This document shows, piece by piece, positions 1 to 64,000 of a stretch of DNA of 64,000 nucleotides; the first letter of the stretch is position 1; the number at the start of each line of letters is the position of its first letter. This DNA is from Candidatus Bathycorpusculum hydrogenotrophicum. GTDB taxonomy: Archaea; Thermoproteota; Bathyarchaeia; Bathyarchaeales; Bathycorpusculaceae. Where the stretch lies: the NCBI GenBank assembly GCA_009783705.1, contig WRCX01000003.1:1-64000 (forward strand), written 5' to 3'. The position numbers and the translations under genes are program-made. The notes under the pieces are model-generated. The model had not been told where the DNA came from. It was given only the letters and a program-made list of their open reading frames with translations, and did not search any database.

Positions 1-2
1 AC

Positions 3-80
3 ACCTATACTGTTGGTTCCTACAAGGTTTACGTGGACACTAAAGGCAATACTCAGATTCGTGATTGCCGTATAGTGTAA
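3..80 (+). CDS. 3' end of a truncated CDS (C-terminus TYTVGSYKVYVDTKGNTQIRDCRIV)
   Basis: Open frame 3 from the window edge to TAA at 78-80; beta-strand-like C-terminus. Confidence 0.4.
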   Translation, partial: TYTVGSYKVYVDTKGNTQIRDCRIV

Positions 81-553
81 CAAATCAACACCTTTTTATA
101 TATTTTTTTAAAATTAAAAAAAAATGTTATTTTTGTAGAATATTGCTCTTTAATGAGAGTATGTTTTTGTATTTAATTCTGATTATTTGTAAAGAGTGCA
201 GGGGGTGGGATTGTCGTGTTTGCGTCTGGAGCTTTTCCTCAAAGTCACGGCTTAGACTTTGAGATGGCATATTTAAACACTAAACGGAAGTATGTTGCTT
301 ATCTCTAATAAGCCTAACTTTTTCGTAATCTCAAACAAAACCACTAACAACATCAAATAGTTGTGTGATAAATATTAAAATTAAAACTCTAACTTTATTC
401 TGGTTAAAAATCAGCCTAAACCCCGATCAAAATGTTCAGCTAAACATGCCCAAAGGGTAAACCAAGAAAACAGCTCATACCCTTTCTTTCCTCACAGCCA
501 TATTAACAAAAACTGTTTTATATGAAGAGCCCTAAATACAGATAGGGTTAAAC

Positions 554-1843
554 ATGAATAAAATTATCCTTTTCATGTTGCTTTTCTTTTTCATAAGCGC
601 AACATTTGCAACAGCATTCACTTCTGTTTCTGCTTCAGAGTTAGTTGAGGATTCCTGGAATACGATGGCTCCAATGAATCACGCCAGAGCTCATTTGGGC
701 GTTGTTGCTGTGGATAGCAAGATCTACGCAATTGGCGGCAGTCTGGCAGTGGTTCCCATCCTTAATGACGGCACCCTTAATGCAAGCATTTACATGGCCA
801 CTAACGAGTGCTATGATCCAAAGACCAACACATGGATTACTTTAACCTCTATGCCTACCCCAAGGTATGATTTTGCTATAGCGGCTTGCGAAGGCAAAAT
901 CTACTGCATCGGCGGCTATGGTTACACTGAAAAAGGGTTGACGTACAGTCCTCTCACTGTGAACGAGGCCTATGATATAGCCACTGATAGTTGGAGTACT
1001 AAAGCCGCTATACCATTTAGTGGAGGGCAAACAGAGGCGCAAGTTGTAGATGGAAAAATTTTTGTCATAGACGAAGACCTCAATACATTGTTTATGTATG
1101 ATCCAGTTACGGATTTATGGATCACAAAAACCAGTATGCCCAATAGAGGAGCAGGTCTTGCTTTGGATGTGGTGGAGGGGAAAATAATAGTTACGGGTAA
1201 ATTTTACTCCAACAGAGAATCTGGGGTATCCCGTGATTTGAAGGTTTGGATTTATACTCCCGAAGTGGATACGTGGAGGGAAGGAACCGCGGGATATAGA
1301 ACGACGGATAGTTTTGCAGCGGGGGCAACAACGGGTCTTTATGCGTCTCAAAAGTTCTATGTTTTTTGTGGAGATGGGGCAACAAAGGCTACGTTTGTTT
1401 ATGATCCTGTAGATGATGTTTGGTCAACTGTTAAAGCAAGACCGGCAGGTCGTTGGTCTTTTGGTGTTGCTGTTGTTGATGATGTTTTTTATGTAATCGG
1501 GGGATTTACCGAAGGTTTCACTGATAAGAATCCGGGGCCTTCACCGCCTTCATCGCTAAATGAGCAGTATGTGCCTCTTGGTTATCAGGGTGCTCTGTCC
1601 TCAGATCCGGGGTCTTTGTTAGATAATCTGGTTCTTGTAGGGGTAGTGGTTGTAGCGGTTGCGGCTGTTGCTGTGGCAGGGACCTTATTGTTCTTTTTCA
1701 AAAACAAAGGAAAAAATAAAGAACAACCCTTGGCGTATCTAACTTCTGTATCTACGTTATTAGCTTTTAATTTCGCCCTTTTTCCTCTTGTGTTTATTTT
1801 AAATTGGCGGGTGCTGTTGCAATATCCTTATTTTTCTAGCTAA
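554..1843 (+). CDS. Secreted or membrane-anchored kelch-repeat protein
   Basis: Signal peptide; repeated 'yaiGG...ev.YDp.tdtW....smp..r' kelch motifs; C-terminal TM segment. Confidence 0.85.
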   Translation: MNKIILFMLLFFFISATFATAFTSVSASELVEDSWNTMAPMNHARAHLGVVAVDSKIYAIGGSLAVVPILNDGTLNASIYMATNECYDPKTNTWITLTSMPTPRYDFAIAACEGKIYCIGGYGYTEKGLTYSPLTVNEAYDIATDSWSTKAAIPFSGGQTEAQVVDGKIFVIDEDLNTLFMYDPVTDLWITKTSMPNRGAGLALDVVEGKIIVTGKFYSNRESGVSRDLKVWIYTPEVDTWREGTAGYRTTDSFAAGATTGLYASQKFYVFCGDGATKATFVYDPVDDVWSTVKARPAGRWSFGVAVVDDVFYVIGGFTEGFTDKNPGPSPPSSLNEQYVPLGYQGALSSDPGSLLDNLVLVGVVVVAVAAVAVAGTLLFFFKNKGKNKEQPLAYLTSVSTLLAFNFALFPLVFILNWRVLLQYPYFSS

Positions 1844-1976
1844 GAAGAAAAATAACCGTAGTGCCGAAAGTGGGACACATCTATCTGTGTCTGGAGTACT
1901 TCCTCAAAATCATGGCGTAGATCCTTGAGCGTCTGTGGTGTCTGACCTTTTTGATGAGGCGCTTATTTTAATCGCC

Positions 1977-2360
1977 TTAAGGCTTTTGTAATGCTTTACG
2001 GAGGGTATCTGCGGTGAAGGCTCCAACTATGAATAATATGAAAAAGGGTACCCAATACTGGGCGGTCAGTGGACCTGTGAGTTCTCTAACGATCATTAGC
2101 GGTATAAGGGCGGTGAGAAAACCTGAGCAAAATATCGCACTCACTCTATCCCATAGCTTTTGCGTTCTGTTTTCATTTTTAGGAAGTTTAAAACCAGTTT
2201 TATGCATAATATATCGTAAAATCAACAGCAATATGAACCAAATAGAAACAAATGTGAGCGACCCTAAAAGATTCGTGGCCCAAACAACAAAATAAACAAT
2301 AGGCACAACAAGCACTGCCAAAGCTATCAACAAAAACACAGTGCCCTTAGTTATTTTCAT
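1977..2360 (-). CDS. Small multi-TM membrane protein
   Basis: ORF 1977-2657 trimmed to the internal ATG (MKITKGTVFLLIALAVLVVPIVYF...); about 4 TM segments. Confidence 0.55.
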   Translation of the reverse strand: MKITKGTVFLLIALAVLVVPIVYFVVWATNLLGSLTFVSIWFILLLILRYIMHKTGFKLPKNENRTQKLWDRVSAIFCSGFLTALIPLMIVRELTGPLTAQYWVPFFILFIVGAFTADTLRKALQKP

Positions 2361-2499
2361 AAACTCAGCCCTAAGATAATATGTAAAAACATTTTTTATA
2401 ACTTTTTTGTGCTTCCTACCACAAAATATGGTTACAAACCCATGATGAGTATTTGGGGTTAGTTGCCATAATTGACTTATTTTTGGGTGAGATTTTTTT

Positions 2500-2814
2500 A
2501 TGGGGATTATTTTGGAAAAAAATGTTTTGGTAAATCTTGATGAGTTGGATGGTAAAGATGTTATTGATATAAGCGGTACCGTTCTTGGGCAGGTGAAAGG
2601 TTCTAGAGTTAGCGTTAAAAATTGGCGGATTACACATTTGAAGGTCAAGTTATCCAATCAGGCGGCTGAGCAGTTGGGGTTTAAGAAACGGTTTGGAAGT
2701 GCAAGTGTTTGTATGCCCGTTTCACTGGTCTCGGCAGTAGGAGATGTTATAACCACTGAGAGTACGCTAAGTGAATTACGTCAAACCGCCGAGATTATAG
2801 AGTGCCCCGAGTAG
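2500..2814 (+). CDS. PRC-barrel domain protein
   Basis: 'DELDGKDVIDISGTVLGQVKG...V..W.ITHLKV' typical of archaeal PRC-barrel proteins. Confidence 0.75.
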   Translation: MGIILEKNVLVNLDELDGKDVIDISGTVLGQVKGSRVSVKNWRITHLKVKLSNQAAEQLGFKKRFGSASVCMPVSLVSAVGDVITTESTLSELRQTAEIIECPE

Positions 2815-2925
2815 TTAATTACCGCTTATCGAACGGCCCCGCGTATTTACGGCATTTCACTGTTTCTAGTAAAGGTAGGTTAAACTTTTTTCGGGAACTC
2901 AGGCTACAAGGTCGAGTGGAAAGAG

Positions 2926-3345
2926 TTAGAGATGTTGTTTGATTTTCGCGGCCATTTCATCGAGTTCTTTGCGTTCTGCTATGTTGAGTTCAGTGAAACT
3001 TGGCAAAGATAGTCCGTTGAAACGTGAAACTATATGAACGTGATAGTGAAAGATTACTTGTCCTGCTGCTTTACCGTTTTGTTGGATTATGCTTATGCCA
3101 TCGGCGTTGGTTGCATTTTTTATGGCGGTTGCAAGGGTTTTTGTTACGGCGTAGATTTCTTGTAGATCATTTTTTGGGATATCAAAGATGTCGGCGTAGT
3201 GATTTTTGGGGATAACAAGGGTATGGCCTTTGCTTAGGGGTTTTATATCAAGAAATGCTAGAACAGTGTTGTCTTCATATAGTATGCTTGAGGGGACAGT
3301 TTTTTGGATAATTTTGCAGAATATACAGTTTTCGTCGGTGTTCAA
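2926..3345 (-). CDS. HIT (histidine triad) family protein
   Basis: 'CIFCKII' N-terminus and 'HYHVHIVSRF' triad. Confidence 0.92.
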   Translation of the reverse strand: MNTDENCIFCKIIQKTVPSSILYEDNTVLAFLDIKPLSKGHTLVIPKNHYADIFDIPKNDLQEIYAVTKTLATAIKNATNADGISIIQQNGKAAGQVIFHYHVHIVSRFNGLSLPSFTELNIAERKELDEMAAKIKQHL

Positions 3346-3422
3346 TTCATATCACCAGGTGTTGTTTTTGTTGATCAAACAGTTTATATGTTGTGCACTT
3401 TTATATGTCTTTTATCTGAAGA

Positions 3423-3716
3423 TTGATGTTTATGACTGAGCTGGAAGACAGAGTGCGTACTGAGGTGGGCAGTATTCTTGATCCTGAAACGGGGCAGACT
3501 TTTGAGGAAATGCAACTAATTCAGAGGGTTAAAGAAACTGCGTCGGGTATGGTTACTGTTGAGTTTATGCCAACTAGTCCGTTTTGTCCCATCGCCTTTA
3601 AACTTGCTGCAGACATCCGTGAGGTTGTCAAAGCTGTTTTGGGGGTAGAGAGGGTGGTTGTTTATTGTCGGGGTCATGCGATGGAAGAGCAGATTAATGA
3701 AATGGCCAACAAATAA
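3423..3716 (+). CDS. MIP18/DUF59-type iron-sulfur assembly protein
   Basis: 'SILDPETGQTFEEMQLIQRV...VTVEFMPTSPFCPIAFKLAADIREVVKAV'; start may be 3426 or 3432. Confidence 0.75.
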   Translation: MMFMTELEDRVRTEVGSILDPETGQTFEEMQLIQRVKETASGMVTVEFMPTSPFCPIAFKLAADIREVVKAVLGVERVVVYCRGHAMEEQINEMANK

Positions 3717-3732
3717 GTTGGTGTGCTGTTGG

Positions 3733-4494
3733 TTATTTCATTTTGCTAAATGCCCATGTGCCGATGCCTATCATGATTGCGTCAAATATGCACAGAACGG
3801 CTATGTTGATGTAGAGGGGGTTTAGGGGTGTCCATGCTGAGCCTGAGATGACTGTGCGCAGAGCATCTACGCCGTATGTGAGGGGGTTAAATCTGGCAGC
3901 AATTTGTAGCCATTCTGGAGTGCCGGCGCCTGTAATGGGGAACAGTGAACCGCTTAGGAAGAACAGTGGCAGGTTGATGAAGGTTTGAATGGCTCCAAAG
4001 TTTTCAAGACTGCCCATGAAGCTAGCTATGATTAGGCCTATACTGACTAAACCAATGGTGATTAGTAACATGATAGGCAGAGCAGCAAATAATGAGAGTG
4101 GGTTGAAGGGGATACCCAATATGAATCCGAAGGCAAATACGATTAAGCCTTGAATCATTGCGGCTGTGCTATCGCCTAGCATTTTGCCCAGAAAGATTGT
4201 GAAGCGCGATACTGGGGAGACTAGAACCTCTTTCATAAATCCGAATTCTTTATCCCAAATTACGCTTATACCCATAAACATGGCTGTAAAGAGCAACGTT
4301 TGTCCAATGATGCCTGGGAAGAGGTACTGTTGGTAATCTATGCCCGGTATGACTAGGCGTGCTCCAAAACCGGCTGCGAAAACAACCAGCCACAATAATG
4401 GCTGAATAAAGCTAACAACGACGCGTACGCGATCGCGCAGGAAGCGTTTGAGTTCTCTTAGCCAAAGGGTGTAGAGGGCTCGTGTTTCGCTCAT
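3733..4494 (-). CDS. ABC-2 type transporter permease
   Basis: Six-TM ABC-2 permease pattern; overlaps the downstream ATPase gene by 4 nt. Confidence 0.88.
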   Translation of the reverse strand: MSETRALYTLWLRELKRFLRDRVRVVVSFIQPLLWLVVFAAGFGARLVIPGIDYQQYLFPGIIGQTLLFTAMFMGISVIWDKEFGFMKEVLVSPVSRFTIFLGKMLGDSTAAMIQGLIVFAFGFILGIPFNPLSLFAALPIMLLITIGLVSIGLIIASFMGSLENFGAIQTFINLPLFFLSGSLFPITGAGTPEWLQIAARFNPLTYGVDALRTVISGSAWTPLNPLYINIAVLCIFDAIMIGIGTWAFSKMK

Positions 4495-5480
4495 CGTATC
4501 GCTCTCCTGTGAATGGCCGCTAACCCATGTAGCTCTTTAGTTGAATCTGCGCGTATTGAGCGTCCGGTGTAGTGTAGAAATACGTCTTCGAGATTGGGTT
4601 CTCGAGATACCAAGGATTCGACATATATGTTGTTGTGTGCGGCTAGTTCCATGATACGCGGCATTGCAGTTTTACCATTGGGCACCGTAATTTCTATGGC
4701 GCCATCGACTATGCGGGTTTTGTTAAATCCCAGCCATTCCGTCACTAGCTTTGAGAGAGACTCAAGATCGTTTGCCTGAACGGTTATAACATCGCCCTCA
4801 AGAGTGTCCTTTAGCTTAGAGGGAGTATCTAATACCGCGATTTTGCCGTGATCCATAATTGCAATACGATCCGAGAGCCTATCGGCTTCGTCCATGTAGT
4901 GAGTGGTTAAGACAACAGTTATGTCGTGGGCTTCTTTGAGTTCTTTTATGTATTTCCAAATGTGATCACGTGTTTGGGGATCCAAGCCCACGGTGGGTTC
5001 ATCAAGGAACAAAACTGTAGGGTAATGAAGTAAACCTCTGCCAAGCTCAAGTCTGCGCCGCATACCACCAGAATAGGTACGCAATAAACTATCTGCTCGG
5101 TCTTCGAGCTCTACGAGATTGAGAATACGCGCGATACGATCGCGTTGCTCTGATGCCGGCACGCCATAGAGGTTGGCATGCATGTAGAGGTTTTCTCTAC
5201 CGGTTAAACGGTCGTCTATACTTGGATCTTGAAAAACAATACCTATGGATTTGCGGACTTGATTGGCTTGACGCATTATATCAAAGCCATTTACTAGAGC
5301 AGTACCTGAGGTAGGTTTTAGAATAGTACAAAGCATAGAGACAGTTGTTGTTTTACCTGCACCATTGGGCCCAAGTAGCCCAAAGATTTCACCTTTCTCC
5401 ACAGTTATATCTAAACTATCAACTGCTTTGAAGTGGTCGTATGCTTTTGTTAGTTTGAGGGTTTCAATAGCATGAGGCAT
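4491..5480 (-). CDS. Daunorubicin-resistance-type ABC transporter ATPase
   Basis: Walker A GLLGPNGAGKTTT, signature YSGGMRRRLELGRGL, Walker B VLFLDEPTVGLD. Confidence 0.93.
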   Translation of the reverse strand: MPHAIETLKLTKAYDHFKAVDSLDITVEKGEIFGLLGPNGAGKTTTVSMLCTILKPTSGTALVNGFDIMRQANQVRKSIGIVFQDPSIDDRLTGRENLYMHANLYGVPASEQRDRIARILNLVELEDRADSLLRTYSGGMRRRLELGRGLLHYPTVLFLDEPTVGLDPQTRDHIWKYIKELKEAHDITVVLTTHYMDEADRLSDRIAIMDHGKIAVLDTPSKLKDTLEGDVITVQANDLESLSKLVTEWLGFNKTRIVDGAIEITVPNGKTAMPRIMELAAHNNIYVESLVSREPNLEDVFLHYTGRSIRADSTKELHGLAAIHRRAIR

Positions 5481-5665
5481 TTTGGTCGCTCTTTTTAAAG
5501 GAAACCATGAATGATTTAAAGATATTTGCCAACATACCAGATTAGCTAGATCATTTGCGTAATACGGTAATGCACAAAGACAGTATGTAGAAGATGAGCA
5601 GCAGTCTTAGATGTTAACATACGGATAAAGATAGATAAACTATTGATATTTGATACAAATAAAAA

Positions 5666-6245
5666 TCAGCTACATAGGTTGAGGTTTATATTTAGTCGAT
5701 CAATAATCTTTGCCAAATCACGTTGTCGGGCCTCCTCGCTCTTAAACGAAAGGTATCTACCTGTGTATGAAAGCCGAACAGACGGTGGCATCTTACAAAA
5801 GTTTTCATATGCGGGAGATATACCTACCAGCTTTTCTGTGAACTCTTCGATTTGTTTGTCTGTTATCGGTTCGCGCTTTGGTGTGTCCCAGGTACCGTTT
5901 CTTTTTGCGGCCTCAATTGCTTTTTCACCCAATTTGGTCACAACTCCTTTTTCTTGTAGTGTCTCCACCGTTTTCTTGTTTTTTTTCAGACCAAGGGCTT
6001 TTTGTACGACGTTGAGCAAAATATTTTATGTATTTTGTTTCATCGATACTTTTCATCTGCCCGTCTATCCACCCAAAACAAAGTGCTTCTTCCAAGGCGT
6101 CATTTGCAGATAAAGTAATAACCGCTTTTGTTTTTCCAAATACAAGCCACACGCCGCGTCTAACTTCAGCGTTCTCTTGTAGCCATGTGCGAAAATCAGT
6201 GCGTGAAAGAAATAGCAGTTCAGGTACATCTGGGCGCATAATCAA
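5666..6245 (-). pseudogene. YdeI/OmpD-associated family protein, split by a frameshift
   Basis: Two overlapping minus ORFs (5925-6245 and 5666-6019) join as ...QRRTKSPWSEK-NKKTVETLQEKG... across an A8 homopolymer (T8 on + at 5980-5987). Confidence 0.75.
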
Positions 6246-6498
6246 ACAATCATTTAACCGAAAATATAAACAATCTGCACTGTTCTTGTTCGAGTCAGCA
6301 ACTCAAAAAAAGGATACCTATAATTGATGATGATGCACAGATCAAACAGCTACTTGTTAGTGTGGAGCCTGATCTTAAAAGTAGCCTACGTAACTTTTTC
6401 AGTTTTTTAAGCATAGTTGCTTAATTTTAGATTTTAAGCATTAGCTAACATTAGGCTTAAATACTGATAAAAACTATTTGCAATGGGCGTGTCAGAGC

Positions 6499-7275
6499 AT
6501 GAGTAGCAGTTCAAATGCGGTTGAGTTAAGAGGCGTAACTAAACGCTTTAATGAATTAGTGGCCGTAAATAACATTAATTTAACCCTAGGTACAGGCGAA
6601 ATCTTTGCCTTGTTAGGACCCAACGGTTCAGGTAAATCCACCACCCTCAAGATGTTGCTGGGTCTTTTGCAACCAACGGCGGGCTCAGTAAATGTGCTTG
6701 GGATTGATGTAGCTAAAGATCCGGTTGCAGTTAAGCGCCAAATTGGCTATGTTCCCGAGTCTCCGGATTTATATGAATTTTTAACCGGTATTGAATATCT
6801 TGATTTCATAGCTGACATCTACAATGTCTCAGCAGCTGAAAAAAAGCAACGTATCACAGAATATCTAAAGGCACTTCAGCTTGAAGGCCGAGAGGGAGAC
6901 ATGATAAACAGTTACTCAGATGGTATGAAAAAGAAAATCAGCCTCATCTCAGCTTTTTTACATAAACCAAAACTACTCATTCTCGACGAACCACTAAACG
7001 CACTTGATCCCCGAAGTGCAAGAATCATCAAAGACTACCTCCAATCCCTCAAATCACAAGGCGTCACAACTATTCTCTCAACCCATGTGCTAGAAATCGC
7101 AGAAGCAGTGTGCGATCACATAGGCATCATGTATCAGGGTAACATCTTGGCACTGGGCAGCATGAGTGAACTTAGAGAAAAAGCCAGCTTACCCAGCTCA
7201 GGCTTAGAAGACATATTCCTCAAGTTAACAGGAACAGGCGACCTAAAACCGGTCGTTGAGGAACTGTTAAAATGA
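6499..7275 (+). CDS. ABC transporter ATPase
   Basis: LLGPNGSGKSTT, SYSDGMKKKISLISAFL, LLILDEPLNALDP; ORF track start 6478 is TTG, ATG at 6499 preferred. Confidence 0.92.
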   Translation: MSSSSNAVELRGVTKRFNELVAVNNINLTLGTGEIFALLGPNGSGKSTTLKMLLGLLQPTAGSVNVLGIDVAKDPVAVKRQIGYVPESPDLYEFLTGIEYLDFIADIYNVSAAEKKQRITEYLKALQLEGREGDMINSYSDGMKKKISLISAFLHKPKLLILDEPLNALDPRSARIIKDYLQSLKSQGVTTILSTHVLEIAEAVCDHIGIMYQGNILALGSMSELREKASLPSSGLEDIFLKLTGTGDLKPVVEELLK

Positions 7276-8990
7276 ATTGGCGAACCATCCGCTACCTAAT
7301 TAGCGTAGATCGCAAATCCGAGCGGCTAATAAGAGGCGTTAAAACTACTCGATACAAGGAGCGGGGCATACTTGCCTACTGGTACTATTGGGTTGCTGCA
7401 ATCATTGGTTTGGTCGGCGGATACTTAGCCACACTTTTGACTGATCTAATTTATGCAAGTCCTGAACAGATAATATCTGAGCCGCTCGATGTTGTGGCTA
7501 CGGGTTTCTTTATTGCACTACCAACGCTAGTTATGCTGGGATGTATCGTTTTTACGATGTTCCAACAGATTCAACTATCAGGTAGGAAAGCTTCTCGAGT
7601 GGTGAATTATTGGTTACCCATCACTTGGCAAGAACATACGGTAGCATCAATTTTATCTAACCTGCTGGGGGTTCCCCTCTCATTGGTTATAGGGTTTTCC
7701 GCAGGTGTCCTTGTCTTTTCGGCCTTTAACGGTTTAATATTAGCAGGTATCTTGACCTCTCTGATGTTATGTGGGTCAGCATTTATCGCAAGCACCACAA
7801 CAGAAATTGTCCGTATAGCACAGACAAGATTTACCGGTGCAGTTTACAAATCTAGTGGCAAAGCGGCTGTCTGGGTACGCTTTATTGGTACGCTTTTATT
7901 CTTTTTGATCTTCTACCTTGTGTACTTTGCGATAGTTCAGGGTCCCGCACAATCCATCCAAGGCCTAACAGCGGCACAGAATAATTTGTGGTTTATACCA
8001 TTTGTCTGGTTTGGTCTTACCCTATTCTATCTCTTAAAGGGCATATTTTTAGAAGGCCTGCTCTTTCTTGGACTATCGGTATTATTCGCAGGAGCACTGT
8101 GCTACTTAGCCATTGCGCTCAACAAACGGTTTGGTCTCTATGAGCCGCCGGCAATTACAGTCCAGACTAAAGGAACACAATACGCACCTAAAGCAGGCAT
8201 CCTAAATAAATTCGGTTTAACTAGCATTGAAACAGCAATAATTCGTAAAGACATACGGTCCTTTACAAGACGCCGAGAACTAATAACAATATTCATCCTG
8301 CCCATAGTCTTTATGATAGTACCCATTTTTACCTCCATAAACACCAGCACTGGAGGGGAAGACATGATGGCTGAAGCTATAGTTAACTTGATGTTTAGCG
8401 GTATGGCTTTTATTTTACCGGCTGCCTTGATGGCAATGCTATTGGGTAACATGCTCATAGGAGAAGAGGGCCAGGCGGTTTGGCGCATCTATGCCTCACC
8501 AGTCTCTGCCAAAAATTTGGTCAAAGCCAAATATATCTTCTTAATCGGAATGGCAACTGTTGCACTGATTCTAACAAGCACTGTCGGAGCCATCTTCTTT
8601 AAAGCATCACCCACAATGATAGCAGTTGGTGTTTTGGAAGGATTGTTTGTGCTTTTTGCGTTGGGTACAATCGGTTTGCTGTGCGGGTTTAAAGGTGCCG
8701 ATTTTACTGGAACGTTCCGGCAACGAATGATCCGCCCAGAATGGGGACTAATAAGCTTCCTTGCGTGTCTGGGTGCAACTTTAGCAATACTGGCACCGCT
8801 TGTACCATATCTACTTGTAAATGTTATAGGTGGACTTTTGCCGTTACCGTTTGCACTTCCAGCGCTGGGATTAACTGAACTGGCGATTTCCGTAGGAATC
8901 AGTGGAGCCATTGCAACAGTGATTACAGTCGTTTGCTATAGAGCCAATCTAAACTATGCAAAGGAACTCATACGTAAAGCAGAAATTTAG
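7272..8990 (+). CDS. Large multi-TM ABC transporter permease
   Basis: Overlaps the ATPase stop/start; at least 10 hydrophobic segments. Confidence 0.85.
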   Translation: MNWRTIRYLISVDRKSERLIRGVKTTRYKERGILAYWYYWVAAIIGLVGGYLATLLTDLIYASPEQIISEPLDVVATGFFIALPTLVMLGCIVFTMFQQIQLSGRKASRVVNYWLPITWQEHTVASILSNLLGVPLSLVIGFSAGVLVFSAFNGLILAGILTSLMLCGSAFIASTTTEIVRIAQTRFTGAVYKSSGKAAVWVRFIGTLLFFLIFYLVYFAIVQGPAQSIQGLTAAQNNLWFIPFVWFGLTLFYLLKGIFLEGLLFLGLSVLFAGALCYLAIALNKRFGLYEPPAITVQTKGTQYAPKAGILNKFGLTSIETAIIRKDIRSFTRRRELITIFILPIVFMIVPIFTSINTSTGGEDMMAEAIVNLMFSGMAFILPAALMAMLLGNMLIGEEGQAVWRIYASPVSAKNLVKAKYIFLIGMATVALILTSTVGAIFFKASPTMIAVGVLEGLFVLFALGTIGLLCGFKGADFTGTFRQRMIRPEWGLISFLACLGATLAILAPLVPYLLVNVIGGLLPLPFALPALGLTELAISVGISGAIATVITVVCYRANLNYAKELIRKAEI

Positions 8991-9062
8991 AGGTATCTAA
9001 GAACGAAAACGTTATATGCAGATAGAGTATCAAGACAGGTTTAACTTGCTTGGGGAATCTGT

Positions 9063-9254
9063 ATGGGAACTGAGGGGAAAGGAACAATCTTTCGCAGAAA
9101 AGATGACCGCTACCTGCTTTATCTACCTGTCCGCTTAGTAGATGACAGTATGTTTCCACTAAAATGCGAAAACTCAATGCCAGTTAAAATCCGCTTCAAC
9201 CCAAACGATGGAAAACTAGTCGTTGAAAAATGGACCGAAAAAGAAAACGAATAG
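9063..9254 (+). CDS. Small conserved-looking hypothetical protein
   Basis: 63 aa ORF starting MGTEGKGTIFRRKDDRYLLYLPVRLVDD, compact beta-rich. Confidence 0.5.
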   Translation: MGTEGKGTIFRRKDDRYLLYLPVRLVDDSMFPLKCENSMPVKIRFNPNDGKLVVEKWTEKENE

Positions 9255-9380
9255 AACAAAATTTTTTATTTTAATTTTAGTTTAGTTAGCTCAAACTACG
9301 CAAGAACAGATAATTTCGTGTGAGCTGAGTTTTTAGTTAAAATTAAATTGCATGTTTTTTCCGTTTCCTTTGTTTAGTGG

Positions 9381-10558
9381 TTACAGTTTTTGTGCTCTTT
9401 TGAAATAGAAAAATAAACCTCCAACAATAACACTGACAAGTACAACTATAGAAACTATAAGCACCACATAACCCGTCAGGCTCTCATCGTTAATATTGTC
9501 GCTGTCGTCGGTAGGATATATATTGTTATACTGTGTAGCGGTGTTACCAGAAATCACACCAGCCCGCTTGTTAAATGTGCCAGCGTTATATAAGCCTCCA
9601 CCAACTTCAGCTGTATTGTTAGAAATTACACCATTTTCAGACAAACTAAAAGTGCAATCATAATCATTGAATACCCCACCACCATTACCAAAAAGATCCT
9701 CAACAACTTCAGCTATATTGCCAGAGATTACACCTCCAGACATACTAAAAGTTGCATCTCTATAACCACCCCCATTGTATATGCCACCACCATCCATCGC
9801 CTTATTGTTAGAAATCATACCGCCAGACATCATAAAAACGCCTTCATTGCACACACCACCACCCATAACAAGATAGGGCGGAGATACACCGTTTCCAGAA
9901 ATCTCACCACCAGATAAACTAAAATTCGCACCATTTCTACCGTTGAACACCCCACTACTTTCTAGGTTATCAGAGATTTTGCCCCCAGACATACTAAAAC
10001 TACCACCGCTGCGTACACCCTCACCCTCAAAGTTGCCTGAAATTTCACCACCAGACATAGTAAAATAGCCTTGGTTAGACACACCAGCGCCAAAAGGTGC
10101 ATTGTTTTTAGAAATTATGCCTCCCGACATATTAAAAACGCCTTCATTGTAAACACCCCCACTACCAAAACCGCTAATATAACTAGGCTCAAGACGATTA
10201 TCTGAAATCTCGCCACCAAGCATATCAAAAATACCTTGATTGTACACGCCACCTCCACCAGCCGGGCCGTTCTTCCCTACGTAGTGGGTATTTTCAGAAA
10301 TTTTGCCGCCTAACAGTCTAAAATTGCCTTGGTTCCACACCCCATATTTGTGATTGCCCGAAATTTCGCCATCAGACAGGATAAGAGCACCGCCAGAATT
10401 AACCAATACTCCCGTAGCACGATTGTCATCATCTCTATGAGTTACAATGATACCGTCAAGCAACAACGAGCCATCCGTCTCAACAACAATAATAGTGCTC
10501 TGCTCATTGGTACCAATTAATTTGTAAAATTTTGTTGCACTTGTGCTTACCAGCGTAC
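9381..10558 (-). pseudogene. 3' part (C) of a surface beta-helix protein gene interrupted by E1 and E2
   Basis: 'FxMSGGxISxN...GGGVYN' repeats and C-terminal TM but no signal peptide; the ORF 5' end (10559-10592) is element sequence. Confidence 0.85.
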
Positions 10559-10635
10559 CAAAAGAGGATTTTAGGCTGGCGGCGGCATTCAAGGGAGTAT
10601 AGCCTTTATCTTAACATAGAAATCGAAATCTATAT

Positions 10636-10667
10636 CGGAGCGTAGCAAGGTGGCGCTCCGATTTTTT
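10636..10667 (+). terminator. E1 left-end hairpin plus T-tract (CGGAGCG...CGCTCCG ATTTTTT)
   Basis: 7-bp perfect stem followed by T-run; covaries with 26962-26995. Confidence 0.7.
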
Positions 10668-10870
10668 GTTAGAGTTGCCGCTATTGGTGGGGCCCTTAGC
10701 TCTCGGCACGGGCGGTTGTATGTTCCAGCCCAAAAATCGCGAAAAGCGGAGCAAGTGGCTTTTGTGTCCCAAGCCTCTACTAATATCGCTCCGGCGGCGA
10801 GGTTGGCCAGCTCCTTGCGGGGCTTCGCCCCGATCATGGGCGTTGCCTGCCTTTTCCCTTTCCGATTTTT

Positions 10871-12556
10871 TTGTTTATTACAAAAAAACGAAAGGGCGCA
10901 CCTACACATTGCCCCGCAATGCCGCACCGAGAAACCCTACACAACATGCGGCATTGCGGGTTTGTTAGAAGCTCAAAAGCGGAGGGTTCCGTAACGGCGA
11001 TTTATCACCTCAACGTCCAAATTATCGGGCGCAGTTCGGGACGGTCGGCTGTTGGTTCGGCTGCGTATAGAGCGGCGGAAAAGTTAAAGGCTGTGGGCGC
11101 GGCGGCGTATCGGTCGGGACAGGATTTAGGGGGCGAAGGCGACGAGGGCAACGAAATAACCCATGACTACACAAGAAAAAAAGGCGTGGTGTATAAAGAA
11201 ATTATTTTGCCCGACAACGCGCCGCCCGAATTTGCAGATAGGCAAACCCTTTGGAACGCCGTAGAAGCAAAGGAAAGACGGCGCGACGCACGACTCGCGC
11301 GGGAAATCGAGGTAGCGCTACAAATAGAGTTTGATTTAGAAGAACAAAAAACCCTGCTCCGCGAATACATAAAAGAAAATTTTGTTGACAAGGGCATGAT
11401 TGTTGATTTTGCCGTGCATAACAAGGGAGACGGCAACCCGCACGCGCATTTAATGCTCACGACGCGCCATGTTACGCCCGACGGCTTCGGAGGCAAAAAC
11501 CGCGACTGGGACGAAGATACCGAGCTGTTAAAATGGCGTAAAAATTGGGCGGTGATTAATAATCGCAAGTTTGAGGAAAAAGGACTTGACGCGCGTATCG
11601 ACCACCGCACCCTAAAGGCGCAGGGCATTGACCGCGAGCCGACAATCCACCTCGGACACGAAGCATCGGCACTGGAGAAAAAAGGCATACGCACCGAACG
11701 CGGAGACATAAATCGCGAAATCCAACGCCGCAATGAAGCACGCGCCCAAAAGGAGCACAAGCAGGAATTAACGGAACCCGCAACAAATGAAAAAACAGTT
11801 ATCGAAAAACCCACTACCGAAAAAACGGCGCAAACCCTAAACGAATTAAGAATTGACTATATCACGCTTGAAAAAAACTTGTCTGAACTAATAACACAGC
11901 GCAACGAAATCCGCGAGGAACTTCCGCGCTTAAAATTCCGCGCCGAAAATATGGAGGAACACGCCCGAAATATTGATGTGCTTCAAGGCAGAATCGCCGA
12001 ACTACAGGAAAATCGCCAAAATCTAAACTTTTTGCAATGGACAAAGAAACAAGAAACAGACGAAGCAATCGAACACGCCAAACAAGAAGCACGCCGCGCC
12101 GAGATATTTTTCAAAAACCGCTTCAACGTAGACCCCGACCAAACCCCCACAGAAATAAAACGCATACAAAAAATAATCCGCGAAAAACAAACCGACCTAA
12201 CCACCAAAAACGCCGCCATCCTTGACATAATGAACACACAAGACAAAATCCTATTAGAATATCACACCCAAAAACTCCTCGCCCAAACCCATTACGACAA
12301 AGACCAACTAAACACACTATTGCAACAAATAAACACCCCGCCCGAGACCATTCGCGACCGCCTGCTCCAAGAGCGCATCGACCGACGGCTAAACATCATT
12401 CCCGACGAAAGTTTCCAAAAAGTTATCGAAAGACTACCCCAAAATCAGGCGCAAACCCTAATAGACGAACGCAAACGCGCCCAAGAAAAAGAACTTAAAG
12501 AACTCGAAAAACTACGCGAGCAGACCAAAGCCCATGACTTAACGCGCAGTCGCTAA
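10871..12556 (+). CDS. mobA: MobA/MobL-family relaxase
   Basis: 'IYHLNVQIIGRSSGRSAVGSAAYRA', 'NPHAHLMLTTR' HxH motif; true start uncertain, probably near 10946-11000. Confidence 0.88.
   Translation: MFITKKRKGAPTHCPAMPHRETLHNMRHCGFVRSSKAEGSVTAIYHLNVQIIGRSSGRSAVGSAAYRAAEKLKAVGAAAYRSGQDLGGEGDEGNEITHDYTRKKGVVYKEIILPDNAPPEFADRQTLWNAVEAKERRRDARLAREIEVALQIEFDLEEQKTLLREYIKENFVDKGMIVDFAVHNKGDGNPHAHLMLTTRHVTPDGFGGKNRDWDEDTELLKWRKNWAVINNRKFEEKGLDARIDHRTLKAQGIDREPTIHLGHEASALEKKGIRTERGDINREIQRRNEARAQKEHKQELTEPATNEKTVIEKPTTEKTAQTLNELRIDYITLEKNLSELITQRNEIREELPRLKFRAENMEEHARNIDVLQGRIAELQENRQNLNFLQWTKKQETDEAIEHAKQEARRAEIFFKNRFNVDPDQTPTEIKRIQKIIREKQTDLTTKNAAILDIMNTQDKILLEYHTQKLLAQTHYDKDQLNTLLQQINTPPETIRDRLLQERIDRRLNIIPDESFQKVIERLPQNQAQTLIDERKRAQEKELKELEKLREQTKAHDLTRSR
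10892..10960 (-). other. oriT-like region upstream of mobA1 (E1)
   Basis: CATTGC-CCC-GCAATG hairpin next to GTAGGTGCGCCCTTT on the minus strand; 14-bp IR CCCGCAATGCCGCA/TGCGGCATTGCGGG. Confidence 0.65.
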
Positions 12557-12620
12557 TATCAAAGAAAAGCCGAAACACTTGCAATTCCGTGAATTTCAAG
12601 TTTTTAACGGCTCATTAAAA

Positions 12621-12750
12621 CTGGATGGACGCTGACACTAATGACTATGCCATGAGAGGTAACCACTCATGGCATAGTCATTTTGTGTTGGCATCCATCC
12701 AGTGACTAAAAGTGCGCAAGGATATGTTGCTTCGCAACATCGCATAGTGG
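12621..12750 (+). other. Second oriT-like structured region (E1): long imperfect IR, AAGTGCGC, TTC-loop hairpin
   Basis: CTGGATGG...CCATCCAG long hairpin (12621-12702), AAAGTGCGCAAG, then ATGTTGC-TTC-GCAACAT (12724-12740). Confidence 0.7.
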
Positions 12751-12789
12751 ACAAACCCTACGGAATATGCTGTTTTGAGGGTTCAAGAC

Positions 12790-13601
12790 CGCCCTCAATC
12801 GCGAAATCCAGCGGCGCAACGAAGAACTCGCCGCCAATTTTAATTCGCCCACCGAAGGTGCGGCATCAGGCGTGGGGAGTCAAAAGCGAGAATCTGCACC
12901 CATTAACGCCGCTAAAGAAACACGCGCCGCGCTAATTGACGCGAGTTTCAAAATGCGGCAAGAAGAATCGGAGTATAAAGGTATTGCAGGGCTTGATGTG
13001 GAGCGGTAAAGGCGGTGGGTTTGCTCAGCGACTGAAAGTCGCAAATTGCGGCTAAAGCCGCTTGCCCCGCTCCGAATATTCCACTTTTTAAAATGATTCG
13101 CATCCGTTCGTTCGCCTTGATTCGCTGGATGACGTAAGATAGTGGAATGTGCGAGAGGGCTTCACTCAATACATTTGTGGGCTATTGGGTATTCTTGCAC
13201 TGTAGTTGGAAACGTGTTGTGAAATATGATACAGGAATCAAGGTCATTCATCATTCCGTTTCCTCTCTGCTGTGTCAATTATGCTAAAGCTTTTCGCCTA
13301 AAGGCGAAGGGTTTAAACCTGGCACATGGAAAATAAAACTCAAGCGGTCAGAGTTAGATAAAAGATACGCCCGCGAAGCAGAGATTAAAAAAGAGCTGGA
13401 GGTTATTGAGACAGAGTATCGTATTCAAAAGCAAATTGCCGATAATCACCCCGACCGTGCGCTGATATATGACTTGTTGGAACAAATGAGGGAAACACCC
13501 GCGTCAGCCCGCGCAAGTTTACAACAAATGCAACTCGAACGGCACCTTGACACAATCGCGCGAACGAAACCTTCGAAAAAACCACCGAATAACAAATAAC
13601 G
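12790..13601 (+). pseudogene. Degenerate second MobA/MobL gene
   Basis: Fragments 'LNREIQRRNEELAAN...', 'KRSELDKRYAREAEIKKELEVIETEYRIQKQIAD...' match relaxase C-terminal style, interrupted by about 300 bp of palindrome-rich DNA. Confidence 0.6.
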
Positions 13602-13683
13602 GTTTTCTGCGTTTCCGAAAATGAGAAGAAGACAAACGCTTTTATATTAAACATTAAATAAGGTGTATTAGGGCATAATTAAA

Positions 13684-14301
13684 ATGAGTGATTTCGATTC
13701 AAGTAAAACTTTAGCCGGCATCGGCTCAATACTGCTAATGATTCCCCTCGCAGGCATCGTCGGCGTTATTCTCATCTATCTTAGCATGAAAAACTTTGCC
13801 GAATACTACAAAGACAACAGCATCCGCCAAAACATGCTCACAGGCGCAATCTTTTGGATAATCGGCATAATCATGAGCGGCATTGGCATACTCTTCGGGC
13901 TTACCATTATAGGCATTCTTATTGCGATACCGCTCTTTATAGTGGCAGCCGTCTTTGAGTTATTAATGGTGATATACGTCCGAAGGGCGCTACATGTATT
14001 AGCTGACCGCTCAGGTGTAAATCTATTCCGCACGGCAGGAACATTACTGTTAGTCGGCGCAATACTTACAATATTTGTTATTGGCGCTTTCTTCATGTTT
14101 ATTGCATACATACTCTTAGCTGTAGCTTTCTTCTCGCTCAAACCAAACACAAACCCGCCAACATACAATAATTGTTCAGCACCGTCTCCACCGCCTCAAA
14201 CTACCTCAACAGCAAGCACTGACACCAAATTCTGTACCCACTGCGGCGCACCTGTTCCAATAGATTCTGCTTTCTGCTCGCGTTGTGGAAAACAAGCATA
14301 G
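13684..14301 (+). CDS. DUF996-like membrane protein with C-terminal zinc ribbon
   Basis: 'SSKTLAGIGSILLMI...' multi-TM with CTHCGAPVPIDSAFCSRCGKQ; resembles chromosomal 51098-51778. Confidence 0.75.
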   Translation: MSDFDSSKTLAGIGSILLMIPLAGIVGVILIYLSMKNFAEYYKDNSIRQNMLTGAIFWIIGIIMSGIGILFGLTIIGILIAIPLFIVAAVFELLMVIYVRRALHVLADRSGVNLFRTAGTLLLVGAILTIFVIGAFFMFIAYILLAVAFFSLKPNTNPPTYNNCSAPSPPPQTTSTASTDTKFCTHCGAPVPIDSAFCSRCGKQA

Positions 14302-14368
14302 GCATAAAATGAATAGCTAATTCCCACACATTTTTTTATTGTTTATCCATTTTTAAGAGGCTGATGAT

Positions 14369-14528
14369 GTCGCCGTCCCCATCGGCGGCGCTTACGCTCA
14401 AACCCCTCGCGCCCCCTCGCTCATCGCTCCGAAGTCGCGCTTCGTTACGCGAGGGGATGCTACACTTCGCTCCGCTCGGAAGTGCATGAACCGAGCTTCC
14501 GCTCGCTTGCGCGCCGCCTGACGGCGAC
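14369..14528. repeat. GC-rich structured repeat, copy 1
   Basis: Closing stem GTCGCCGTC/GACGGCGAC, inner GGCGGCGC/GCGCCGCC and CCCCTCGCG/CGCGAGGGG; near-identical to 33591-33749. Confidence 0.8.
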
Positions 14529-14632
14529 CGTAATGAGGGCGCGCAGAGTAAAGATTCCGAAGAATGTTATTAACAGCTAACATAAGCGTACCCAAGAAGT
14601 GCAAAGAAAAAGAAGAATGCAATGATGCGGAA

Positions 14633-14839
14633 TCATTCCCCGCAACAGCAAACCTTGTTCTCGTTTGACAGCCGTTCTCTTACCTCTTTTCTAAACGCAG
14701 AATCATTATAATATTTCAAACGCTCATCTTGCGAAAGGTTCTTTGTAATTTCATAGTTATACCTCCGCATTGCGTGAATGTCCTCAATAGTAAAATTCGG
14801 GCTGGTTACAGGCTTATTTATCTTTTTCATCCTCATCAC
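14633..14839 (-). CDS. Probable antitoxin partner of the PIN protein
   Basis: Small basic ORF overlapping the 3' end of the PIN gene. Confidence 0.5.
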   Translation of the reverse strand: MMRMKKINKPVTSPNFTIEDIHAMRRYNYEITKNLSQDERLKYYNDSAFRKEVRERLSNENKVCCCGE

Positions 14840-15314
14840 CTCTCACGAAAAATTCAGGCGTACATATCGCGATATTATCCTTTCCATATCCAGACAACGC
14901 CGAAACAACCTTTACACCTGTAATTGTGTTGTAATTAACTATATGACTAAAATTCCAAGAAACAATACTATCACAATTATGAATCATAGCAACGGCTAAA
15001 TGTAGTGCGTCATCCATGCAATTTGGTTTAAGAATACCATTATCAATAAACATCTTCGCGACACCTTCAATGTCCTTGTCAATGCTTACCATAATGTATT
15101 CTATCTCGTCAAGAAACCCTCGAAGTTTATCCCTTTTTGCTTTCTCTTTGCAATCTTCAATTTCCATTTCTACAACCGTTGACAATACAATGTCATATTT
15201 GCCGCTTTTCAAGTATTCCCAAAATTTCAAAGTGCTTGCTGTCCAGTCAGGATGATTGCTTTGGTCTAAATGGCTGATGACGCTTGTGTCAAGATAAATT
15301 TTCGGTTCCTTCAA
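14814..15314 (-). CDS. PIN-domain protein (putative toxin)
   Basis: 'KIYLDTSVISHLDQ', conserved E and D residues, 'DDALHLAVA'. Confidence 0.8.
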   Translation of the reverse strand: MKEPKIYLDTSVISHLDQSNHPDWTASTLKFWEYLKSGKYDIVLSTVVEMEIEDCKEKAKRDKLRGFLDEIEYIMVSIDKDIEGVAKMFIDNGILKPNCMDDALHLAVAMIHNCDSIVSWNFSHIVNYNTITGVKVVSALSGYGKDNIAICTPEFFVRGDEDEKDK

Positions 15315-15415
15315 GACAATCTACTCCTTATGCCATTTGTTATATACATCTTTATTACATTATAATATGTTTTTCATAAAAAGTCAATTTTTTATTCTAA
15401 AGTTTATAAATCCAA

Positions 15416-16873
15416 ATGTATCTATTTTGGTATATCATGGGTTATAATTGGGATTTCGGGGCAGAAATTACTGGTTATATTATGAATTTTTTAGTGCAAA
15501 TTTTTTCGAGCGTAGTGTCAGCGTTTTTGCGTCTTTTTGGAAGGCAACCGAAAAATCCATATAAAAATGCCGAGCAAATCACACATGCGGCAAAAAATCC
15601 CCCTGTCAACATGAAATTAGCAAGCTCCGAACCTCGCGGGATATTCTTTGGAAAACAGTATAATCAATATGTTGTAAAGTCCGAAGAAACCGACGGGCAC
15701 GTTTTAGTCGTCGGCGGCACAGGTTCGGGAAAAAGCTCATGCGTCGCCATTCCTACGCTCCGAAACTGGCGGGGAACAATTTTCGCCGTCGATATAAAAG
15801 GCGAACTATACACAAACACCCGCCAACACCGCAGAAACATTAAACTTTTCGACCCCGAAAACAAAAGCAACCGCTATGTTTACGACCCCTATGTTTTTCT
15901 AAACCAAAGCAACAACCCCGCACAGGAAGCCCGCGCAATCGCCCAAGCCGTAATACCTCTGCCGTATGACGTAAAAGAGCCGTTCTGGATTGAGAGCGCA
16001 CAAATCATCTTGACGGGTGCAATTTTGCACTACCACCACGCAAAATGCACCTTTATTGAAACGCTCCGCAACATTCAAAGCCAAAACCCCCAAGCCCTAA
16101 TAAAAATCATCTCCGACAGCACAAACGACAAAGCGGCACTATGCGCCAAGTCCTTTGACGGCATGGACGGCAAAGTTTTAGCGGGAATCTTTGCCGAAAT
16201 CAGCCGAGGCATAATCGCCCTTGTAACCGACGACGATATTGTTAGCGCGTTATCATATGAAGACAGTAAGGAAATCATATCGCCGTTGGACTTAGAAAAC
16301 GGTTCTGATGTATACATCAGAATCCCCGAATACTTGCTTAGGCAGTGGAAAAACCTCTTGACGCTTATGGTTAATCAGTTTATTTCATTCTTTGAGCGGC
16401 GCAAAGAAAGCACGGACAATCGCCCTATTCTGTTTTTATTAGATGAGTTTCCAAGACTTGGTAAAATTCCCGCCATGACCGACGCATTAGCGACGCTCCG
16501 CTCTAAAAAAATCACTATCTGTATAATTATTCAAAGCCTCGCCCAACTCAAAATGATATATGGACACGACGCGCAGGAAGTAATCGCGGACACATGCGCT
16601 TTTAAGGCGATATTGGGCGCGACCGACGCGAACACGCAAGAATATTTCTCAAAACTTGTCGGCACTTATGAAAAAATCCGAAGCTCCCACTCACAAAATT
16701 TTGACCCCTATATCGGTGCACCCACAGGGCACGGCACACAAACCTCCCAAGACTACGAAAAACGCATAATCAAACCCGAAGAATTCGCCACCTTGCAACA
16801 CGAGCTTATCCTTTTATATCCTTTGCCCTTTAACTTTTGCAGGGTACATAAACAGCCCTATTATTTGAGGTGA
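15416..16873 (+). CDS. VirD4/TraG-type coupling protein (T4CP)
   Basis: 'VLVVGGTGSGKSSCVAIPTL', 'PILFLLDEFPRLGKIPAMTDALATLRSKKITICIIIQSLAQL'; start may be 15437. Confidence 0.92.
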   Translation: MYLFWYIMGYNWDFGAEITGYIMNFLVQIFSSVVSAFLRLFGRQPKNPYKNAEQITHAAKNPPVNMKLASSEPRGIFFGKQYNQYVVKSEETDGHVLVVGGTGSGKSSCVAIPTLRNWRGTIFAVDIKGELYTNTRQHRRNIKLFDPENKSNRYVYDPYVFLNQSNNPAQEARAIAQAVIPLPYDVKEPFWIESAQIILTGAILHYHHAKCTFIETLRNIQSQNPQALIKIISDSTNDKAALCAKSFDGMDGKVLAGIFAEISRGIIALVTDDDIVSALSYEDSKEIISPLDLENGSDVYIRIPEYLLRQWKNLLTLMVNQFISFFERRKESTDNRPILFLLDEFPRLGKIPAMTDALATLRSKKITICIIIQSLAQLKMIYGHDAQEVIADTCAFKAILGATDANTQEYFSKLVGTYEKIRSSHSQNFDPYIGAPTGHGTQTSQDYEKRIIKPEEFATLQHELILLYPLPFNFCRVHKQPYYLR

Positions 16874-17358
16874 GCCGCTTGGACGAGAAAGATACACGTT
16901 CCTATGTAGAAACGCTCCAATCCCTGCAACGCGACATCAATTCTTTAAAAAAATTTAGTTCCCTTCATCCTTCACTTGAAAAAACCATTGATGGTTTGCG
17001 CAATTCTCAGACCCTTCTCTATGAAGCCCTCGCCCAGCATGGCGTAACTGCCGAAGCAGTGCATAAAGTCATAGTGGAGAACAGCGACAAACAACTCATC
17101 GCCGAAATTATGCGGCTGCAAGCCGCCAAAGACAAAATCAATAAACAACTCGCCGCCCCCGACCTAACCCCACAAAAACGCCAATCCTTAGAGCACTCCT
17201 TTGCGCGAACAAAACAAGACCATGCCGACAAATGGCAAGAAATCATCAACAGCCCACGCCGCGCCGAATTAATCCGCATGACTGAACAAGCCATAACAAA
17301 AAACCTCGAAAAATCACGTACCCGTGACCGCACTCATGACCTCGACCGAAGCCACTAA
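16870..17358 (+). CDS. Coiled-coil mobilization-associated protein
   Basis: Overlaps the T4CP stop; homologous to 36122-36613. Confidence 0.65.
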   Translation: MSRLDEKDTRSYVETLQSLQRDINSLKKFSSLHPSLEKTIDGLRNSQTLLYEALAQHGVTAEAVHKVIVENSDKQLIAEIMRLQAAKDKINKQLAAPDLTPQKRQSLEHSFARTKQDHADKWQEIINSPRRAELIRMTEQAITKNLEKSRTRDRTHDLDRSH

Positions 17359-17417
17359 AAATTATACAAAAATAAACGATTTGGTTATTTGCCACATTTT
17401 ATTTTGAATGTTGTTAC

Positions 17418-17463
17418 ACTTCACAATAAAACTGCCACATGGCAAATATATTTATTGTGAAGT
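17418..17463. terminator. Bidirectional hairpin at the 3' end of the recombinase gene
   Basis: ACTTCACAATAAA/TTTATTGTGAAGT 13-bp arms with inner TGCCA/TGGCA. Confidence 0.6.
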
Positions 17464-19065
17464 CAAAGTGTTTGATAAAAAACCTATAAAGCGATAAAAT
17501 ATTTCTACAGTTTGAGCACGGTTCTTGCCCACGCCGACAGCGTTATAGATTGTGATGTGGTCTATCAGTTCGTGCAGTATAGAAACGGTCAATTCCTTGA
17601 TGTCGGTATATTTATGCACAATATCAAAGAATTTGGCGGCGTTTTCGTTGTCGGCTTTTTGCTTTAGTGTTTTTTGCTGTAGTTCCGCGATTTTGGTTTG
17701 TAGTTCTGATTGTTCGGTTTCATATTCGCGTGAGAGGGTTAAAAACCTCGATTCCGCCAGCATACCCAGCGCGTTTTGCTCAAACAGACGCTTTATAATC
17801 ACGTCCAACTCGGCGGCTCGGCTCTGATGCTTCCCTAAATCGCTTTGGGCTCGGCGAATATCGCGCTTGTTTTCCTCCGCCGACAACTGACGCGCATATT
17901 CCGCGAGATTTCCTTCATGCGTTTTCGCGAACTCTGCCTTTTTACGTATATCGTCCAAAACCAACCGCTCTAATGCGGGCACGGTGATATAATGCGAGGT
18001 ACAGCGTTTGGTGTGCCGCTTGTAGAGATTACAAGAAAAAAACGGCGGCGTGCGGCGTTGCCCGGGATTACAGCGGGACAAATTATTGCCGCAGTCGGCG
18101 CATTTCAACAGCCCCGCGAAGATATTTCCCTCTTGTATCGAGTACGCGCCGCGCTTGGTTTTGATGAACCCCTGCACCTTGTCAAAGGTCTGTTCGTCGA
18201 TTAATGCGGGGTGCATGTCCCGAACCTCGACCCACTCATCTTTTGGGCGGTATACGCAAGTTTTGTTTTTGAAGGATTTCGTCGTCTGCTTTTGTGACAC
18301 CACATGCCCAAGGTATCCGCGGTTTCTCAAAATTTGCTGAACCGTCGTAAGTTCCCATTGGGTGGGATATTGCTGACATTTCAGCATTTGATATTTCCCG
18401 AAGGTTTTCGCCAAATATGCCCGGGGCGTAAGGATTTGCTGTTTTGTCAAATAAACGCGAATACTGTGGGGCGCAATACCCTCAGCCGCCATTTGGAACA
18501 TTTTTTGTACAATCGGCGCGGTTTCGTAGTCCACAATCAGACGGTGCTTGTCGGCGGGGTCTTTCATGTAGCCATAGGGCGCGTGGGGTGCTTTGTATTC
18601 ACCTTTGACCGCCATATTCCGCATGGTTGAACGGATTTTCTTTGAAATGTCCTGCGCGTAATACTCGTTTATTATGGACTTGAAGCCCATAATTTCATTC
18701 TCACCGTGAAAAGTGTCAATGTTGTCATTTACCGCGATTAGCCGCACATTGTTATCGGGAAAGAAAAGTTCCGTATAATAGGCGACCATAGCGTTATTTC
18801 TGCCCAGACGCGATAAGTCTTTGCACAGCACCGCCCCTATTTTCCCCGCTTCAATGTCCGCGACCATGCGCTTAAATGAGGGTCGCTCGAAGGTTACGCC
18901 CGAAATTCCGTCGTCCACATATTCATCATAAATTGTCAGCCCGTGCTCCAGTGCGTAACGCCGCAAAATGTCGCGCTGATTGCCTATACTGTTGGATTCA
19001 GCGTCGCCGCCGTCGTCACGCGAAAGGCGGCAGTAAATCGCCGCGTTGTTTGCCTGCTGTTTCAT
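17452..19065 (-). CDS. Large serine recombinase
   Basis: 'AAIYCRLSRDDGGDAESNSIGNQR', 'LCKDLSRLGRNN', recombinase and zinc-ribbon domains, coiled-coil C-terminus. Confidence 0.93.
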   Translation of the reverse strand: MKQQANNAAIYCRLSRDDGGDAESNSIGNQRDILRRYALEHGLTIYDEYVDDGISGVTFERPSFKRMVADIEAGKIGAVLCKDLSRLGRNNAMVAYYTELFFPDNNVRLIAVNDNIDTFHGENEIMGFKSIINEYYAQDISKKIRSTMRNMAVKGEYKAPHAPYGYMKDPADKHRLIVDYETAPIVQKMFQMAAEGIAPHSIRVYLTKQQILTPRAYLAKTFGKYQMLKCQQYPTQWELTTVQQILRNRGYLGHVVSQKQTTKSFKNKTCVYRPKDEWVEVRDMHPALIDEQTFDKVQGFIKTKRGAYSIQEGNIFAGLLKCADCGNNLSRCNPGQRRTPPFFSCNLYKRHTKRCTSHYITVPALERLVLDDIRKKAEFAKTHEGNLAEYARQLSAEENKRDIRRAQSDLGKHQSRAAELDVIIKRLFEQNALGMLAESRFLTLSREYETEQSELQTKIAELQQKTLKQKADNENAAKFFDIVHKYTDIKELTVSILHELIDHITIYNAVGVGKNRAQTVEIFYRFIGFLSNTLTSQ

Positions 19066-19137
19066 TAGTCAGCCTCCTTTTCAGCGGCAAACAACCAAAT
19101 CATTATATGGTTATTATACCCTAAAAATTTTTGAAAA

Positions 19138-19305
19138 TCAAGCTTCTTTTTCCTCGTTTTTGATTGCTTCGACATCACGTTTGACGGCGGATTTTATGAC
19201 TTCTATCAAGGATTTTTCGCCTATGTATCTTGTAATTACCCGAAATGTCGTATTGCCAATTATTGTTTCGTAGGCTTCACAGTTTGTATCAGCACTATCA
19301 AACAT
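19138..19305 (-). CDS. Small transposon-associated protein (TnpW-like)
   Basis: 55 aa ORF absent from the ORF track: MFDSADTNCEAYETIIGNTTFRVITRYIGEKSLIEVIKSAVKRDVEAIKNEEKEA, upstream of the recombinase. Confidence 0.5.
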   Translation of the reverse strand: MFDSADTNCEAYETIIGNTTFRVITRYIGEKSLIEVIKSAVKRDVEAIKNEEKEA

Positions 19306-19396
19306 AAGACAATCCCCCCTATGTTTAATTTTATCTGTAAGGGATTGTCCAATATTACACGCAGGAAGATAATTTGGAAAATAAGGTTGTGATAAT

Positions 19397-19540
19397 GTGA
19401 GTAACTCTCAACATACGGAATATCAGGGTGTAGCGGTGAATTTTAAAATTGGTATTCTAAAGGAGTTGCATAAACGGCAACTAATAACCCGCGATGAAAT
19501 GGAAAGGGCTATAAAAAGCATAAATGGCAAGAACGATTGA
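19397..19540 (+). CDS. SHOCT-like microprotein
   Basis: 'VNFKIGILKELHKRQLITRDEMERAIKSI'; GTG start; related ORFs at 24991 and 38728. Confidence 0.55.
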   Translation: MSNSQHTEYQGVAVNFKIGILKELHKRQLITRDEMERAIKSINGKND

Positions 19541-19789
19541 GCCTGCGAAGGACGACCCATTCTCAAAGGTTTTATTTTTATTTTGATGTTTTTGTGTTGC
19601 AACCGACCGAACGTTGCGGTTGACGGTTCAAGTTTGCAAGATTATGACTGAAGCTAAAAAAACGACGCATTCAGCGGGTTTATTCCCGTTTGATAGTTTG
19701 GGCGAATAAAAAATAACTATCAACACGACGTTAATACCATATAATATCAAAATGTCGATAACTTTTTTGGAAAATTTTAAACTGAGGTA

Positions 19790-19819
19790 TTGACAGGGGG
19801 GGGGCAACCGTGCTATAAT
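19790..19819 (+). promoter_or_regulatory. Consensus bacterial sigma70-type promoter
   Basis: TTGACA - 18 nt with G9 tract - TATAAT, with extended -10 TGC. Confidence 0.65.
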
Positions 19820-20060
19820 AAATATTAGAAAAGTAGTTTTGCATTAAAACATGCGGATTTTTCGCCCTTGAAGTTAGATTTGTAATTTCTGAATTTTAAA
19901 AAGGGGTTGCTGTTTCAGGAATACAACACGAAGCAATTATATTGTGCGTGAGGTATATATTATGTAATGCTACTTTATAAACGGTTGGGGCGTTAGTGTG
20001 CTTAGTGTTTGAACTCTGCCGGTTTTTGCTCAAAATATACAACTAGAGAGGATTTTTTAT

Positions 20061-20681
20061 GTGAATGATTTAACGCAACGTATTAAAACTAAAGAAATTC
20101 AGGCATTTCAAACCCTTCAGAACGACTACATAAGCATTTTTAATGACATAATGTTTCTTTTTGATGATTCCGCTACTGGTGTCCCAAGCGGTCGTGGAAT
20201 TGTAGGTATGTCGATAAAGAAGATGCCATACAGCAAAACACTAACAGTAAAAGACATAAATGGCAAAATTCTCATCAATGCTTCAAAAAATACTGAACAC
20301 AAAACTAAAAGCATATCTTCACTCAAAATCGGAAATCTTAAAATTTTATTTAAAGAAAACGAGTTAGTCGAAGTGTCAGAATATGCAAAAGGTGTAAAAG
20401 GTGCATTAAGTAACGTGCGGTTCACTCCCAGCGGGAAACTAACAGGCGAACGCTTGGATGCCGTTTCCCTTTCCTCGAAACCATTTGAGCCGATTCGACA
20501 GGGCGACGGTCATCTTGTTCAGCAAAAAGTCGTAGAGGCTATGAAAGAAATTACGCCTCGCATACCTTCGCGTGTGCCTTGGGGAAATATCGAAAATATT
20601 TTTACTATGCCTTCGAGTGAAACATTGCACCCCGTCTATAATTCGCAATTGGAAAAGCTTATGCGTTCATCTATTCGTTGA
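20061..20681 (+). CDS. Hypothetical cargo protein
   Basis: 206 aa ORF downstream of the promoter-like site. Confidence 0.6.
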   Translation: MNDLTQRIKTKEIQAFQTLQNDYISIFNDIMFLFDDSATGVPSGRGIVGMSIKKMPYSKTLTVKDINGKILINASKNTEHKTKSISSLKIGNLKILFKENELVEVSEYAKGVKGALSNVRFTPSGKLTGERLDAVSLSSKPFEPIRQGDGHLVQQKVVEAMKEITPRIPSRVPWGNIENIFTMPSSETLHPVYNSQLEKLMRSSIR

Positions 20682-20756
20682 TTTACGATTTTTGATAAAA
20701 TAATGAGGATTTTATAAAAGGAGCGGGCGGGGTGTGTACGCCCCCATTTTTTTTGA

Positions 20757-22283
20757 CTATTCTATGTCAGAATGTGCTTTAGAAATGGTACAATTTTCAT
20801 TGTATAGCATTCCGAATTTATCTGCTTTTTCAGCCAAACCACAATCTTGTGTTAAGATACCTTTAGCACATACATATTCGTAAAAATATTTATATGCGTT
20901 CTGCGCGTCCTCATATGCGTCTTTAAAAATAAGTGTTGTAATTTCTTCATACAATGGAGGCTGACGTAAGTCCTTTAAAGTTTTAAATTTCTCATTGCTA
21001 TAATTTACATCCTCTTTGTGGTAATCCGCATAACCTAAGTTGATTTTCATAACGTGGTTAATGAGCGGGAAAATTTCTTTTTTGAAGTAAACTAAAGCTG
21101 AAAAATAGTCATAAACTGCTATTAAACAGCTTTTTACAACTTCCGCGTCATTGCAGTGATATTTAGCGGATGTAAGCCTCATAGAATACGACATATCGTA
21201 ACAAACCTTTTTCAGCTTTTCAAGGCATTCTTGACCCTTTTCAAAATAAACTGTTTTTTTCTCTAATTTTGCATAATCAAGCCCCTCTACCAAACCATGT
21301 TTTAACAAAACAAGAGCTGTTATAAATTGGGGGCAACATGAATTGTTTTCTCTTTTAAATGCCATTGTAGCTGGTCTTGAATTACAAATCAACCTAACAG
21401 GCTTTGAATATTCATAACGATGCAAATATTTTGAGTAGTCATAATACAAATCAAGATACATAGTTTCTCCTGTTAAATAAGAAACTATTGCAAGGTTGAA
21501 TGCACGCAATTCATTATCAACATTTTTTCTTTGTTGGCTATGTTCATTTAATCTTTCTAAGGCTTCAATATATTGAGATACTTTGTAGGGGATGCGTTTA
21601 TTTTTGCCTGTAAATGTTTCTATAGGTTCAATGACTTTATTTTTGAGCAGTTTATTAACGGCTTGAAGATATTGCCTTAATTCATCATTCGGTTCATTCG
21701 CTAGAGCTTTATCGACAATACCCTGCAAACCGCCTGCTTTATGATAGCAATCTGTTAATTTATCAAAATCAATTTCGACTACTTCTTTATTTACGCATTT
21801 GTAGAAGGGATTAATTTGCTCATCATCAATGAATGCCTTAAAATCAGGGTGTTTTTTAAATATATGGTCAACCAATGCCCATGTAGTCGTTGGCAATATG
21901 CAGTATTTATGAGTTACACTTTTATGATTAAGTATGTAACGAACGCAACCGACATTGTCCCTATCTTCTAAACGGGTTTTACTAGGGTTTAAGAAAACGT
22001 CAAGGACTGAAAAAGGAACGCTGAATAGATGGGGAAAGTTGTCGTCATTGTTTTTTTCTTTGCAGTGTTCTTTTGCTAATGCGAATATTCTCCGATATTT
22101 GGAGAGAAGTGAGTAAAACATACGTTCCCTAGCATCTTCGAGAGCCTCTCTATCCTCTTTTTTAAGATTATTTAATATATCTTTAAATTTGTGTTCAGAA
22201 AAACCAAATTCGGCTATTGTTACGTTATTAGATGCGGATTTATTAACTTGCTCTTGAGGTTGAATGTTAAAAGATTGAGTCAT
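20757..22283 (-). CDS. Hypothetical cargo protein (508 aa)
   Basis: Long ORF, no recognised family. Confidence 0.75.
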   Translation of the reverse strand: MTQSFNIQPQEQVNKSASNNVTIAEFGFSEHKFKDILNNLKKEDREALEDARERMFYSLLSKYRRIFALAKEHCKEKNNDDNFPHLFSVPFSVLDVFLNPSKTRLEDRDNVGCVRYILNHKSVTHKYCILPTTTWALVDHIFKKHPDFKAFIDDEQINPFYKCVNKEVVEIDFDKLTDCYHKAGGLQGIVDKALANEPNDELRQYLQAVNKLLKNKVIEPIETFTGKNKRIPYKVSQYIEALERLNEHSQQRKNVDNELRAFNLAIVSYLTGETMYLDLYYDYSKYLHRYEYSKPVRLICNSRPATMAFKRENNSCCPQFITALVLLKHGLVEGLDYAKLEKKTVYFEKGQECLEKLKKVCYDMSYSMRLTSAKYHCNDAEVVKSCLIAVYDYFSALVYFKKEIFPLINHVMKINLGYADYHKEDVNYSNEKFKTLKDLRQPPLYEEITTLIFKDAYEDAQNAYKYFYEYVCAKGILTQDCGLAEKADKFGMLYNENCTISKAHSDIE

Positions 22284-22289
22284 TGTGTA

Positions 22290-22769
22290 TCACGCAACTT
22301 TAAATATGTTACCTTCCGTTTTAAACGGTCTGCCTTCAACCAGCCTTAAAACAGAAAAAAACGCAAACCAAAAAAGCAGTATCTGTCTCGTTTGAATAGG
22401 TGATATTCCATCTCTGTCCATACGATCAGCAGCCCTTTTAGCCGCATAATTAAAGTTATCTGCAAAATTCGTTTCAGCTAACCAACGCTTATTAGCTTCG
22501 TCAACTTCCCTGCAGTCACTAAATACATCTTTTTCAAGCCACTGTTTTGTTGCAGAAATAGCTTTTGACAAATCTAATGGCGCAAGAGGGGGCACTCCGT
22601 CAAGTTGATTAGTGAGTTTCTTGCGTAAAGCTTCTTGGTATATTGGGTCAATTATTATATCCTTTAATGTGCTTGCATTTAAATAATACTCCGGACTGCC
22701 CGGAATATTACCCATACAAGTTGTTATGTCCATTCTTGCACAATATTGTTTATCACACATTTTACACAT
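22290..22769 (-). CDS. Hypothetical Cys-containing cargo protein, paralog of 23402-23836
   Basis: Shared pattern 'YQExLxxxL...TKxWL...FWxAxxSxLxxxxGRF'. Confidence 0.65.
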   Translation of the reverse strand: MCKMCDKQYCARMDITTCMGNIPGSPEYYLNASTLKDIIIDPIYQEALRKKLTNQLDGVPPLAPLDLSKAISATKQWLEKDVFSDCREVDEANKRWLAETNFADNFNYAAKRAADRMDRDGISPIQTRQILLFWFAFFSVLRLVEGRPFKTEGNIFKVA

Positions 22770-22770
22770 T

Positions 22771-23226
22771 TTATAGCATCCTCGACGTTAGTCTATATAT
22801 GCAAAGAATAATTACGTTGGCAAGTAACAACGCCAGCACCAACGGCACGAGGTATAGGGCGAAAGTCAACCATGGGGTGATCTCTGTAAAAATATAATAT
22901 ACTGAAACTAGTCCAGATATCACACTCATTGCAAGAATTAATATTGATGCCCCAATTATTATTGCATAACCTTTTTTGATAGCCCGAATGTCATAACGGA
23001 TGGCTTCATGATATCCTTTCTCAGCTTTTCCCAACACAAATATTGTCACTCCCGACAAGGGAAAAGTCATAGTTGCAAATATTTTTGATATGCCATCAGT
23101 ATCCTTTATTAAATTGACATCGCCAAAGCCGCTCCGCCATGTAAGAAACAGAACTACGATAGTAGTAATCGCCATTAGGAATATGGGTAAATTTTTCTTC
23201 CCAAATGCGACTATATATCTCATCAT
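22771..23226 (-). CDS. 4-TM membrane protein
   Basis: Four hydrophobic segments in 151 aa. Confidence 0.65.
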   Translation of the reverse strand: MMRYIVAFGKKNLPIFLMAITTIVVLFLTWRSGFGDVNLIKDTDGISKIFATMTFPLSGVTIFVLGKAEKGYHEAIRYDIRAIKKGYAIIIGASILILAMSVISGLVSVYYIFTEITPWLTFALYLVPLVLALLLANVIILCIYRLTSRML

Positions 23227-23401
23227 GCATAGTTTGCGCTCGCTCGCTAATTTTGAAGTAAGTGTATATTTTTGGACATATATATTTTTCGCCGAATATA
23301 CTGTTGTTTAAGCTTATTTTTCGCAAAATTAGACTTATATTTACAATATTTAGATGTATATAGTGCAGAAAACAAGTGAATGTTATGGTTTTTAAACCAT
23401 A

Positions 23402-23836
23402 TTATAATAGCATTCTAAATCGTCCTTGCGTGATAGCAAATAATAACGAATAGTGAGCAAGCCAAAAAAACACCCATATCCTAACCTCAATTTTCGACAT
23501 CCCCAACTCAATATCATCACTACGACATATTATTTTTATTCCGCGATTTATCTTATCCACCCAGTTATTCCAATTTTCTTGACAGCTATGAGAATCATAA
23601 TGCGCACAAATCATGTCAAGCCAATTTTTTGTTATTAACAACGCCTCCGACCAACATAAAGCGTCCTCAGAAATACATTGAGAAGAAAGGCGACGCGATA
23701 GTTGCTCTTGATAATCCGCCGATTTTACTATTTCCATTAGTCCCGTTTTTCTTAACAAATTTTCTGGTGGATAATTTGAAATATAGCGGAATATATCATT
23801 TACAGTCATTGGAACACCTGAATAAACAACAAACAT
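23402..23836 (-). CDS. Hypothetical cargo protein, paralog of 22290-22769
   Basis: See 22290-22769. Confidence 0.55.
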   Translation of the reverse strand: MFVVYSGVPMTVNDIFRYISNYPPENLLRKTGLMEIVKSADYQEQLSRRLSSQCISEDALCWSEALLITKNWLDMICAHYDSHSCQENWNNWVDKINRGIKIICRSDDIELGMSKIEVRIWVFFWLAHYSLLFAITQGRFRMLL

Positions 23837-24108
23837 CAGCCATATAATATAATATTTTCTAAGAATTAGTAAAAATTATGTTCGTATTACGCCCTCTTTC
23901 TGAGCAATTAAACAAATCCATTCCGAATCAATAACCCTGTTTGAGGCTGTTTCATCTGGACGTTTGGATAATTATAAACCCATTTCTACAAACTGACATC
24001 ATTAATTGTTTTAGGCGAATGATATTGAAATATCCGTTCGCCTAACCCTTCCGCAACCCCATCAAGCAATAATTTTTCATTTGTGTTGTCTGTTTTCCGT
24101 AGACTTTT

Positions 24109-24867
24109 TCATAAGATGCCTTTGTACATGGTCGAATCACACGAGAATCTCACTAAGTTGTTTTTCTGATGTTTATCGAACCACTCTTGCAACCTCGAAC
24201 GCATAATTTCATAACCCTGTTCGCCTTCAACGGGAGAATAATTCGCGGATTCCGCTAATTGTAAAACTGTTTGGAAATCTAAATATCTGTCGTTTGGATA
24301 TGATGTGGTTTCATATTGGGCAAAGAATATACCGAATAAATCTGGTTTCATCTTATTTTCACGTGATATTTCTTTAGTCGCACATTCGCGAATCAAGTCG
24401 TAATACTCTTTCATTGCAGACTCTCTTTTAATCGCGTACCAATTCCAAACTAAACAGACCTTACCATCATTTTTTAAAATTCTGCTAAATTCTTTTTTAC
24501 ATTCGTACTCATCGAACCAGTGGAAAGAATGAGCGGCTACAATTAAATCTGCCATGGCGCTCGGCAACGTGGTTTTCTCTGCTGTTGCCGTAATAATATG
24601 CAAATTTGGATTATGACCGTACGCGAGCGTCAATTGTTCGCGCATCGCTTTATTAGGCTCAACGGCATAAACAATACTCCCTTGTTCAAGCAATAGACTT
24701 GTAAATTTTCCCGTTCCTGCGCCGACATCAATAACGACAGGAGGCATATTAGTATTATTTATATTTTTAAACACCTCTCTCACTATCTCTTTGGGATAAG
24801 AGGGGCGTGCTCGATGATAAACGCCAGCTTTCTTACTAAAACGTTCTTTACCATCTGAAATTAACAT
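24109..24867 (-). CDS. Class I SAM-dependent methyltransferase
   Basis: 'VVIDVGAGTGKFTSLL' motif I, 'DLIVAAHSFHWFD'. Confidence 0.88.
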   Translation of the reverse strand: MLISDGKERFSKKAGVYHRARPSYPKEIVREVFKNINNTNMPPVVIDVGAGTGKFTSLLLEQGSIVYAVEPNKAMREQLTLAYGHNPNLHIITATAEKTTLPSAMADLIVAAHSFHWFDEYECKKEFSRILKNDGKVCLVWNWYAIKRESAMKEYYDLIRECATKEISRENKMKPDLFGIFFAQYETTSYPNDRYLDFQTVLQLAESANYSPVEGEQGYEIMRSRLQEWFDKHQKNNLVRFSCDSTMYKGIL

Positions 24868-24990
24868 ATAAATTTCCTTGCTGTGTGTGTTTAGTTCACG
24901 GTAGGAAGGTGCTTCTTTTATATTTAAGTTTATTACGAATTTTTAAAATATATTTATTTTCTGTTCTCTCAAATTTTACAAACGATTATT

Positions 24991-25113
24991 ATGTACGACA
25001 CTTCTAATATCATGCAAAATTTCAAAGTTGGTGTGTTGAAGGAGTTGTATAAACGTAATCTCATAACGCGCGAAAAGCTTGAGCAAGCTATAAAAATCTG
25101 TAAAAGGCAATAA
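24991..25113 (+). CDS. SHOCT-like microprotein upstream of the recombinase
   Basis: MYDTSNIMQNFKVGVLKELYKRNLITREKLEQAIKICKRQ. Confidence 0.6.
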   Translation: MYDTSNIMQNFKVGVLKELYKRNLITREKLEQAIKICKRQ

Positions 25114-25135
25114 TATCACGTGGAAGTGTGTTCTT

Positions 25136-26710
25136 ATGAAGCGCGTGGCAGCTTATTGTCGGGTTAGCACCGAAGCGGACGACCAGTTAAATTCGTTAGA
25201 GAATCAAAAAAGGTATTTTGAAAAATATATCGAAAATAATATTGAGTGGGAATTTTGCGGACTTTATATTGATGAGGGTTTGAGCGGCACAAGTGTTGAT
25301 AAGCGCGAAGGGTTTAAGCGGATGGTCGCTGACGCTGAAAATAAAAAATTTGATTTACTGTTGACAAAGGAGATTTCACGCTTTGCGCGGAATACTTTAG
25401 ACAGCATATTTTATACGCGAAAGTTGAAGGGGTTAGGCGTTGGGGTGGTGTTTATGAATGATAACATAAACACGCTGGATTCAGACGCAGAATTAAGATT
25501 AACAATTATGTCGAGCATAGCCCAAGAGGAGAGCCGCAAGACAAGCGAGCGGGTGAAATGGGGACAAAAACGGCTCATGGAAAGAGGCGTTGCCTTCGGC
25601 GCAAAAGCATTAGGATACAACCTAAAACACGGCAAATTGACAATTAACGAAGATGAAGCAAAAATTATAAGATTAATTTTCGACCTGTATTTGTCGGGCA
25701 TGGGAGCACACAACATAAGCAAAGAGCTTGATAATCGAGGAATCCCCACGCCAAACGGCGGCACACGCTGGAACGCTGTTCGCGTATTGCGAATCCTCAA
25801 AAATGAGAAATATATCGGCGTGCTGAAACAGAAAAAGAAAATAACGGTAGATTATCTAAGCCACAAGCGCAAAACCAACGAGGGCGAGGAAAATTTCATT
25901 ATCGTGGAGAACAGCCACGCGCCCATTATCGAGAAAGAAATATTTGACAGGGTGCAAAATGAGATTGTGCGCCGAAAAAATGTAACCGTTGAAAAAAGCC
26001 GATACTCCAACCGTCATGTGTGGAGCGGTAAGGTCAAATGCGCTTATTGTAATTCGTCTTTTAAGCGGAAAATTAACAACAGTACGTCGAATAGTCCGCA
26101 GATTATTTGGCAATGCTCCGAGGCTGAAAAGTACGGCAAAGAAAAAATCAACGCGCAGGGCAAAAAGGTTGGCTGTAACTGTAAAATCGTTCCTGAGTGG
26201 GTCTTGCGGGAAAATTTCTTAGCCGTCCTAAATGTGGTTATTGAAAACAAAGATTTTGTTGTGCGGGAACTAAAAGAGCGTGTGCGCCGCGCTATTGCTG
26301 AATGTCCCAACAAAGGGGACGAGTTAAAGGAAGTTCTGATGGGGCTTGATAAATTATCTGATAGAAAATCAAGGTTAATCGAGATGCACCTTGACAGGCT
26401 GATTAGCCTTACAGAATATAAAAAAGCCTATGCACAGTACGAAAAACAGCAACAAACCCTGCAAAAGCGTCTGTCGGTCTTGGATGGTGAAAATAAACTT
26501 GCGGCAGATTTGGAACAGAAACTTGACAGCGTAGACCAAGCAATCGAAAATTTGGCGCGGCTTATAGAATTCGGAGATTCAATATGCTCCGAGGTGCTAC
26601 ACAAGGTTGTTGTTGAGGGCAGGGATAAAATGTCATTTTACCTAACGACAGGCGAAAACAAAAACCCCGCCTTTTTTAAAATACCCCTTTTGATACGCCA
26701 AGACTTGTGA
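25136..26710 (+). CDS. Large serine recombinase, probable E1 integrase
   Basis: 'RVAAYCRVSTEADDQLNSLENQ', 'LTKEISRFARNT'; the ORF crosses the right att core at 26699-26700. Confidence 0.93.
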   Translation: MKRVAAYCRVSTEADDQLNSLENQKRYFEKYIENNIEWEFCGLYIDEGLSGTSVDKREGFKRMVADAENKKFDLLLTKEISRFARNTLDSIFYTRKLKGLGVGVVFMNDNINTLDSDAELRLTIMSSIAQEESRKTSERVKWGQKRLMERGVAFGAKALGYNLKHGKLTINEDEAKIIRLIFDLYLSGMGAHNISKELDNRGIPTPNGGTRWNAVRVLRILKNEKYIGVLKQKKKITVDYLSHKRKTNEGEENFIIVENSHAPIIEKEIFDRVQNEIVRRKNVTVEKSRYSNRHVWSGKVKCAYCNSSFKRKINNSTSNSPQIIWQCSEAEKYGKEKINAQGKKVGCNCKIVPEWVLRENFLAVLNVVIENKDFVVRELKERVRRAIAECPNKGDELKEVLMGLDKLSDRKSRLIEMHLDRLISLTEYKKAYAQYEKQQQTLQKRLSVLDGENKLAADLEQKLDSVDQAIENLARLIEFGDSICSEVLHKVVVEGRDKMSFYLTTGENKNPAFFKIPLLIRQDL

Positions 26711-26817
26711 GTGAGATATCTTTGTTAGCAGATATATTGAGCGCAGAGTCGGTTAATGTGATATCCTTATCCAGTGCGATAACTGTAGAGCCTACAGCAT
26801 TATTTACTGCATTACCA
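26699..26817 (-). pseudogene. Middle fragment (B) of the interrupted surface-protein gene
   Basis: Translates GNAVNNAVGSTVIALDKDITLTDSALNISANKDISLTSLG, matching the N-terminal region of 45439-46869 (NAVDNALEPTIITLDKDIKL..ISANKNITLTS). Confidence 0.88.
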
Positions 26818-26961
26818 AAAGAGGTATAACGGCAGATTTTGCTTGCCGACGAAGTCGGAAATGACGCCGACATGCGGCATTTCAAAATCAACCACTAAAA
26901 AGCGGTTTACCTCGGCTTATTATTCCCGACTTTATCAAAACATAACAATAGAAGTCTATAT

Positions 26962-26995
26962 CGGAGTGTAGCAAGTTGGCACTCCGACTTTTTAT
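26962..26995 (+). terminator. E2 left-end hairpin plus T-tract
   Basis: CGGAGTG...CACTCCG ACTTTTT; compensatory change relative to E1. Confidence 0.7.
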
Positions 26996-27394
26996 AAAAA
27001 TTCTTGTTCCTACTGTGAGTGTTTCCAATTCTTGGCAGGGGTGTTTTTTTGTTTGTGTTTCTAAGTTTGGGCGGGGTGCGTTCGCGTCGCCAAGCGGTCG
27101 CTGTCGCGCCGATCAGCGCCGCTCACGCATTATCCTAACACCGAAGAACACGCGGCAGGGGCGTTTTTTTGTCCTCACTCAAAAATCGCAAAAAGCGGGA
27201 CAAGTGGTTTTTGCGTCCGAAGCTCCGACTAATGCCGCCCATGTGGTGGGAATTGTCCGCGCCCTACGGGGTCTTTCACGGAGCTTCTCCCTACAGACAG
27301 CGGTGAGGGCTAAAGTCCCGACTAATGCCGCTCCCATGGCTGGATTTGTTCGCTTCCCGTGGGGCTTTTTGTGCTTTTGGCTAAAAAGTGCGGG

Positions 27395-27427
27395 AAGGGC
27401 GCACTTACACAATCGCACCGCGATTGT
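27395..27427 (-). other. oriT-like region upstream of mobA1 (E2)
   Basis: Minus strand: ACAATCGC-GGT-GCGATTGT hairpin then GTAAGTGCGCCCTTC, matching the IncQ/pSK41-type nic core TAAGTGCGCCCT. Confidence 0.75.
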
Positions 27428-27454
27428 CCAACATTCATGCGGGTTTGAGGGTTC

Positions 27455-29008
27455 TTGCGAGCTGAAACGTCGGAGGTATTTTTAACGCCGATTTATCATC
27501 TCAGCGTTAAAATTATCGGCAGGGGGTCGGGGCGGTCTGCTGTGGGTGCGGCGGCGTACAGAGCTGGGGAGAAGCTGAAATCGGTGGATGCGGCGGCGTA
27601 TCGGGCGGGCGTAGAGTTAGAGGGCGACGAAATAACCCACGACTACACAAGAAAACAAGGCGTTGTGCACAAGGAAATAATTTTGCCCGATAACGCGCCC
27701 AAAAATTACGAAGACCGCGAGACCCTGTGGCGAGCGGTAGAAGCAAAGGAAAAGCGGCGCGACGCAAGGCTGGCGCGGGAAATCGAAGTCGCGCTACAAA
27801 TAGAGTTTGACTTAGAAGAACAAAAAGCCCTACTCTGTGAATACATAAAAGAAAATTTTGTTGACAAGGGTATGATTGCCGACTTTGCCGTGCATAATAA
27901 AGGCGACGGTAATCCCCACGCGCATATTATGTTGACTACCCGCCATGTTTCGCCCGACGGTTTTGGGGGTAAAAACCGCGACTGGGACGAAGACATTGAG
28001 CTTTTAAAATGGCGCGAAAACTGGGCGAAAATTAATAATCAAAAGTTTGAGGAAAAAGGGCTAGATTTGCGAATAGACCATCGCTCATACAAGGAACAGG
28101 GCATTGACCGCGAACCGACCATACATTTAGGACACAAGGCAACGGCGTTAGAGAAAAAAGGCATACACACCGAGCGCGGCGACAGAAACCGCGAAATCCA
28201 AAAACGCAACGCCGAACGCGCCAAACAAGCGGAGCGCAAACAGGAAGCCACTGAAATTCCCGACATTGAACCTACCACCGAAAAAACCGCAAAACACCTA
28301 AACAAATTAAGAGATGACTACATCACGCTTGAAAAAGACTTATCCGAGCTAATAACAACGCGCAATGAAATTAGAGAAGAAATCCCCCGCTTAAACTTCC
28401 GTGCCGAAAATATGGACGAACACGCCAAAAACATTGAAGCCCTACAGAGCAGAATCGCAGAACTACAGCAAACCCGCCAAAACCTAAACTTTTTACAACG
28501 GACAAAAAAACAGGAAACCAACCAAGCACTCAAACACGCCGAACAGGAAACACGCCGCGCCGAGATATTTTTCAAAAACCGCTTCGGCATAGACCCAAAC
28601 CAAACCCCAGACGAAATCAAACGCCTACAAAAAATAGTCCGCGAAAAACAAACCGACCTAAACACTAAAAACGCCGCCATACTAAACATCATGGACACCC
28701 AAGACAAAATCCTCTTAGACTACCACACCCAAAAACTCATCGTCCAAACCCGCCCCAACAGCCAACAAATAGACAAACTTTTGGAACACATGAACACCCC
28801 GCCCGAATCCGTCCGTGACCGCCTCCTCCAAGAACGAATCGACCGCCGCCTAAACATCATCCCCGACCAAGATTTCCAGCGCGTTATCGAAAAATTACCC
28901 CAATACCAAACACAAACCCTAATCGAACAACGTAAACGCGCCGAAACGGTCAAGCGTGAACAAGAAAAATCGAGGGAGCGCATCCGAATAATCGAACGAA
29001 GCCGTTAG
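27455..29008 (+). CDS. mobA: MobA/MobL-family relaxase
   Basis: 'IYHLSVKIIGRGSGRSAVGAAAYRAGE', 'NPHAHIMLTTR'; clearly homologous to 10871-12556. Confidence 0.9.
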   Translation: MRAETSEVFLTPIYHLSVKIIGRGSGRSAVGAAAYRAGEKLKSVDAAAYRAGVELEGDEITHDYTRKQGVVHKEIILPDNAPKNYEDRETLWRAVEAKEKRRDARLAREIEVALQIEFDLEEQKALLCEYIKENFVDKGMIADFAVHNKGDGNPHAHIMLTTRHVSPDGFGGKNRDWDEDIELLKWRENWAKINNQKFEEKGLDLRIDHRSYKEQGIDREPTIHLGHKATALEKKGIHTERGDRNREIQKRNAERAKQAERKQEATEIPDIEPTTEKTAKHLNKLRDDYITLEKDLSELITTRNEIREEIPRLNFRAENMDEHAKNIEALQSRIAELQQTRQNLNFLQRTKKQETNQALKHAEQETRRAEIFFKNRFGIDPNQTPDEIKRLQKIVREKQTDLNTKNAAILNIMDTQDKILLDYHTQKLIVQTRPNSQQIDKLLEHMNTPPESVRDRLLQERIDRRLNIIPDQDFQRVIEKLPQYQTQTLIEQRKRAETVKREQEKSRERIRIIERSR

Positions 29009-29015
29009 AAAGAAA

Positions 29016-29666
29016 TCAACTGCGAAAATTTTTAATTTCCCCTAATTTATATATCTCCATAGAACTCCGTGCCTTAATTGCCTTAATTTCCGCTTCATTA
29101 TCTAATAATTTTTGCATAGATAAGTGCACCGCTTTTTCAAAACGCTGAACAAAACCCGTATCTTTCAAAGATATATTCGGCAGGGTTTCTTCAAAAATAT
29201 TCGCCCAGATTTTATCTGCAACAATTTTACCCTCATCTTTAGTAAATGGTTCTAATGGTTGTCCGTTTATTTGCTTACCTTCAGCAGTATATGTTGTTTT
29301 ACTCCATTCACCTGTTTTATCCAGTTCGGACAACGTAACACTAACATTGCGGTTAATATGAACTCTAAGGGTGTTTGTTTCGAGCGAAGCCGTGCCACCC
29401 CAATCCCTCCAAGACGCCGCCAAAACTTCCTTGCCATCACCTTCCTTTATCCTATGCTTATGCCCGTGCCCCTTTTCTTTAGTGCTTGTTGAATAAATAG
29501 GAATACCGCGACGATTTTCTTTGACTTTAAGGGCGTTTGTTACGCTGTTCGTCACCAAATAACCGGCCTTCTGTACAGCCAAAAATGCCTTAAATGATTC
29601 GATAGGTTTATACATTTTAAAATCACCTTCAACTTTCCTTGCAAATTTACGAATCCAATTACGCAA
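29016..29666 (-). CDS. Hypothetical protein
   Basis: 216 aa ORF. Confidence 0.6.
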   Translation of the reverse strand: MRNWIRKFARKVEGDFKMYKPIESFKAFLAVQKAGYLVTNSVTNALKVKENRRGIPIYSTSTKEKGHGHKHRIKEGDGKEVLAASWRDWGGTASLETNTLRVHINRNVSVTLSELDKTGEWSKTTYTAEGKQINGQPLEPFTKDEGKIVADKIWANIFEETLPNISLKDTGFVQRFEKAVHLSMQKLLDNEAEIKAIKARSSMEIYKLGEIKNFRS

Positions 29667-29818
29667 AATTCATTGTTAAAATTAATCGGCAATCTTTAAA
29701 AAAACACTTTTTTATGAATAAATTATATTTTTACCACATCAACTTCACACCACATATTCTATCACATTATTTTATCTTTTACAACATATTTTTCAAAATA
29801 ATATTGTAAAATATTTTT

Positions 29819-31066
29819 TTGATTTTTAATTTGCCTCTATTTACAATTTCTTTCAATAAAGTTTATAAATTATCGGTTATACATAAAGTAGGCATGATAG
29901 ATTCGCGTATATCGAAAACGATGAATCGCATAGCGAACAATAAACACGCTGAAATAATAAACCTATTATTATCCATATTCATGTTTCCCGTTGGACTTTT
30001 CGTAATTAAAGCGCCTATTGCTGAAAGCATATTATTATCAGCTTCATTTTTTTTGGTTACACGAATTTGGATAATTCATTTTAAAACTTCTGAAATTAAC
30101 GAGGATACATCTTCTGACATCGGAAAGCTTGAAAATGTCAATAAAAATGTAAACGCAATGAACACTACTGTAAACACAATAAACACTAATACAAACACAG
30201 CAAACGATACTGTAAATACAATAAGCGACAATGTAAATATGTTAGCTGTTTCAATAGGTGAACTGAGCGCTATTACTAATTATCGTAAAATAGTTCTAGA
30301 AAATTTAGCAGATACAGCACAAAACCTAAGCAAGTTAAGTGATACAGAAGAACAAACATTTTTTTATCAGTGGTATAGAAAAGAGTTGACAAAGCTAACA
30401 AAAAATCTGCGCAATACTAATGACAGCAAATACGTCAGGTTTATGGTCTATAGATTGCACGACGAGGAACATCAAATCTATAAAGTATTTGAGAGTAAAA
30501 GGAATAGGTTTTTCTATGCTCCTTGTACCTGCAAAAGCATCAAATGGTGGTTAAACCCCTATGGCGAGTGTTTCACAAAGTTTATTCATAAAAATGTCCA
30601 AAGCGGAAATATCGAACAGGTTCGCCGAATTTTTATTTATGAAAATGAAAAGGAGTTCCGTAGCGCACTTGTTAAATTTGCCTTTGTCCTTCATAACAAT
30701 GGCGTATACAAATTTAAAATAATTTCAAAAACAAGATTTGACGCCCGTTTTAATACAAGAAATGGAACCGGCAATCACAAAGCGGATTTTGGCATATTCG
30801 GAGAAGAATATGTGTGGGAAGTTACAAATGGTACTGATGAGGGCGGCCCAATAAGTGGCGATTTTTCTATGGATGAAAATAAGGTTAATTGGTATAAACA
30901 ATTTTTTAACGAGATGTGGGATGAATTGGACGATTACAAATTTAATGACAATAAGATAGGTAATGAAATAGTACTAGCATGTGCAAAATATGCAGAACAG
31001 GGTATCACAAAGTTACCTAAACTTTACGAAGATTACGAAAAAGAAAAAGCCAGAAAAACAGCTTGA
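29819..31066 (+). CDS. Membrane protein with Asn-rich coiled coil and C-terminal PLD/effector-like domain
   Basis: 2 TM, 'NVNKNVNAMNTTVNTINTNTNTANDTVNTISDNV' repeat, C-terminal 'RRIFIYEN...FGIFGEEYVWEVTNG..GGPISGDFSMDENKVNWYKQFFNEMW'. Confidence 0.6.
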   Translation: MIFNLPLFTISFNKVYKLSVIHKVGMIDSRISKTMNRIANNKHAEIINLLLSIFMFPVGLFVIKAPIAESILLSASFFLVTRIWIIHFKTSEINEDTSSDIGKLENVNKNVNAMNTTVNTINTNTNTANDTVNTISDNVNMLAVSIGELSAITNYRKIVLENLADTAQNLSKLSDTEEQTFFYQWYRKELTKLTKNLRNTNDSKYVRFMVYRLHDEEHQIYKVFESKRNRFFYAPCTCKSIKWWLNPYGECFTKFIHKNVQSGNIEQVRRIFIYENEKEFRSALVKFAFVLHNNGVYKFKIISKTRFDARFNTRNGTGNHKADFGIFGEEYVWEVTNGTDEGGPISGDFSMDENKVNWYKQFFNEMWDELDDYKFNDNKIGNEIVLACAKYAEQGITKLPKLYEDYEKEKARKTA

Positions 31067-31147
31067 TTGTTTAAAAATAAGTTCTTGTGCAAATTAAATC
31101 AACATGCGGAAAATAACAGTTGTGTTTAAAGAGAAAAACTAAAAAAT

Positions 31148-31270
31148 CTGGATGGACGCTTACATTATTGCCTCTGCATTGAGCGGTAGCCGCTCTTGGC
31201 AGGGGCATCTGTGTTAGCATCCTTCCAGTTAATGGGAGTGCGCAACTATACAATTTCTTCGAAATTGTAT
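31148..31270 (+). other. Second oriT-like structured region (E2)
   Basis: CTGGATGG...CCTTCCAG long IR, GAGTGCGCAAC, ATACAATTTC-TTC-GAAATTGTAT. Confidence 0.7.
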
Positions 31271-31343
31271 GTATTTTTGAGATAATGGACAAACCATGCC
31301 GAATAAACTAATTTCAAGTACGTTAAGGCAGGGGGCTCGTAAG

Positions 31344-32906
31344 ATGGCGATTTTTTACATGGATGTAAAGATTATCGGCCGCAGTTCGGGACGCTCCGCG
31401 ATCGGCGCGGCGGCATATCGAAGAAGCGCAAAAATGCACTCAATAGCCCATGCCGCATACCAAAGAGGCGAAAAAATAATCGGCATAGGCGATAAAGTAA
31501 CCCACGACTACAGGTCAAAGGGTGGTGTGGTGTATAGTAAAATTATGTTGCCCGATGACGCACCACCCGAATTTATAGACGCGCAAACCCTTTGGAACGC
31601 CGTCGAAGCAAGCGAAACACGCAAAAACGCCCAACTCGCACGCGAAATAATAGTCGCCCTGCCCAAAGAATTCAACCTATCAGAACAAAAAGTGGTTTTA
31701 AGGCAGTACATAAAGGAAAACTTTGTCAGTAAAGGTATGATTGCAGACTTTTCTATCCATGACAAAGGCGACACCAACCCCCACGCCCACATAATGCTCA
31801 CAACCCGCAATATTTCACGAAATGGCTTCGGAAATAAAAACCGCAACTGGAACAAAAAAGAAAACCTATTGGAATGGCGCAAAGCTTGGGCACATATAAA
31901 TAATGATATGTTTAAACGCAAAAGACTAACCCAACGCATAGACCACCGAACACTCAAAGCACAGGGCTTAGACCAAGAACCGACCATCCATTTAGGACAT
32001 GAAGCGGCGGCATTAGAAAAGAAAGGCATCAAAACCGAGCGCGGCGATTATAACCGCGAAATCCAACGACGCAACACCGAGCACACCAAAAAGGAGGCAG
32101 AAATCATGGAATTACAAAAACCAGAAATCGACGACCCAAAGAAACTCACACAAAAACCGGAACACATAAACAAATTAGCGCCCGACCCTGCACCAAACGA
32201 AATAATCACTAAACTAAAAACCGCAAACCGCATGAACCAATTACCCCAACAACAACCGCCCACACCAACAACCCAACCCACAAAAAAACCAAACATCATA
32301 CAAAGAGTAAATCACACAAGGCAACTACGCAAAAAATATACCCGACCCATACATGATTTACATATCCTGACAGCGGAACGCAACATCAATAAAAATGAAA
32401 GCTTGCATTTAAAATTACACTCCGAAGAAATGGACGAACACGCCAAAAACGCCCAAACAGCAAACCAACATATAGCGGTGTTGGAAGCAGATTTTAAAAA
32501 TTTGCATTTTTGGGAAATCAGACGCAAACAAAAGTTAAAAAAGACAATAGAGCAAGCAAAAACCGACAGCCGCATAGCAAACTATCACTTTAAAATAAAA
32601 TACCGCATTACACCCGACCAAGCCCCCTCGGAAATCAAGCGGATACAAAAACAAATCCATATCCTTGAGTTTAAAATTGAAAAGCAAACCCACCAAATAG
32701 CAAGACTTTCACAAGAAGTTGACATTGCCAAACGCGAATATCTCCGACAGGGGCACATGGTCAAAAGACGTTCCAAGCAACCCAGAGTTTTAACAAGCCG
32801 CCGTCAAAGCGTTTCTGAGCTAATAGGCAAACTTCGCGAAAAAACAGGAAAAGCAAGGGGGAAAGCTGTCAAGCGAATTAAGTCAAATAAAAATAAAACA
32901 TTCTAA
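31344..32906 (+). CDS. Second MobA/MobL-family relaxase
   Basis: 'MAIFYMDVKIIGRSSGRSAIGAAAYRRSA', 'NPHAHIMLTTR'; ORF track start 31296. Confidence 0.88.
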   Translation: MAIFYMDVKIIGRSSGRSAIGAAAYRRSAKMHSIAHAAYQRGEKIIGIGDKVTHDYRSKGGVVYSKIMLPDDAPPEFIDAQTLWNAVEASETRKNAQLAREIIVALPKEFNLSEQKVVLRQYIKENFVSKGMIADFSIHDKGDTNPHAHIMLTTRNISRNGFGNKNRNWNKKENLLEWRKAWAHINNDMFKRKRLTQRIDHRTLKAQGLDQEPTIHLGHEAAALEKKGIKTERGDYNREIQRRNTEHTKKEAEIMELQKPEIDDPKKLTQKPEHINKLAPDPAPNEIITKLKTANRMNQLPQQQPPTPTTQPTKKPNIIQRVNHTRQLRKKYTRPIHDLHILTAERNINKNESLHLKLHSEEMDEHAKNAQTANQHIAVLEADFKNLHFWEIRRKQKLKKTIEQAKTDSRIANYHFKIKYRITPDQAPSEIKRIQKQIHILEFKIEKQTHQIARLSQEVDIAKREYLRQGHMVKRRSKQPRVLTSRRQSVSELIGKLREKTGKARGKAVKRIKSNKNKTF

Positions 32907-32918
32907 GGGGCATCTATT

Positions 32919-33554
32919 ATGATGGGCAAAGAACCAAATGTTCTAAGATATAAATTTGATGAAGACAGAGACGAAGCTGAGGGTATATTTTTTTATCGCG
33001 TAGAAAGTATTGATGCACCTGTCAAAAGTATAGCGGAAATGCAGGGCAGGTCGGCGCAGTCGCAAGAAAAACGGCGAAAGCTACGCACTTGGATAGCGCA
33101 TGAGAAACAACTTGATAGGGAAATCGAACAATTAGAGCACGAAATAAGGATTGCGAAGCGTGATTTTAAGGAAAATTTCGGTATTGAACCCGAAGAAGCT
33201 CCTGCTGAAATAGAGTGCATACGAGAACAAATCCGCGAAAACGAACATGCCAACAACATCCGAAACGCCCGAATATCAGAGCTTACAGAGTTACAAGAGG
33301 CTATTGAATTAGAGTATAAAACGCAAATGTTACCTTTTGACCTTCTCCCCGATAAAGAAGAAATGTATAGATTGTTAGAAGATCTGGAGGAATTAACAAA
33401 AGACACTGATGAAAAACAAATATATAACGAAACTAAAAGTCTGATAAACACCATCACGGACGAGACTTTCAAAAAAAGTATTGCAAAGTTGCCAATAGAA
33501 CAAGTTCAGGTTCTAATAAAAGCTTGCAAAACAAAGGGAAAACACAACCTGTAG
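32919..33554 (+). CDS. Coiled-coil protein related to relaxase C-termini
   Basis: Heptad-rich ORF just downstream of the relaxase; 'FGIEPEEAPAEIECIREQI' parallels 'FGIDPNQTPDEIKRLQKIV'. Confidence 0.55.
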   Translation: MMGKEPNVLRYKFDEDRDEAEGIFFYRVESIDAPVKSIAEMQGRSAQSQEKRRKLRTWIAHEKQLDREIEQLEHEIRIAKRDFKENFGIEPEEAPAEIECIREQIRENEHANNIRNARISELTELQEAIELEYKTQMLPFDLLPDKEEMYRLLEDLEELTKDTDEKQIYNETKSLINTITDETFKKSIAKLPIEQVQVLIKACKTKGKHNL

Positions 33555-33590
33555 CGAATCTGATGAACATAAATTGACGTGGGCTATAAT

Positions 33591-33749
33591 GTCGCCGTCC
33601 CCATCGGCGGCGCTTACGCTCAAACCCCTCGCGCCCTCTCGCTCATCGCTCCGAAGTCGCGCTTCGTTACGCGAGGGGATGCTACACTTCGCGCACGCGG
33701 AAGTGCATGAACCTTCGCTCCGCTCGCTTGCACGCCGCCTGACGGCGAC
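33591..33749. repeat. GC-rich structured repeat, copy 2
   Basis: Near-identical to 14369-14528, same position upstream of the T4CP gene. Confidence 0.8.
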
Positions 33750-34061
33750 CAGAAAGAGGGCGCGCAGAGTAAAAGAAAGATTCCGAGGAACGTTATCAAC
33801 ATCTAAAAAGGAATTAGCGAATACTTAGAAAGAATGTAACGGAGAGGAAAGAAGCGTTAAATAAGTCATTAGGTTAATTAGTTTACATAAAATCTCCTGA
33901 AAAGCAATCCCCGAATTTGAGCGCGTCCGATGTGTGTTCTTCCCGCATGTCGGGCGCGTTCTTTGCTAACAAAGTTTTCAAAATCTGTTGACTGCCGCCT
34001 TATTTTGGGATATAATTTAATAAGTTTATAAATCCAAGCGGCGCAAATAATTTGATATATC

Positions 34062-35549
34062 ATGGGTTATACGTGGGATTTCGGCGCAGAAATTACAAGT
34101 TATATTATGAGTTTTTTAATTCAAATTTTTTCGGGTATCGTGTCAGCCTTTTTGCGTCTTTTCGGAAGGCAACCCAAAAATCCCTACAAAGCCGCCGAAC
34201 ACACCACACGCGCAACAAAAAATCCCCCCGCCAACAGACAATTAATGAGCGCGGAGCCTCACGGAATTTTCTTTGGGAAACAATACAATCAATATGTCAT
34301 AAAGCCCGAAGAAACCGACGGACATGTTTTAGTGGTCGGGGGTACGGGCACGGGAAAAAGCTCATGTATCGCCATCCCCACACTCCAAAACTGGAGGGGA
34401 ACAATATTTGCAGTTGATATTAAGGGTGAGTTATACAAAAACACCAAAGACAACCGCAGAAACATTAAACTTTTCGACCCCGAAAACAAAAATAATCGCT
34501 ATGTATATGACCCCTACGTTTTCTTAAATCAAAGCACCAATCCCGCGCAGGAAGCCCGCGCGATCGCCCAAGCCGTCATACCCCTGCCCCACGATGTAAG
34601 AGAGCCGTTTTGGATTGAGAGCCCACAAATAATTTTAACAGGCGCAATTCTGCACTATCACCACGCAAAATGTAGCTTTATCGAAACCCTCCGCAACATT
34701 CAGAGCCAAAACGCCCAAACCCTAATAAAAATCATATCCGAAAGCTCAAACGACAAAGCAAAACTATGCGCCAAATCCTTTGAGGGCATGGACGGCAAGG
34801 TTTTAGCGGGAATTTTCACCGAAATCACACGAGGCATAATCGCCCTTGTGACCGACGACGATATTGTCGCGGCACTATCTTATGAAGAAACTAAGGAAAT
34901 CATATCCCCGATGGACTTAGAAAGCGGCACGGATGTTTATATCAAAATCCCCGAATATTTCTTGACTCAATGGAAAAGCCTTCTAACCCTCATGGTTAAT
35001 CAGTTTATCAGCTTTTTTGAGCGGCGCAAAGAAAGCCCTGACAACCGCCCGATATTGTTTTTATTAGACGAGTTCCCGCGCCTCGGCAAAATCCCTGCCA
35101 TAACCGACGCATTAGCAACCCTGCGCTCCAAAAAAATTACTATCTGCATAATTATTCAAAGTTTAGCCCAGCTCAAAATGATATATTCGCACGATGCGCA
35201 GGAAGTCATCGCCGACACATGCGCTTTTAAAGCCGTATTAGGCGCGACCGATGCAAACACACAAGAATACTTCTCAAAACTCGTCGGCACATACGAGAAA
35301 ATCCGAAGCTCTCACTCACAAAACTATGACCCCTACATAGGCGCACCCACAGGGCATAGCACCCAAACCGCGCAGGACTACGAAAAACGCATCATAAAAC
35401 CCGAAGAATTTGCCGCCCTGCAAGACCAACTCATTCTGCTATACCCTCTGCCCAAAAACTTTTGCAGAGTGCGAAAATTGCCATATTATATAAACAAGGG
35501 CCAATCTAATTCTACGCCAAACGCTTCGGGAGATATGCCGCTTGAATAA
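34062..35549 (+). CDS. VirD4/TraG-type coupling protein (T4CP)
   Basis: 'VVGGTGTGKSSCIAIPTL', 'LFLLDEFPRLGKIPAI'. Confidence 0.93.
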   Translation: MGYTWDFGAEITSYIMSFLIQIFSGIVSAFLRLFGRQPKNPYKAAEHTTRATKNPPANRQLMSAEPHGIFFGKQYNQYVIKPEETDGHVLVVGGTGTGKSSCIAIPTLQNWRGTIFAVDIKGELYKNTKDNRRNIKLFDPENKNNRYVYDPYVFLNQSTNPAQEARAIAQAVIPLPHDVREPFWIESPQIILTGAILHYHHAKCSFIETLRNIQSQNAQTLIKIISESSNDKAKLCAKSFEGMDGKVLAGIFTEITRGIIALVTDDDIVAALSYEETKEIISPMDLESGTDVYIKIPEYFLTQWKSLLTLMVNQFISFFERRKESPDNRPILFLLDEFPRLGKIPAITDALATLRSKKITICIIIQSLAQLKMIYSHDAQEVIADTCAFKAVLGATDANTQEYFSKLVGTYEKIRSSHSQNYDPYIGAPTGHSTQTAQDYEKRIIKPEEFAALQDQLILLYPLPKNFCRVRKLPYYINKGQSNSTPNASGDMPLE

Positions 35550-36117
35550 TTCCCCTGTCCCATACATCAAAAAAAATATAGGCTATAACACTTTAGGCTT
35601 TTTAGTACTGATAACATTAGGCTTCTACGTCCCATATTTCTATAGTAAATTCATACCGAAAATAAACGCCATGACGCAAACCGCGTTCGGCACGAAAATC
35701 AAGGAATTTAAAACGGGCCTTTTTGCGGTAGGCTGGGGCATAATTCTTTCGCCTTTTTCCTTTGTGCTTGCAAAGGCGCTCATTTCAAATGAGGGGCTTA
35801 ACTCAACAGTCACAGCGATACTGAACTCAACAAATACGCTGGTGCTTGTCGGGGTTATAGCGGCGTGGTTGGTTTTGGTTTTTGTTATGTATGGTTATGG
35901 CATGGGCGCGGTGCGCGGCTGTAATAAGCAGTTATTACAACTTGCAGAGTATTATATGTGTGATGAAGTAGAGAAGATATTGGACGATTATGGGTACACT
36001 TTGGAAAATCTGAAACCCTTAGAATCAAAGGGTATTGCTATGGAGAAATTTAATCTTGCAATGGCTAACGCGCTAATAGAGGAGCATAATAAAAGTCTCC
36101 TGTTCGGGCGCGATTAG
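35542..36117 (+). CDS. Multi-TM protein
   Basis: Overlaps the T4CP gene by 8 nt; 3-4 TM segments. Confidence 0.6.
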   Translation: MNNSPVPYIKKNIGYNTLGFLVLITLGFYVPYFYSKFIPKINAMTQTAFGTKIKEFKTGLFAVGWGIILSPFSFVLAKALISNEGLNSTVTAILNSTNTLVLVGVIAAWLVLVFVMYGYGMGAVRGCNKQLLQLAEYYMCDEVEKILDDYGYTLENLKPLESKGIAMEKFNLAMANALIEEHNKSLLFGRD

Positions 36118-36121
36118 GGGC

Positions 36122-36613
36122 GTGTCATGCTTGGACGAAAAAGATAAACGCACCCATGTAGAAACGCTTCAATCCCTGCAAAGGGACATCAACTTTTTAA
36201 AGAAATCCAGCGCAAATAATCCCTCGCTTGAAAAAATTATAGATACCTTGCGAAACTCCCAGACCCAACTTTACGAAGCCCTCGCCCAGCACGGCGTAAC
36301 AGCTGAAGAAGTGCATAAAATCATAGTTGAAAACAGCGACAAACAACTCATAAACGAAATAATGAAACTACAAGGTCTAAAAGACCACATCAATAAACAA
36401 CTCATTAACCCCGACCTAACCCCCGAAAAACGTCAGTCCCTCGAAAAATCCCTCACCCGAACCACCCAAGCCCACGCCGATAAATGGCAAGAAATCATCA
36501 ACAGCCCACGCAGAGCCGACCTAATCCGCAAAATCGAGCAAGCCCAAGCAAAACAACTCAAACGACAAAACCGCACACGCGACCGAACCCCCGACCACGA
36601 ACGCACACGTTAA
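36122..36613 (+). CDS. Coiled-coil mobilization-associated protein
   Basis: Homolog of 16870-17358. Confidence 0.65.
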   Translation: MSCLDEKDKRTHVETLQSLQRDINFLKKSSANNPSLEKIIDTLRNSQTQLYEALAQHGVTAEEVHKIIVENSDKQLINEIMKLQGLKDHINKQLINPDLTPEKRQSLEKSLTRTTQAHADKWQEIINSPRRADLIRKIEQAQAKQLKRQNRTRDRTPDHERTR

Positions 36614-36870
36614 AATTAACACACATGAACTATGTGGGAAACTGCCAAGTTACCAACAGCCCACAAGCGGAACTATTTATAACTTCAAGCACAGCAGTTA
36701 GGCACAAAACCCAAAGACAGCTAATAAAAAACCACATACATAAAACAACGTAATTTTTGGGGTAAGCAGATAATCATTCAAATCACCACTTCATTTTTTA
36801 GTTTGCCCCCATTTCATGCGGATTTTTTGGACAATCGTAAACGCCTATACATACTTCCATATAATGGAAA

Positions 36871-38445
36871 TTACGTTTGTCCTAATTTTTCCACAGAAAT
36901 AAAGGGATTTTTGAAATTATAGGTGATAAAAATTTCTTTGTCTTTGGAGATTTCAATCTTGTCAATCAGTTTCATTAAAATGGATTTATCCACAATGTCA
37001 AAATGGGATAATTGTTTAATCAGTTCCTTGTAGTCGCTTTTTGTTGCGGGGCGGGTCTGCTGTTGTTCCAATTCGGCAAGACGGCGTTGCAACTGTTGCA
37101 ACTCTGTTGAATATTTGCGGGATACTTCAAGCAAAATAGTCTCATCAATTAATCCTTTGAGCTTATCAACGTACAAGTTTTTGATTATTTGGCGAGTATC
37201 ATCTAATTTTGCCTTAACTTGCTTTATCTCCTCGCTTACGTTACCCTGTTCTTGCGGCTTCAGACACGAAAACTGTTCACAAAAATCATCTTTTAACGTC
37301 TGCTTTGCAATCCTCTGCAATTCGTCAAGAACGTATTTTTCAACAAAATCTTCCCGCAAAGCGTTACTATGGCATGCTTTAAGCCCAAATCGCGAATAAG
37401 CAAGACATAAAACATAGTAACGAGGCATACCGCCTCTATAGGTCATTTTTCCGCCGCATTCCTTACAAAACAGCAAACCATTCAACAGATGGCTTCTCTT
37501 TCCGTTTTTCACATAATTATTTGCCTTTTTGTTCAGCAAAATTTGTGCGCTCTCGAAGTCCGCAACTGAAATAATGCCCTCATGTGTAGCTTCTGCCGTT
37601 ACCCATTCTCTAAAGGGTACAATTCGCGTTTTATTAACCTTATAATTGACTTTTTGCGTTTTTCGCTGTGTTAAATTTCCGCAATAAGTAGGGTTACGCA
37701 ATACCGCCCGAATATTTTCCCTGTCCCACAAAAAATACTTCACATTGATTGTTTTGTAGGTGGGAAGTGTGCGTTTCTTGTGCGCCGACGGACACTCCAC
37801 GCCCTCGTCGTTTAAGATTTCCGCAATAGCGACCGTGCTTTTGCCGCTCAGAAACAGCGCATAAATTTGCCGTATTACACCCGCCGTTTCTTCATCAATT
37901 AAAAGCCGATTGTTATTAGTTGGGTCTTTGATGTATCCATACGGTGCAAAACTCCCGATAAACTGCCCCGTTTCCTGCTTGGTCTTAAAACACGCCCGAA
38001 CCTTTTTTGATATATCCTTTGCATACATTTCGTTAATTACTGCTTTGAAGGGGCTTATGTCGTTGTTTATCATATCGGACATTGTGTCAATGCCGTCATT
38101 TAGGGCAATATATCGCACATTTTTTGTTGGAAAATACCGCTCCAAGTAATAGCCCGTGTCGATATAGTCGCGCCCAAGTCTTGACAAATCTTTTGTGATT
38201 ACAAGATTGATTTTCTTTTTTTCAATGTCTGTTAGCATACGCTTAAAGTCGGGACGGTCATAATTCAAACCGCTAAAACCGTCATCAATGTAAATCCCCG
38301 CAATATTCCAACCCTGCTCCAACACATATTGAGTTAGAAAATCACGTTGGTTGATAATGCTCTCAGACTGTTTGTTTACTTCATCCTCCTTTGACAGCCT
38401 TAGATACAAGGCGGTATTATATGTTGTTAGATAATCGTTAATCAT
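36871..38445 (-). CDS. Large serine recombinase
   Basis: 'TALYLRLSKEDEVNKQSESIINQR', 'ITKDLSRLGRDYIDTGYY'. Confidence 0.93.
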   Translation of the reverse strand: MINDYLTTYNTALYLRLSKEDEVNKQSESIINQRDFLTQYVLEQGWNIAGIYIDDGFSGLNYDRPDFKRMLTDIEKKKINLVITKDLSRLGRDYIDTGYYLERYFPTKNVRYIALNDGIDTMSDMINNDISPFKAVINEMYAKDISKKVRACFKTKQETGQFIGSFAPYGYIKDPTNNNRLLIDEETAGVIRQIYALFLSGKSTVAIAEILNDEGVECPSAHKKRTLPTYKTINVKYFLWDRENIRAVLRNPTYCGNLTQRKTQKVNYKVNKTRIVPFREWVTAEATHEGIISVADFESAQILLNKKANNYVKNGKRSHLLNGLLFCKECGGKMTYRGGMPRYYVLCLAYSRFGLKACHSNALREDFVEKYVLDELQRIAKQTLKDDFCEQFSCLKPQEQGNVSEEIKQVKAKLDDTRQIIKNLYVDKLKGLIDETILLEVSRKYSTELQQLQRRLAELEQQQTRPATKSDYKELIKQLSHFDIVDKSILMKLIDKIEISKDKEIFITYNFKNPFISVEKLGQT

Positions 38446-38606
38446 TGGCTCACTTCCTCTCTCGAAGCGGCGTTTGATGTGATTATCTGCTTGTGGATAT
38501 TTTCAAGATTGACTTGGCGAATAGCTTCGGCAAGCAACCCCTCAAAATCCATCCCACAATCAGTATAACAGGTATGTATTGTTATGTCAACTCTGCGAAA
38601 AACCAT
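38442..38606 (-). CDS. Small ORF translationally coupled to the recombinase (ATGA overlap)
   Basis: 54 aa ORF MVFRRVDITIHTCYTDCGMDFEGLLAEAIRQVNLENIHKQ..., not in the ORF track. Confidence 0.5.
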   Translation of the reverse strand: MVFRRVDITIHTCYTDCGMDFEGLLAEAIRQVNLENIHKQIITSNAASREEVSQ

Positions 38607-38727
38607 AAAAAAATCACCCTGTACATATTTATGCGCTGTATGGCGGGGATATTTTCAGTTTTTTGCATTATGTATTTTGCACCATATATTTTTATAGTTG
38701 CAACCGACCAAACTTTAAGAGGTTAAC

Positions 38728-38844
38728 ATGTCCAATTATGCGAGCTTGGAAATGAGGTTCAAAATTGGCATACTAAAAGAGTTACACAGTCGGCAACTCA
38801 TAACGCGCGAGGAATTGGAAAAAGCTATTAAAAATATGGGTTAG
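38728..38844 (+). CDS. SHOCT-like microprotein
   Basis: MSNYASLEMRFKIGILKELHSRQLITREELEKAIKNMG. Confidence 0.6.
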   Translation: MSNYASLEMRFKIGILKELHSRQLITREELEKAIKNMG

Positions 38845-38856
38845 AAAAATTTGTCT

Positions 38857-39063
38857 TTATGCGGTTGGCAGGGTTTTGGATGTTGACTTGCGGCTTACAA
38901 GGTACATCCCGGAGCCTATCAACAGCAGTCCAACACCCATTAAACTTAATTCTAAACCAAATGAGAATATTGCTTGAAAGACAAATATTGAGCCAAACAC
39001 CATAAAAATAAGCGCGGTTGTCATTAATAGCGATTTATAGTATACTTCATTAGTAATTCCCAT
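38857..39063 (-). CDS. Small 2-TM protein
   Basis: Two hydrophobic segments in 68 aa. Confidence 0.5.
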   Translation of the reverse strand: MGITNEVYYKSLLMTTALIFMVFGSIFVFQAIFSFGLELSLMGVGLLLIGSGMYLVSRKSTSKTLPTA

Positions 39064-39203
39064 TTTTAACTCCTCAAAGCAGTTGCCAGTTATGTCTTTT
39101 TAACTTTTCCTTTTTTGCTGAAAATAATAAATAAAAAACGGTGGTGACACCGCTGTGGTTTATTTGTGGTTTAATTGCTATCACCGTAGTTTTGTCTTTC
39201 GTG

Positions 39204-40445
39204 CTAATTGTATACGCCGATATTATCAATGTATATCCAAGACATGCGATTATCGTAATAGCAAGCTATTGCAAGATATTTGAAACTGTCAGTCGTTTTC
39301 CCGCAATCAATGTATTCGTCGGTATTTTTGTTGATATACATTTCTTTGACTAAAGACCACGGTCCGCTAGTACTATTGGAACGATAGACATACACATGAC
39401 TACCCCCGCCGGTTACCATCGAGTGTCCATATATGTAAATATGCCCTTTTACGCCCGCACTTGGCGTCATCGTTACAAGTGCCGTTGCATGGTAACCGAA
39501 ACCGCCTGAATTTATATCACCGAATTGCGTATCGGGATGGTCTCCCTGCATCAATGAAGGGTCACGGACAAAAGCGCCGCCGCCGGTAGCTGTATTATCC
39601 TGCGCCACATGTGCCGCCCAACCTACTGTTGCAGGGCCTCTGAACTCATAAGTTACCTGTTGAGTAGTCGATGTGGTTACAGGTGTCCCTAAGCCGCCGC
39701 CCGGAATCACAGTAGCCACTGTTATGTCATATTTAACGTTGATAGTATATATTCCGGGAAGGTCGGGGTCGCAGTGCAATTTAAAGCTGTATTGAAACCC
39801 TCGCTCTTTCTGTGATGCCGATACAAAATTTGTTGCTGAATATTTTGTCCATGCAGAGTTGGAATTATAGTCGTGTTCGACTTTAAAGCCGAGCGTAGGG
39901 TCACCGAGAAAACCGCCGCCAAGACCTTGACCCATAGTTACAGCAGTAGTTATCATTGTTGGGTCTAGAATCATAATTGCACTGTAGATAGCGGCCAACG
40001 CTCCGCCCCATTCCTCGCCATTAGACGCGGGGCTGACTAAATGCTTTCTTTCATCAAAATCCAAGCCGCTAACAGCTTGACCGTTCGGCTTTGTCGCAGA
40101 TACAGTAATTTTCATCTCAGTAATCATTTGACCGCCTGTGTATGCGACTTCCAATGCCGGATAAAATTTTGCGTCATTTTCTCCGCCCACTCTGTCTTGG
40201 GCTATCTGGACACCGTAATAGCCGGATGCAACCCCATTAACTGTGCCTGTTTTAACAGGGATGCTCACAATACGGCTGGGCGATGAACCGCTATCTTGCA
40301 ACTCATCGTTTCCTGTGTAGGCTGTTCGATTGTCGTCTGTATACAAATTTGAGTCTGTATCTGTACCGCTGACACCGCCAATTAAAAATAACGATGCCAT
40401 AAGGACAGTTACAAGACAGATACTTATTATTTTAATCGTTTTCAT
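39204..40445 (-). CDS. Secreted protein with signal peptide, unknown function
   Basis: MKTIKIISICLVTVLMASLFLIGGVSG signal peptide; beta-rich. Confidence 0.75.
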   Translation of the reverse strand: MKTIKIISICLVTVLMASLFLIGGVSGTDTDSNLYTDDNRTAYTGNDELQDSGSSPSRIVSIPVKTGTVNGVASGYYGVQIAQDRVGGENDAKFYPALEVAYTGGQMITEMKITVSATKPNGQAVSGLDFDERKHLVSPASNGEEWGGALAAIYSAIMILDPTMITTAVTMGQGLGGGFLGDPTLGFKVEHDYNSNSAWTKYSATNFVSASQKERGFQYSFKLHCDPDLPGIYTINVKYDITVATVIPGGGLGTPVTTSTTQQVTYEFRGPATVGWAAHVAQDNTATGGGAFVRDPSLMQGDHPDTQFGDINSGGFGYHATALVTMTPSAGVKGHIYIYGHSMVTGGGSHVYVYRSNSTSGPWSLVKEMYINKNTDEYIDCGKTTDSFKYLAIACYYDNRMSWIYIDNIGVYN

Positions 40446-40546
40446 ATTTTTTCACTTTTCATCTTACTCATAATATGAGTGACGAGAGAAATCATAAAAT
40501 ACATATTTAAACTTTTGGAAATAATAAAAATAGTGTAAAAAAATGC

Positions 40547-40575
40547 TTGACAAAGGCGGGGGGGGGTGCTATAAT
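40547..40575 (+). promoter_or_regulatory. Consensus bacterial sigma70-type promoter (orphan)
   Basis: TTGACA - 17 nt with G tract - TATAAT, with TGC extended -10; no obvious downstream ORF. Confidence 0.6.
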
Positions 40576-40703
40576 GTATAATAGGAGTAGCGCAACTGCA
40601 TAGTTTTGTATCAAATTTAACAGAATAAATAAAACTTTGGGGTATCCCTCTGCGCTTACAATATTTGATTATGGATAAAAACACGCCAACTGAATGGCGC
40701 GAT

Positions 40704-41444
40704 TTAAGTCCTTTTATTTCTGTGTGCCAGTGCCGGTAAAACTTTTTTCACTGCTTTAATTATGGGCGGTCCGGCTAACAAGATAAAAGGTATTTCTGTG
40801 GCTACTGTCCAAACAAAAAGGGGCAAGACGTAAACAACATCGAAAGGCACTTTGAAGTGGACTAAAAACAAGGGGCTCACAAGCCACACTGTTACAGAAA
40901 GCAAAAGACCGCCTGTGATTTGCCCGACTACGGCACCTATAGCGTAACTTCGCCATTCTTTCCAACGAATAGAAACCACTGCAATAGCAATTAAACTTAC
41001 AATGATGGTTGATATAAAAATAATTAAGAATGTGTTGGTTGACACCATTCCATAAGACGCAATGTCGGGAAGCAAGACAATCGAAAGAATCAACAATCCG
41101 GCAGTTGCTAAAGACACGCATGTAAGGGCTTGCTTCAAACTAATGTTTTTGGCTGACAAGTAACCAATAAGGAAAAACAAAATAAAATTGGCAGGAACAC
41201 CCGCTATTAAACTTAAGAGGGGATTTCCGTGTGAAAATATGTCCATTATAAATATGCCCATCGCGCCGCTTATGCCGCCAACCCACGGCCCATAAAGCAC
41301 AGCAAAAACCGCAGGAATAACCACTGCGGGAAGAAACGCTACGCCTAAAAAATTAATTTGCGCCGTTGCATATCCGAATGCCGCATAAAGTGAGGAACAA
41401 ATAGCTATTACCGCGATGTTGTGAGTTGTAAGATTGATTTTCAA
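40704..41444 (-). CDS. ECF-transporter S-component-like membrane protein
   Basis: 6-TM pattern 'AFGYATAQINFLGVAFLPAVVIPAVFAVLYGPWVGGISGAMGIFIMD'. Confidence 0.6.
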   Translation of the reverse strand: MKINLTTHNIAVIAICSSLYAAFGYATAQINFLGVAFLPAVVIPAVFAVLYGPWVGGISGAMGIFIMDIFSHGNPLLSLIAGVPANFILFFLIGYLSAKNISLKQALTCVSLATAGLLILSIVLLPDIASYGMVSTNTFLIIFISTIIVSLIAIAVVSIRWKEWRSYAIGAVVGQITGGLLLSVTVWLVSPLFLVHFKVPFDVVYVLPLFVWTVATEIPFILLAGPPIIKAVKKVLPALAHRNKRT

Positions 41445-41549
41445 TAGATATCCCCTAAAGTTGAAGGCACTTTAAATATTGTAAGTCAAATAAGTATTTC
41501 GTTTATTATGTTTAAACATGTCTAAACATTATGAATAAGGATAAAGTCA

Positions 41550-41740
41550 ACTTGTGAAGAAGTGTCCAAAGCCATAAAAATCATAAACGGCAATAACGGT
41601 TGAGTTTGCGAAAAATAACCCATTGTCAAAGGCGTTTATTTTTTAGTTTGATGTTTTTAGTTGCAACCGACCGGACCTTGCGGCTATCCTGTCCAATCCT
41701 GCGAGTTTGAAACGGTGTTTTAAACCGGTATGCTGAAACC
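41550..41740 (+). pseudogene. Remnants of two tandem SHOCT-like microprotein genes
   Basis: 'STCEEVSKAIKIINGNNG*' then 'SNPASLKRCFKPVC*', separated by GTTGCAACCGACC. Confidence 0.5.
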
Positions 41741-41920
41741 CGCATAGACGGCGACCTCTAATTTGTGCAAGATGAAAATGCCTAAAATATCAAACAATAA
41801 AAATTTTGTACAGACATTGACTCGGCGAGCATGATATGTTAAAATAGAATATGTAAAAAGTGGCAACTCACCATGCGCGAGTTTCGAGTTTTCGAGTTTT
41901 GATAGAGAGGAAGAAATTAT

Positions 41921-42445
41921 GTGTCTAATTCTAAATATGCAAGCGTTGACGAGGCGGTAAAATGGACTATGGGGTTGGGTGAAAATGTTTGTAAAAATGC
42001 TCACAAATACAAAAATAAAGATAATATTTTGGAAGCTTTTGATGAAAAATTGCAATATGCAGATATAGCTAACTGGTACCCGAATAAGGAAATATTTTTT
42101 AAAGATTTCGCCAAAGAACTAAAAAACAGACTCATAAATAAAATAGATGAGAAAAATAAGTTAAGCAGAAAAATCTCACGACGCATACGTGATTTTCGCG
42201 CTAAGAGAACTATTGATAATAGTGTTGATTTACAAGAAACCGTTTTAGAAGCTCTCTTTATCTCGTCTCTACCTAACTGGTTAGCAAAATTTATAGACAA
42301 AGACAGTAAAGTAACGTCTACTCATTTTAACGGAAAAACTCATCATGATTGGAAGCATTATAAAAACGCAACATATACTTTAAAAAATCCAAATACATTT
42401 AGCACAAATTTACCGCAACTGCCGCAAAAAACATTAATACCTTAA
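41921..42445 (+). CDS. Hypothetical cargo protein
   Basis: 174 aa ORF; promoter-like TTGACT-17-TAAAAT at 41817-41845. Confidence 0.6.
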   Translation: MSNSKYASVDEAVKWTMGLGENVCKNAHKYKNKDNILEAFDEKLQYADIANWYPNKEIFFKDFAKELKNRLINKIDEKNKLSRKISRRIRDFRAKRTIDNSVDLQETVLEALFISSLPNWLAKFIDKDSKVTSTHFNGKTHHDWKHYKNATYTLKNPNTFSTNLPQLPQKTLIP

Positions 42446-42463
42446 AAGTGTAACATAATTTAA

Positions 42464-43225
42464 ATGTCTTTGCAAACGGCGATTATAGTAGTAACGAGTG
42501 CTATATCGGGAGTAGCAGGGACTCTAGCGATTATTAGTTATTTTACTGATAAGATGGATTTCTTTTTTATTAGGCTACGTGGCGGAGTTCCAAAAGGCTT
42601 TTTGGTATTTATTACGGGAACAAATGGTGTTGGAAAGACAACCGTATCGAAAAAAGTAGCTAGAAAATTAGGAATTGAATATATTAATGTTAATCATTTA
42701 AGAGAAACTCTTCGTGCGGAAGAACATCTTTTCCAATCAAATTATCGTTATTCGATTTTAAAATCTTCTTCATATTTGTTGCCAAGTTCAGAGGAGTTTA
42801 AGATACAATGTGAAGTAATGAGTCCGGCAATCAAACAACTTTCGATATATCTTCAAAATATGGGTGAGAGCAGTGTGTTTGATGGAATAAACATTTCACC
42901 TGCAAGATTACTTGTGTCCGGATTATCCGCTCATTATATACTGTTTGTAAATTTACAGGTATCAGAGGATAAACAAGGAAAAGAGAAATTGTTAGAAAGG
43001 CTAAACTCCAAAAATATAGAAAACAAGGTTAAAGAAAGAAATTCATATCTCAATAACATAGACAAAATAATGGCAACACGTCATGTAATAGATGAGGATT
43101 TTGCCACAGTTAATGAAAAGATTACTAGCAATCACAATATACACACAAAAGTGATAGATACCACAAATATATCTGCGGAAAAGGTTGCGGGCATGATTAT
43201 GAGTGAAATTCGCAAAATTAGATGA
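42464..43225 (+). CDS. P-loop kinase, 2-phosphoglycerate-kinase-like, with N-terminal TM
   Basis: 'FITGTNGVGKTTVSKKVARKLGIEYINVNHLRE', 'VFDGINISPARL'. Confidence 0.65.
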   Translation: MSLQTAIIVVTSAISGVAGTLAIISYFTDKMDFFFIRLRGGVPKGFLVFITGTNGVGKTTVSKKVARKLGIEYINVNHLRETLRAEEHLFQSNYRYSILKSSSYLLPSSEEFKIQCEVMSPAIKQLSIYLQNMGESSVFDGINISPARLLVSGLSAHYILFVNLQVSEDKQGKEKLLERLNSKNIENKVKERNSYLNNIDKIMATRHVIDEDFATVNEKITSNHNIHTKVIDTTNISAEKVAGMIMSEIRKIR

Positions 43226-43302
43226 TGCCAAATTCACACAAAACCTACTAAAACTATAAAAGTAATATAAGAGTAGTTATAACACACGGGTGCTGTGTTT
43301 TT

Positions 43303-44865
43303 ATGAAGCGTGTCGCGGCTTATTGCAGGGTTTCGACCGAGCAAGATGACCAGTTAAACAGCTTAGAGAATCAGAAAAGGTATTTTGAGCAGTATATTGG
43401 CGGAAATTTTGACTGGGAATCTTGCGGTTTATATGTTGACGAGGGCATAAGCGGCACGAGTGTTGAGAAGCGTGTTGAATTTCAACGGATGATAACGGAC
43501 GCTGAAAATAAAAAATTTGATTTGTTGCTCACAAAGGAAATAAGCCGTTTTGCGAGAAACACGCTTGACAGCATATTTTACACACGCAAGTTAAAGGGGT
43601 TGGGTATCGGGGTGGTGTTTATGAATGACAACATAAACACGCTTGATTCTGACGCAGAATTAAGACTAACAATTATGTCAAGCATCGCCCAAGAAGAAAG
43701 CCGAAAGACCTCCGAGCGGGTACGCTGGGGACAAAAACGACGCATGGAACAAGGCGTAGTCTTCGGGTCGGGCGTATTTGGGTATCATCTCGAAAAAGGC
43801 AAACTCTCCATAAAAGAAGATGAAGCCAAAACCGTCCGACACATATTTGACCTGTATTTGTCAGGCATGGGAATTCACCGCATAAGCAAAGAGCTTGAAA
43901 ACAAAGCCATACCCGCACCAAAGGGTGATGAGCGATGGAAAAACGCGACTGTGTTGCGTATGCTCAAAAACGACAAATACACAGGAACACTAAGACAAAA
44001 AAAACAGATAACAACCGACTTTCTAAGCCACAAACGCAAAACCAACGAAGGCGAAGAAAACTACATCACCATAGAAAACAACCACGAACCCATCATAACC
44101 ACCGAAACATTCAACAAAATACAAAAAGAACTTACACGCAGAAGAAACGCTACAATAGAAAAAGGACGATACTCCAACCGACATGTATGGAGCGGAAAAA
44201 TCAAATGCGCTTACTGCAACTCAACCTTCAAGCGCAAGGACATGAAAAACGCTGACAGAACATTTTGGCAATGCACCGAAGCGATGAAGTACGGCAAAGA
44301 AAAAGTCAACGCCGCAGGGCAAAAAGTGGGATGCAACTGTCAAACGGTACATGAGCAGTTTTTGAAGGCAAACTTTTTAGCTGTGCTGGATGCGGCTATT
44401 GAAAACAAAGATGCGGTTGTGCTGGAGCTAAAAGAGCGGGTACGCCACGCCATAGACGAAAGCCCCAACAAAGGAACCGAGCTAAAAGAGGTCATGGCTG
44501 ATCTTGACAAAGTTGCCGCTCGCAAGTCAAAGTTAATAGAGATGTATCTTGACGGAATGATAAAGCGTCCCGAATTTGAAAAAACCTTCGCGGGATATGA
44601 AAAACAACAAAATCACCTGCAAAAACGGCTGTCGGCTCTAGATAGCGAAAACAAAGTTGCGGAAGATTTACGCCAAAAATTAGAGAACATAGACCAAGCC
44701 GTTGAAAATTTGGCGCGGCTCAAAGAATTTGGCGATTCGATATGCGGCGAAGTGCTTGCCAAGGTCGTGGTCGAGGGCAGAGACAAAATGACATTTTACC
44801 TAACAACGGGTGAGAATACAAACCCCGTCTTTTTTAAAATACCACTTTTGACAACACAGTATTGA
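43303..44865 (+). CDS. Large serine recombinase, probable E2 integrase
   Basis: Close paralog of 25136-26710; ORF crosses the right att core at 44857-44858. Confidence 0.93.
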   Translation: MKRVAAYCRVSTEQDDQLNSLENQKRYFEQYIGGNFDWESCGLYVDEGISGTSVEKRVEFQRMITDAENKKFDLLLTKEISRFARNTLDSIFYTRKLKGLGIGVVFMNDNINTLDSDAELRLTIMSSIAQEESRKTSERVRWGQKRRMEQGVVFGSGVFGYHLEKGKLSIKEDEAKTVRHIFDLYLSGMGIHRISKELENKAIPAPKGDERWKNATVLRMLKNDKYTGTLRQKKQITTDFLSHKRKTNEGEENYITIENNHEPIITTETFNKIQKELTRRRNATIEKGRYSNRHVWSGKIKCAYCNSTFKRKDMKNADRTFWQCTEAMKYGKEKVNAAGQKVGCNCQTVHEQFLKANFLAVLDAAIENKDAVVLELKERVRHAIDESPNKGTELKEVMADLDKVAARKSKLIEMYLDGMIKRPEFEKTFAGYEKQQNHLQKRLSALDSENKVAEDLRQKLENIDQAVENLARLKEFGDSICGEVLAKVVVEGRDKMTFYLTTGENTNPVFFKIPLLTTQY

Positions 44866-45049
44866 CAGCATTTCTAAGTTCCCTCTCGGTACTAACCACT
44901 CTATCAGATGCACCCAAAACAAAAGGAAAAACACCACCGCTAAATACAGAAACAAAACAAGAAAAAAACAACACCACAACAAACAATAAAGAAACAAAAA
45001 AAGCCACACTATAGAAACAACAGAAATGGACATTAGATTTAACAGCCAT
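44857..45049 (-). pseudogene. 5' fragment (A) of the interrupted surface-protein gene
   Basis: MAVKSNVHF...signal peptide...STERELRNAVNT; parallels 'SEKELRNAVDN' of 45439-46869. Confidence 0.88.
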
Positions 45050-45438
45050 ATACATTGAGATAACCTCGCAGTGGTGTATCTTAGAATTCAACATACTTTA
45101 AAGACAGGTTATATAATTTACTACAAAAAACCCACTGAAAACACGGTTTTAGAGTTCTCCCAGTATCGGTTCACAGCCAACGGTACACCCTAATACAAAG
45201 GCTCAGAAACTATACCACGATCTTGAGGATAAAACCCTGTGTTAGTCGGATGAGACCCACTTTCAGCTTTAGCCTTTAGATAGAGGATTATTTGATCACT
45301 CAAATTTCTTTTAAGTGACAAAAGTACAGTTTAGGTTTTAACAGACAAGCTTACTTTGACTCATAAGTCTGCTCTTTGGCATAAAAACAATCAGCAACAC
45401 TTGAAAGAACCAACGATAAGGTACTCCACATTAATGCA

Positions 45439-46869
45439 CTACCATCTTGTAAACGGAAAAGTTGGAGCTCCATGGTCCACAACGCTGCCACTGGCTACAT
45501 CATTACCTTTGGAGACAGCATTATTATTAGTAATCACACCACTTGCCCTGTTAAAAATGCCATCATTATTGTATACACCACCACCGTAAATTGCTGTGTT
45601 GTTAGTAATTACGCCATTAGACATACTAAAAAGACCAGACACGAAAAAAGTATCATCAGGCTTAACTTCAGCAAAGACATTAGAGTTATACACACCGCCT
45701 CCATGACCTCCAGCGTCATCTATGGCTGTGTTGTCAGCGATTACTCCACCTGACATAGTAAAGTTGCCATTGTTACATACACCGCCTCCATCTAGAGCTG
45801 TGTTACCATAAATTTTGCCACTTGACAACTCAAAGGATCCAGGTCCCACATATATGCCACCGCCATTACGGTTAGCTGTGTTATTAGCAATTAGCGCATC
45901 ACCACACATTTCAAACGTATTACCACCATATACACCCCCGCCATTTTCAGCCGTATTATTAACAATCACGGCATTATCTGACATACTAAAAGAACCCCCA
46001 CAACTAGTTAAAGCATGATTCACAAATACACCCCCGCCATTTTCAGCCGTATTATTAACAATTAGCGCATCACCACACATTTCAAAATGACCCCCAAATG
46101 CACACACACCACCACCACACCCAGCGGTGTTGTTAGCAATCACACCACCAGACATCACAAAAGAACCCCAATAACCAATATTCACGCCACTATCTTTGTT
46201 GTTAGAAATTATGCCACCAGACATCACAAAAGAACCCCCGTGAGCAGCATATACGCCATCACCAACATATCTAGTGGCCAAGTTTACGCCACTATCCTCA
46301 TTATTAGTGATTAGACCGCCTACCATCTCAAAAGTGCCAAAATTTGCCACTCCGCCACCACCAAATAACCCCATAGTGTTACCGGAAATTTCTCCATCCA
46401 ACAAAATGAGCACACCATCAAACTCAACAAATACGCCCCAGCCCTCAGCACCTGACACATGAGTTACAATGATGCCATCAAGTCTCAATATGCAACCATC
46501 ATTAACAATAATAGTATCCTGTGGATTATCGGGATCATGTTTACTTGCTCCAATTAGTTTAAAAAAATTAACGTTGTTGTTGCTTGTTAGGGTGATGTTT
46601 TTATTGGCAGAAATAACAAGTGACTTTGCAAGTTTGATATCTTTGTCAAGTGTGATAATTGTAGGTTCCAGGGCATTATCGACAGCATTTCTAAGTTCTT
46701 TTTCGCTCCTAACATGTATAGTACCATCCAAGATAGTATCCTCTGAATTTATCATAAATGCACAAACAGCCAACAACGAAAAAATTAACAACACAACTAT
46801 CAGGGCAAGTAATATCATAGTGTTACGCGAATTATGAACCTTAAACTTAGACCCAACAGCCATACGCAT
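45439..46869 (-). CDS. Secreted beta-helix surface protein (adhesin-like)
   Basis: Signal peptide or TM at N-terminus and repeated 'FxMSGGVIxNNTAxxGGGVYN'. Confidence 0.85.
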   Translation of the reverse strand: MRMAVGSKFKVHNSRNTMILLALIVVLLIFSLLAVCAFMINSEDTILDGTIHVRSEKELRNAVDNALEPTIITLDKDIKLAKSLVISANKNITLTSNNNVNFFKLIGASKHDPDNPQDTIIVNDGCILRLDGIIVTHVSGAEGWGVFVEFDGVLILLDGEISGNTMGLFGGGGVANFGTFEMVGGLITNNEDSGVNLATRYVGDGVYAAHGGSFVMSGGIISNNKDSGVNIGYWGSFVMSGGVIANNTAGCGGGVCAFGGHFEMCGDALIVNNTAENGGGVFVNHALTSCGGSFSMSDNAVIVNNTAENGGGVYGGNTFEMCGDALIANNTANRNGGGIYVGPGSFELSSGKIYGNTALDGGGVCNNGNFTMSGGVIADNTAIDDAGGHGGGVYNSNVFAEVKPDDTFFVSGLFSMSNGVITNNTAIYGGGVYNNDGIFNRASGVITNNNAVSKGNDVASGSVVDHGAPTFPFTRW

Positions 46870-47166
46870 ATGTCATCTGCCTTGTATAAACACACAATAA
46901 TGCAGAGTGCTAATGTATCTTGTGTTTTTGGAGGCAAAAGAGTGGAAGTATAATTGTGAAGCAGAAGATTTCTACGTTACTTAGCAACCAACAGGTTAGA
47001 ATCTGCCTAAGTTGTGGTCCGACAAGTTCTCATGGAAAGTAAAGACGACAAACTATGCATTCAGTTCAACTCATAAAATGTTTGTTTTTACGCAACTGAG
47101 TATCATATTGCAGTCACAAATTTATTTAAACGCTCAAAAGTCTCTGCTGACAAAGGAGGTCACATT

Positions 47167-47304
47167 ATGCCTATGAACATATATGAAACCTTCAAGTGTC
47201 CCATCTGTAAAACAGAATTCATAAACCCTGAAGAACTTCGAGTTCACAGAATCAACACCCACAAAGGCCAAATCCACGAAATCGGTCTGGGAGCTTTCCC
47301 CTAA
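47167..47304 (+). CDS. C2H2-type zinc-finger microprotein
   Basis: MPMNIYETFKCPICKTEFINPEELRVHRINTHKGQIHEIGLGAFP; not in the ORF track. Confidence 0.65.
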   Translation: MPMNIYETFKCPICKTEFINPEELRVHRINTHKGQIHEIGLGAFP

Positions 47305-47333
47305 ACACCAACCATGTTTAATTGAGGGTATAT

Positions 47334-47780
47334 ATGAAGCCACTAATAACACTAACTTGTTCTGCCTTCAAAGAAGGGGAAACCATTCCAGAAAAATACA
47401 CCTGTATAGGTCAAAATCTAAATCCACCCCTAAACATTGAAAACATACCTAAAAATACAAAAGGTCTTAGCTTAATTTTTGAAGATCCCGATGCACCAAA
47501 CGGTGTTTTTACTCATTGGCTAGTTTGGAACATTCCCGTCTCCACAAAGAGCATATCTGAAAATGCCAAGCCGAGAACAGAGGGATTAAACAGCAACGGC
47601 AAAATTGGATACATGGGACCCTGTCCACCCAGTGGTAAACCACATCGATATATCTTTAGAATTTATGCGCTTGATATTGAATTAAAGCTTGAAGCCGGAT
47701 CGGATAGAGATGCTCTTGAGCGGGCAATGCAGAGCCATATCATCGCAGAAGGCAATTTGAGAGGGATATTTAGCCGATAA
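47334..47780 (+). CDS. PEBP (YbhB/YbcL, Raf-kinase-inhibitor-like) family protein
   Basis: 'SLIFEDPDAPNGVFTHWLVWNIP', 'YMGPCPPSGKPHRYIFRIYALD'. Confidence 0.93.
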   Translation: MKPLITLTCSAFKEGETIPEKYTCIGQNLNPPLNIENIPKNTKGLSLIFEDPDAPNGVFTHWLVWNIPVSTKSISENAKPRTEGLNSNGKIGYMGPCPPSGKPHRYIFRIYALDIELKLEAGSDRDALERAMQSHIIAEGNLRGIFSR

Positions 47781-47837
47781 TTCAATGAGAATCGAGTTTT
47801 CAAAAGTTAAATATGGGTTCTTTGTTTGTGTGTTTAG

Positions 47838-48986
47838 TTGAGCGATTTGAACCGTAGAGTTGTTCTTTACATTACTTCAGCGGCCATTATCGTAATTATT
47901 TTCTCGCTTTTTTTGGGTCTTAACTGGACAGAAGTTAATCAAGCAAGTGAGAGGGAATTCTATGTTGGGGTTGAATATGCTTATGGCGGCCAAGTTGAGG
48001 AGGTTAAAGCATTGGTGGATAAAGTTAGAAATTATACAAACTTGTTTATCATGGGCTCAGTCGATGATAATTTTAAAACAAACCGTAGCGCATTAGATGA
48101 AGCCTGTGACTACATAGCTGGCGCCAAACTACACCTTATAGTTCTATTTACGGATAGCAACCAATACAACTATTCCATCTTTGATTGGATGACTAAAGCT
48201 GAACAGAAATATGGTAATCTGTTTCTGGGTGTTTATCGCTATGATGAACCGGGCGGTAACCAAATAGACACCGGACCCACAAGCCTCATCAAATCCGGTA
48301 CAACCTACACCGAAGTCGCTGAGAACTATACTAACACAATAAAAACTATCTTTGTTGACAACTATCTCAAAGCGGCACCCCGCATTTTTACTGCCGACTA
48401 TGGACTCTACTGGTTTGATTACAAAGCAAATTATAGCACCGTTTTTGTTGAATACGTTGGCAATGAGAGCCGTGCACGCCATATTGCACTAGGCCGAGCG
48501 GCGGCAGAAACCTTTGCTAAAGACTGGGGAGTCATCGTCACATGGAAATATGAACAACCACCCTACATAGAAAGCGGAGAAGAACTCTATAGCGATCTCG
48601 CATTAGCTTATGCATGTGGCGCCAAATACGCAGTTGTTTTTAGCTATCCCCAAATCGGTGAGTATGGCATTCTAACCGAGGAGCACTTTGAAGCTTTAGA
48701 GAAATTCTGCCATACCCGCCACAATAATCCAGATAGCTTAGGCTCCAGCCCAGCCAATATCGCCTATGTGGTGCCCGCGGATTATGGATTTGGCTTCCGC
48801 CGCCCCAACGACACCATCTGGGGACTATTTCCTGCTGATGAATTAGCTGAAAAAATCTACACAGACATAGAAACCCTGACCAATAGATACGGAGCACAAC
48901 TAAACATTTTTTATAATGAACCCCAAACTGAGGCCATACTAAAGAACTACACAGAAGTTTTCTATTGGAACCAAACCCGCCCATAA
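47838..48986 (+). CDS. Membrane-anchored extracytoplasmic protein, possibly TIM-barrel
   Basis: N-terminal TM; alternating beta/alpha pattern. Confidence 0.55.
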   Translation: MSDLNRRVVLYITSAAIIVIIFSLFLGLNWTEVNQASEREFYVGVEYAYGGQVEEVKALVDKVRNYTNLFIMGSVDDNFKTNRSALDEACDYIAGAKLHLIVLFTDSNQYNYSIFDWMTKAEQKYGNLFLGVYRYDEPGGNQIDTGPTSLIKSGTTYTEVAENYTNTIKTIFVDNYLKAAPRIFTADYGLYWFDYKANYSTVFVEYVGNESRARHIALGRAAAETFAKDWGVIVTWKYEQPPYIESGEELYSDLALAYACGAKYAVVFSYPQIGEYGILTEEHFEALEKFCHTRHNNPDSLGSSPANIAYVVPADYGFGFRRPNDTIWGLFPADELAEKIYTDIETLTNRYGAQLNIFYNEPQTEAILKNYTEVFYWNQTRP

Positions 48987-49137
48987 AACCAAGGCATAGT
49001 AACTGTTAGAAACTAAGGCAACAACTTTTGACGACTTATGCGCTCAAAAAAGATAAAAAAAGATAACTTTACAACATATTGTTTCTTGTGTGCACAGCTC
49101 ATGTGTATTTTTATGTTTGGGAGTTCATCTAATATTG

Positions 49138-50070
49138 ATGGATATGTCGTCCAGTGAAGTTCTCATCGAAGCTTCAGGTTTAACCAAGAAATTCGGTGAA
49201 TTTGTTGCGGTTGATCATATCGATTTTGAAGTGCATCGAGGTGAATGTGTCGGTTTTTTGGGGCCAAACGGCGCTGGCAAGACGACGACTGTGCGTATGA
49301 TGTATTGTTTTCTTATGCCTACCTCTGGTGTACTCAAAGTGGCGGGGTTAAGCGTTAACACTAGTTGTCGGGAGATCAAAGCATTGGTTGGTGTGGCGCA
49401 ACAGGAGGATAACTTGGATCCTGACTTCTCAGTTATAAAAAATCTCACTGTGTATGCGCGGTATTTTGATATTCCCAAAGCAGAGGCACTCAAACGGGCC
49501 GAGGAGTTGCTTAGGTTTTTTCAGTTAGAAGAGAAACGTGATGTTTCGATAATGGCGCTCTCTACGGGTATGAAGCGCCGATTGATTTTTGCTCGAGCGT
49601 TGCTCAACAAACCCCAAATTCTGCTCTTAGATGAACCTACTACGGGACTAGATCCGCAGGCACGGCATTTGGTTTGGGATGAGGTTCGGTTGCTCAAAAA
49701 GCAACAGGTGACGGTGATTTTGACTACGCACTATATGGATGAGGCGCAAATTCTCTGTGATCGCATCTTAATTGTGGATCAGGGTAAAATCATCGAGCAG
49801 GGCACCCCTGCTGATCTTATCAAAAAACATGTGGGTACCGAAGTTTTAGAAATGGACTATGATCAGAAATTGATGCCGCTTCTCAAGGAGGCGTTTGGGG
49901 AGGCTCGTATGGAGCGTTTGGGGGAGCGGATACAAATATTTACTGATCAACCGCATGGAGTGTTTGAGGGGTTTCTTAATGAACATAAACTCCAAAATGT
50001 ATCGATACGTAATGCCAACATTGAAGATGTTTTCTTAAAATTAACCGGCAGAGGCTTAAGAGAAACATGA
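49138..50070 (+). CDS. ABC transporter ATPase
   Basis: GFLGPNGAGKTTT, ALSTGMKRRLIFARALL, LLLDEPTTGLDP; ORF track start 49090. Confidence 0.93.
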   Translation: MDMSSSEVLIEASGLTKKFGEFVAVDHIDFEVHRGECVGFLGPNGAGKTTTVRMMYCFLMPTSGVLKVAGLSVNTSCREIKALVGVAQQEDNLDPDFSVIKNLTVYARYFDIPKAEALKRAEELLRFFQLEEKRDVSIMALSTGMKRRLIFARALLNKPQILLLDEPTTGLDPQARHLVWDEVRLLKKQQVTVILTTHYMDEAQILCDRILIVDQGKIIEQGTPADLIKKHVGTEVLEMDYDQKLMPLLKEAFGEARMERLGERIQIFTDQPHGVFEGFLNEHKLQNVSIRNANIEDVFLKLTGRGLRET

Positions 50071-50918
50071 GTGAAGGGCACATCCGCAAATCACCCGCAA
50101 AATTCTCCATACCCCGCCTATCGTATCGTGTCTGGAGAGTATGGCGCCGCAACATTGATGTATTTTTCAAAACAGTCAAAGTTAATTTTTTTCCATCTCT
50201 TTTGGAACCGATGCTCTATCTCTTTGCCTTTGGTTTTGGTTTAGGCGGCTTTATACCCAATATAGCTGGACAGCCATACATCAATTTTATCGCGCCTGCA
50301 TTGGTGGCGGTGGCCATCATGAATGGTGCTTTCTATGAGTGTACATTTGCATCGTTTGTACGTATGTATTTCCAGAAGACCTTTGATGCTATAGTTGCTA
50401 CGCCTGTGAGTGTGGAGGAAGTTGTTGCCGGTGAGCTACTATGGGGTGCTACCCGAGCCACTATAAATGCGTCGATTGTTTTGTTGGTTGTTGCTATGGC
50501 CGGTTTGTTTACACCTGTACCGTTGGTTAGCTCGCCGTTGTTTTTGCTTGCGGTACCCCTTGCGTTTTTTGGCGGGCTTCTTTTTGCATCCATTGCTATG
50601 TGCTTTACTGCCGCGGCATCCAACATTGATTTCTTTAATTACCCCACCTTTCTCTTCTTAACGCCTATGTTTTTTTTGTGTGGGACTTTCTTTCCGTTGA
50701 CTTCTCTGCCGGTTGCCGCGCAAGGATTAGCCATGGCGGTTTTGCCGTTAACACATGTCATAAATGCAACTCGTGCCCTTTTGGTTGGTACTGTGGAACC
50801 AATTCTGGGTTTGAGCACAAGCACGCTTCTCTTAGTAAGTTCCATTTGGCTGGTAACTGCTACCTGTTTCTTTTTTGTATTAAGCATCAATTTAATGAAA
50901 AAACGCTTAACAAGCTAG
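50067..50918 (+). CDS. ABC-2 type permease
   Basis: 4-nt overlap with the ATPase gene; six-TM ABC-2 pattern. Confidence 0.9.
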   Translation: MSEGHIRKSPAKFSIPRLSYRVWRVWRRNIDVFFKTVKVNFFPSLLEPMLYLFAFGFGLGGFIPNIAGQPYINFIAPALVAVAIMNGAFYECTFASFVRMYFQKTFDAIVATPVSVEEVVAGELLWGATRATINASIVLLVVAMAGLFTPVPLVSSPLFLLAVPLAFFGGLLFASIAMCFTAAASNIDFFNYPTFLFLTPMFFLCGTFFPLTSLPVAAQGLAMAVLPLTHVINATRALLVGTVEPILGLSTSTLLLVSSIWLVTATCFFFVLSINLMKKRLTS

Positions 50919-51097
50919 GCATAGACCACGGTATCCGCATATATTTTTTGCACAGTAAAAACAACCTACATAACATCAATACAAAATGTAACGTAACAAA
51001 GATATGCTTAAATTAAGTGCCTTGTGATAGCGAGTTGCCGCATAATAGACAAACAACTAAATAGCCGTTTATCTAACAGCTTTTCAGAGGAATAACA

Positions 51098-51778
51098 ATG
51101 AGCTTAGACATTAACACAAGTAAAACAATAGGCGGTATAGGTGCACTTCTGGTATTTATCAGCGTATTCACAAGTTTCTTGCAAATTCTCTATGTTCCCA
51201 ACATCATGATGGTTTTAGGAATAATTCTGATACTAACTGGTTTATACGGTTTAAGCATCCACTATCGCGATACGGGCATCTTTAAAAAATCACTCATTGG
51301 CACAGTCATGGGGATAATTGGCATAGTTGTAGCAGTAATCATCCTTTTTGCTCTGCTTCTGCCAAGTCTTGTCCCTCTTGTACAAATGTCGTATCCTGGA
51401 TGGGATGGCAATTGGAACACACTGCCAAACATGACGCTGGACACAAGCTTAATGGATTCAAATGCAATTTGGGACACTCTTTCCCCAATACTCACTAACA
51501 TAATTATTTTATTTGCTGTTCTGTGCATTTTTTCTATAATTGCAACGTTCTTTATCAGACAATCACTAAAACAACTGAGAGAAAAATCAGATATTGGCTT
51601 ATTTGAAACTACAGGGACATTGATGCTCATCGGAGGATTCTTGACCATCATCTTGATAGGATATATTTTAATTTGGATATCGGTTCTGCTTTTAGCAATT
51701 GCATTCTTCCAGATTAAACCTCAAGAACCAACACCCCAGTATGACACATATCAGCCATCGCCACCACCAATCCAATAA
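51098..51778 (+). CDS. DUF996-like membrane protein
   Basis: 'NTSKTIGGIGALLVFI...', multi-TM. Confidence 0.7.
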   Translation: MSLDINTSKTIGGIGALLVFISVFTSFLQILYVPNIMMVLGIILILTGLYGLSIHYRDTGIFKKSLIGTVMGIIGIVVAVIILFALLLPSLVPLVQMSYPGWDGNWNTLPNMTLDTSLMDSNAIWDTLSPILTNIIILFAVLCIFSIIATFFIRQSLKQLREKSDIGLFETTGTLMLIGGFLTIILIGYILIWISVLLLAIAFFQIKPQEPTPQYDTYQPSPPPIQ

Positions 51779-52423
51779 CTGCCCACCACTTTTCTTTTTT
51801 TCAAACGGTTTGAGCATTTGGCAACAATCCATGGCGCTGTTTGCGATTTCCAGGGTACTATACCTTTTAAGTGCGTATCGTTGGATTTTAGCAATACCTT
51901 TACAGGTTCGATGGATTAAGCGTCCACCGTAATACATACCTTCACCCTTGTCTTTTCATCCACATAGAGCATAGGCCTTATGGCTCACGTAATTTTTGTG
52001 ATGTGATTAAAAATATTTTGAATTTTATAAAAGAAATGCTTGACCAAATTAGGATTTGCCTACATTCTGTAACGCTTCAATTTCATAAAACCGACATTCA
52101 TCAGCATTTTTAATCTGTATCAAAGCTTGATAATATGCCCAATTTAGTCTAAAGTGCAATTCGCCAATCAGTGATTAGCGGTTTACATTCTCAGGTTTAG
52201 CATAATTTAATTGTTGAATTGATGGACATAAATTTGGCAGAACTGGCCGGCATTTTTTAAATTTTCTGGACAACAACGGAAAAAATGATAGCTATCCATA
52301 ATAACACAAAAATCGGCCATCAACCATCATCAACCGTAAAGGCACATAACTGCGATTATTTGCATAATTTGATGGTGGTTGAGTATCTAAAATAAGCACA
52401 AAAACTACCTGATAGATTTTTTT

Positions 52424-52577
52424 TGGTCGGGAGAGCAGGATTTGAACCTGCGACAGCTCGGTATCTGTGGCCTAGACAGGCTAGAATGAAGCCCACCATG
52501 GGTAGACCTCTACAGCTTCTCCACATACTAATCAAATTAGTATGCTCGAGAGCTCTGCCAGGCTGAGCTACCTCCCG
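52424..52577 (-). tRNA. tRNA-Tyr(GUA) with two introns (52517-52546 at 30/31; 52463-52509 at 37/38); CCA encoded
   Basis: C1-G72 and A73 as in archaeal tRNA-Tyr; D-stem GCTC/GAGC, T-arm GCAGG-TTCAAAT-CCTGC, spliced anticodon arm CTCGG-CTGTAGA-CCGAG; BHB motif at each splice pair. Confidence 0.92.
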
Positions 52578-52930
52578 CAAGATTCCATAAAAACAACGTG
52601 AGAGCATTTATGTGTTTTGGAAGACTAGACCCAGAATAGAGCAATTGACGGTAAAATGATTAGATCAAGGTCTTAATTGCTCCAAAGATACGATGAGTAC
52701 CATGTGTGTATATCCAAAAGTCGGCCAGCTGAACTTGGTTTTGTGAATATAGAATTTAACGATAGAACAAAGACAAGGCTTCATTTGTTTAATGAATAAT
52801 TTGCGATTTTTAGAACAAAAAACGCAAAGATACATACAACAGTATCATACTGCAATGCCTAAAACAAGTAATCGATGTTAAATGATAAAAAAGGGTTATT
52901 AACATCGAGCAAACAATAAGTATCTGGAAT

Positions 52931-53158
52931 TTGAAGACTTTGAATAAATTTGGTAAACTAGTAGCAATACTTGCAACATGCCAACTTATAGCAGGGTTGT
53001 TTGGCGTAATAGCGTTATCTCTGGGATTATTCGGTCCGTCAATTTATGCTTTAGAACTTACTGAGGGCGTGTTGTTGTGGCCGGAGCTTTTTGCGCTCTC
53101 GATAGGATTGGTCGTAACGGCTAGCATATTTTTAGTCCACATCCGACGCAGAAAATAA
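52931..53158 (+). CDS. Small 2-TM protein
   Basis: 75 aa ORF. Confidence 0.45.
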   Translation: MKTLNKFGKLVAILATCQLIAGLFGVIALSLGLFGPSIYALELTEGVLLWPELFALSIGLVVTASIFLVHIRRRK

Positions 53159-53255
53159 CCTCCTAAAGATTGTTCAGTCGCTAAAGTGTTTACAATGGGT
53201 AAACTAAACGTTTTAATCTTTAACAATGCTGAAGATAGAGACAGAGGATAGGGCA

Positions 53256-54221
53256 ATGACTAAAACTATTGGGGTTCTCACATCAGGCGGTGATGCGCCA
53301 GGTATGAATGCGGCCATTCGTGCGGTCACTCGAGTCAGCTGTTTTAGGGGTTTTAGTGTTATCGGTTTTGAACGGGGTTGGGATGGTCTGCTGACTAACT
53401 GTCATCGCAAACTTACGCCGCGCAGTGTTGGCGGTATAATTCAGACTGGGGGCACCATACTGCATACTTTGCGGTGTTCTGCTTTTGAACAGTCTCATAA
53501 TCAAGAAATTGCGGCTGAAACGCTTCATAAAAATAATGTTGATGCTTTGGTGGTGATAGGGGGGGATGGTTCGTTTAGGGGTGCTTTGGATTTGAGTAGA
53601 AAAAGCGGCATTCCCATGTTTGGTATCCCCGCAACCATAGATAATGATGTTTTTGGTACCGATGAAACTATCGGATTTGATACGGCAGTTAACACTGCTG
53701 TTGAGGCAATTGATAAAATTCGTGACACTGCCATAAGTCATGAGCGTATTTTCATAGTAGAGGTTATGGGGCGTAAAAGAGGATTTTTGGCGCTTCAAGT
53801 TGGCATCTGTGTGGGCGCAGAGGTTATACTCATTCCCGAAAAGCCCCTAGACACCAAAGAAGTAATTAAAATCATGGAAGCAAACGCTAACAAAGGTAAA
53901 CGGGCAGGGATAATTGTTGCCGCTGAGGGGTTTGGAGATTCAAGTAAACTTGCTCAAGATATACAACAACAAACAGAGTCCGAGGTTAGATTATCTATTC
54001 TGAGTTATGCCCAGCGCGGGGGTAGTCCGACAGCGCGCAGTCGGTTTTTGGCGAGTTTGTTTGCTGAGCATGTGGTGGATTTAATCAGGGCAGATAAGAG
54101 CAACCTTGCAGTGGGACTGCAAAACGGTGCAGTAACCAGCATCCCACTGGAGCTATCTGCTCGGGAACCTAAGATTTTGGATTTACGGTTGCTCAAAGTT
54201 GCGGAAATGCTCTCGATTTAG
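53256..54221 (+). CDS. pfkA: 6-phosphofructokinase (PfkA-type)
   Basis: 'IGVLTSGGDAPGMNAAIRA', 'VVIGGDGSFRGA', 'GIPATIDNDVFGTDETIGFDTA'. Confidence 0.93.
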   Translation: MTKTIGVLTSGGDAPGMNAAIRAVTRVSCFRGFSVIGFERGWDGLLTNCHRKLTPRSVGGIIQTGGTILHTLRCSAFEQSHNQEIAAETLHKNNVDALVVIGGDGSFRGALDLSRKSGIPMFGIPATIDNDVFGTDETIGFDTAVNTAVEAIDKIRDTAISHERIFIVEVMGRKRGFLALQVGICVGAEVILIPEKPLDTKEVIKIMEANANKGKRAGIIVAAEGFGDSSKLAQDIQQQTESEVRLSILSYAQRGGSPTARSRFLASLFAEHVVDLIRADKSNLAVGLQNGAVTSIPLELSAREPKILDLRLLKVAEMLSI

Positions 54222-54653
54222 GTTCATCCGTAAACTAGTTGTGAAACTTGGTCGACAACTCACTTTGTCTTGGCACCAAATTCACTCCTCAGTTCTAAAT
54301 TCACCTTTTGCGGATATATCCAATCCTTACATAAGTAGATGCAATTTAGTGTGAACTAAGAAATAAAACGAGCTTAATTATACGATACAAGTAATGCGGG
54401 CCATATATGGCTATATATAGAATATTTAATATATAGACAATCCTAATATTCTTATTTCTAACATACCGTGCATCAATATAGGCCATATACGAATCGGGAG
54501 CGCATAGTATGAACCAGCTAACTAATTTTATTCAGCCAATAAATAGTTGGCACCTTATCATAAATCCTGTTTTCAAGAGCTTAATTGCAAACACCTTGTT
54601 TGCACACTCAGCATTAATTCAAACCACCCCTAAAACTTCAAATGTGAGAACCA

Positions 54654-57600
54654 ATGTTTAACCAAAAACTAAACAAAACCATAAAATCAAACACATACAC
54701 AAACACTAGCCCTAAAACAAGCGCACAAAAACGCTATCGAAAAAACACCATGCTCACACTCCTAACCTTAATGTTTGTGCTAGTGTTAGTTTCGTCTGTT
54801 GTTTATACGACAACATTTAAAGGTGATTCCCAATTTGCCTCAGCATACACGGTTAATAGCTCGGTTAGTAATGAGCTAGACCTTAGAACTGCTGTTGCTA
54901 CCTCAGGAACAGTTGCAACTCAATATGTTATCGCATTAACAGATAATATAGAGCTTACCAGTTCTACACTTACCATACCTGCAAACGCAAACGTTGTGTT
55001 GATAAGTGAGAATGTTGGACCTTGGAAGCTTATTGGACCAAATGGCGAGAGCACTATTACTGTAACAAGTGGTAGTGAATTGGTGCTTGATGGGATTGTT
55101 GTTACTCATAAAAGTGGTGATATAGGTAGAGGCGTATATGTTGAATCGGATGCTAAACTTACCCTAAATAGTGGAGAGATCTCAGAAAACAACATAGACT
55201 ATGAACCTCATAGTGACGATACTGATGGCGGAGGCGTTTATAACTGGGGCAAATTTATCATGAACGGGGGTACGATCCAAAAAAACTCAGCTTATAATGG
55301 CGGCGGAGTGTATAACATAGTCGCCTTTGAGATGAAAGATGGAACTTTATCGGAAAACACCGCTTCTGGTGCCGGCGGCGGAGTTAGTAACTTGGGCATT
55401 TTTGTGATGGAGGAGGGTATTTTCTCTAAAAATAAGGCCGAAGATGGCGGAGGCGTTTTAAATGGTGTTAAAGGTACATTTACATTGATTACGGGCACTT
55501 TTATAGAAAACAAAGCTGGATCGTATGGCGGCGGAGTGTATAATGATGGCCCCGATGGCACTTTTACCACTCTTTTCACCATGAGAGATGGCACTTTCTC
55601 CAAAAACCAAGCTGGTGCGGGTGGCGGGGTGTATAACTTGGGCACCTTTGAGATGTATGGAGGTATTATTGGCAGTACAACTGTAACCGATGGCAATATC
55701 GCCGACGACAGCGGTGGAGGGGTCTTCGATGATGGTTATAATAGTGTTTTTAACATGTATAACGGCAAGATCTCCAACAATGTTGCACACTTTGGAGGTG
55801 GGGTAGACGGTGATGCTGGCGAATTTAATATGTTGGATGGTACAATTTCAGATAATACTGCAACTTATGGTGGAGGCGTTTTAGTTTGGAACAGTATTTT
55901 CAACATGAAGGGTGGTGTAATTTCTGATAATACAGCCACTAAAGACGGCGGAGGCGTGTACAATTGGAAAAGTGTCTTTAGTATGTTTGACGATGCTGTC
56001 ATCTCAGATAATAAGGCCGATAATTATGGTGGAGGCGTGTACAATGATGTCGCCGCCACATTTAACCTGAAAGGTGGTGTGATTTCGGGCAACACTGCCG
56101 CTGAAGGTGGTGGGGGTGTGTATAATGTGGATATATTTAATATGTTAGGTGGTGTGATTTCGGGCAACACAGTTTCTGGCACTAGTCATAGTAACCGTGG
56201 CGGGGGTGTGTATAATATCGGTTATGACGCCATTTTTAATATGGTTGGTGGCATAATCGGTGGAAGTTATAGTGAGAGTAATTCTGCTTATGACGGCGGA
56301 GGCGTGTACAATGAGGACCAGGGCACCTTTACAATGTCGGGTAATGCAACCGTATTGGGTAATAGAGCTACTTTTGGCGGCGGAGTCTACAATGATGACA
56401 GCAAATTTGTCTTAGGTGACCCCACATACCCAGAGATAGTCCGCATCTCAGGCAACACAGCCTCAAGCAACGGCGGAGGAGTATACAACGCAGGCAAAAC
56501 AGCCCTCTTCAACATGTATAGCAACACAATCATCTCAGATAATACAGCAGGCATCGACGGCGGGGGTGTGTTCAATGTCAACGCAGGCGTCTTCAACATG
56601 TATGGCGGCCAAATTCTAACCAACTCAGCAGGCACCGGCGGCGGAGGAGTAGACACAAGCGGCGAATTCACCATGTATAGTGGAAGAATCGCATACAACA
56701 CCGCACTGGGAGCCGCAGGAGTACTAAACTACCGCCACTTCAACATGATAGACGGAGAAATCACCGATAACACCTCCACCGGATACGCCGGAGGAGTAGA
56801 AAACAATGGAAGTAGCGCACTAGGACTTGCCACCTTTAACATGCAGGGAAACGCAATCATTGCCAACAACACCGCTGATTATGGTGGAGGAGGTGTATAC
56901 AACGCATACAACGCCATATTTAACATGCGTAACAACGCTCTAATCACAAACAACAAAGCGCTAAGCTCCAGCATTTCAGCAGGCCGAGGCGGTGGCGTAC
57001 ACAACAGCGACAACGCCACCCTAAACATGTATGACAACACCATTATTTCAAACAATTTAGCCCTCTATGGTGGCGGCGTATTTAACGACTTCAACACCAC
57101 AACAAACATGGCAAATGACTCAGCCGTCAAAGACAACACGGTTTCATTTTATGGCGGCGCAGTATACAATTGGAACCCCTACACCACTGCACCATCACTC
57201 ATCAGCATGACTGACAGAGCAACCATCTCAGGCAACACCGCAAACTGGTATGGCGGAGGCATACAAAACACCAACAGCAGCATTATTCGCATATCAGGCC
57301 AAGCAGTCATCGCCAATAATTCGGCACCCTATGGCGGCGGCATATTCACCATAAGCACACTACCCAACGCAGTTACCATAAATGGCGGCACCATAGCCAA
57401 CAACACCGCAAGTCTTGGAGCAGGAATATACACAAACAGCCAACTCACCATGACCAACGGCATCATCGCAAACAACACCGCAACGGTTGACGGCGCAGGC
57501 ATCTATATAGCCCCAGCAGGCTTTGTGGAGCTACGAACTGGATTGGTTTATAGCAATATTGCAGACAACAACGGTGGAGGAATATGGATAGCCTATGCAA

Positions 57601-59342
57601 ACCTAAACCATCTCTTTGTCTATGACGGTATGGTATTTGCAAATAACCGTGCCTCAATGGCATACAACCGAAACCCCATAGACGACGCACTATACCACTC
57701 CCAAATAGGCATCAACGTAATCTGGACTGTCCCCTTCAAGCAAGGCTATACCAACTATGACATAAGCTACATAAACGGCACACCCCTAACAAACTGCACT
57801 ATAATCTATGACCCTGGAACCCAGGGCACCTGGCAAGCCATCGATGAAACCTACACCAGCTTAGCGTTTGGTGCATCCACACCAGTATTTGGTACCAACT
57901 CAGGCGCCGACACAGCAGTTGATCACACCGGAGGATATCGGTTTACAGGCTGGCAACCAACATGGTCCCCTATAGTATCAGGCAACATAACCTACGTAGC
58001 CCAATGGGCGACGACCACCGAACCCGTATTTTACACTATAACCTATAATGGCAACGGATACACAAGCGGAACAGTACCCATGGGTGGCTCATATCCATCG
58101 GGTCACTCTGTACTTATTGCCGCTCAAGGCAACATGGTTCGAGAAGGGTTTGTTTTCCAAGGATGGGCCTACACCTCAGATGCAAAAACACCCGACTTTG
58201 CCGCCGGCTCAACTGCATATCTTATCCTCACAAAAGATGCAACGTTGTTTGCAGTATGGCTTAAGGAAGGCACTTCTTTGATGTATACAGTGACATATTT
58301 ACCTGGTGAGTATGGTACTTTTGATGCTGTTAGTTATGTGTGCGCTTTGGGTGATTTGACCCCTGAGGCACCTGTGGTAACGGGTCAATCGGGCTGGAGC
58401 TTTATCGGCTGGTCACCTAACCCAACGCCTACTGTTGAGGGTGATGCCACCTATGTGGCACAATGGGAACAAAACAACCCGACTCCCTCACCCACTGCGA
58501 CACCCACACCAACATCGACACCAACACCAACAACACGCCCACCAACATCGACACCAACACCAACACCAACAACACGCCCACCAACATCGACACCAACACC
58601 AACACCCATACCAACATCATCACCGTCTCCGAGTCCAACTACATCACCTCCTGGGGGAAATGTAGATGAGAAGCCGATTTGGGCGCTTGTAAATCTAATA
58701 TTGAGCATAGTTGGCGTCATTTTGGCAGTCGTGCTGACTTTGTATGTGCTGTTGCAACGCAATCAAAAACATAAAAAACAACAAGCTCAAGATCAAAAGA
58801 AAGATACTAAAGGACAATACAGTTCAAATCAAAAACAAAAAAACACAAACACTGACAATGATGACGATCATACCGAGGGGAAGAAAAAGCAGAAACAACG
58901 TCGGCTCTTTTGGTTTTTGTTAAGTGTTATAATGGGTATTGTGGGTATTGTTGTGTTTTTGTTAACTGAGGATATGTCTCGGCCCATGGCTCTAGTGGAT
59001 AACTGGACTATTGTGAATGTTATCATATTCCTAGTCGAGTTGATTGCTATAGTGCTTACTTTCAAACACACAGACAACAAGGCTGAGTCTGTTACTTATA
59101 CGGTACAGTATTATCTGCAAGGTACCAAAAATCCAATTGCAGCTAGTAAGACATCTGGGTTTGGTTCAGTTGGGGTTAGTGTAACTGAATATGCACCCGC
59201 TATTTCCGGCTATATGGTAACGGGTAAGAAAGAGATATCTTTGACACTCAAAGAAAACCCAACTAACAACGAGATTATCTTCTACTATACACGGAATACT
59301 GACGAAGACAAAACGAAGCAACAAACCAGAAGCGGCAACTAA
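54654..59342 (+). CDS. Giant beta-helix surface protein (1562 aa) with InlB/flg_new-like repeats, PT linker, 3 TM, C-terminal MucBP-like domain
   Basis: 'GGGVYN..FNMxxGxISxNTA' repeats, 'YRFTGWQPTWSPIVSGNITYVAQW' repeats, (PT)n linker at 58480-58640. Confidence 0.88.
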   Translation: MFNQKLNKTIKSNTYTNTSPKTSAQKRYRKNTMLTLLTLMFVLVLVSSVVYTTTFKGDSQFASAYTVNSSVSNELDLRTAVATSGTVATQYVIALTDNIELTSSTLTIPANANVVLISENVGPWKLIGPNGESTITVTSGSELVLDGIVVTHKSGDIGRGVYVESDAKLTLNSGEISENNIDYEPHSDDTDGGGVYNWGKFIMNGGTIQKNSAYNGGGVYNIVAFEMKDGTLSENTASGAGGGVSNLGIFVMEEGIFSKNKAEDGGGVLNGVKGTFTLITGTFIENKAGSYGGGVYNDGPDGTFTTLFTMRDGTFSKNQAGAGGGVYNLGTFEMYGGIIGSTTVTDGNIADDSGGGVFDDGYNSVFNMYNGKISNNVAHFGGGVDGDAGEFNMLDGTISDNTATYGGGVLVWNSIFNMKGGVISDNTATKDGGGVYNWKSVFSMFDDAVISDNKADNYGGGVYNDVAATFNLKGGVISGNTAAEGGGGVYNVDIFNMLGGVISGNTVSGTSHSNRGGGVYNIGYDAIFNMVGGIIGGSYSESNSAYDGGGVYNEDQGTFTMSGNATVLGNRATFGGGVYNDDSKFVLGDPTYPEIVRISGNTASSNGGGVYNAGKTALFNMYSNTIISDNTAGIDGGGVFNVNAGVFNMYGGQILTNSAGTGGGGVDTSGEFTMYSGRIAYNTALGAAGVLNYRHFNMIDGEITDNTSTGYAGGVENNGSSALGLATFNMQGNAIIANNTADYGGGGVYNAYNAIFNMRNNALITNNKALSSSISAGRGGGVHNSDNATLNMYDNTIISNNLALYGGGVFNDFNTTTNMANDSAVKDNTVSFYGGAVYNWNPYTTAPSLISMTDRATISGNTANWYGGGIQNTNSSIIRISGQAVIANNSAPYGGGIFTISTLPNAVTINGGTIANNTASLGAGIYTNSQLTMTNGIIANNTATVDGAGIYIAPAGFVELRTGLVYSNIADNNGGGIWIAYANLNHLFVYDGMVFANNRASMAYNRNPIDDALYHSQIGINVIWTVPFKQGYTNYDISYINGTPLTNCTIIYDPGTQGTWQAIDETYTSLAFGASTPVFGTNSGADTAVDHTGGYRFTGWQPTWSPIVSGNITYVAQWATTTEPVFYTITYNGNGYTSGTVPMGGSYPSGHSVLIAAQGNMVREGFVFQGWAYTSDAKTPDFAAGSTAYLILTKDATLFAVWLKEGTSLMYTVTYLPGEYGTFDAVSYVCALGDLTPEAPVVTGQSGWSFIGWSPNPTPTVEGDATYVAQWEQNNPTPSPTATPTPTSTPTPTTRPPTSTPTPTPTTRPPTSTPTPTPIPTSSPSPSPTTSPPGGNVDEKPIWALVNLILSIVGVILAVVLTLYVLLQRNQKHKKQQAQDQKKDTKGQYSSNQKQKNTNTDNDDDHTEGKKKQKQRRLFWFLLSVIMGIVGIVVFLLTEDMSRPMALVDNWTIVNVIIFLVELIAIVLTFKHTDNKAESVTYTVQYYLQGTKNPIAASKTSGFGSVGVSVTEYAPAISGYMVTGKKEISLTLKENPTNNEIIFYYTRNTDEDKTKQQTRSGN
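58480..58640 (+). repeat. Degenerate tandem repeat coding for the Pro/Thr/Ser linker
   Basis: Repeated acaccaacaccaacaacacgcccaccaacatcg units. Confidence 0.85.
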
Positions 59343-59601
59343 AGAGGCAAATACTACCTCAACTACCTCCTCTTAAGCAAATGGCCAACTTACTCTGGCC
59401 TCTTTTTAGTTTTAATCAAATAATTAATTTTAATTAATTGATAGACTCTATGAGGTGAGAGGCCCTTTGGAAAAAATATGAAAAAAAGAGCTACTTAGCA
59501 ATAGTTGAGTTTTAACGGCTTCGACGGGTGTAGTCTTGTTGGTGTAGCTTTCACCATAGTGTCTTTAATGCTCTTGCTATTGGTATCTTGTTTTTGTTTG
59601 G

Positions 59602-61392
59602 TTACGTTGGGTTAGGGGTTCTTGGGGCTTCGGTGCTTTTGCATATATTGGCAATGGCAAGCATAATTGGCGGCACAGTAAAAATGCTGAAAATTCGGGT
59701 ATATTTGGTTAATGCCGCTTTATGGATAATATCAATACTTCCGCCTCCGCGTAAATATCCCTCGATAAATGAGTGGGTAAGGGTTTTTGCTTTGGCAATA
59801 TTGTCAAAAGGTTGGAGATAGTGTCCGCAATAGTAGAGAAAGACGGCCACATCCCAGGCTTTATCGCCGCCTTGCATTGCTTGTTCGAAATCGATGAGGT
59901 AAATGGTGCCATCGGGTTTTATGAGGACGTTGTCGGGTTTAGTGTCGCCTAATGAGAGGTTTGCGCCATGTACTCGTGCAAGGTTTTCGCCTACTCGACT
60001 AAATAGGTTTATCGCTTCTGAGATGGTTTGGTTGTCAGTAGTTGTGGAGTAGCGTTTGATGATTTGGGTTAGTCCTTCGGCTTCGATGAATTCCATAAAG
60101 ATGATTAATTCGGGGTTGCTGACGTGTAAGATTTTTGGTACGTTAAATCCTTGGGTGCGTAGGAATTCGCTTGCGGCGATTTCTTTTGCAAGTCGAGCTT
60201 GTCCTGATACTGCAAAGCTTCGGGCGCCAAATGACCAAAGCGTTAGAGGGAACCATTTAAATCCTGACCAATCTTTGAAGCGTTTGACTAGAATTTTTGT
60301 ATTAACGTCTTTGCCTGAGGCGTTGATTACATAGACATCGTTTAAAATGCCGCCTGCGGGTGCAACGTCGATGTTTACATTTTGATTTTTAAGCAACATT
60401 TTTTGGGTATAGCCTTTGATGTCTAGTTTGTCTGCCAGTGAAACAAGCCCCTCTGCGGTTGGGAAGAAAACATACTTGTGCGAGTCAATAAATGTAGTTG
60501 TTTGTTCGTTGGGACGTATCCAACTGATTTTTTGGGTCCGTAGAAATGTCTCGGTATTTTGTCCCATTCGGTTTGCAAGCTGGGGTAGAGCGCCAAAAAG
60601 GGAGGAGAACAATGTGCGAGGTGCGGATTTAGAGAGGTTAATAAAGCGTAGTTTGGGGTTTTGGCAGTGGGCGATAAATTTAGGGGTTATAAAGACATAG
60701 CCGTTTTTGCGGCTGATTTTTTCTTCAGCTTCTAACTGGTTTAGTGCCTCTATGTAGCAGCTAAGGGCACTGTTTTCAGCATCTTTGAGGCTGATAGTTA
60801 AATCGGTCAAGTCGTAGGCAAGTAGAGGGAAAACGCGCACACGATTATTGAACACCTCATACATGAAATATTGAGGCAGAATCTGTATACGCGGTGCCAA
60901 CTCGGGAAAGTTGATGGATAGGTTCTCAAGCAACTCTATGACTAGACGTTTTTTGAGTGCCACCTCCCGCTCATGAAGGTACAGTTCACCTTGGAGTGCG
61001 GTGTATGGAAAGATGAGTTTGCTTGCGAGTGCTTCGCCTAGTAATCCGCGATCGATGTCGCGTTCAAAAATCCACTGATCCACCGCAAAAACGGAGATTG
61101 TTTTTTCTTGGACAGGTTTTAGGTAACGCATAAGTCTGGGTTGGAAATTCTGTATAATCAGCATCACCTCATGAATCGCCCGACCACTTGAGGAGTTAGC
61201 TGAATAGTTATCAACATGGGCGACTGCAATAATTTTTGACTGGCCTGCGATATGTTTGCAAAATGCTAAAATTTGCTCGGATAACTTGGCTTCATTGTTA
61301 TCTATATGCTTCATGCCGTCACCTACATTAGCAGGGTAAAGCGCCATATTTAAAACAGCGTCATCATCCATCAGCCTACCTGCGTCAGCCAT
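59602..61392 (-). CDS. Bud32-like Ser/Thr protein kinase fusion, 596 aa
   Basis: 'LSLGDTKPDNVLIKPDGTIYLIDFEQAMQGGDKAWDVAVFLYY' catalytic and Mg-binding loops. Confidence 0.75.
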   Translation of the reverse strand: MADAGRLMDDDAVLNMALYPANVGDGMKHIDNNEAKLSEQILAFCKHIAGQSKIIAVAHVDNYSANSSSGRAIHEVMLIIQNFQPRLMRYLKPVQEKTISVFAVDQWIFERDIDRGLLGEALASKLIFPYTALQGELYLHEREVALKKRLVIELLENLSINFPELAPRIQILPQYFMYEVFNNRVRVFPLLAYDLTDLTISLKDAENSALSCYIEALNQLEAEEKISRKNGYVFITPKFIAHCQNPKLRFINLSKSAPRTLFSSLFGALPQLANRMGQNTETFLRTQKISWIRPNEQTTTFIDSHKYVFFPTAEGLVSLADKLDIKGYTQKMLLKNQNVNIDVAPAGGILNDVYVINASGKDVNTKILVKRFKDWSGFKWFPLTLWSFGARSFAVSGQARLAKEIAASEFLRTQGFNVPKILHVSNPELIIFMEFIEAEGLTQIIKRYSTTTDNQTISEAINLFSRVGENLARVHGANLSLGDTKPDNVLIKPDGTIYLIDFEQAMQGGDKAWDVAVFLYYCGHYLQPFDNIAKAKTLTHSFIEGYLRGGGSIDIIHKAALTKYTRIFSIFTVPPIMLAIANICKSTEAPRTPNPT

Positions 61393-61554
61393 AACTCAAT
61401 AATAATTAAACTAAACTTCTGCACTCAATTCAAAAGATCGCCATACCCAACAAATCAACAAACAGCAGATAGACGCCAAGAGATGTGTGTCTTGCTTGCT
61501 GTTGTGCACAAGAAAGATATTTACTTCAATACACCTTGTCTTTTGTGATGTTTT

Positions 61555-61764
61555 ATGGTTGATTTCTATTTTTATAAAGGGTGCTATAGAGTCAAGGTTT
61601 TAACCAAAAGTGCAGGTTACTGGATAGTTGAAGCCCAAGAAGACTTTGAAGATCAACTCAACGGAGAGAAAGTAGAGGTTAAAACTGGTGAACAACGTAT
61701 TGTACCCCTAAGTGAACTGTATAAAAAACGGCAGGTCTCCACCGGTACCAAAGTGTGCGTATAA
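61555..61764 (+). CDS. Small hypothetical protein
   Basis: 69 aa ORF with beta-rich sequence. Confidence 0.5.
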   Translation: MVDFYFYKGCYRVKVLTKSAGYWIVEAQEDFEDQLNGEKVEVKTGEQRIVPLSELYKKRQVSTGTKVCV

Positions 61765-61831
61765 CGGGTAACAAAAAGGTTGGCTATGTGTAAGGCTATA
61801 AATACAGACCGAGAAGCGGCACAAGATTGTT

Positions 61832-63511
61832 TTAGAGGTAGGCGTCGGTTACGTATCTGCGCATCATACGGTGACTGTTGAAGTAATAAGCGATTTTTCC
61901 GATAGAGTTTTTCATGAGTTGGATCCATTCGTCTCGGTGGTTGTAAAATGTTGGAAGGATTATGTATTCGAGTTTGTTGTAGAGGTCCTCTATTTCTTTA
62001 GTAAAGCATGCCGAATCATCAATGGTTTCTTTTGGGTGGGGTCCAATGGCCCAGCCGGTGAGGTTTTCTATCCAGCCCTCGATCCACCAGCCGTCAAGTA
62101 CGCTAAAGTTCATCACACCGTTGTGGGCGGCTTTCATGCCGCTTGTTCCAGAGGCCTCCATGGGTCGCAGGGGGGTATTGAGCCAAACATCAACGCCTCC
62201 AATCATCTTGGCGGCGATGTCCATGTCATAGTTTTCTATGTAGGCAATGTTTAGGTCGATTTTGAGTTGTTGGGTATAGTTGTAGATTTGTTCGATGATG
62301 TGTTTGCCGCCTTCATCGCGTGGATGGGCTTTGCCTGCAAATATAGCTTGGAATTTGTTTGTTTTGTTGATGGTTCTTAGGCGGTCAAGGTTTGTGAAGA
62401 GCAGGGTTGCGCGTTTGTATTCGGTTGCTCTGCGTGCAAAGCCCAGTGTGAATACTTCGGGGTCTAGGTGAGTGTTTGAGGTTTGGTTTGTGAAGTCGAT
62501 TAAGGTTTGTTTTTGTTGTTGGTGGGCTTGCCAGATCTCGCCATCTGGGATGAGATCAACTTTTGCTAAAAGTTCGGGTTCGATGGCCCATCCGGGGAGG
62601 TATTTGTCGTAGAGTTTTCGGTATTGTTCGCCTGTCCAGGTGTAGGAGTGGACTCCGTTGGTTATGGCGTGAATTTCATATCCGGTGAACATTTTGCTTG
62701 AGATTTCTTGGTGGCGTTTGGCGCCGCCGTTTATATAGTTGCTAAGGTTGAGTGCGAGGCGTGTCATGTTGAGGCGTTCTTGTCCGCCGTATTTTTTTAG
62801 AAGGGCAAGATCGATTGTGGGTAGTGTGTCTTGGATTAGTTCATAGTTGAAGCGGTCATGTCCTGCTTCGACGGGGGTGTGGGTTGTGAAAATGCAGAGT
62901 TCTTTGACTTTTTCTGCGTCTTGGTTGTGTTTGTGCATTAGTTCTACGGCTAAAAAGCTTGAGTGGCCCTCGTTCATGTGGTATTTGCGGATTTGAAAGC
63001 CCAGCGAATCAAGCATGCGGACTCCGCCAAAGCCCAAGACTGCTTCTTGTTTGAGGCGGTATCGTTCGTCTCCGCCGTAGAGATAAAAAGATATTTCTCT
63101 ATCAGCTTGGTTGTTGGTATCAAAATCGGTGTCTAAAAACAGCACGGGGACTGCTCCACCAGTGATGCTTTGGCAGACATAGAGCCAAGCGTGCACTTTA
63201 ACGGTGCGTCCCTCAATTTGTATGTTGACTTCATTTGGCAGAAGGGTTAAGAGTTTTTCTGGATTCCACACGTTGGGTTGTTCGGTTTGTCTGCCGGTGG
63301 AGTCAAGTTTTTGTTTGAAATAGTTATATTTACTAATCAGGGTGACTGCGACAAGGGGCAGTTTAAGATCAGCACTGGAACGGATGGCATCGCCTGCTAG
63401 GGTACCTAAGCCGCCAGCGTATGTTGGGATTTGACTATTTAGACCTATCTCCATTGAAAAGTAGGCAATTTTTTGTCCTTTGAGGACCCCTTGCAACTCG
63501 TTGGTTTGCAT
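61832..63511 (-). CDS. glgP: Alpha-glucan (glycogen) phosphorylase, short form
   Basis: 'LNTPLRPMEASGTSGMKAAHNGVMNFSVLDGWWIEG', 'GFARRATEYKRATLLF'. Confidence 0.92.
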   Translation of the reverse strand: MQTNELQGVLKGQKIAYFSMEIGLNSQIPTYAGGLGTLAGDAIRSSADLKLPLVAVTLISKYNYFKQKLDSTGRQTEQPNVWNPEKLLTLLPNEVNIQIEGRTVKVHAWLYVCQSITGGAVPVLFLDTDFDTNNQADREISFYLYGGDERYRLKQEAVLGFGGVRMLDSLGFQIRKYHMNEGHSSFLAVELMHKHNQDAEKVKELCIFTTHTPVEAGHDRFNYELIQDTLPTIDLALLKKYGGQERLNMTRLALNLSNYINGGAKRHQEISSKMFTGYEIHAITNGVHSYTWTGEQYRKLYDKYLPGWAIEPELLAKVDLIPDGEIWQAHQQQKQTLIDFTNQTSNTHLDPEVFTLGFARRATEYKRATLLFTNLDRLRTINKTNKFQAIFAGKAHPRDEGGKHIIEQIYNYTQQLKIDLNIAYIENYDMDIAAKMIGGVDVWLNTPLRPMEASGTSGMKAAHNGVMNFSVLDGWWIEGWIENLTGWAIGPHPKETIDDSACFTKEIEDLYNKLEYIILPTFYNHRDEWIQLMKNSIGKIAYYFNSHRMMRRYVTDAYL

Positions 63512-63629
63512 ATTCCCATCCGTGACTAATTAGTTATCAGCTAAGCGTATCTTGCAGTAACTTGACTTTAATATCATTTTGCATACTACCCGCAATACTT
63601 GGAACACTTTACAGGATTCAAAGTGGAAG

Positions 63630-64000
63630 TTAGGAAGATGGAGGAGGACGGGTGCCCAGCGTTAGAGGGATCTTTAGGGTTTCTGTGCCGCGTACAACGA
63701 GCAGATCTATGGTTTGGCCTGGCAGGGTATTTTCTTCGAGGTAGCTGGCTAGATCATCGTTGTTCTTAATTATTTGATCATTCATACCGATGATAATGTC
63801 GTTTACTTTTAGTTTGCCATCACAGGGTCCGTCTCGAACAATTGAAACGATTTTCCAACCATAGGTTACCGATACTCCTGTTTGGGTTGCTATAGCATAG
63901 TTCATGTCACCGCCAGTGACTCCTAGATAGGAGTGCCCGTGGTAGGACCCGGTTTGGATAAGATCTGCGATTTCGCGCAAAATAGTGTTTGAGGGAATAG
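63630..64000 (-). CDS. C-terminal PDZ part of an HtrA/DegP-like serine protease, truncated at the window edge
   Basis: 'YLGVTGGDMNYAIATQTGVSVTYGWKIVSIVRDGPCDGKLKVNDIIIGMNDQIIKNNDDLASYLEENTLPGQTIDLLVVRG'. Confidence 0.8.
   Translation of the reverse strand, partial: IPSNTILREIADLIQTGSYHGHSYLGVTGGDMNYAIATQTGVSVTYGWKIVSIVRDGPCDGKLKVNDIIIGMNDQIIKNNDDLASYLEENTLPGQTIDLLVVRGTETLKIPLTLGTRPPPSS

Follow-up and report, generated by a model that had tools for sequence, protein, structure and literature searches.

Two mobile elements, E1 and E2, found in the window (the whole stretch of 64,000 nucleotides analysed, from Candidatus Bathycorpusculum hydrogenotrophicum) very probably carry their attachment site, attP, within the 3′ part of their own large serine integrase gene, with selection acting on the tail encoded beyond it. 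The preliminary description had proposed that the recombinase has different C-termini in the circular and integrated states. The sequence evidence strongly supports this reading, the long form being a predicted product: the tail frame is conserved, its codons show selection, a hairpin followed by a T-run lies past the stop of the tail, and the design is shared by elements that are independent of each other, in different targets and in two host domains (Archaea and Bacteria).

E1 and E2 lie in the same orientation, separated by 115 bp, inside one beta-helix surface-protein gene encoded on the minus strand. Taking out both elements and joining the flanks at their CA cores (10559-10560 and 26699-26700 in E1, 26816-26817 and 44857-44858 in E2) rebuilt a single 495-aa beta-helix ORF, and the boundaries are therefore exact. 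The restored protein (MAVKSNVHFCC...ERELRNAVNTGNAVNNAVGSTVIALDKDITLTDSALNISANKDISLTSLGTLVSTSATKFYKLIGTN...) has a hydrophobic segment at the N-terminus, repeats, and a hydrophobic segment at the C-terminus. The elements and the fragments of their target, as deduced from the restored ORF, are the following:

10559..26700, plus strand: element E1, integrative mobilizable type, 16,140 bp plus the 2-bp CA core
26816..44858, plus strand: element E2, same type, 18,041 bp plus the 2-bp CA core
44859..45049, minus strand: N-terminal fragment of the target gene for the beta-helix surface protein, with the ATG at 45049
26701..26815, minus strand: middle fragment of the target gene, lying between E1 and E2
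9381..10558, minus strand: target gene, C-terminal fragment

Each element encodes a MobA/MobL relaxase (Pfam MobA_MobL, E 4e-74 and E 4e-67), a type IV secretion coupling protein (T4SS-DNA_transf) and a serine integrase; with an integrase and a relaxase of their own, both are integrative mobilizable elements. No full mating-pair formation system was found among the subset of their ORFs scanned against Pfam. A second, unrelated serine recombinase gene is present within each element (17452-19065, which has DUF4368, and 36871-38445, both on the minus strand), and these genes perhaps represent nested elements. Small related ORFs on the plus strand (FKIGILKELHKRQLITREELEKAIK), located at about 19385-19540 and 24995-25113 in E1 and 38719-38844 in E2, could encode a directionality factor or an accessory factor; one of them sits just 5′ of the E1 integrase gene, and another was seen upstream of int in the related element L091. 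Near-identical non-coding repeats (98% and 88%), far more similar than the surrounding genes, precede the coupling-protein gene at 14364-14552 in E1 and 33586-33773 in E2. Paralogous beta-helix (Pmp-like) surface-protein genes occupy 9381-10592 and 45439-46869 on the minus strand, and genes of this kind, as well as kelch genes, are repeated targets of these elements. The contig is archaeal, since orthologues of the flanking gene at 59602-61392 occur in 25 of the 32 genomes of the genus. A binning artefact was rejected on the basis of this conserved gene and because the bacterial case described below comes from an isolate.

In the E1 integrase a Resolvase catalytic domain precedes the Recombinase and zinc beta-ribbon domains (PF00239, E 7e-34; PF07508, E 2e-26; PF13408, E 3e-7), the organization of a large serine recombinase. 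The parts of the two genes on either side of the core are:

25136..26698, plus strand: element-encoded part of the E1 large serine integrase, 521 aa, with Resolvase, Recombinase and zinc-ribbon domains
26699..26710, plus strand: E1 attR core CA and host DNA, last codons and stop CAA GAC TTG TGA
43303..44856, plus strand: element-encoded part of the E2 large serine integrase, with 73% identity to E1
44857..44865, plus strand: E2 attR core CA and host DNA, last codons and stop CAG TAT TGA

The full ORFs, 25136-26710 in E1 and 43303-44865 in E2, end in ...LLIR-QDL-stop and ...LLTT-QY-stop, respectively, and the core falls inside a Gln codon of both genes. It had been noticed that the terminal codons begin at the core CA and should be host DNA; the coordinates and the restored target confirmed this for QDL-stop in E1, and the core at 44857-44858 and the restored target did so for QY-stop in E2. 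The integrated genes of relatives in the genus end in QDLLM, QDLPM, QDLLR, QDSSTHN, QYLLSDETLHHDNP, KGCSDKQLPQIRVLG and others, each before a stop. The number of host codons closing them goes from 0 to about 75, and both stops and codons vary by copy. The integrated integrase keeps all three Pfam domains, and the AlphaFold model of this form of the E1 enzyme (mean pLDDT 77) has long coiled-coil helices and a C-terminal beta-hairpin.

When the two ends of each element were joined as they would be in a circle, the integrase frame remained open into the left end, as QKRILGWRRHSREYSLYLNIEIEIYIGA-stop in E1 and QKRYNGRF...LYQNITIEVYIGV-stop in E2, exactly as had been predicted. The joined frames encode integrases of 549 aa (E1) and 569 aa (E2), with 28 residues past the core in E1 (ending LYLNIEIEIYIGA-stop) and 51 residues in E2 (ending RLYQNITIEVYIGV-stop). 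The features of the left ends are:

10559..10645, plus strand: E1 left end, with attL core CA, att arm and tail frame QKRILGWRRHSREYSLYLNIEIEIYIGA-stop, which belongs to the Int reading frame only in the circle
10633..10668, plus strand: terminator-like hairpin ATCGGAGCG...CGCTCCGAT with a T-run, covering the E1 tail stop codon and found likewise in most relatives
26816..26971, plus strand: E2 left end, with core CA, arm and tail frame QKRYNGRF...RLYQNITIEVYIGV-stop, and an interspersed repeat of about 66 nt in the linker
26959..26993, plus strand: terminator-like hairpin plus T-run after the E2 tail

A hairpin and T-run at the tail stop are as expected where transcription of the circle would terminate. 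The interspersed repeat (CTTGCCGACGAAGTCGGAAATGACGCCGACATGCGGCATTTCAAAATC, about 63-66 nt) was found inside the tail linkers at 26824-26900 of the window and in the relatives L067, L086 and L022. It is read in differing frames among linkers, and the tail frame is unbroken. A stretch similar to this repeat is also present in one integrase.

The conservation of the tail was analyzed in 32 genomes of Candidatus Bathycorpusculum, several of them metagenome-assembled genomes from termite gut. A search with a left-end pattern produced about 40 sites in 14 genomes, compared to 3 for a control in which the pattern was written backwards. One of the 14 genomes was a false match, and the final set from the other 13 comprised 37 distinct left ends, with several related copies in a single genome (e.g., 7 left ends in G031). 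Their linkers vary in sequence and length, partly through the interspersed repeat, and their conserved tail reads ...LYQNTQIEIFIGV-stop preceded by R or K. The pattern used to gather the left ends was partly codon-degenerate, and the unbiased tests are those based on the upstream codons and on the phase. In the phase test, the att arm was located by a phase-blind weight matrix. The phase from arm to stop was identical in 34 of the 37 left ends, which have eleven distinct lengths from 72 to 156 nt; the probability of a shared phase by chance is about 3^-10 when each length class is counted once. The exceptions are L084, whose arm was misplaced by the matrix (the true arm is in phase), L061, which has a single-base frameshift, and L255, a partial end. 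The seven tail codons that precede the search pattern gave a dN/dS of 0.37 in the true frame, compared to 0.90 and 0.77 in the shifted frames. The codons within the pattern appear even more constrained, a value biased by the search itself. A chance open frame was rejected by the phase and codon tests, and the expectation that the extension frames would be conserved at the codon level among relatives was borne out. A stop lying inside the element, which would speak against the proposal, was seen nowhere within the genus. With a fused integrase-tail query, all 33 scored integrase C-termini of the genus matched to about the core only, none being contiguous with a tail. The fused gene was absent from the genus assemblies and viral contigs when searched as a DNA pattern, and from the genus also when searched with the fused protein.

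Independent cases were found in another archaeal element and in a bacterium. The archaeal element, G001:C49, is inserted in a kelch-repeat gene and has an AG core; a different AG considered earlier was rejected because the join was out of frame, and the one adopted restores the kelch gene. Its circular integrase has 550 aa and is in frame (...KMPVSFSKRNRRFIENQCSSKIATLYLNAQIEIYIGV-stop). The gut bacterium Lachnospiraceae bacterium NSJ-143, an isolate, has an integrase 49% identical to that of E1 in an element with a GT core inserted in a collagen-like gene, and joining the flanks restores an ORF of 570 residues. Thus, precise integration at a 2-bp core was found in E1/E2, G001:C49 and NSJ-143, where joins at CA, AG or GT restore the targets. 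The circular NSJ-143 integrase has 549 aa and ends in RYYENLKINVICLI-stop (...SRGTKRYMAEDEEYLLRYYENLKINVICLI-stop), with a hairpin and T-run downstream of the tail. When matched to the archaeal tail profile, its last 14 residues obtained a higher score than every one of 6508 stop-anchored 14-mers taken from comparable DNA, and a higher score than 99.9% of shuffles. The conserved tail is not universal: L061 is frameshifted, and in L101, a bacterial relative inserted in dpaA, the tail is short and unrelated (QSLLRYRKGHTGSWF-stop). In the distant relatives L104 and L107 the integrase ends by its own stop near the equivalent point, although whether the stop of L107 (Anaerocolumna) lies inside the element is borderline. 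The clostridial relatives L099, L100, L101, L106, L107, L170 and L171 are found in sporulation-type genes (dpaA-like, cotJC-like), and their integrase genes finish at attR or cross it; the integrase ORF of L170 and L171 continues in frame into the cotJC-like gene. The same integrase family was also seen in contigs binned as a Bacteroidales genome (Spi319_bin22; L094 and L097), which reflects either transfer or misbinning.

Taken at the sequence level, the tail is a predicted protein segment under selection that can be expressed only from the circle. The integrated tail has no integrase ahead of it, and the host gene interrupted by E1 and E2 runs in the opposite direction, so selection on the tail can act only through Int expressed from a circle. 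The circle gene would encode the long integrase (549-569 aa), ending in R/K-LYQNTQIEIFIGV and followed by the terminator-like hairpin. Integration would then cut int by strand exchange at the 2-bp core, leaving the tail at attL, and host codons would close the integrated gene. Because the tail is selectable only in circle-made Int and circles would come from excision or transfer, we infer that it is the long form that integrates. The short form, with all recognised domains retained, would excise with a helper factor, or else be turned down or quiescent. The tail would probably add a final beta-strand to the C-terminal sheet, altering the synapsis preference or the stability of the enzyme; this notion comes from its alternating residue pattern and the hairpin modelled just before it. 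We consider reasonably likely the explanation as a whole, i.e., that attP lies in int, the tail is removed on integration, and the enzyme is switched by its own integration. A switch in enzyme role between the long and short forms has slightly under an even chance. Somewhat more tentatively still, we propose a self-operated directionality switch in which the long form integrates and the short form excises or is silent, which would have arisen independently of the tyrosine examples and would operate in archaeal and bacterial elements.

The tail could instead be essential for any activity, such that integration inactivates the enzyme and excision depends on a related long integrase acting in trans, a mechanism already suggested for SSV-type integrases. 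This possibility has an archaeal precedent in the suicidal integrases of SSV1, pTN3 and pT26-2, where the integrase gene contains the recombination site and is split on integration; these self-disrupting recombinases were described as exclusively archaeal (PMC8371274), and the design of E1 and E2 is present also in a bacterial isolate. E1 and E2 resemble them in that integration splits the integrase gene at its own site and the hosts are archaea. The conservation of a tail lacking in every integrated copy and the presence of several related copies in genomes such as G031 also agree with inactivation. However, SSV-type enzymes are tyrosine recombinases whose catalytic domain is severed from the N-terminal part, while here a serine recombinase loses only a C-terminal tail of 28-51 residues and no recognised domain. 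Moreover, the diversity of the elements implies that excision is frequent. We regard inactivation as unlikely, although it is the best placed of the alternatives. Rather less likely is that a compact int-attP module travels well, which would place attP in the 3′ end of int, with the replacement of the tail mattering little. The host codons are indeed arbitrary in sequence and length, and L104 and L107 stop near the same point, but purifying selection, the strict phase over variable linkers and the similar tail in a bacterium whose integrase shares 49% identity are difficult to reconcile with indifference to the tail.

A switch in stability, where the hydrophobic C-terminus of the long form leads to degradation and integration stabilises Int, appears improbable. 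The predicted long product does end in hydrophobic residues (IEIFIGV), and there is a precedent in the integration-dependent immunity of mycobacteriophage BPs, where attP lies within a gene and a C-terminal extension is removed on integration (PMC4557955). In BPs it is the repressor gene that is split, with an ssrA-like tag as the extension. Against a degron, the integrase tail is alternating and strand-like and matches no known one, and conservation spans 14 residues, beyond the last three. Finally, the conserved hairpin overlaps the last tail codons and part of their conservation may be at the DNA level, but it is very improbable that the left end is kept just as att arm and terminator with an incidental open frame, given the synonymous pattern outside the hairpin and a phase that is constant over variable linkers, insertions of the 63-66-nt repeat included.

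E1, E2 and their relatives can also be compared with other known systems. The Int protein (IntP) of Myxococcus phage Mx8 is a tyrosine recombinase, while the enzymes described here are large serine recombinases of mobilizable elements with many targets, and their tail is conserved over the genus and into Bacteria. As in E1 and E2, the Mx8 attP lies in the int coding sequence and host DNA provides the new 3′ end of the integrated gene, altering the enzyme without inactivating it (PMC6070905). The Tn4451-like integrative mobilizable elements of Firmicutes combine a serine integrase with mobilization genes, a very short core and target disruption; the portions of that report available to us describe no attP-in-int design (PMC5704250), and the hosts of E1 and E2 are archaea. 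In engineered serine integrase-RDF fusions, according to the accessible part of the source, a C-terminal appendage alters the directionality of the integrase (PMC5737554); in the fusions the appendage is the RDF itself. An attP inside an integrase gene was thus already known for tyrosine recombinases. No example within a serine integrase gene was found in the accessible literature, which covered a minority of the subscription papers, or in the available portions of the SV1, Durrant and Integrase-On-Demand papers; the serine integrase case is new within the literature searched.

Self-splitting integrases, known among tyrosine recombinases and in Archaea, are extended by these elements to serine recombinases and to Bacteria. 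Integrase sequences derived from genomes, where the copy is always the integrated one, would not have the native C-terminus and would carry host codons in its place. The control of direction by serine integrases is a central question in biology and genome engineering, and this family yields natural pairs of long and short integrases that are directly testable. For the element, the tail swap may tell whether it is free or inserted.
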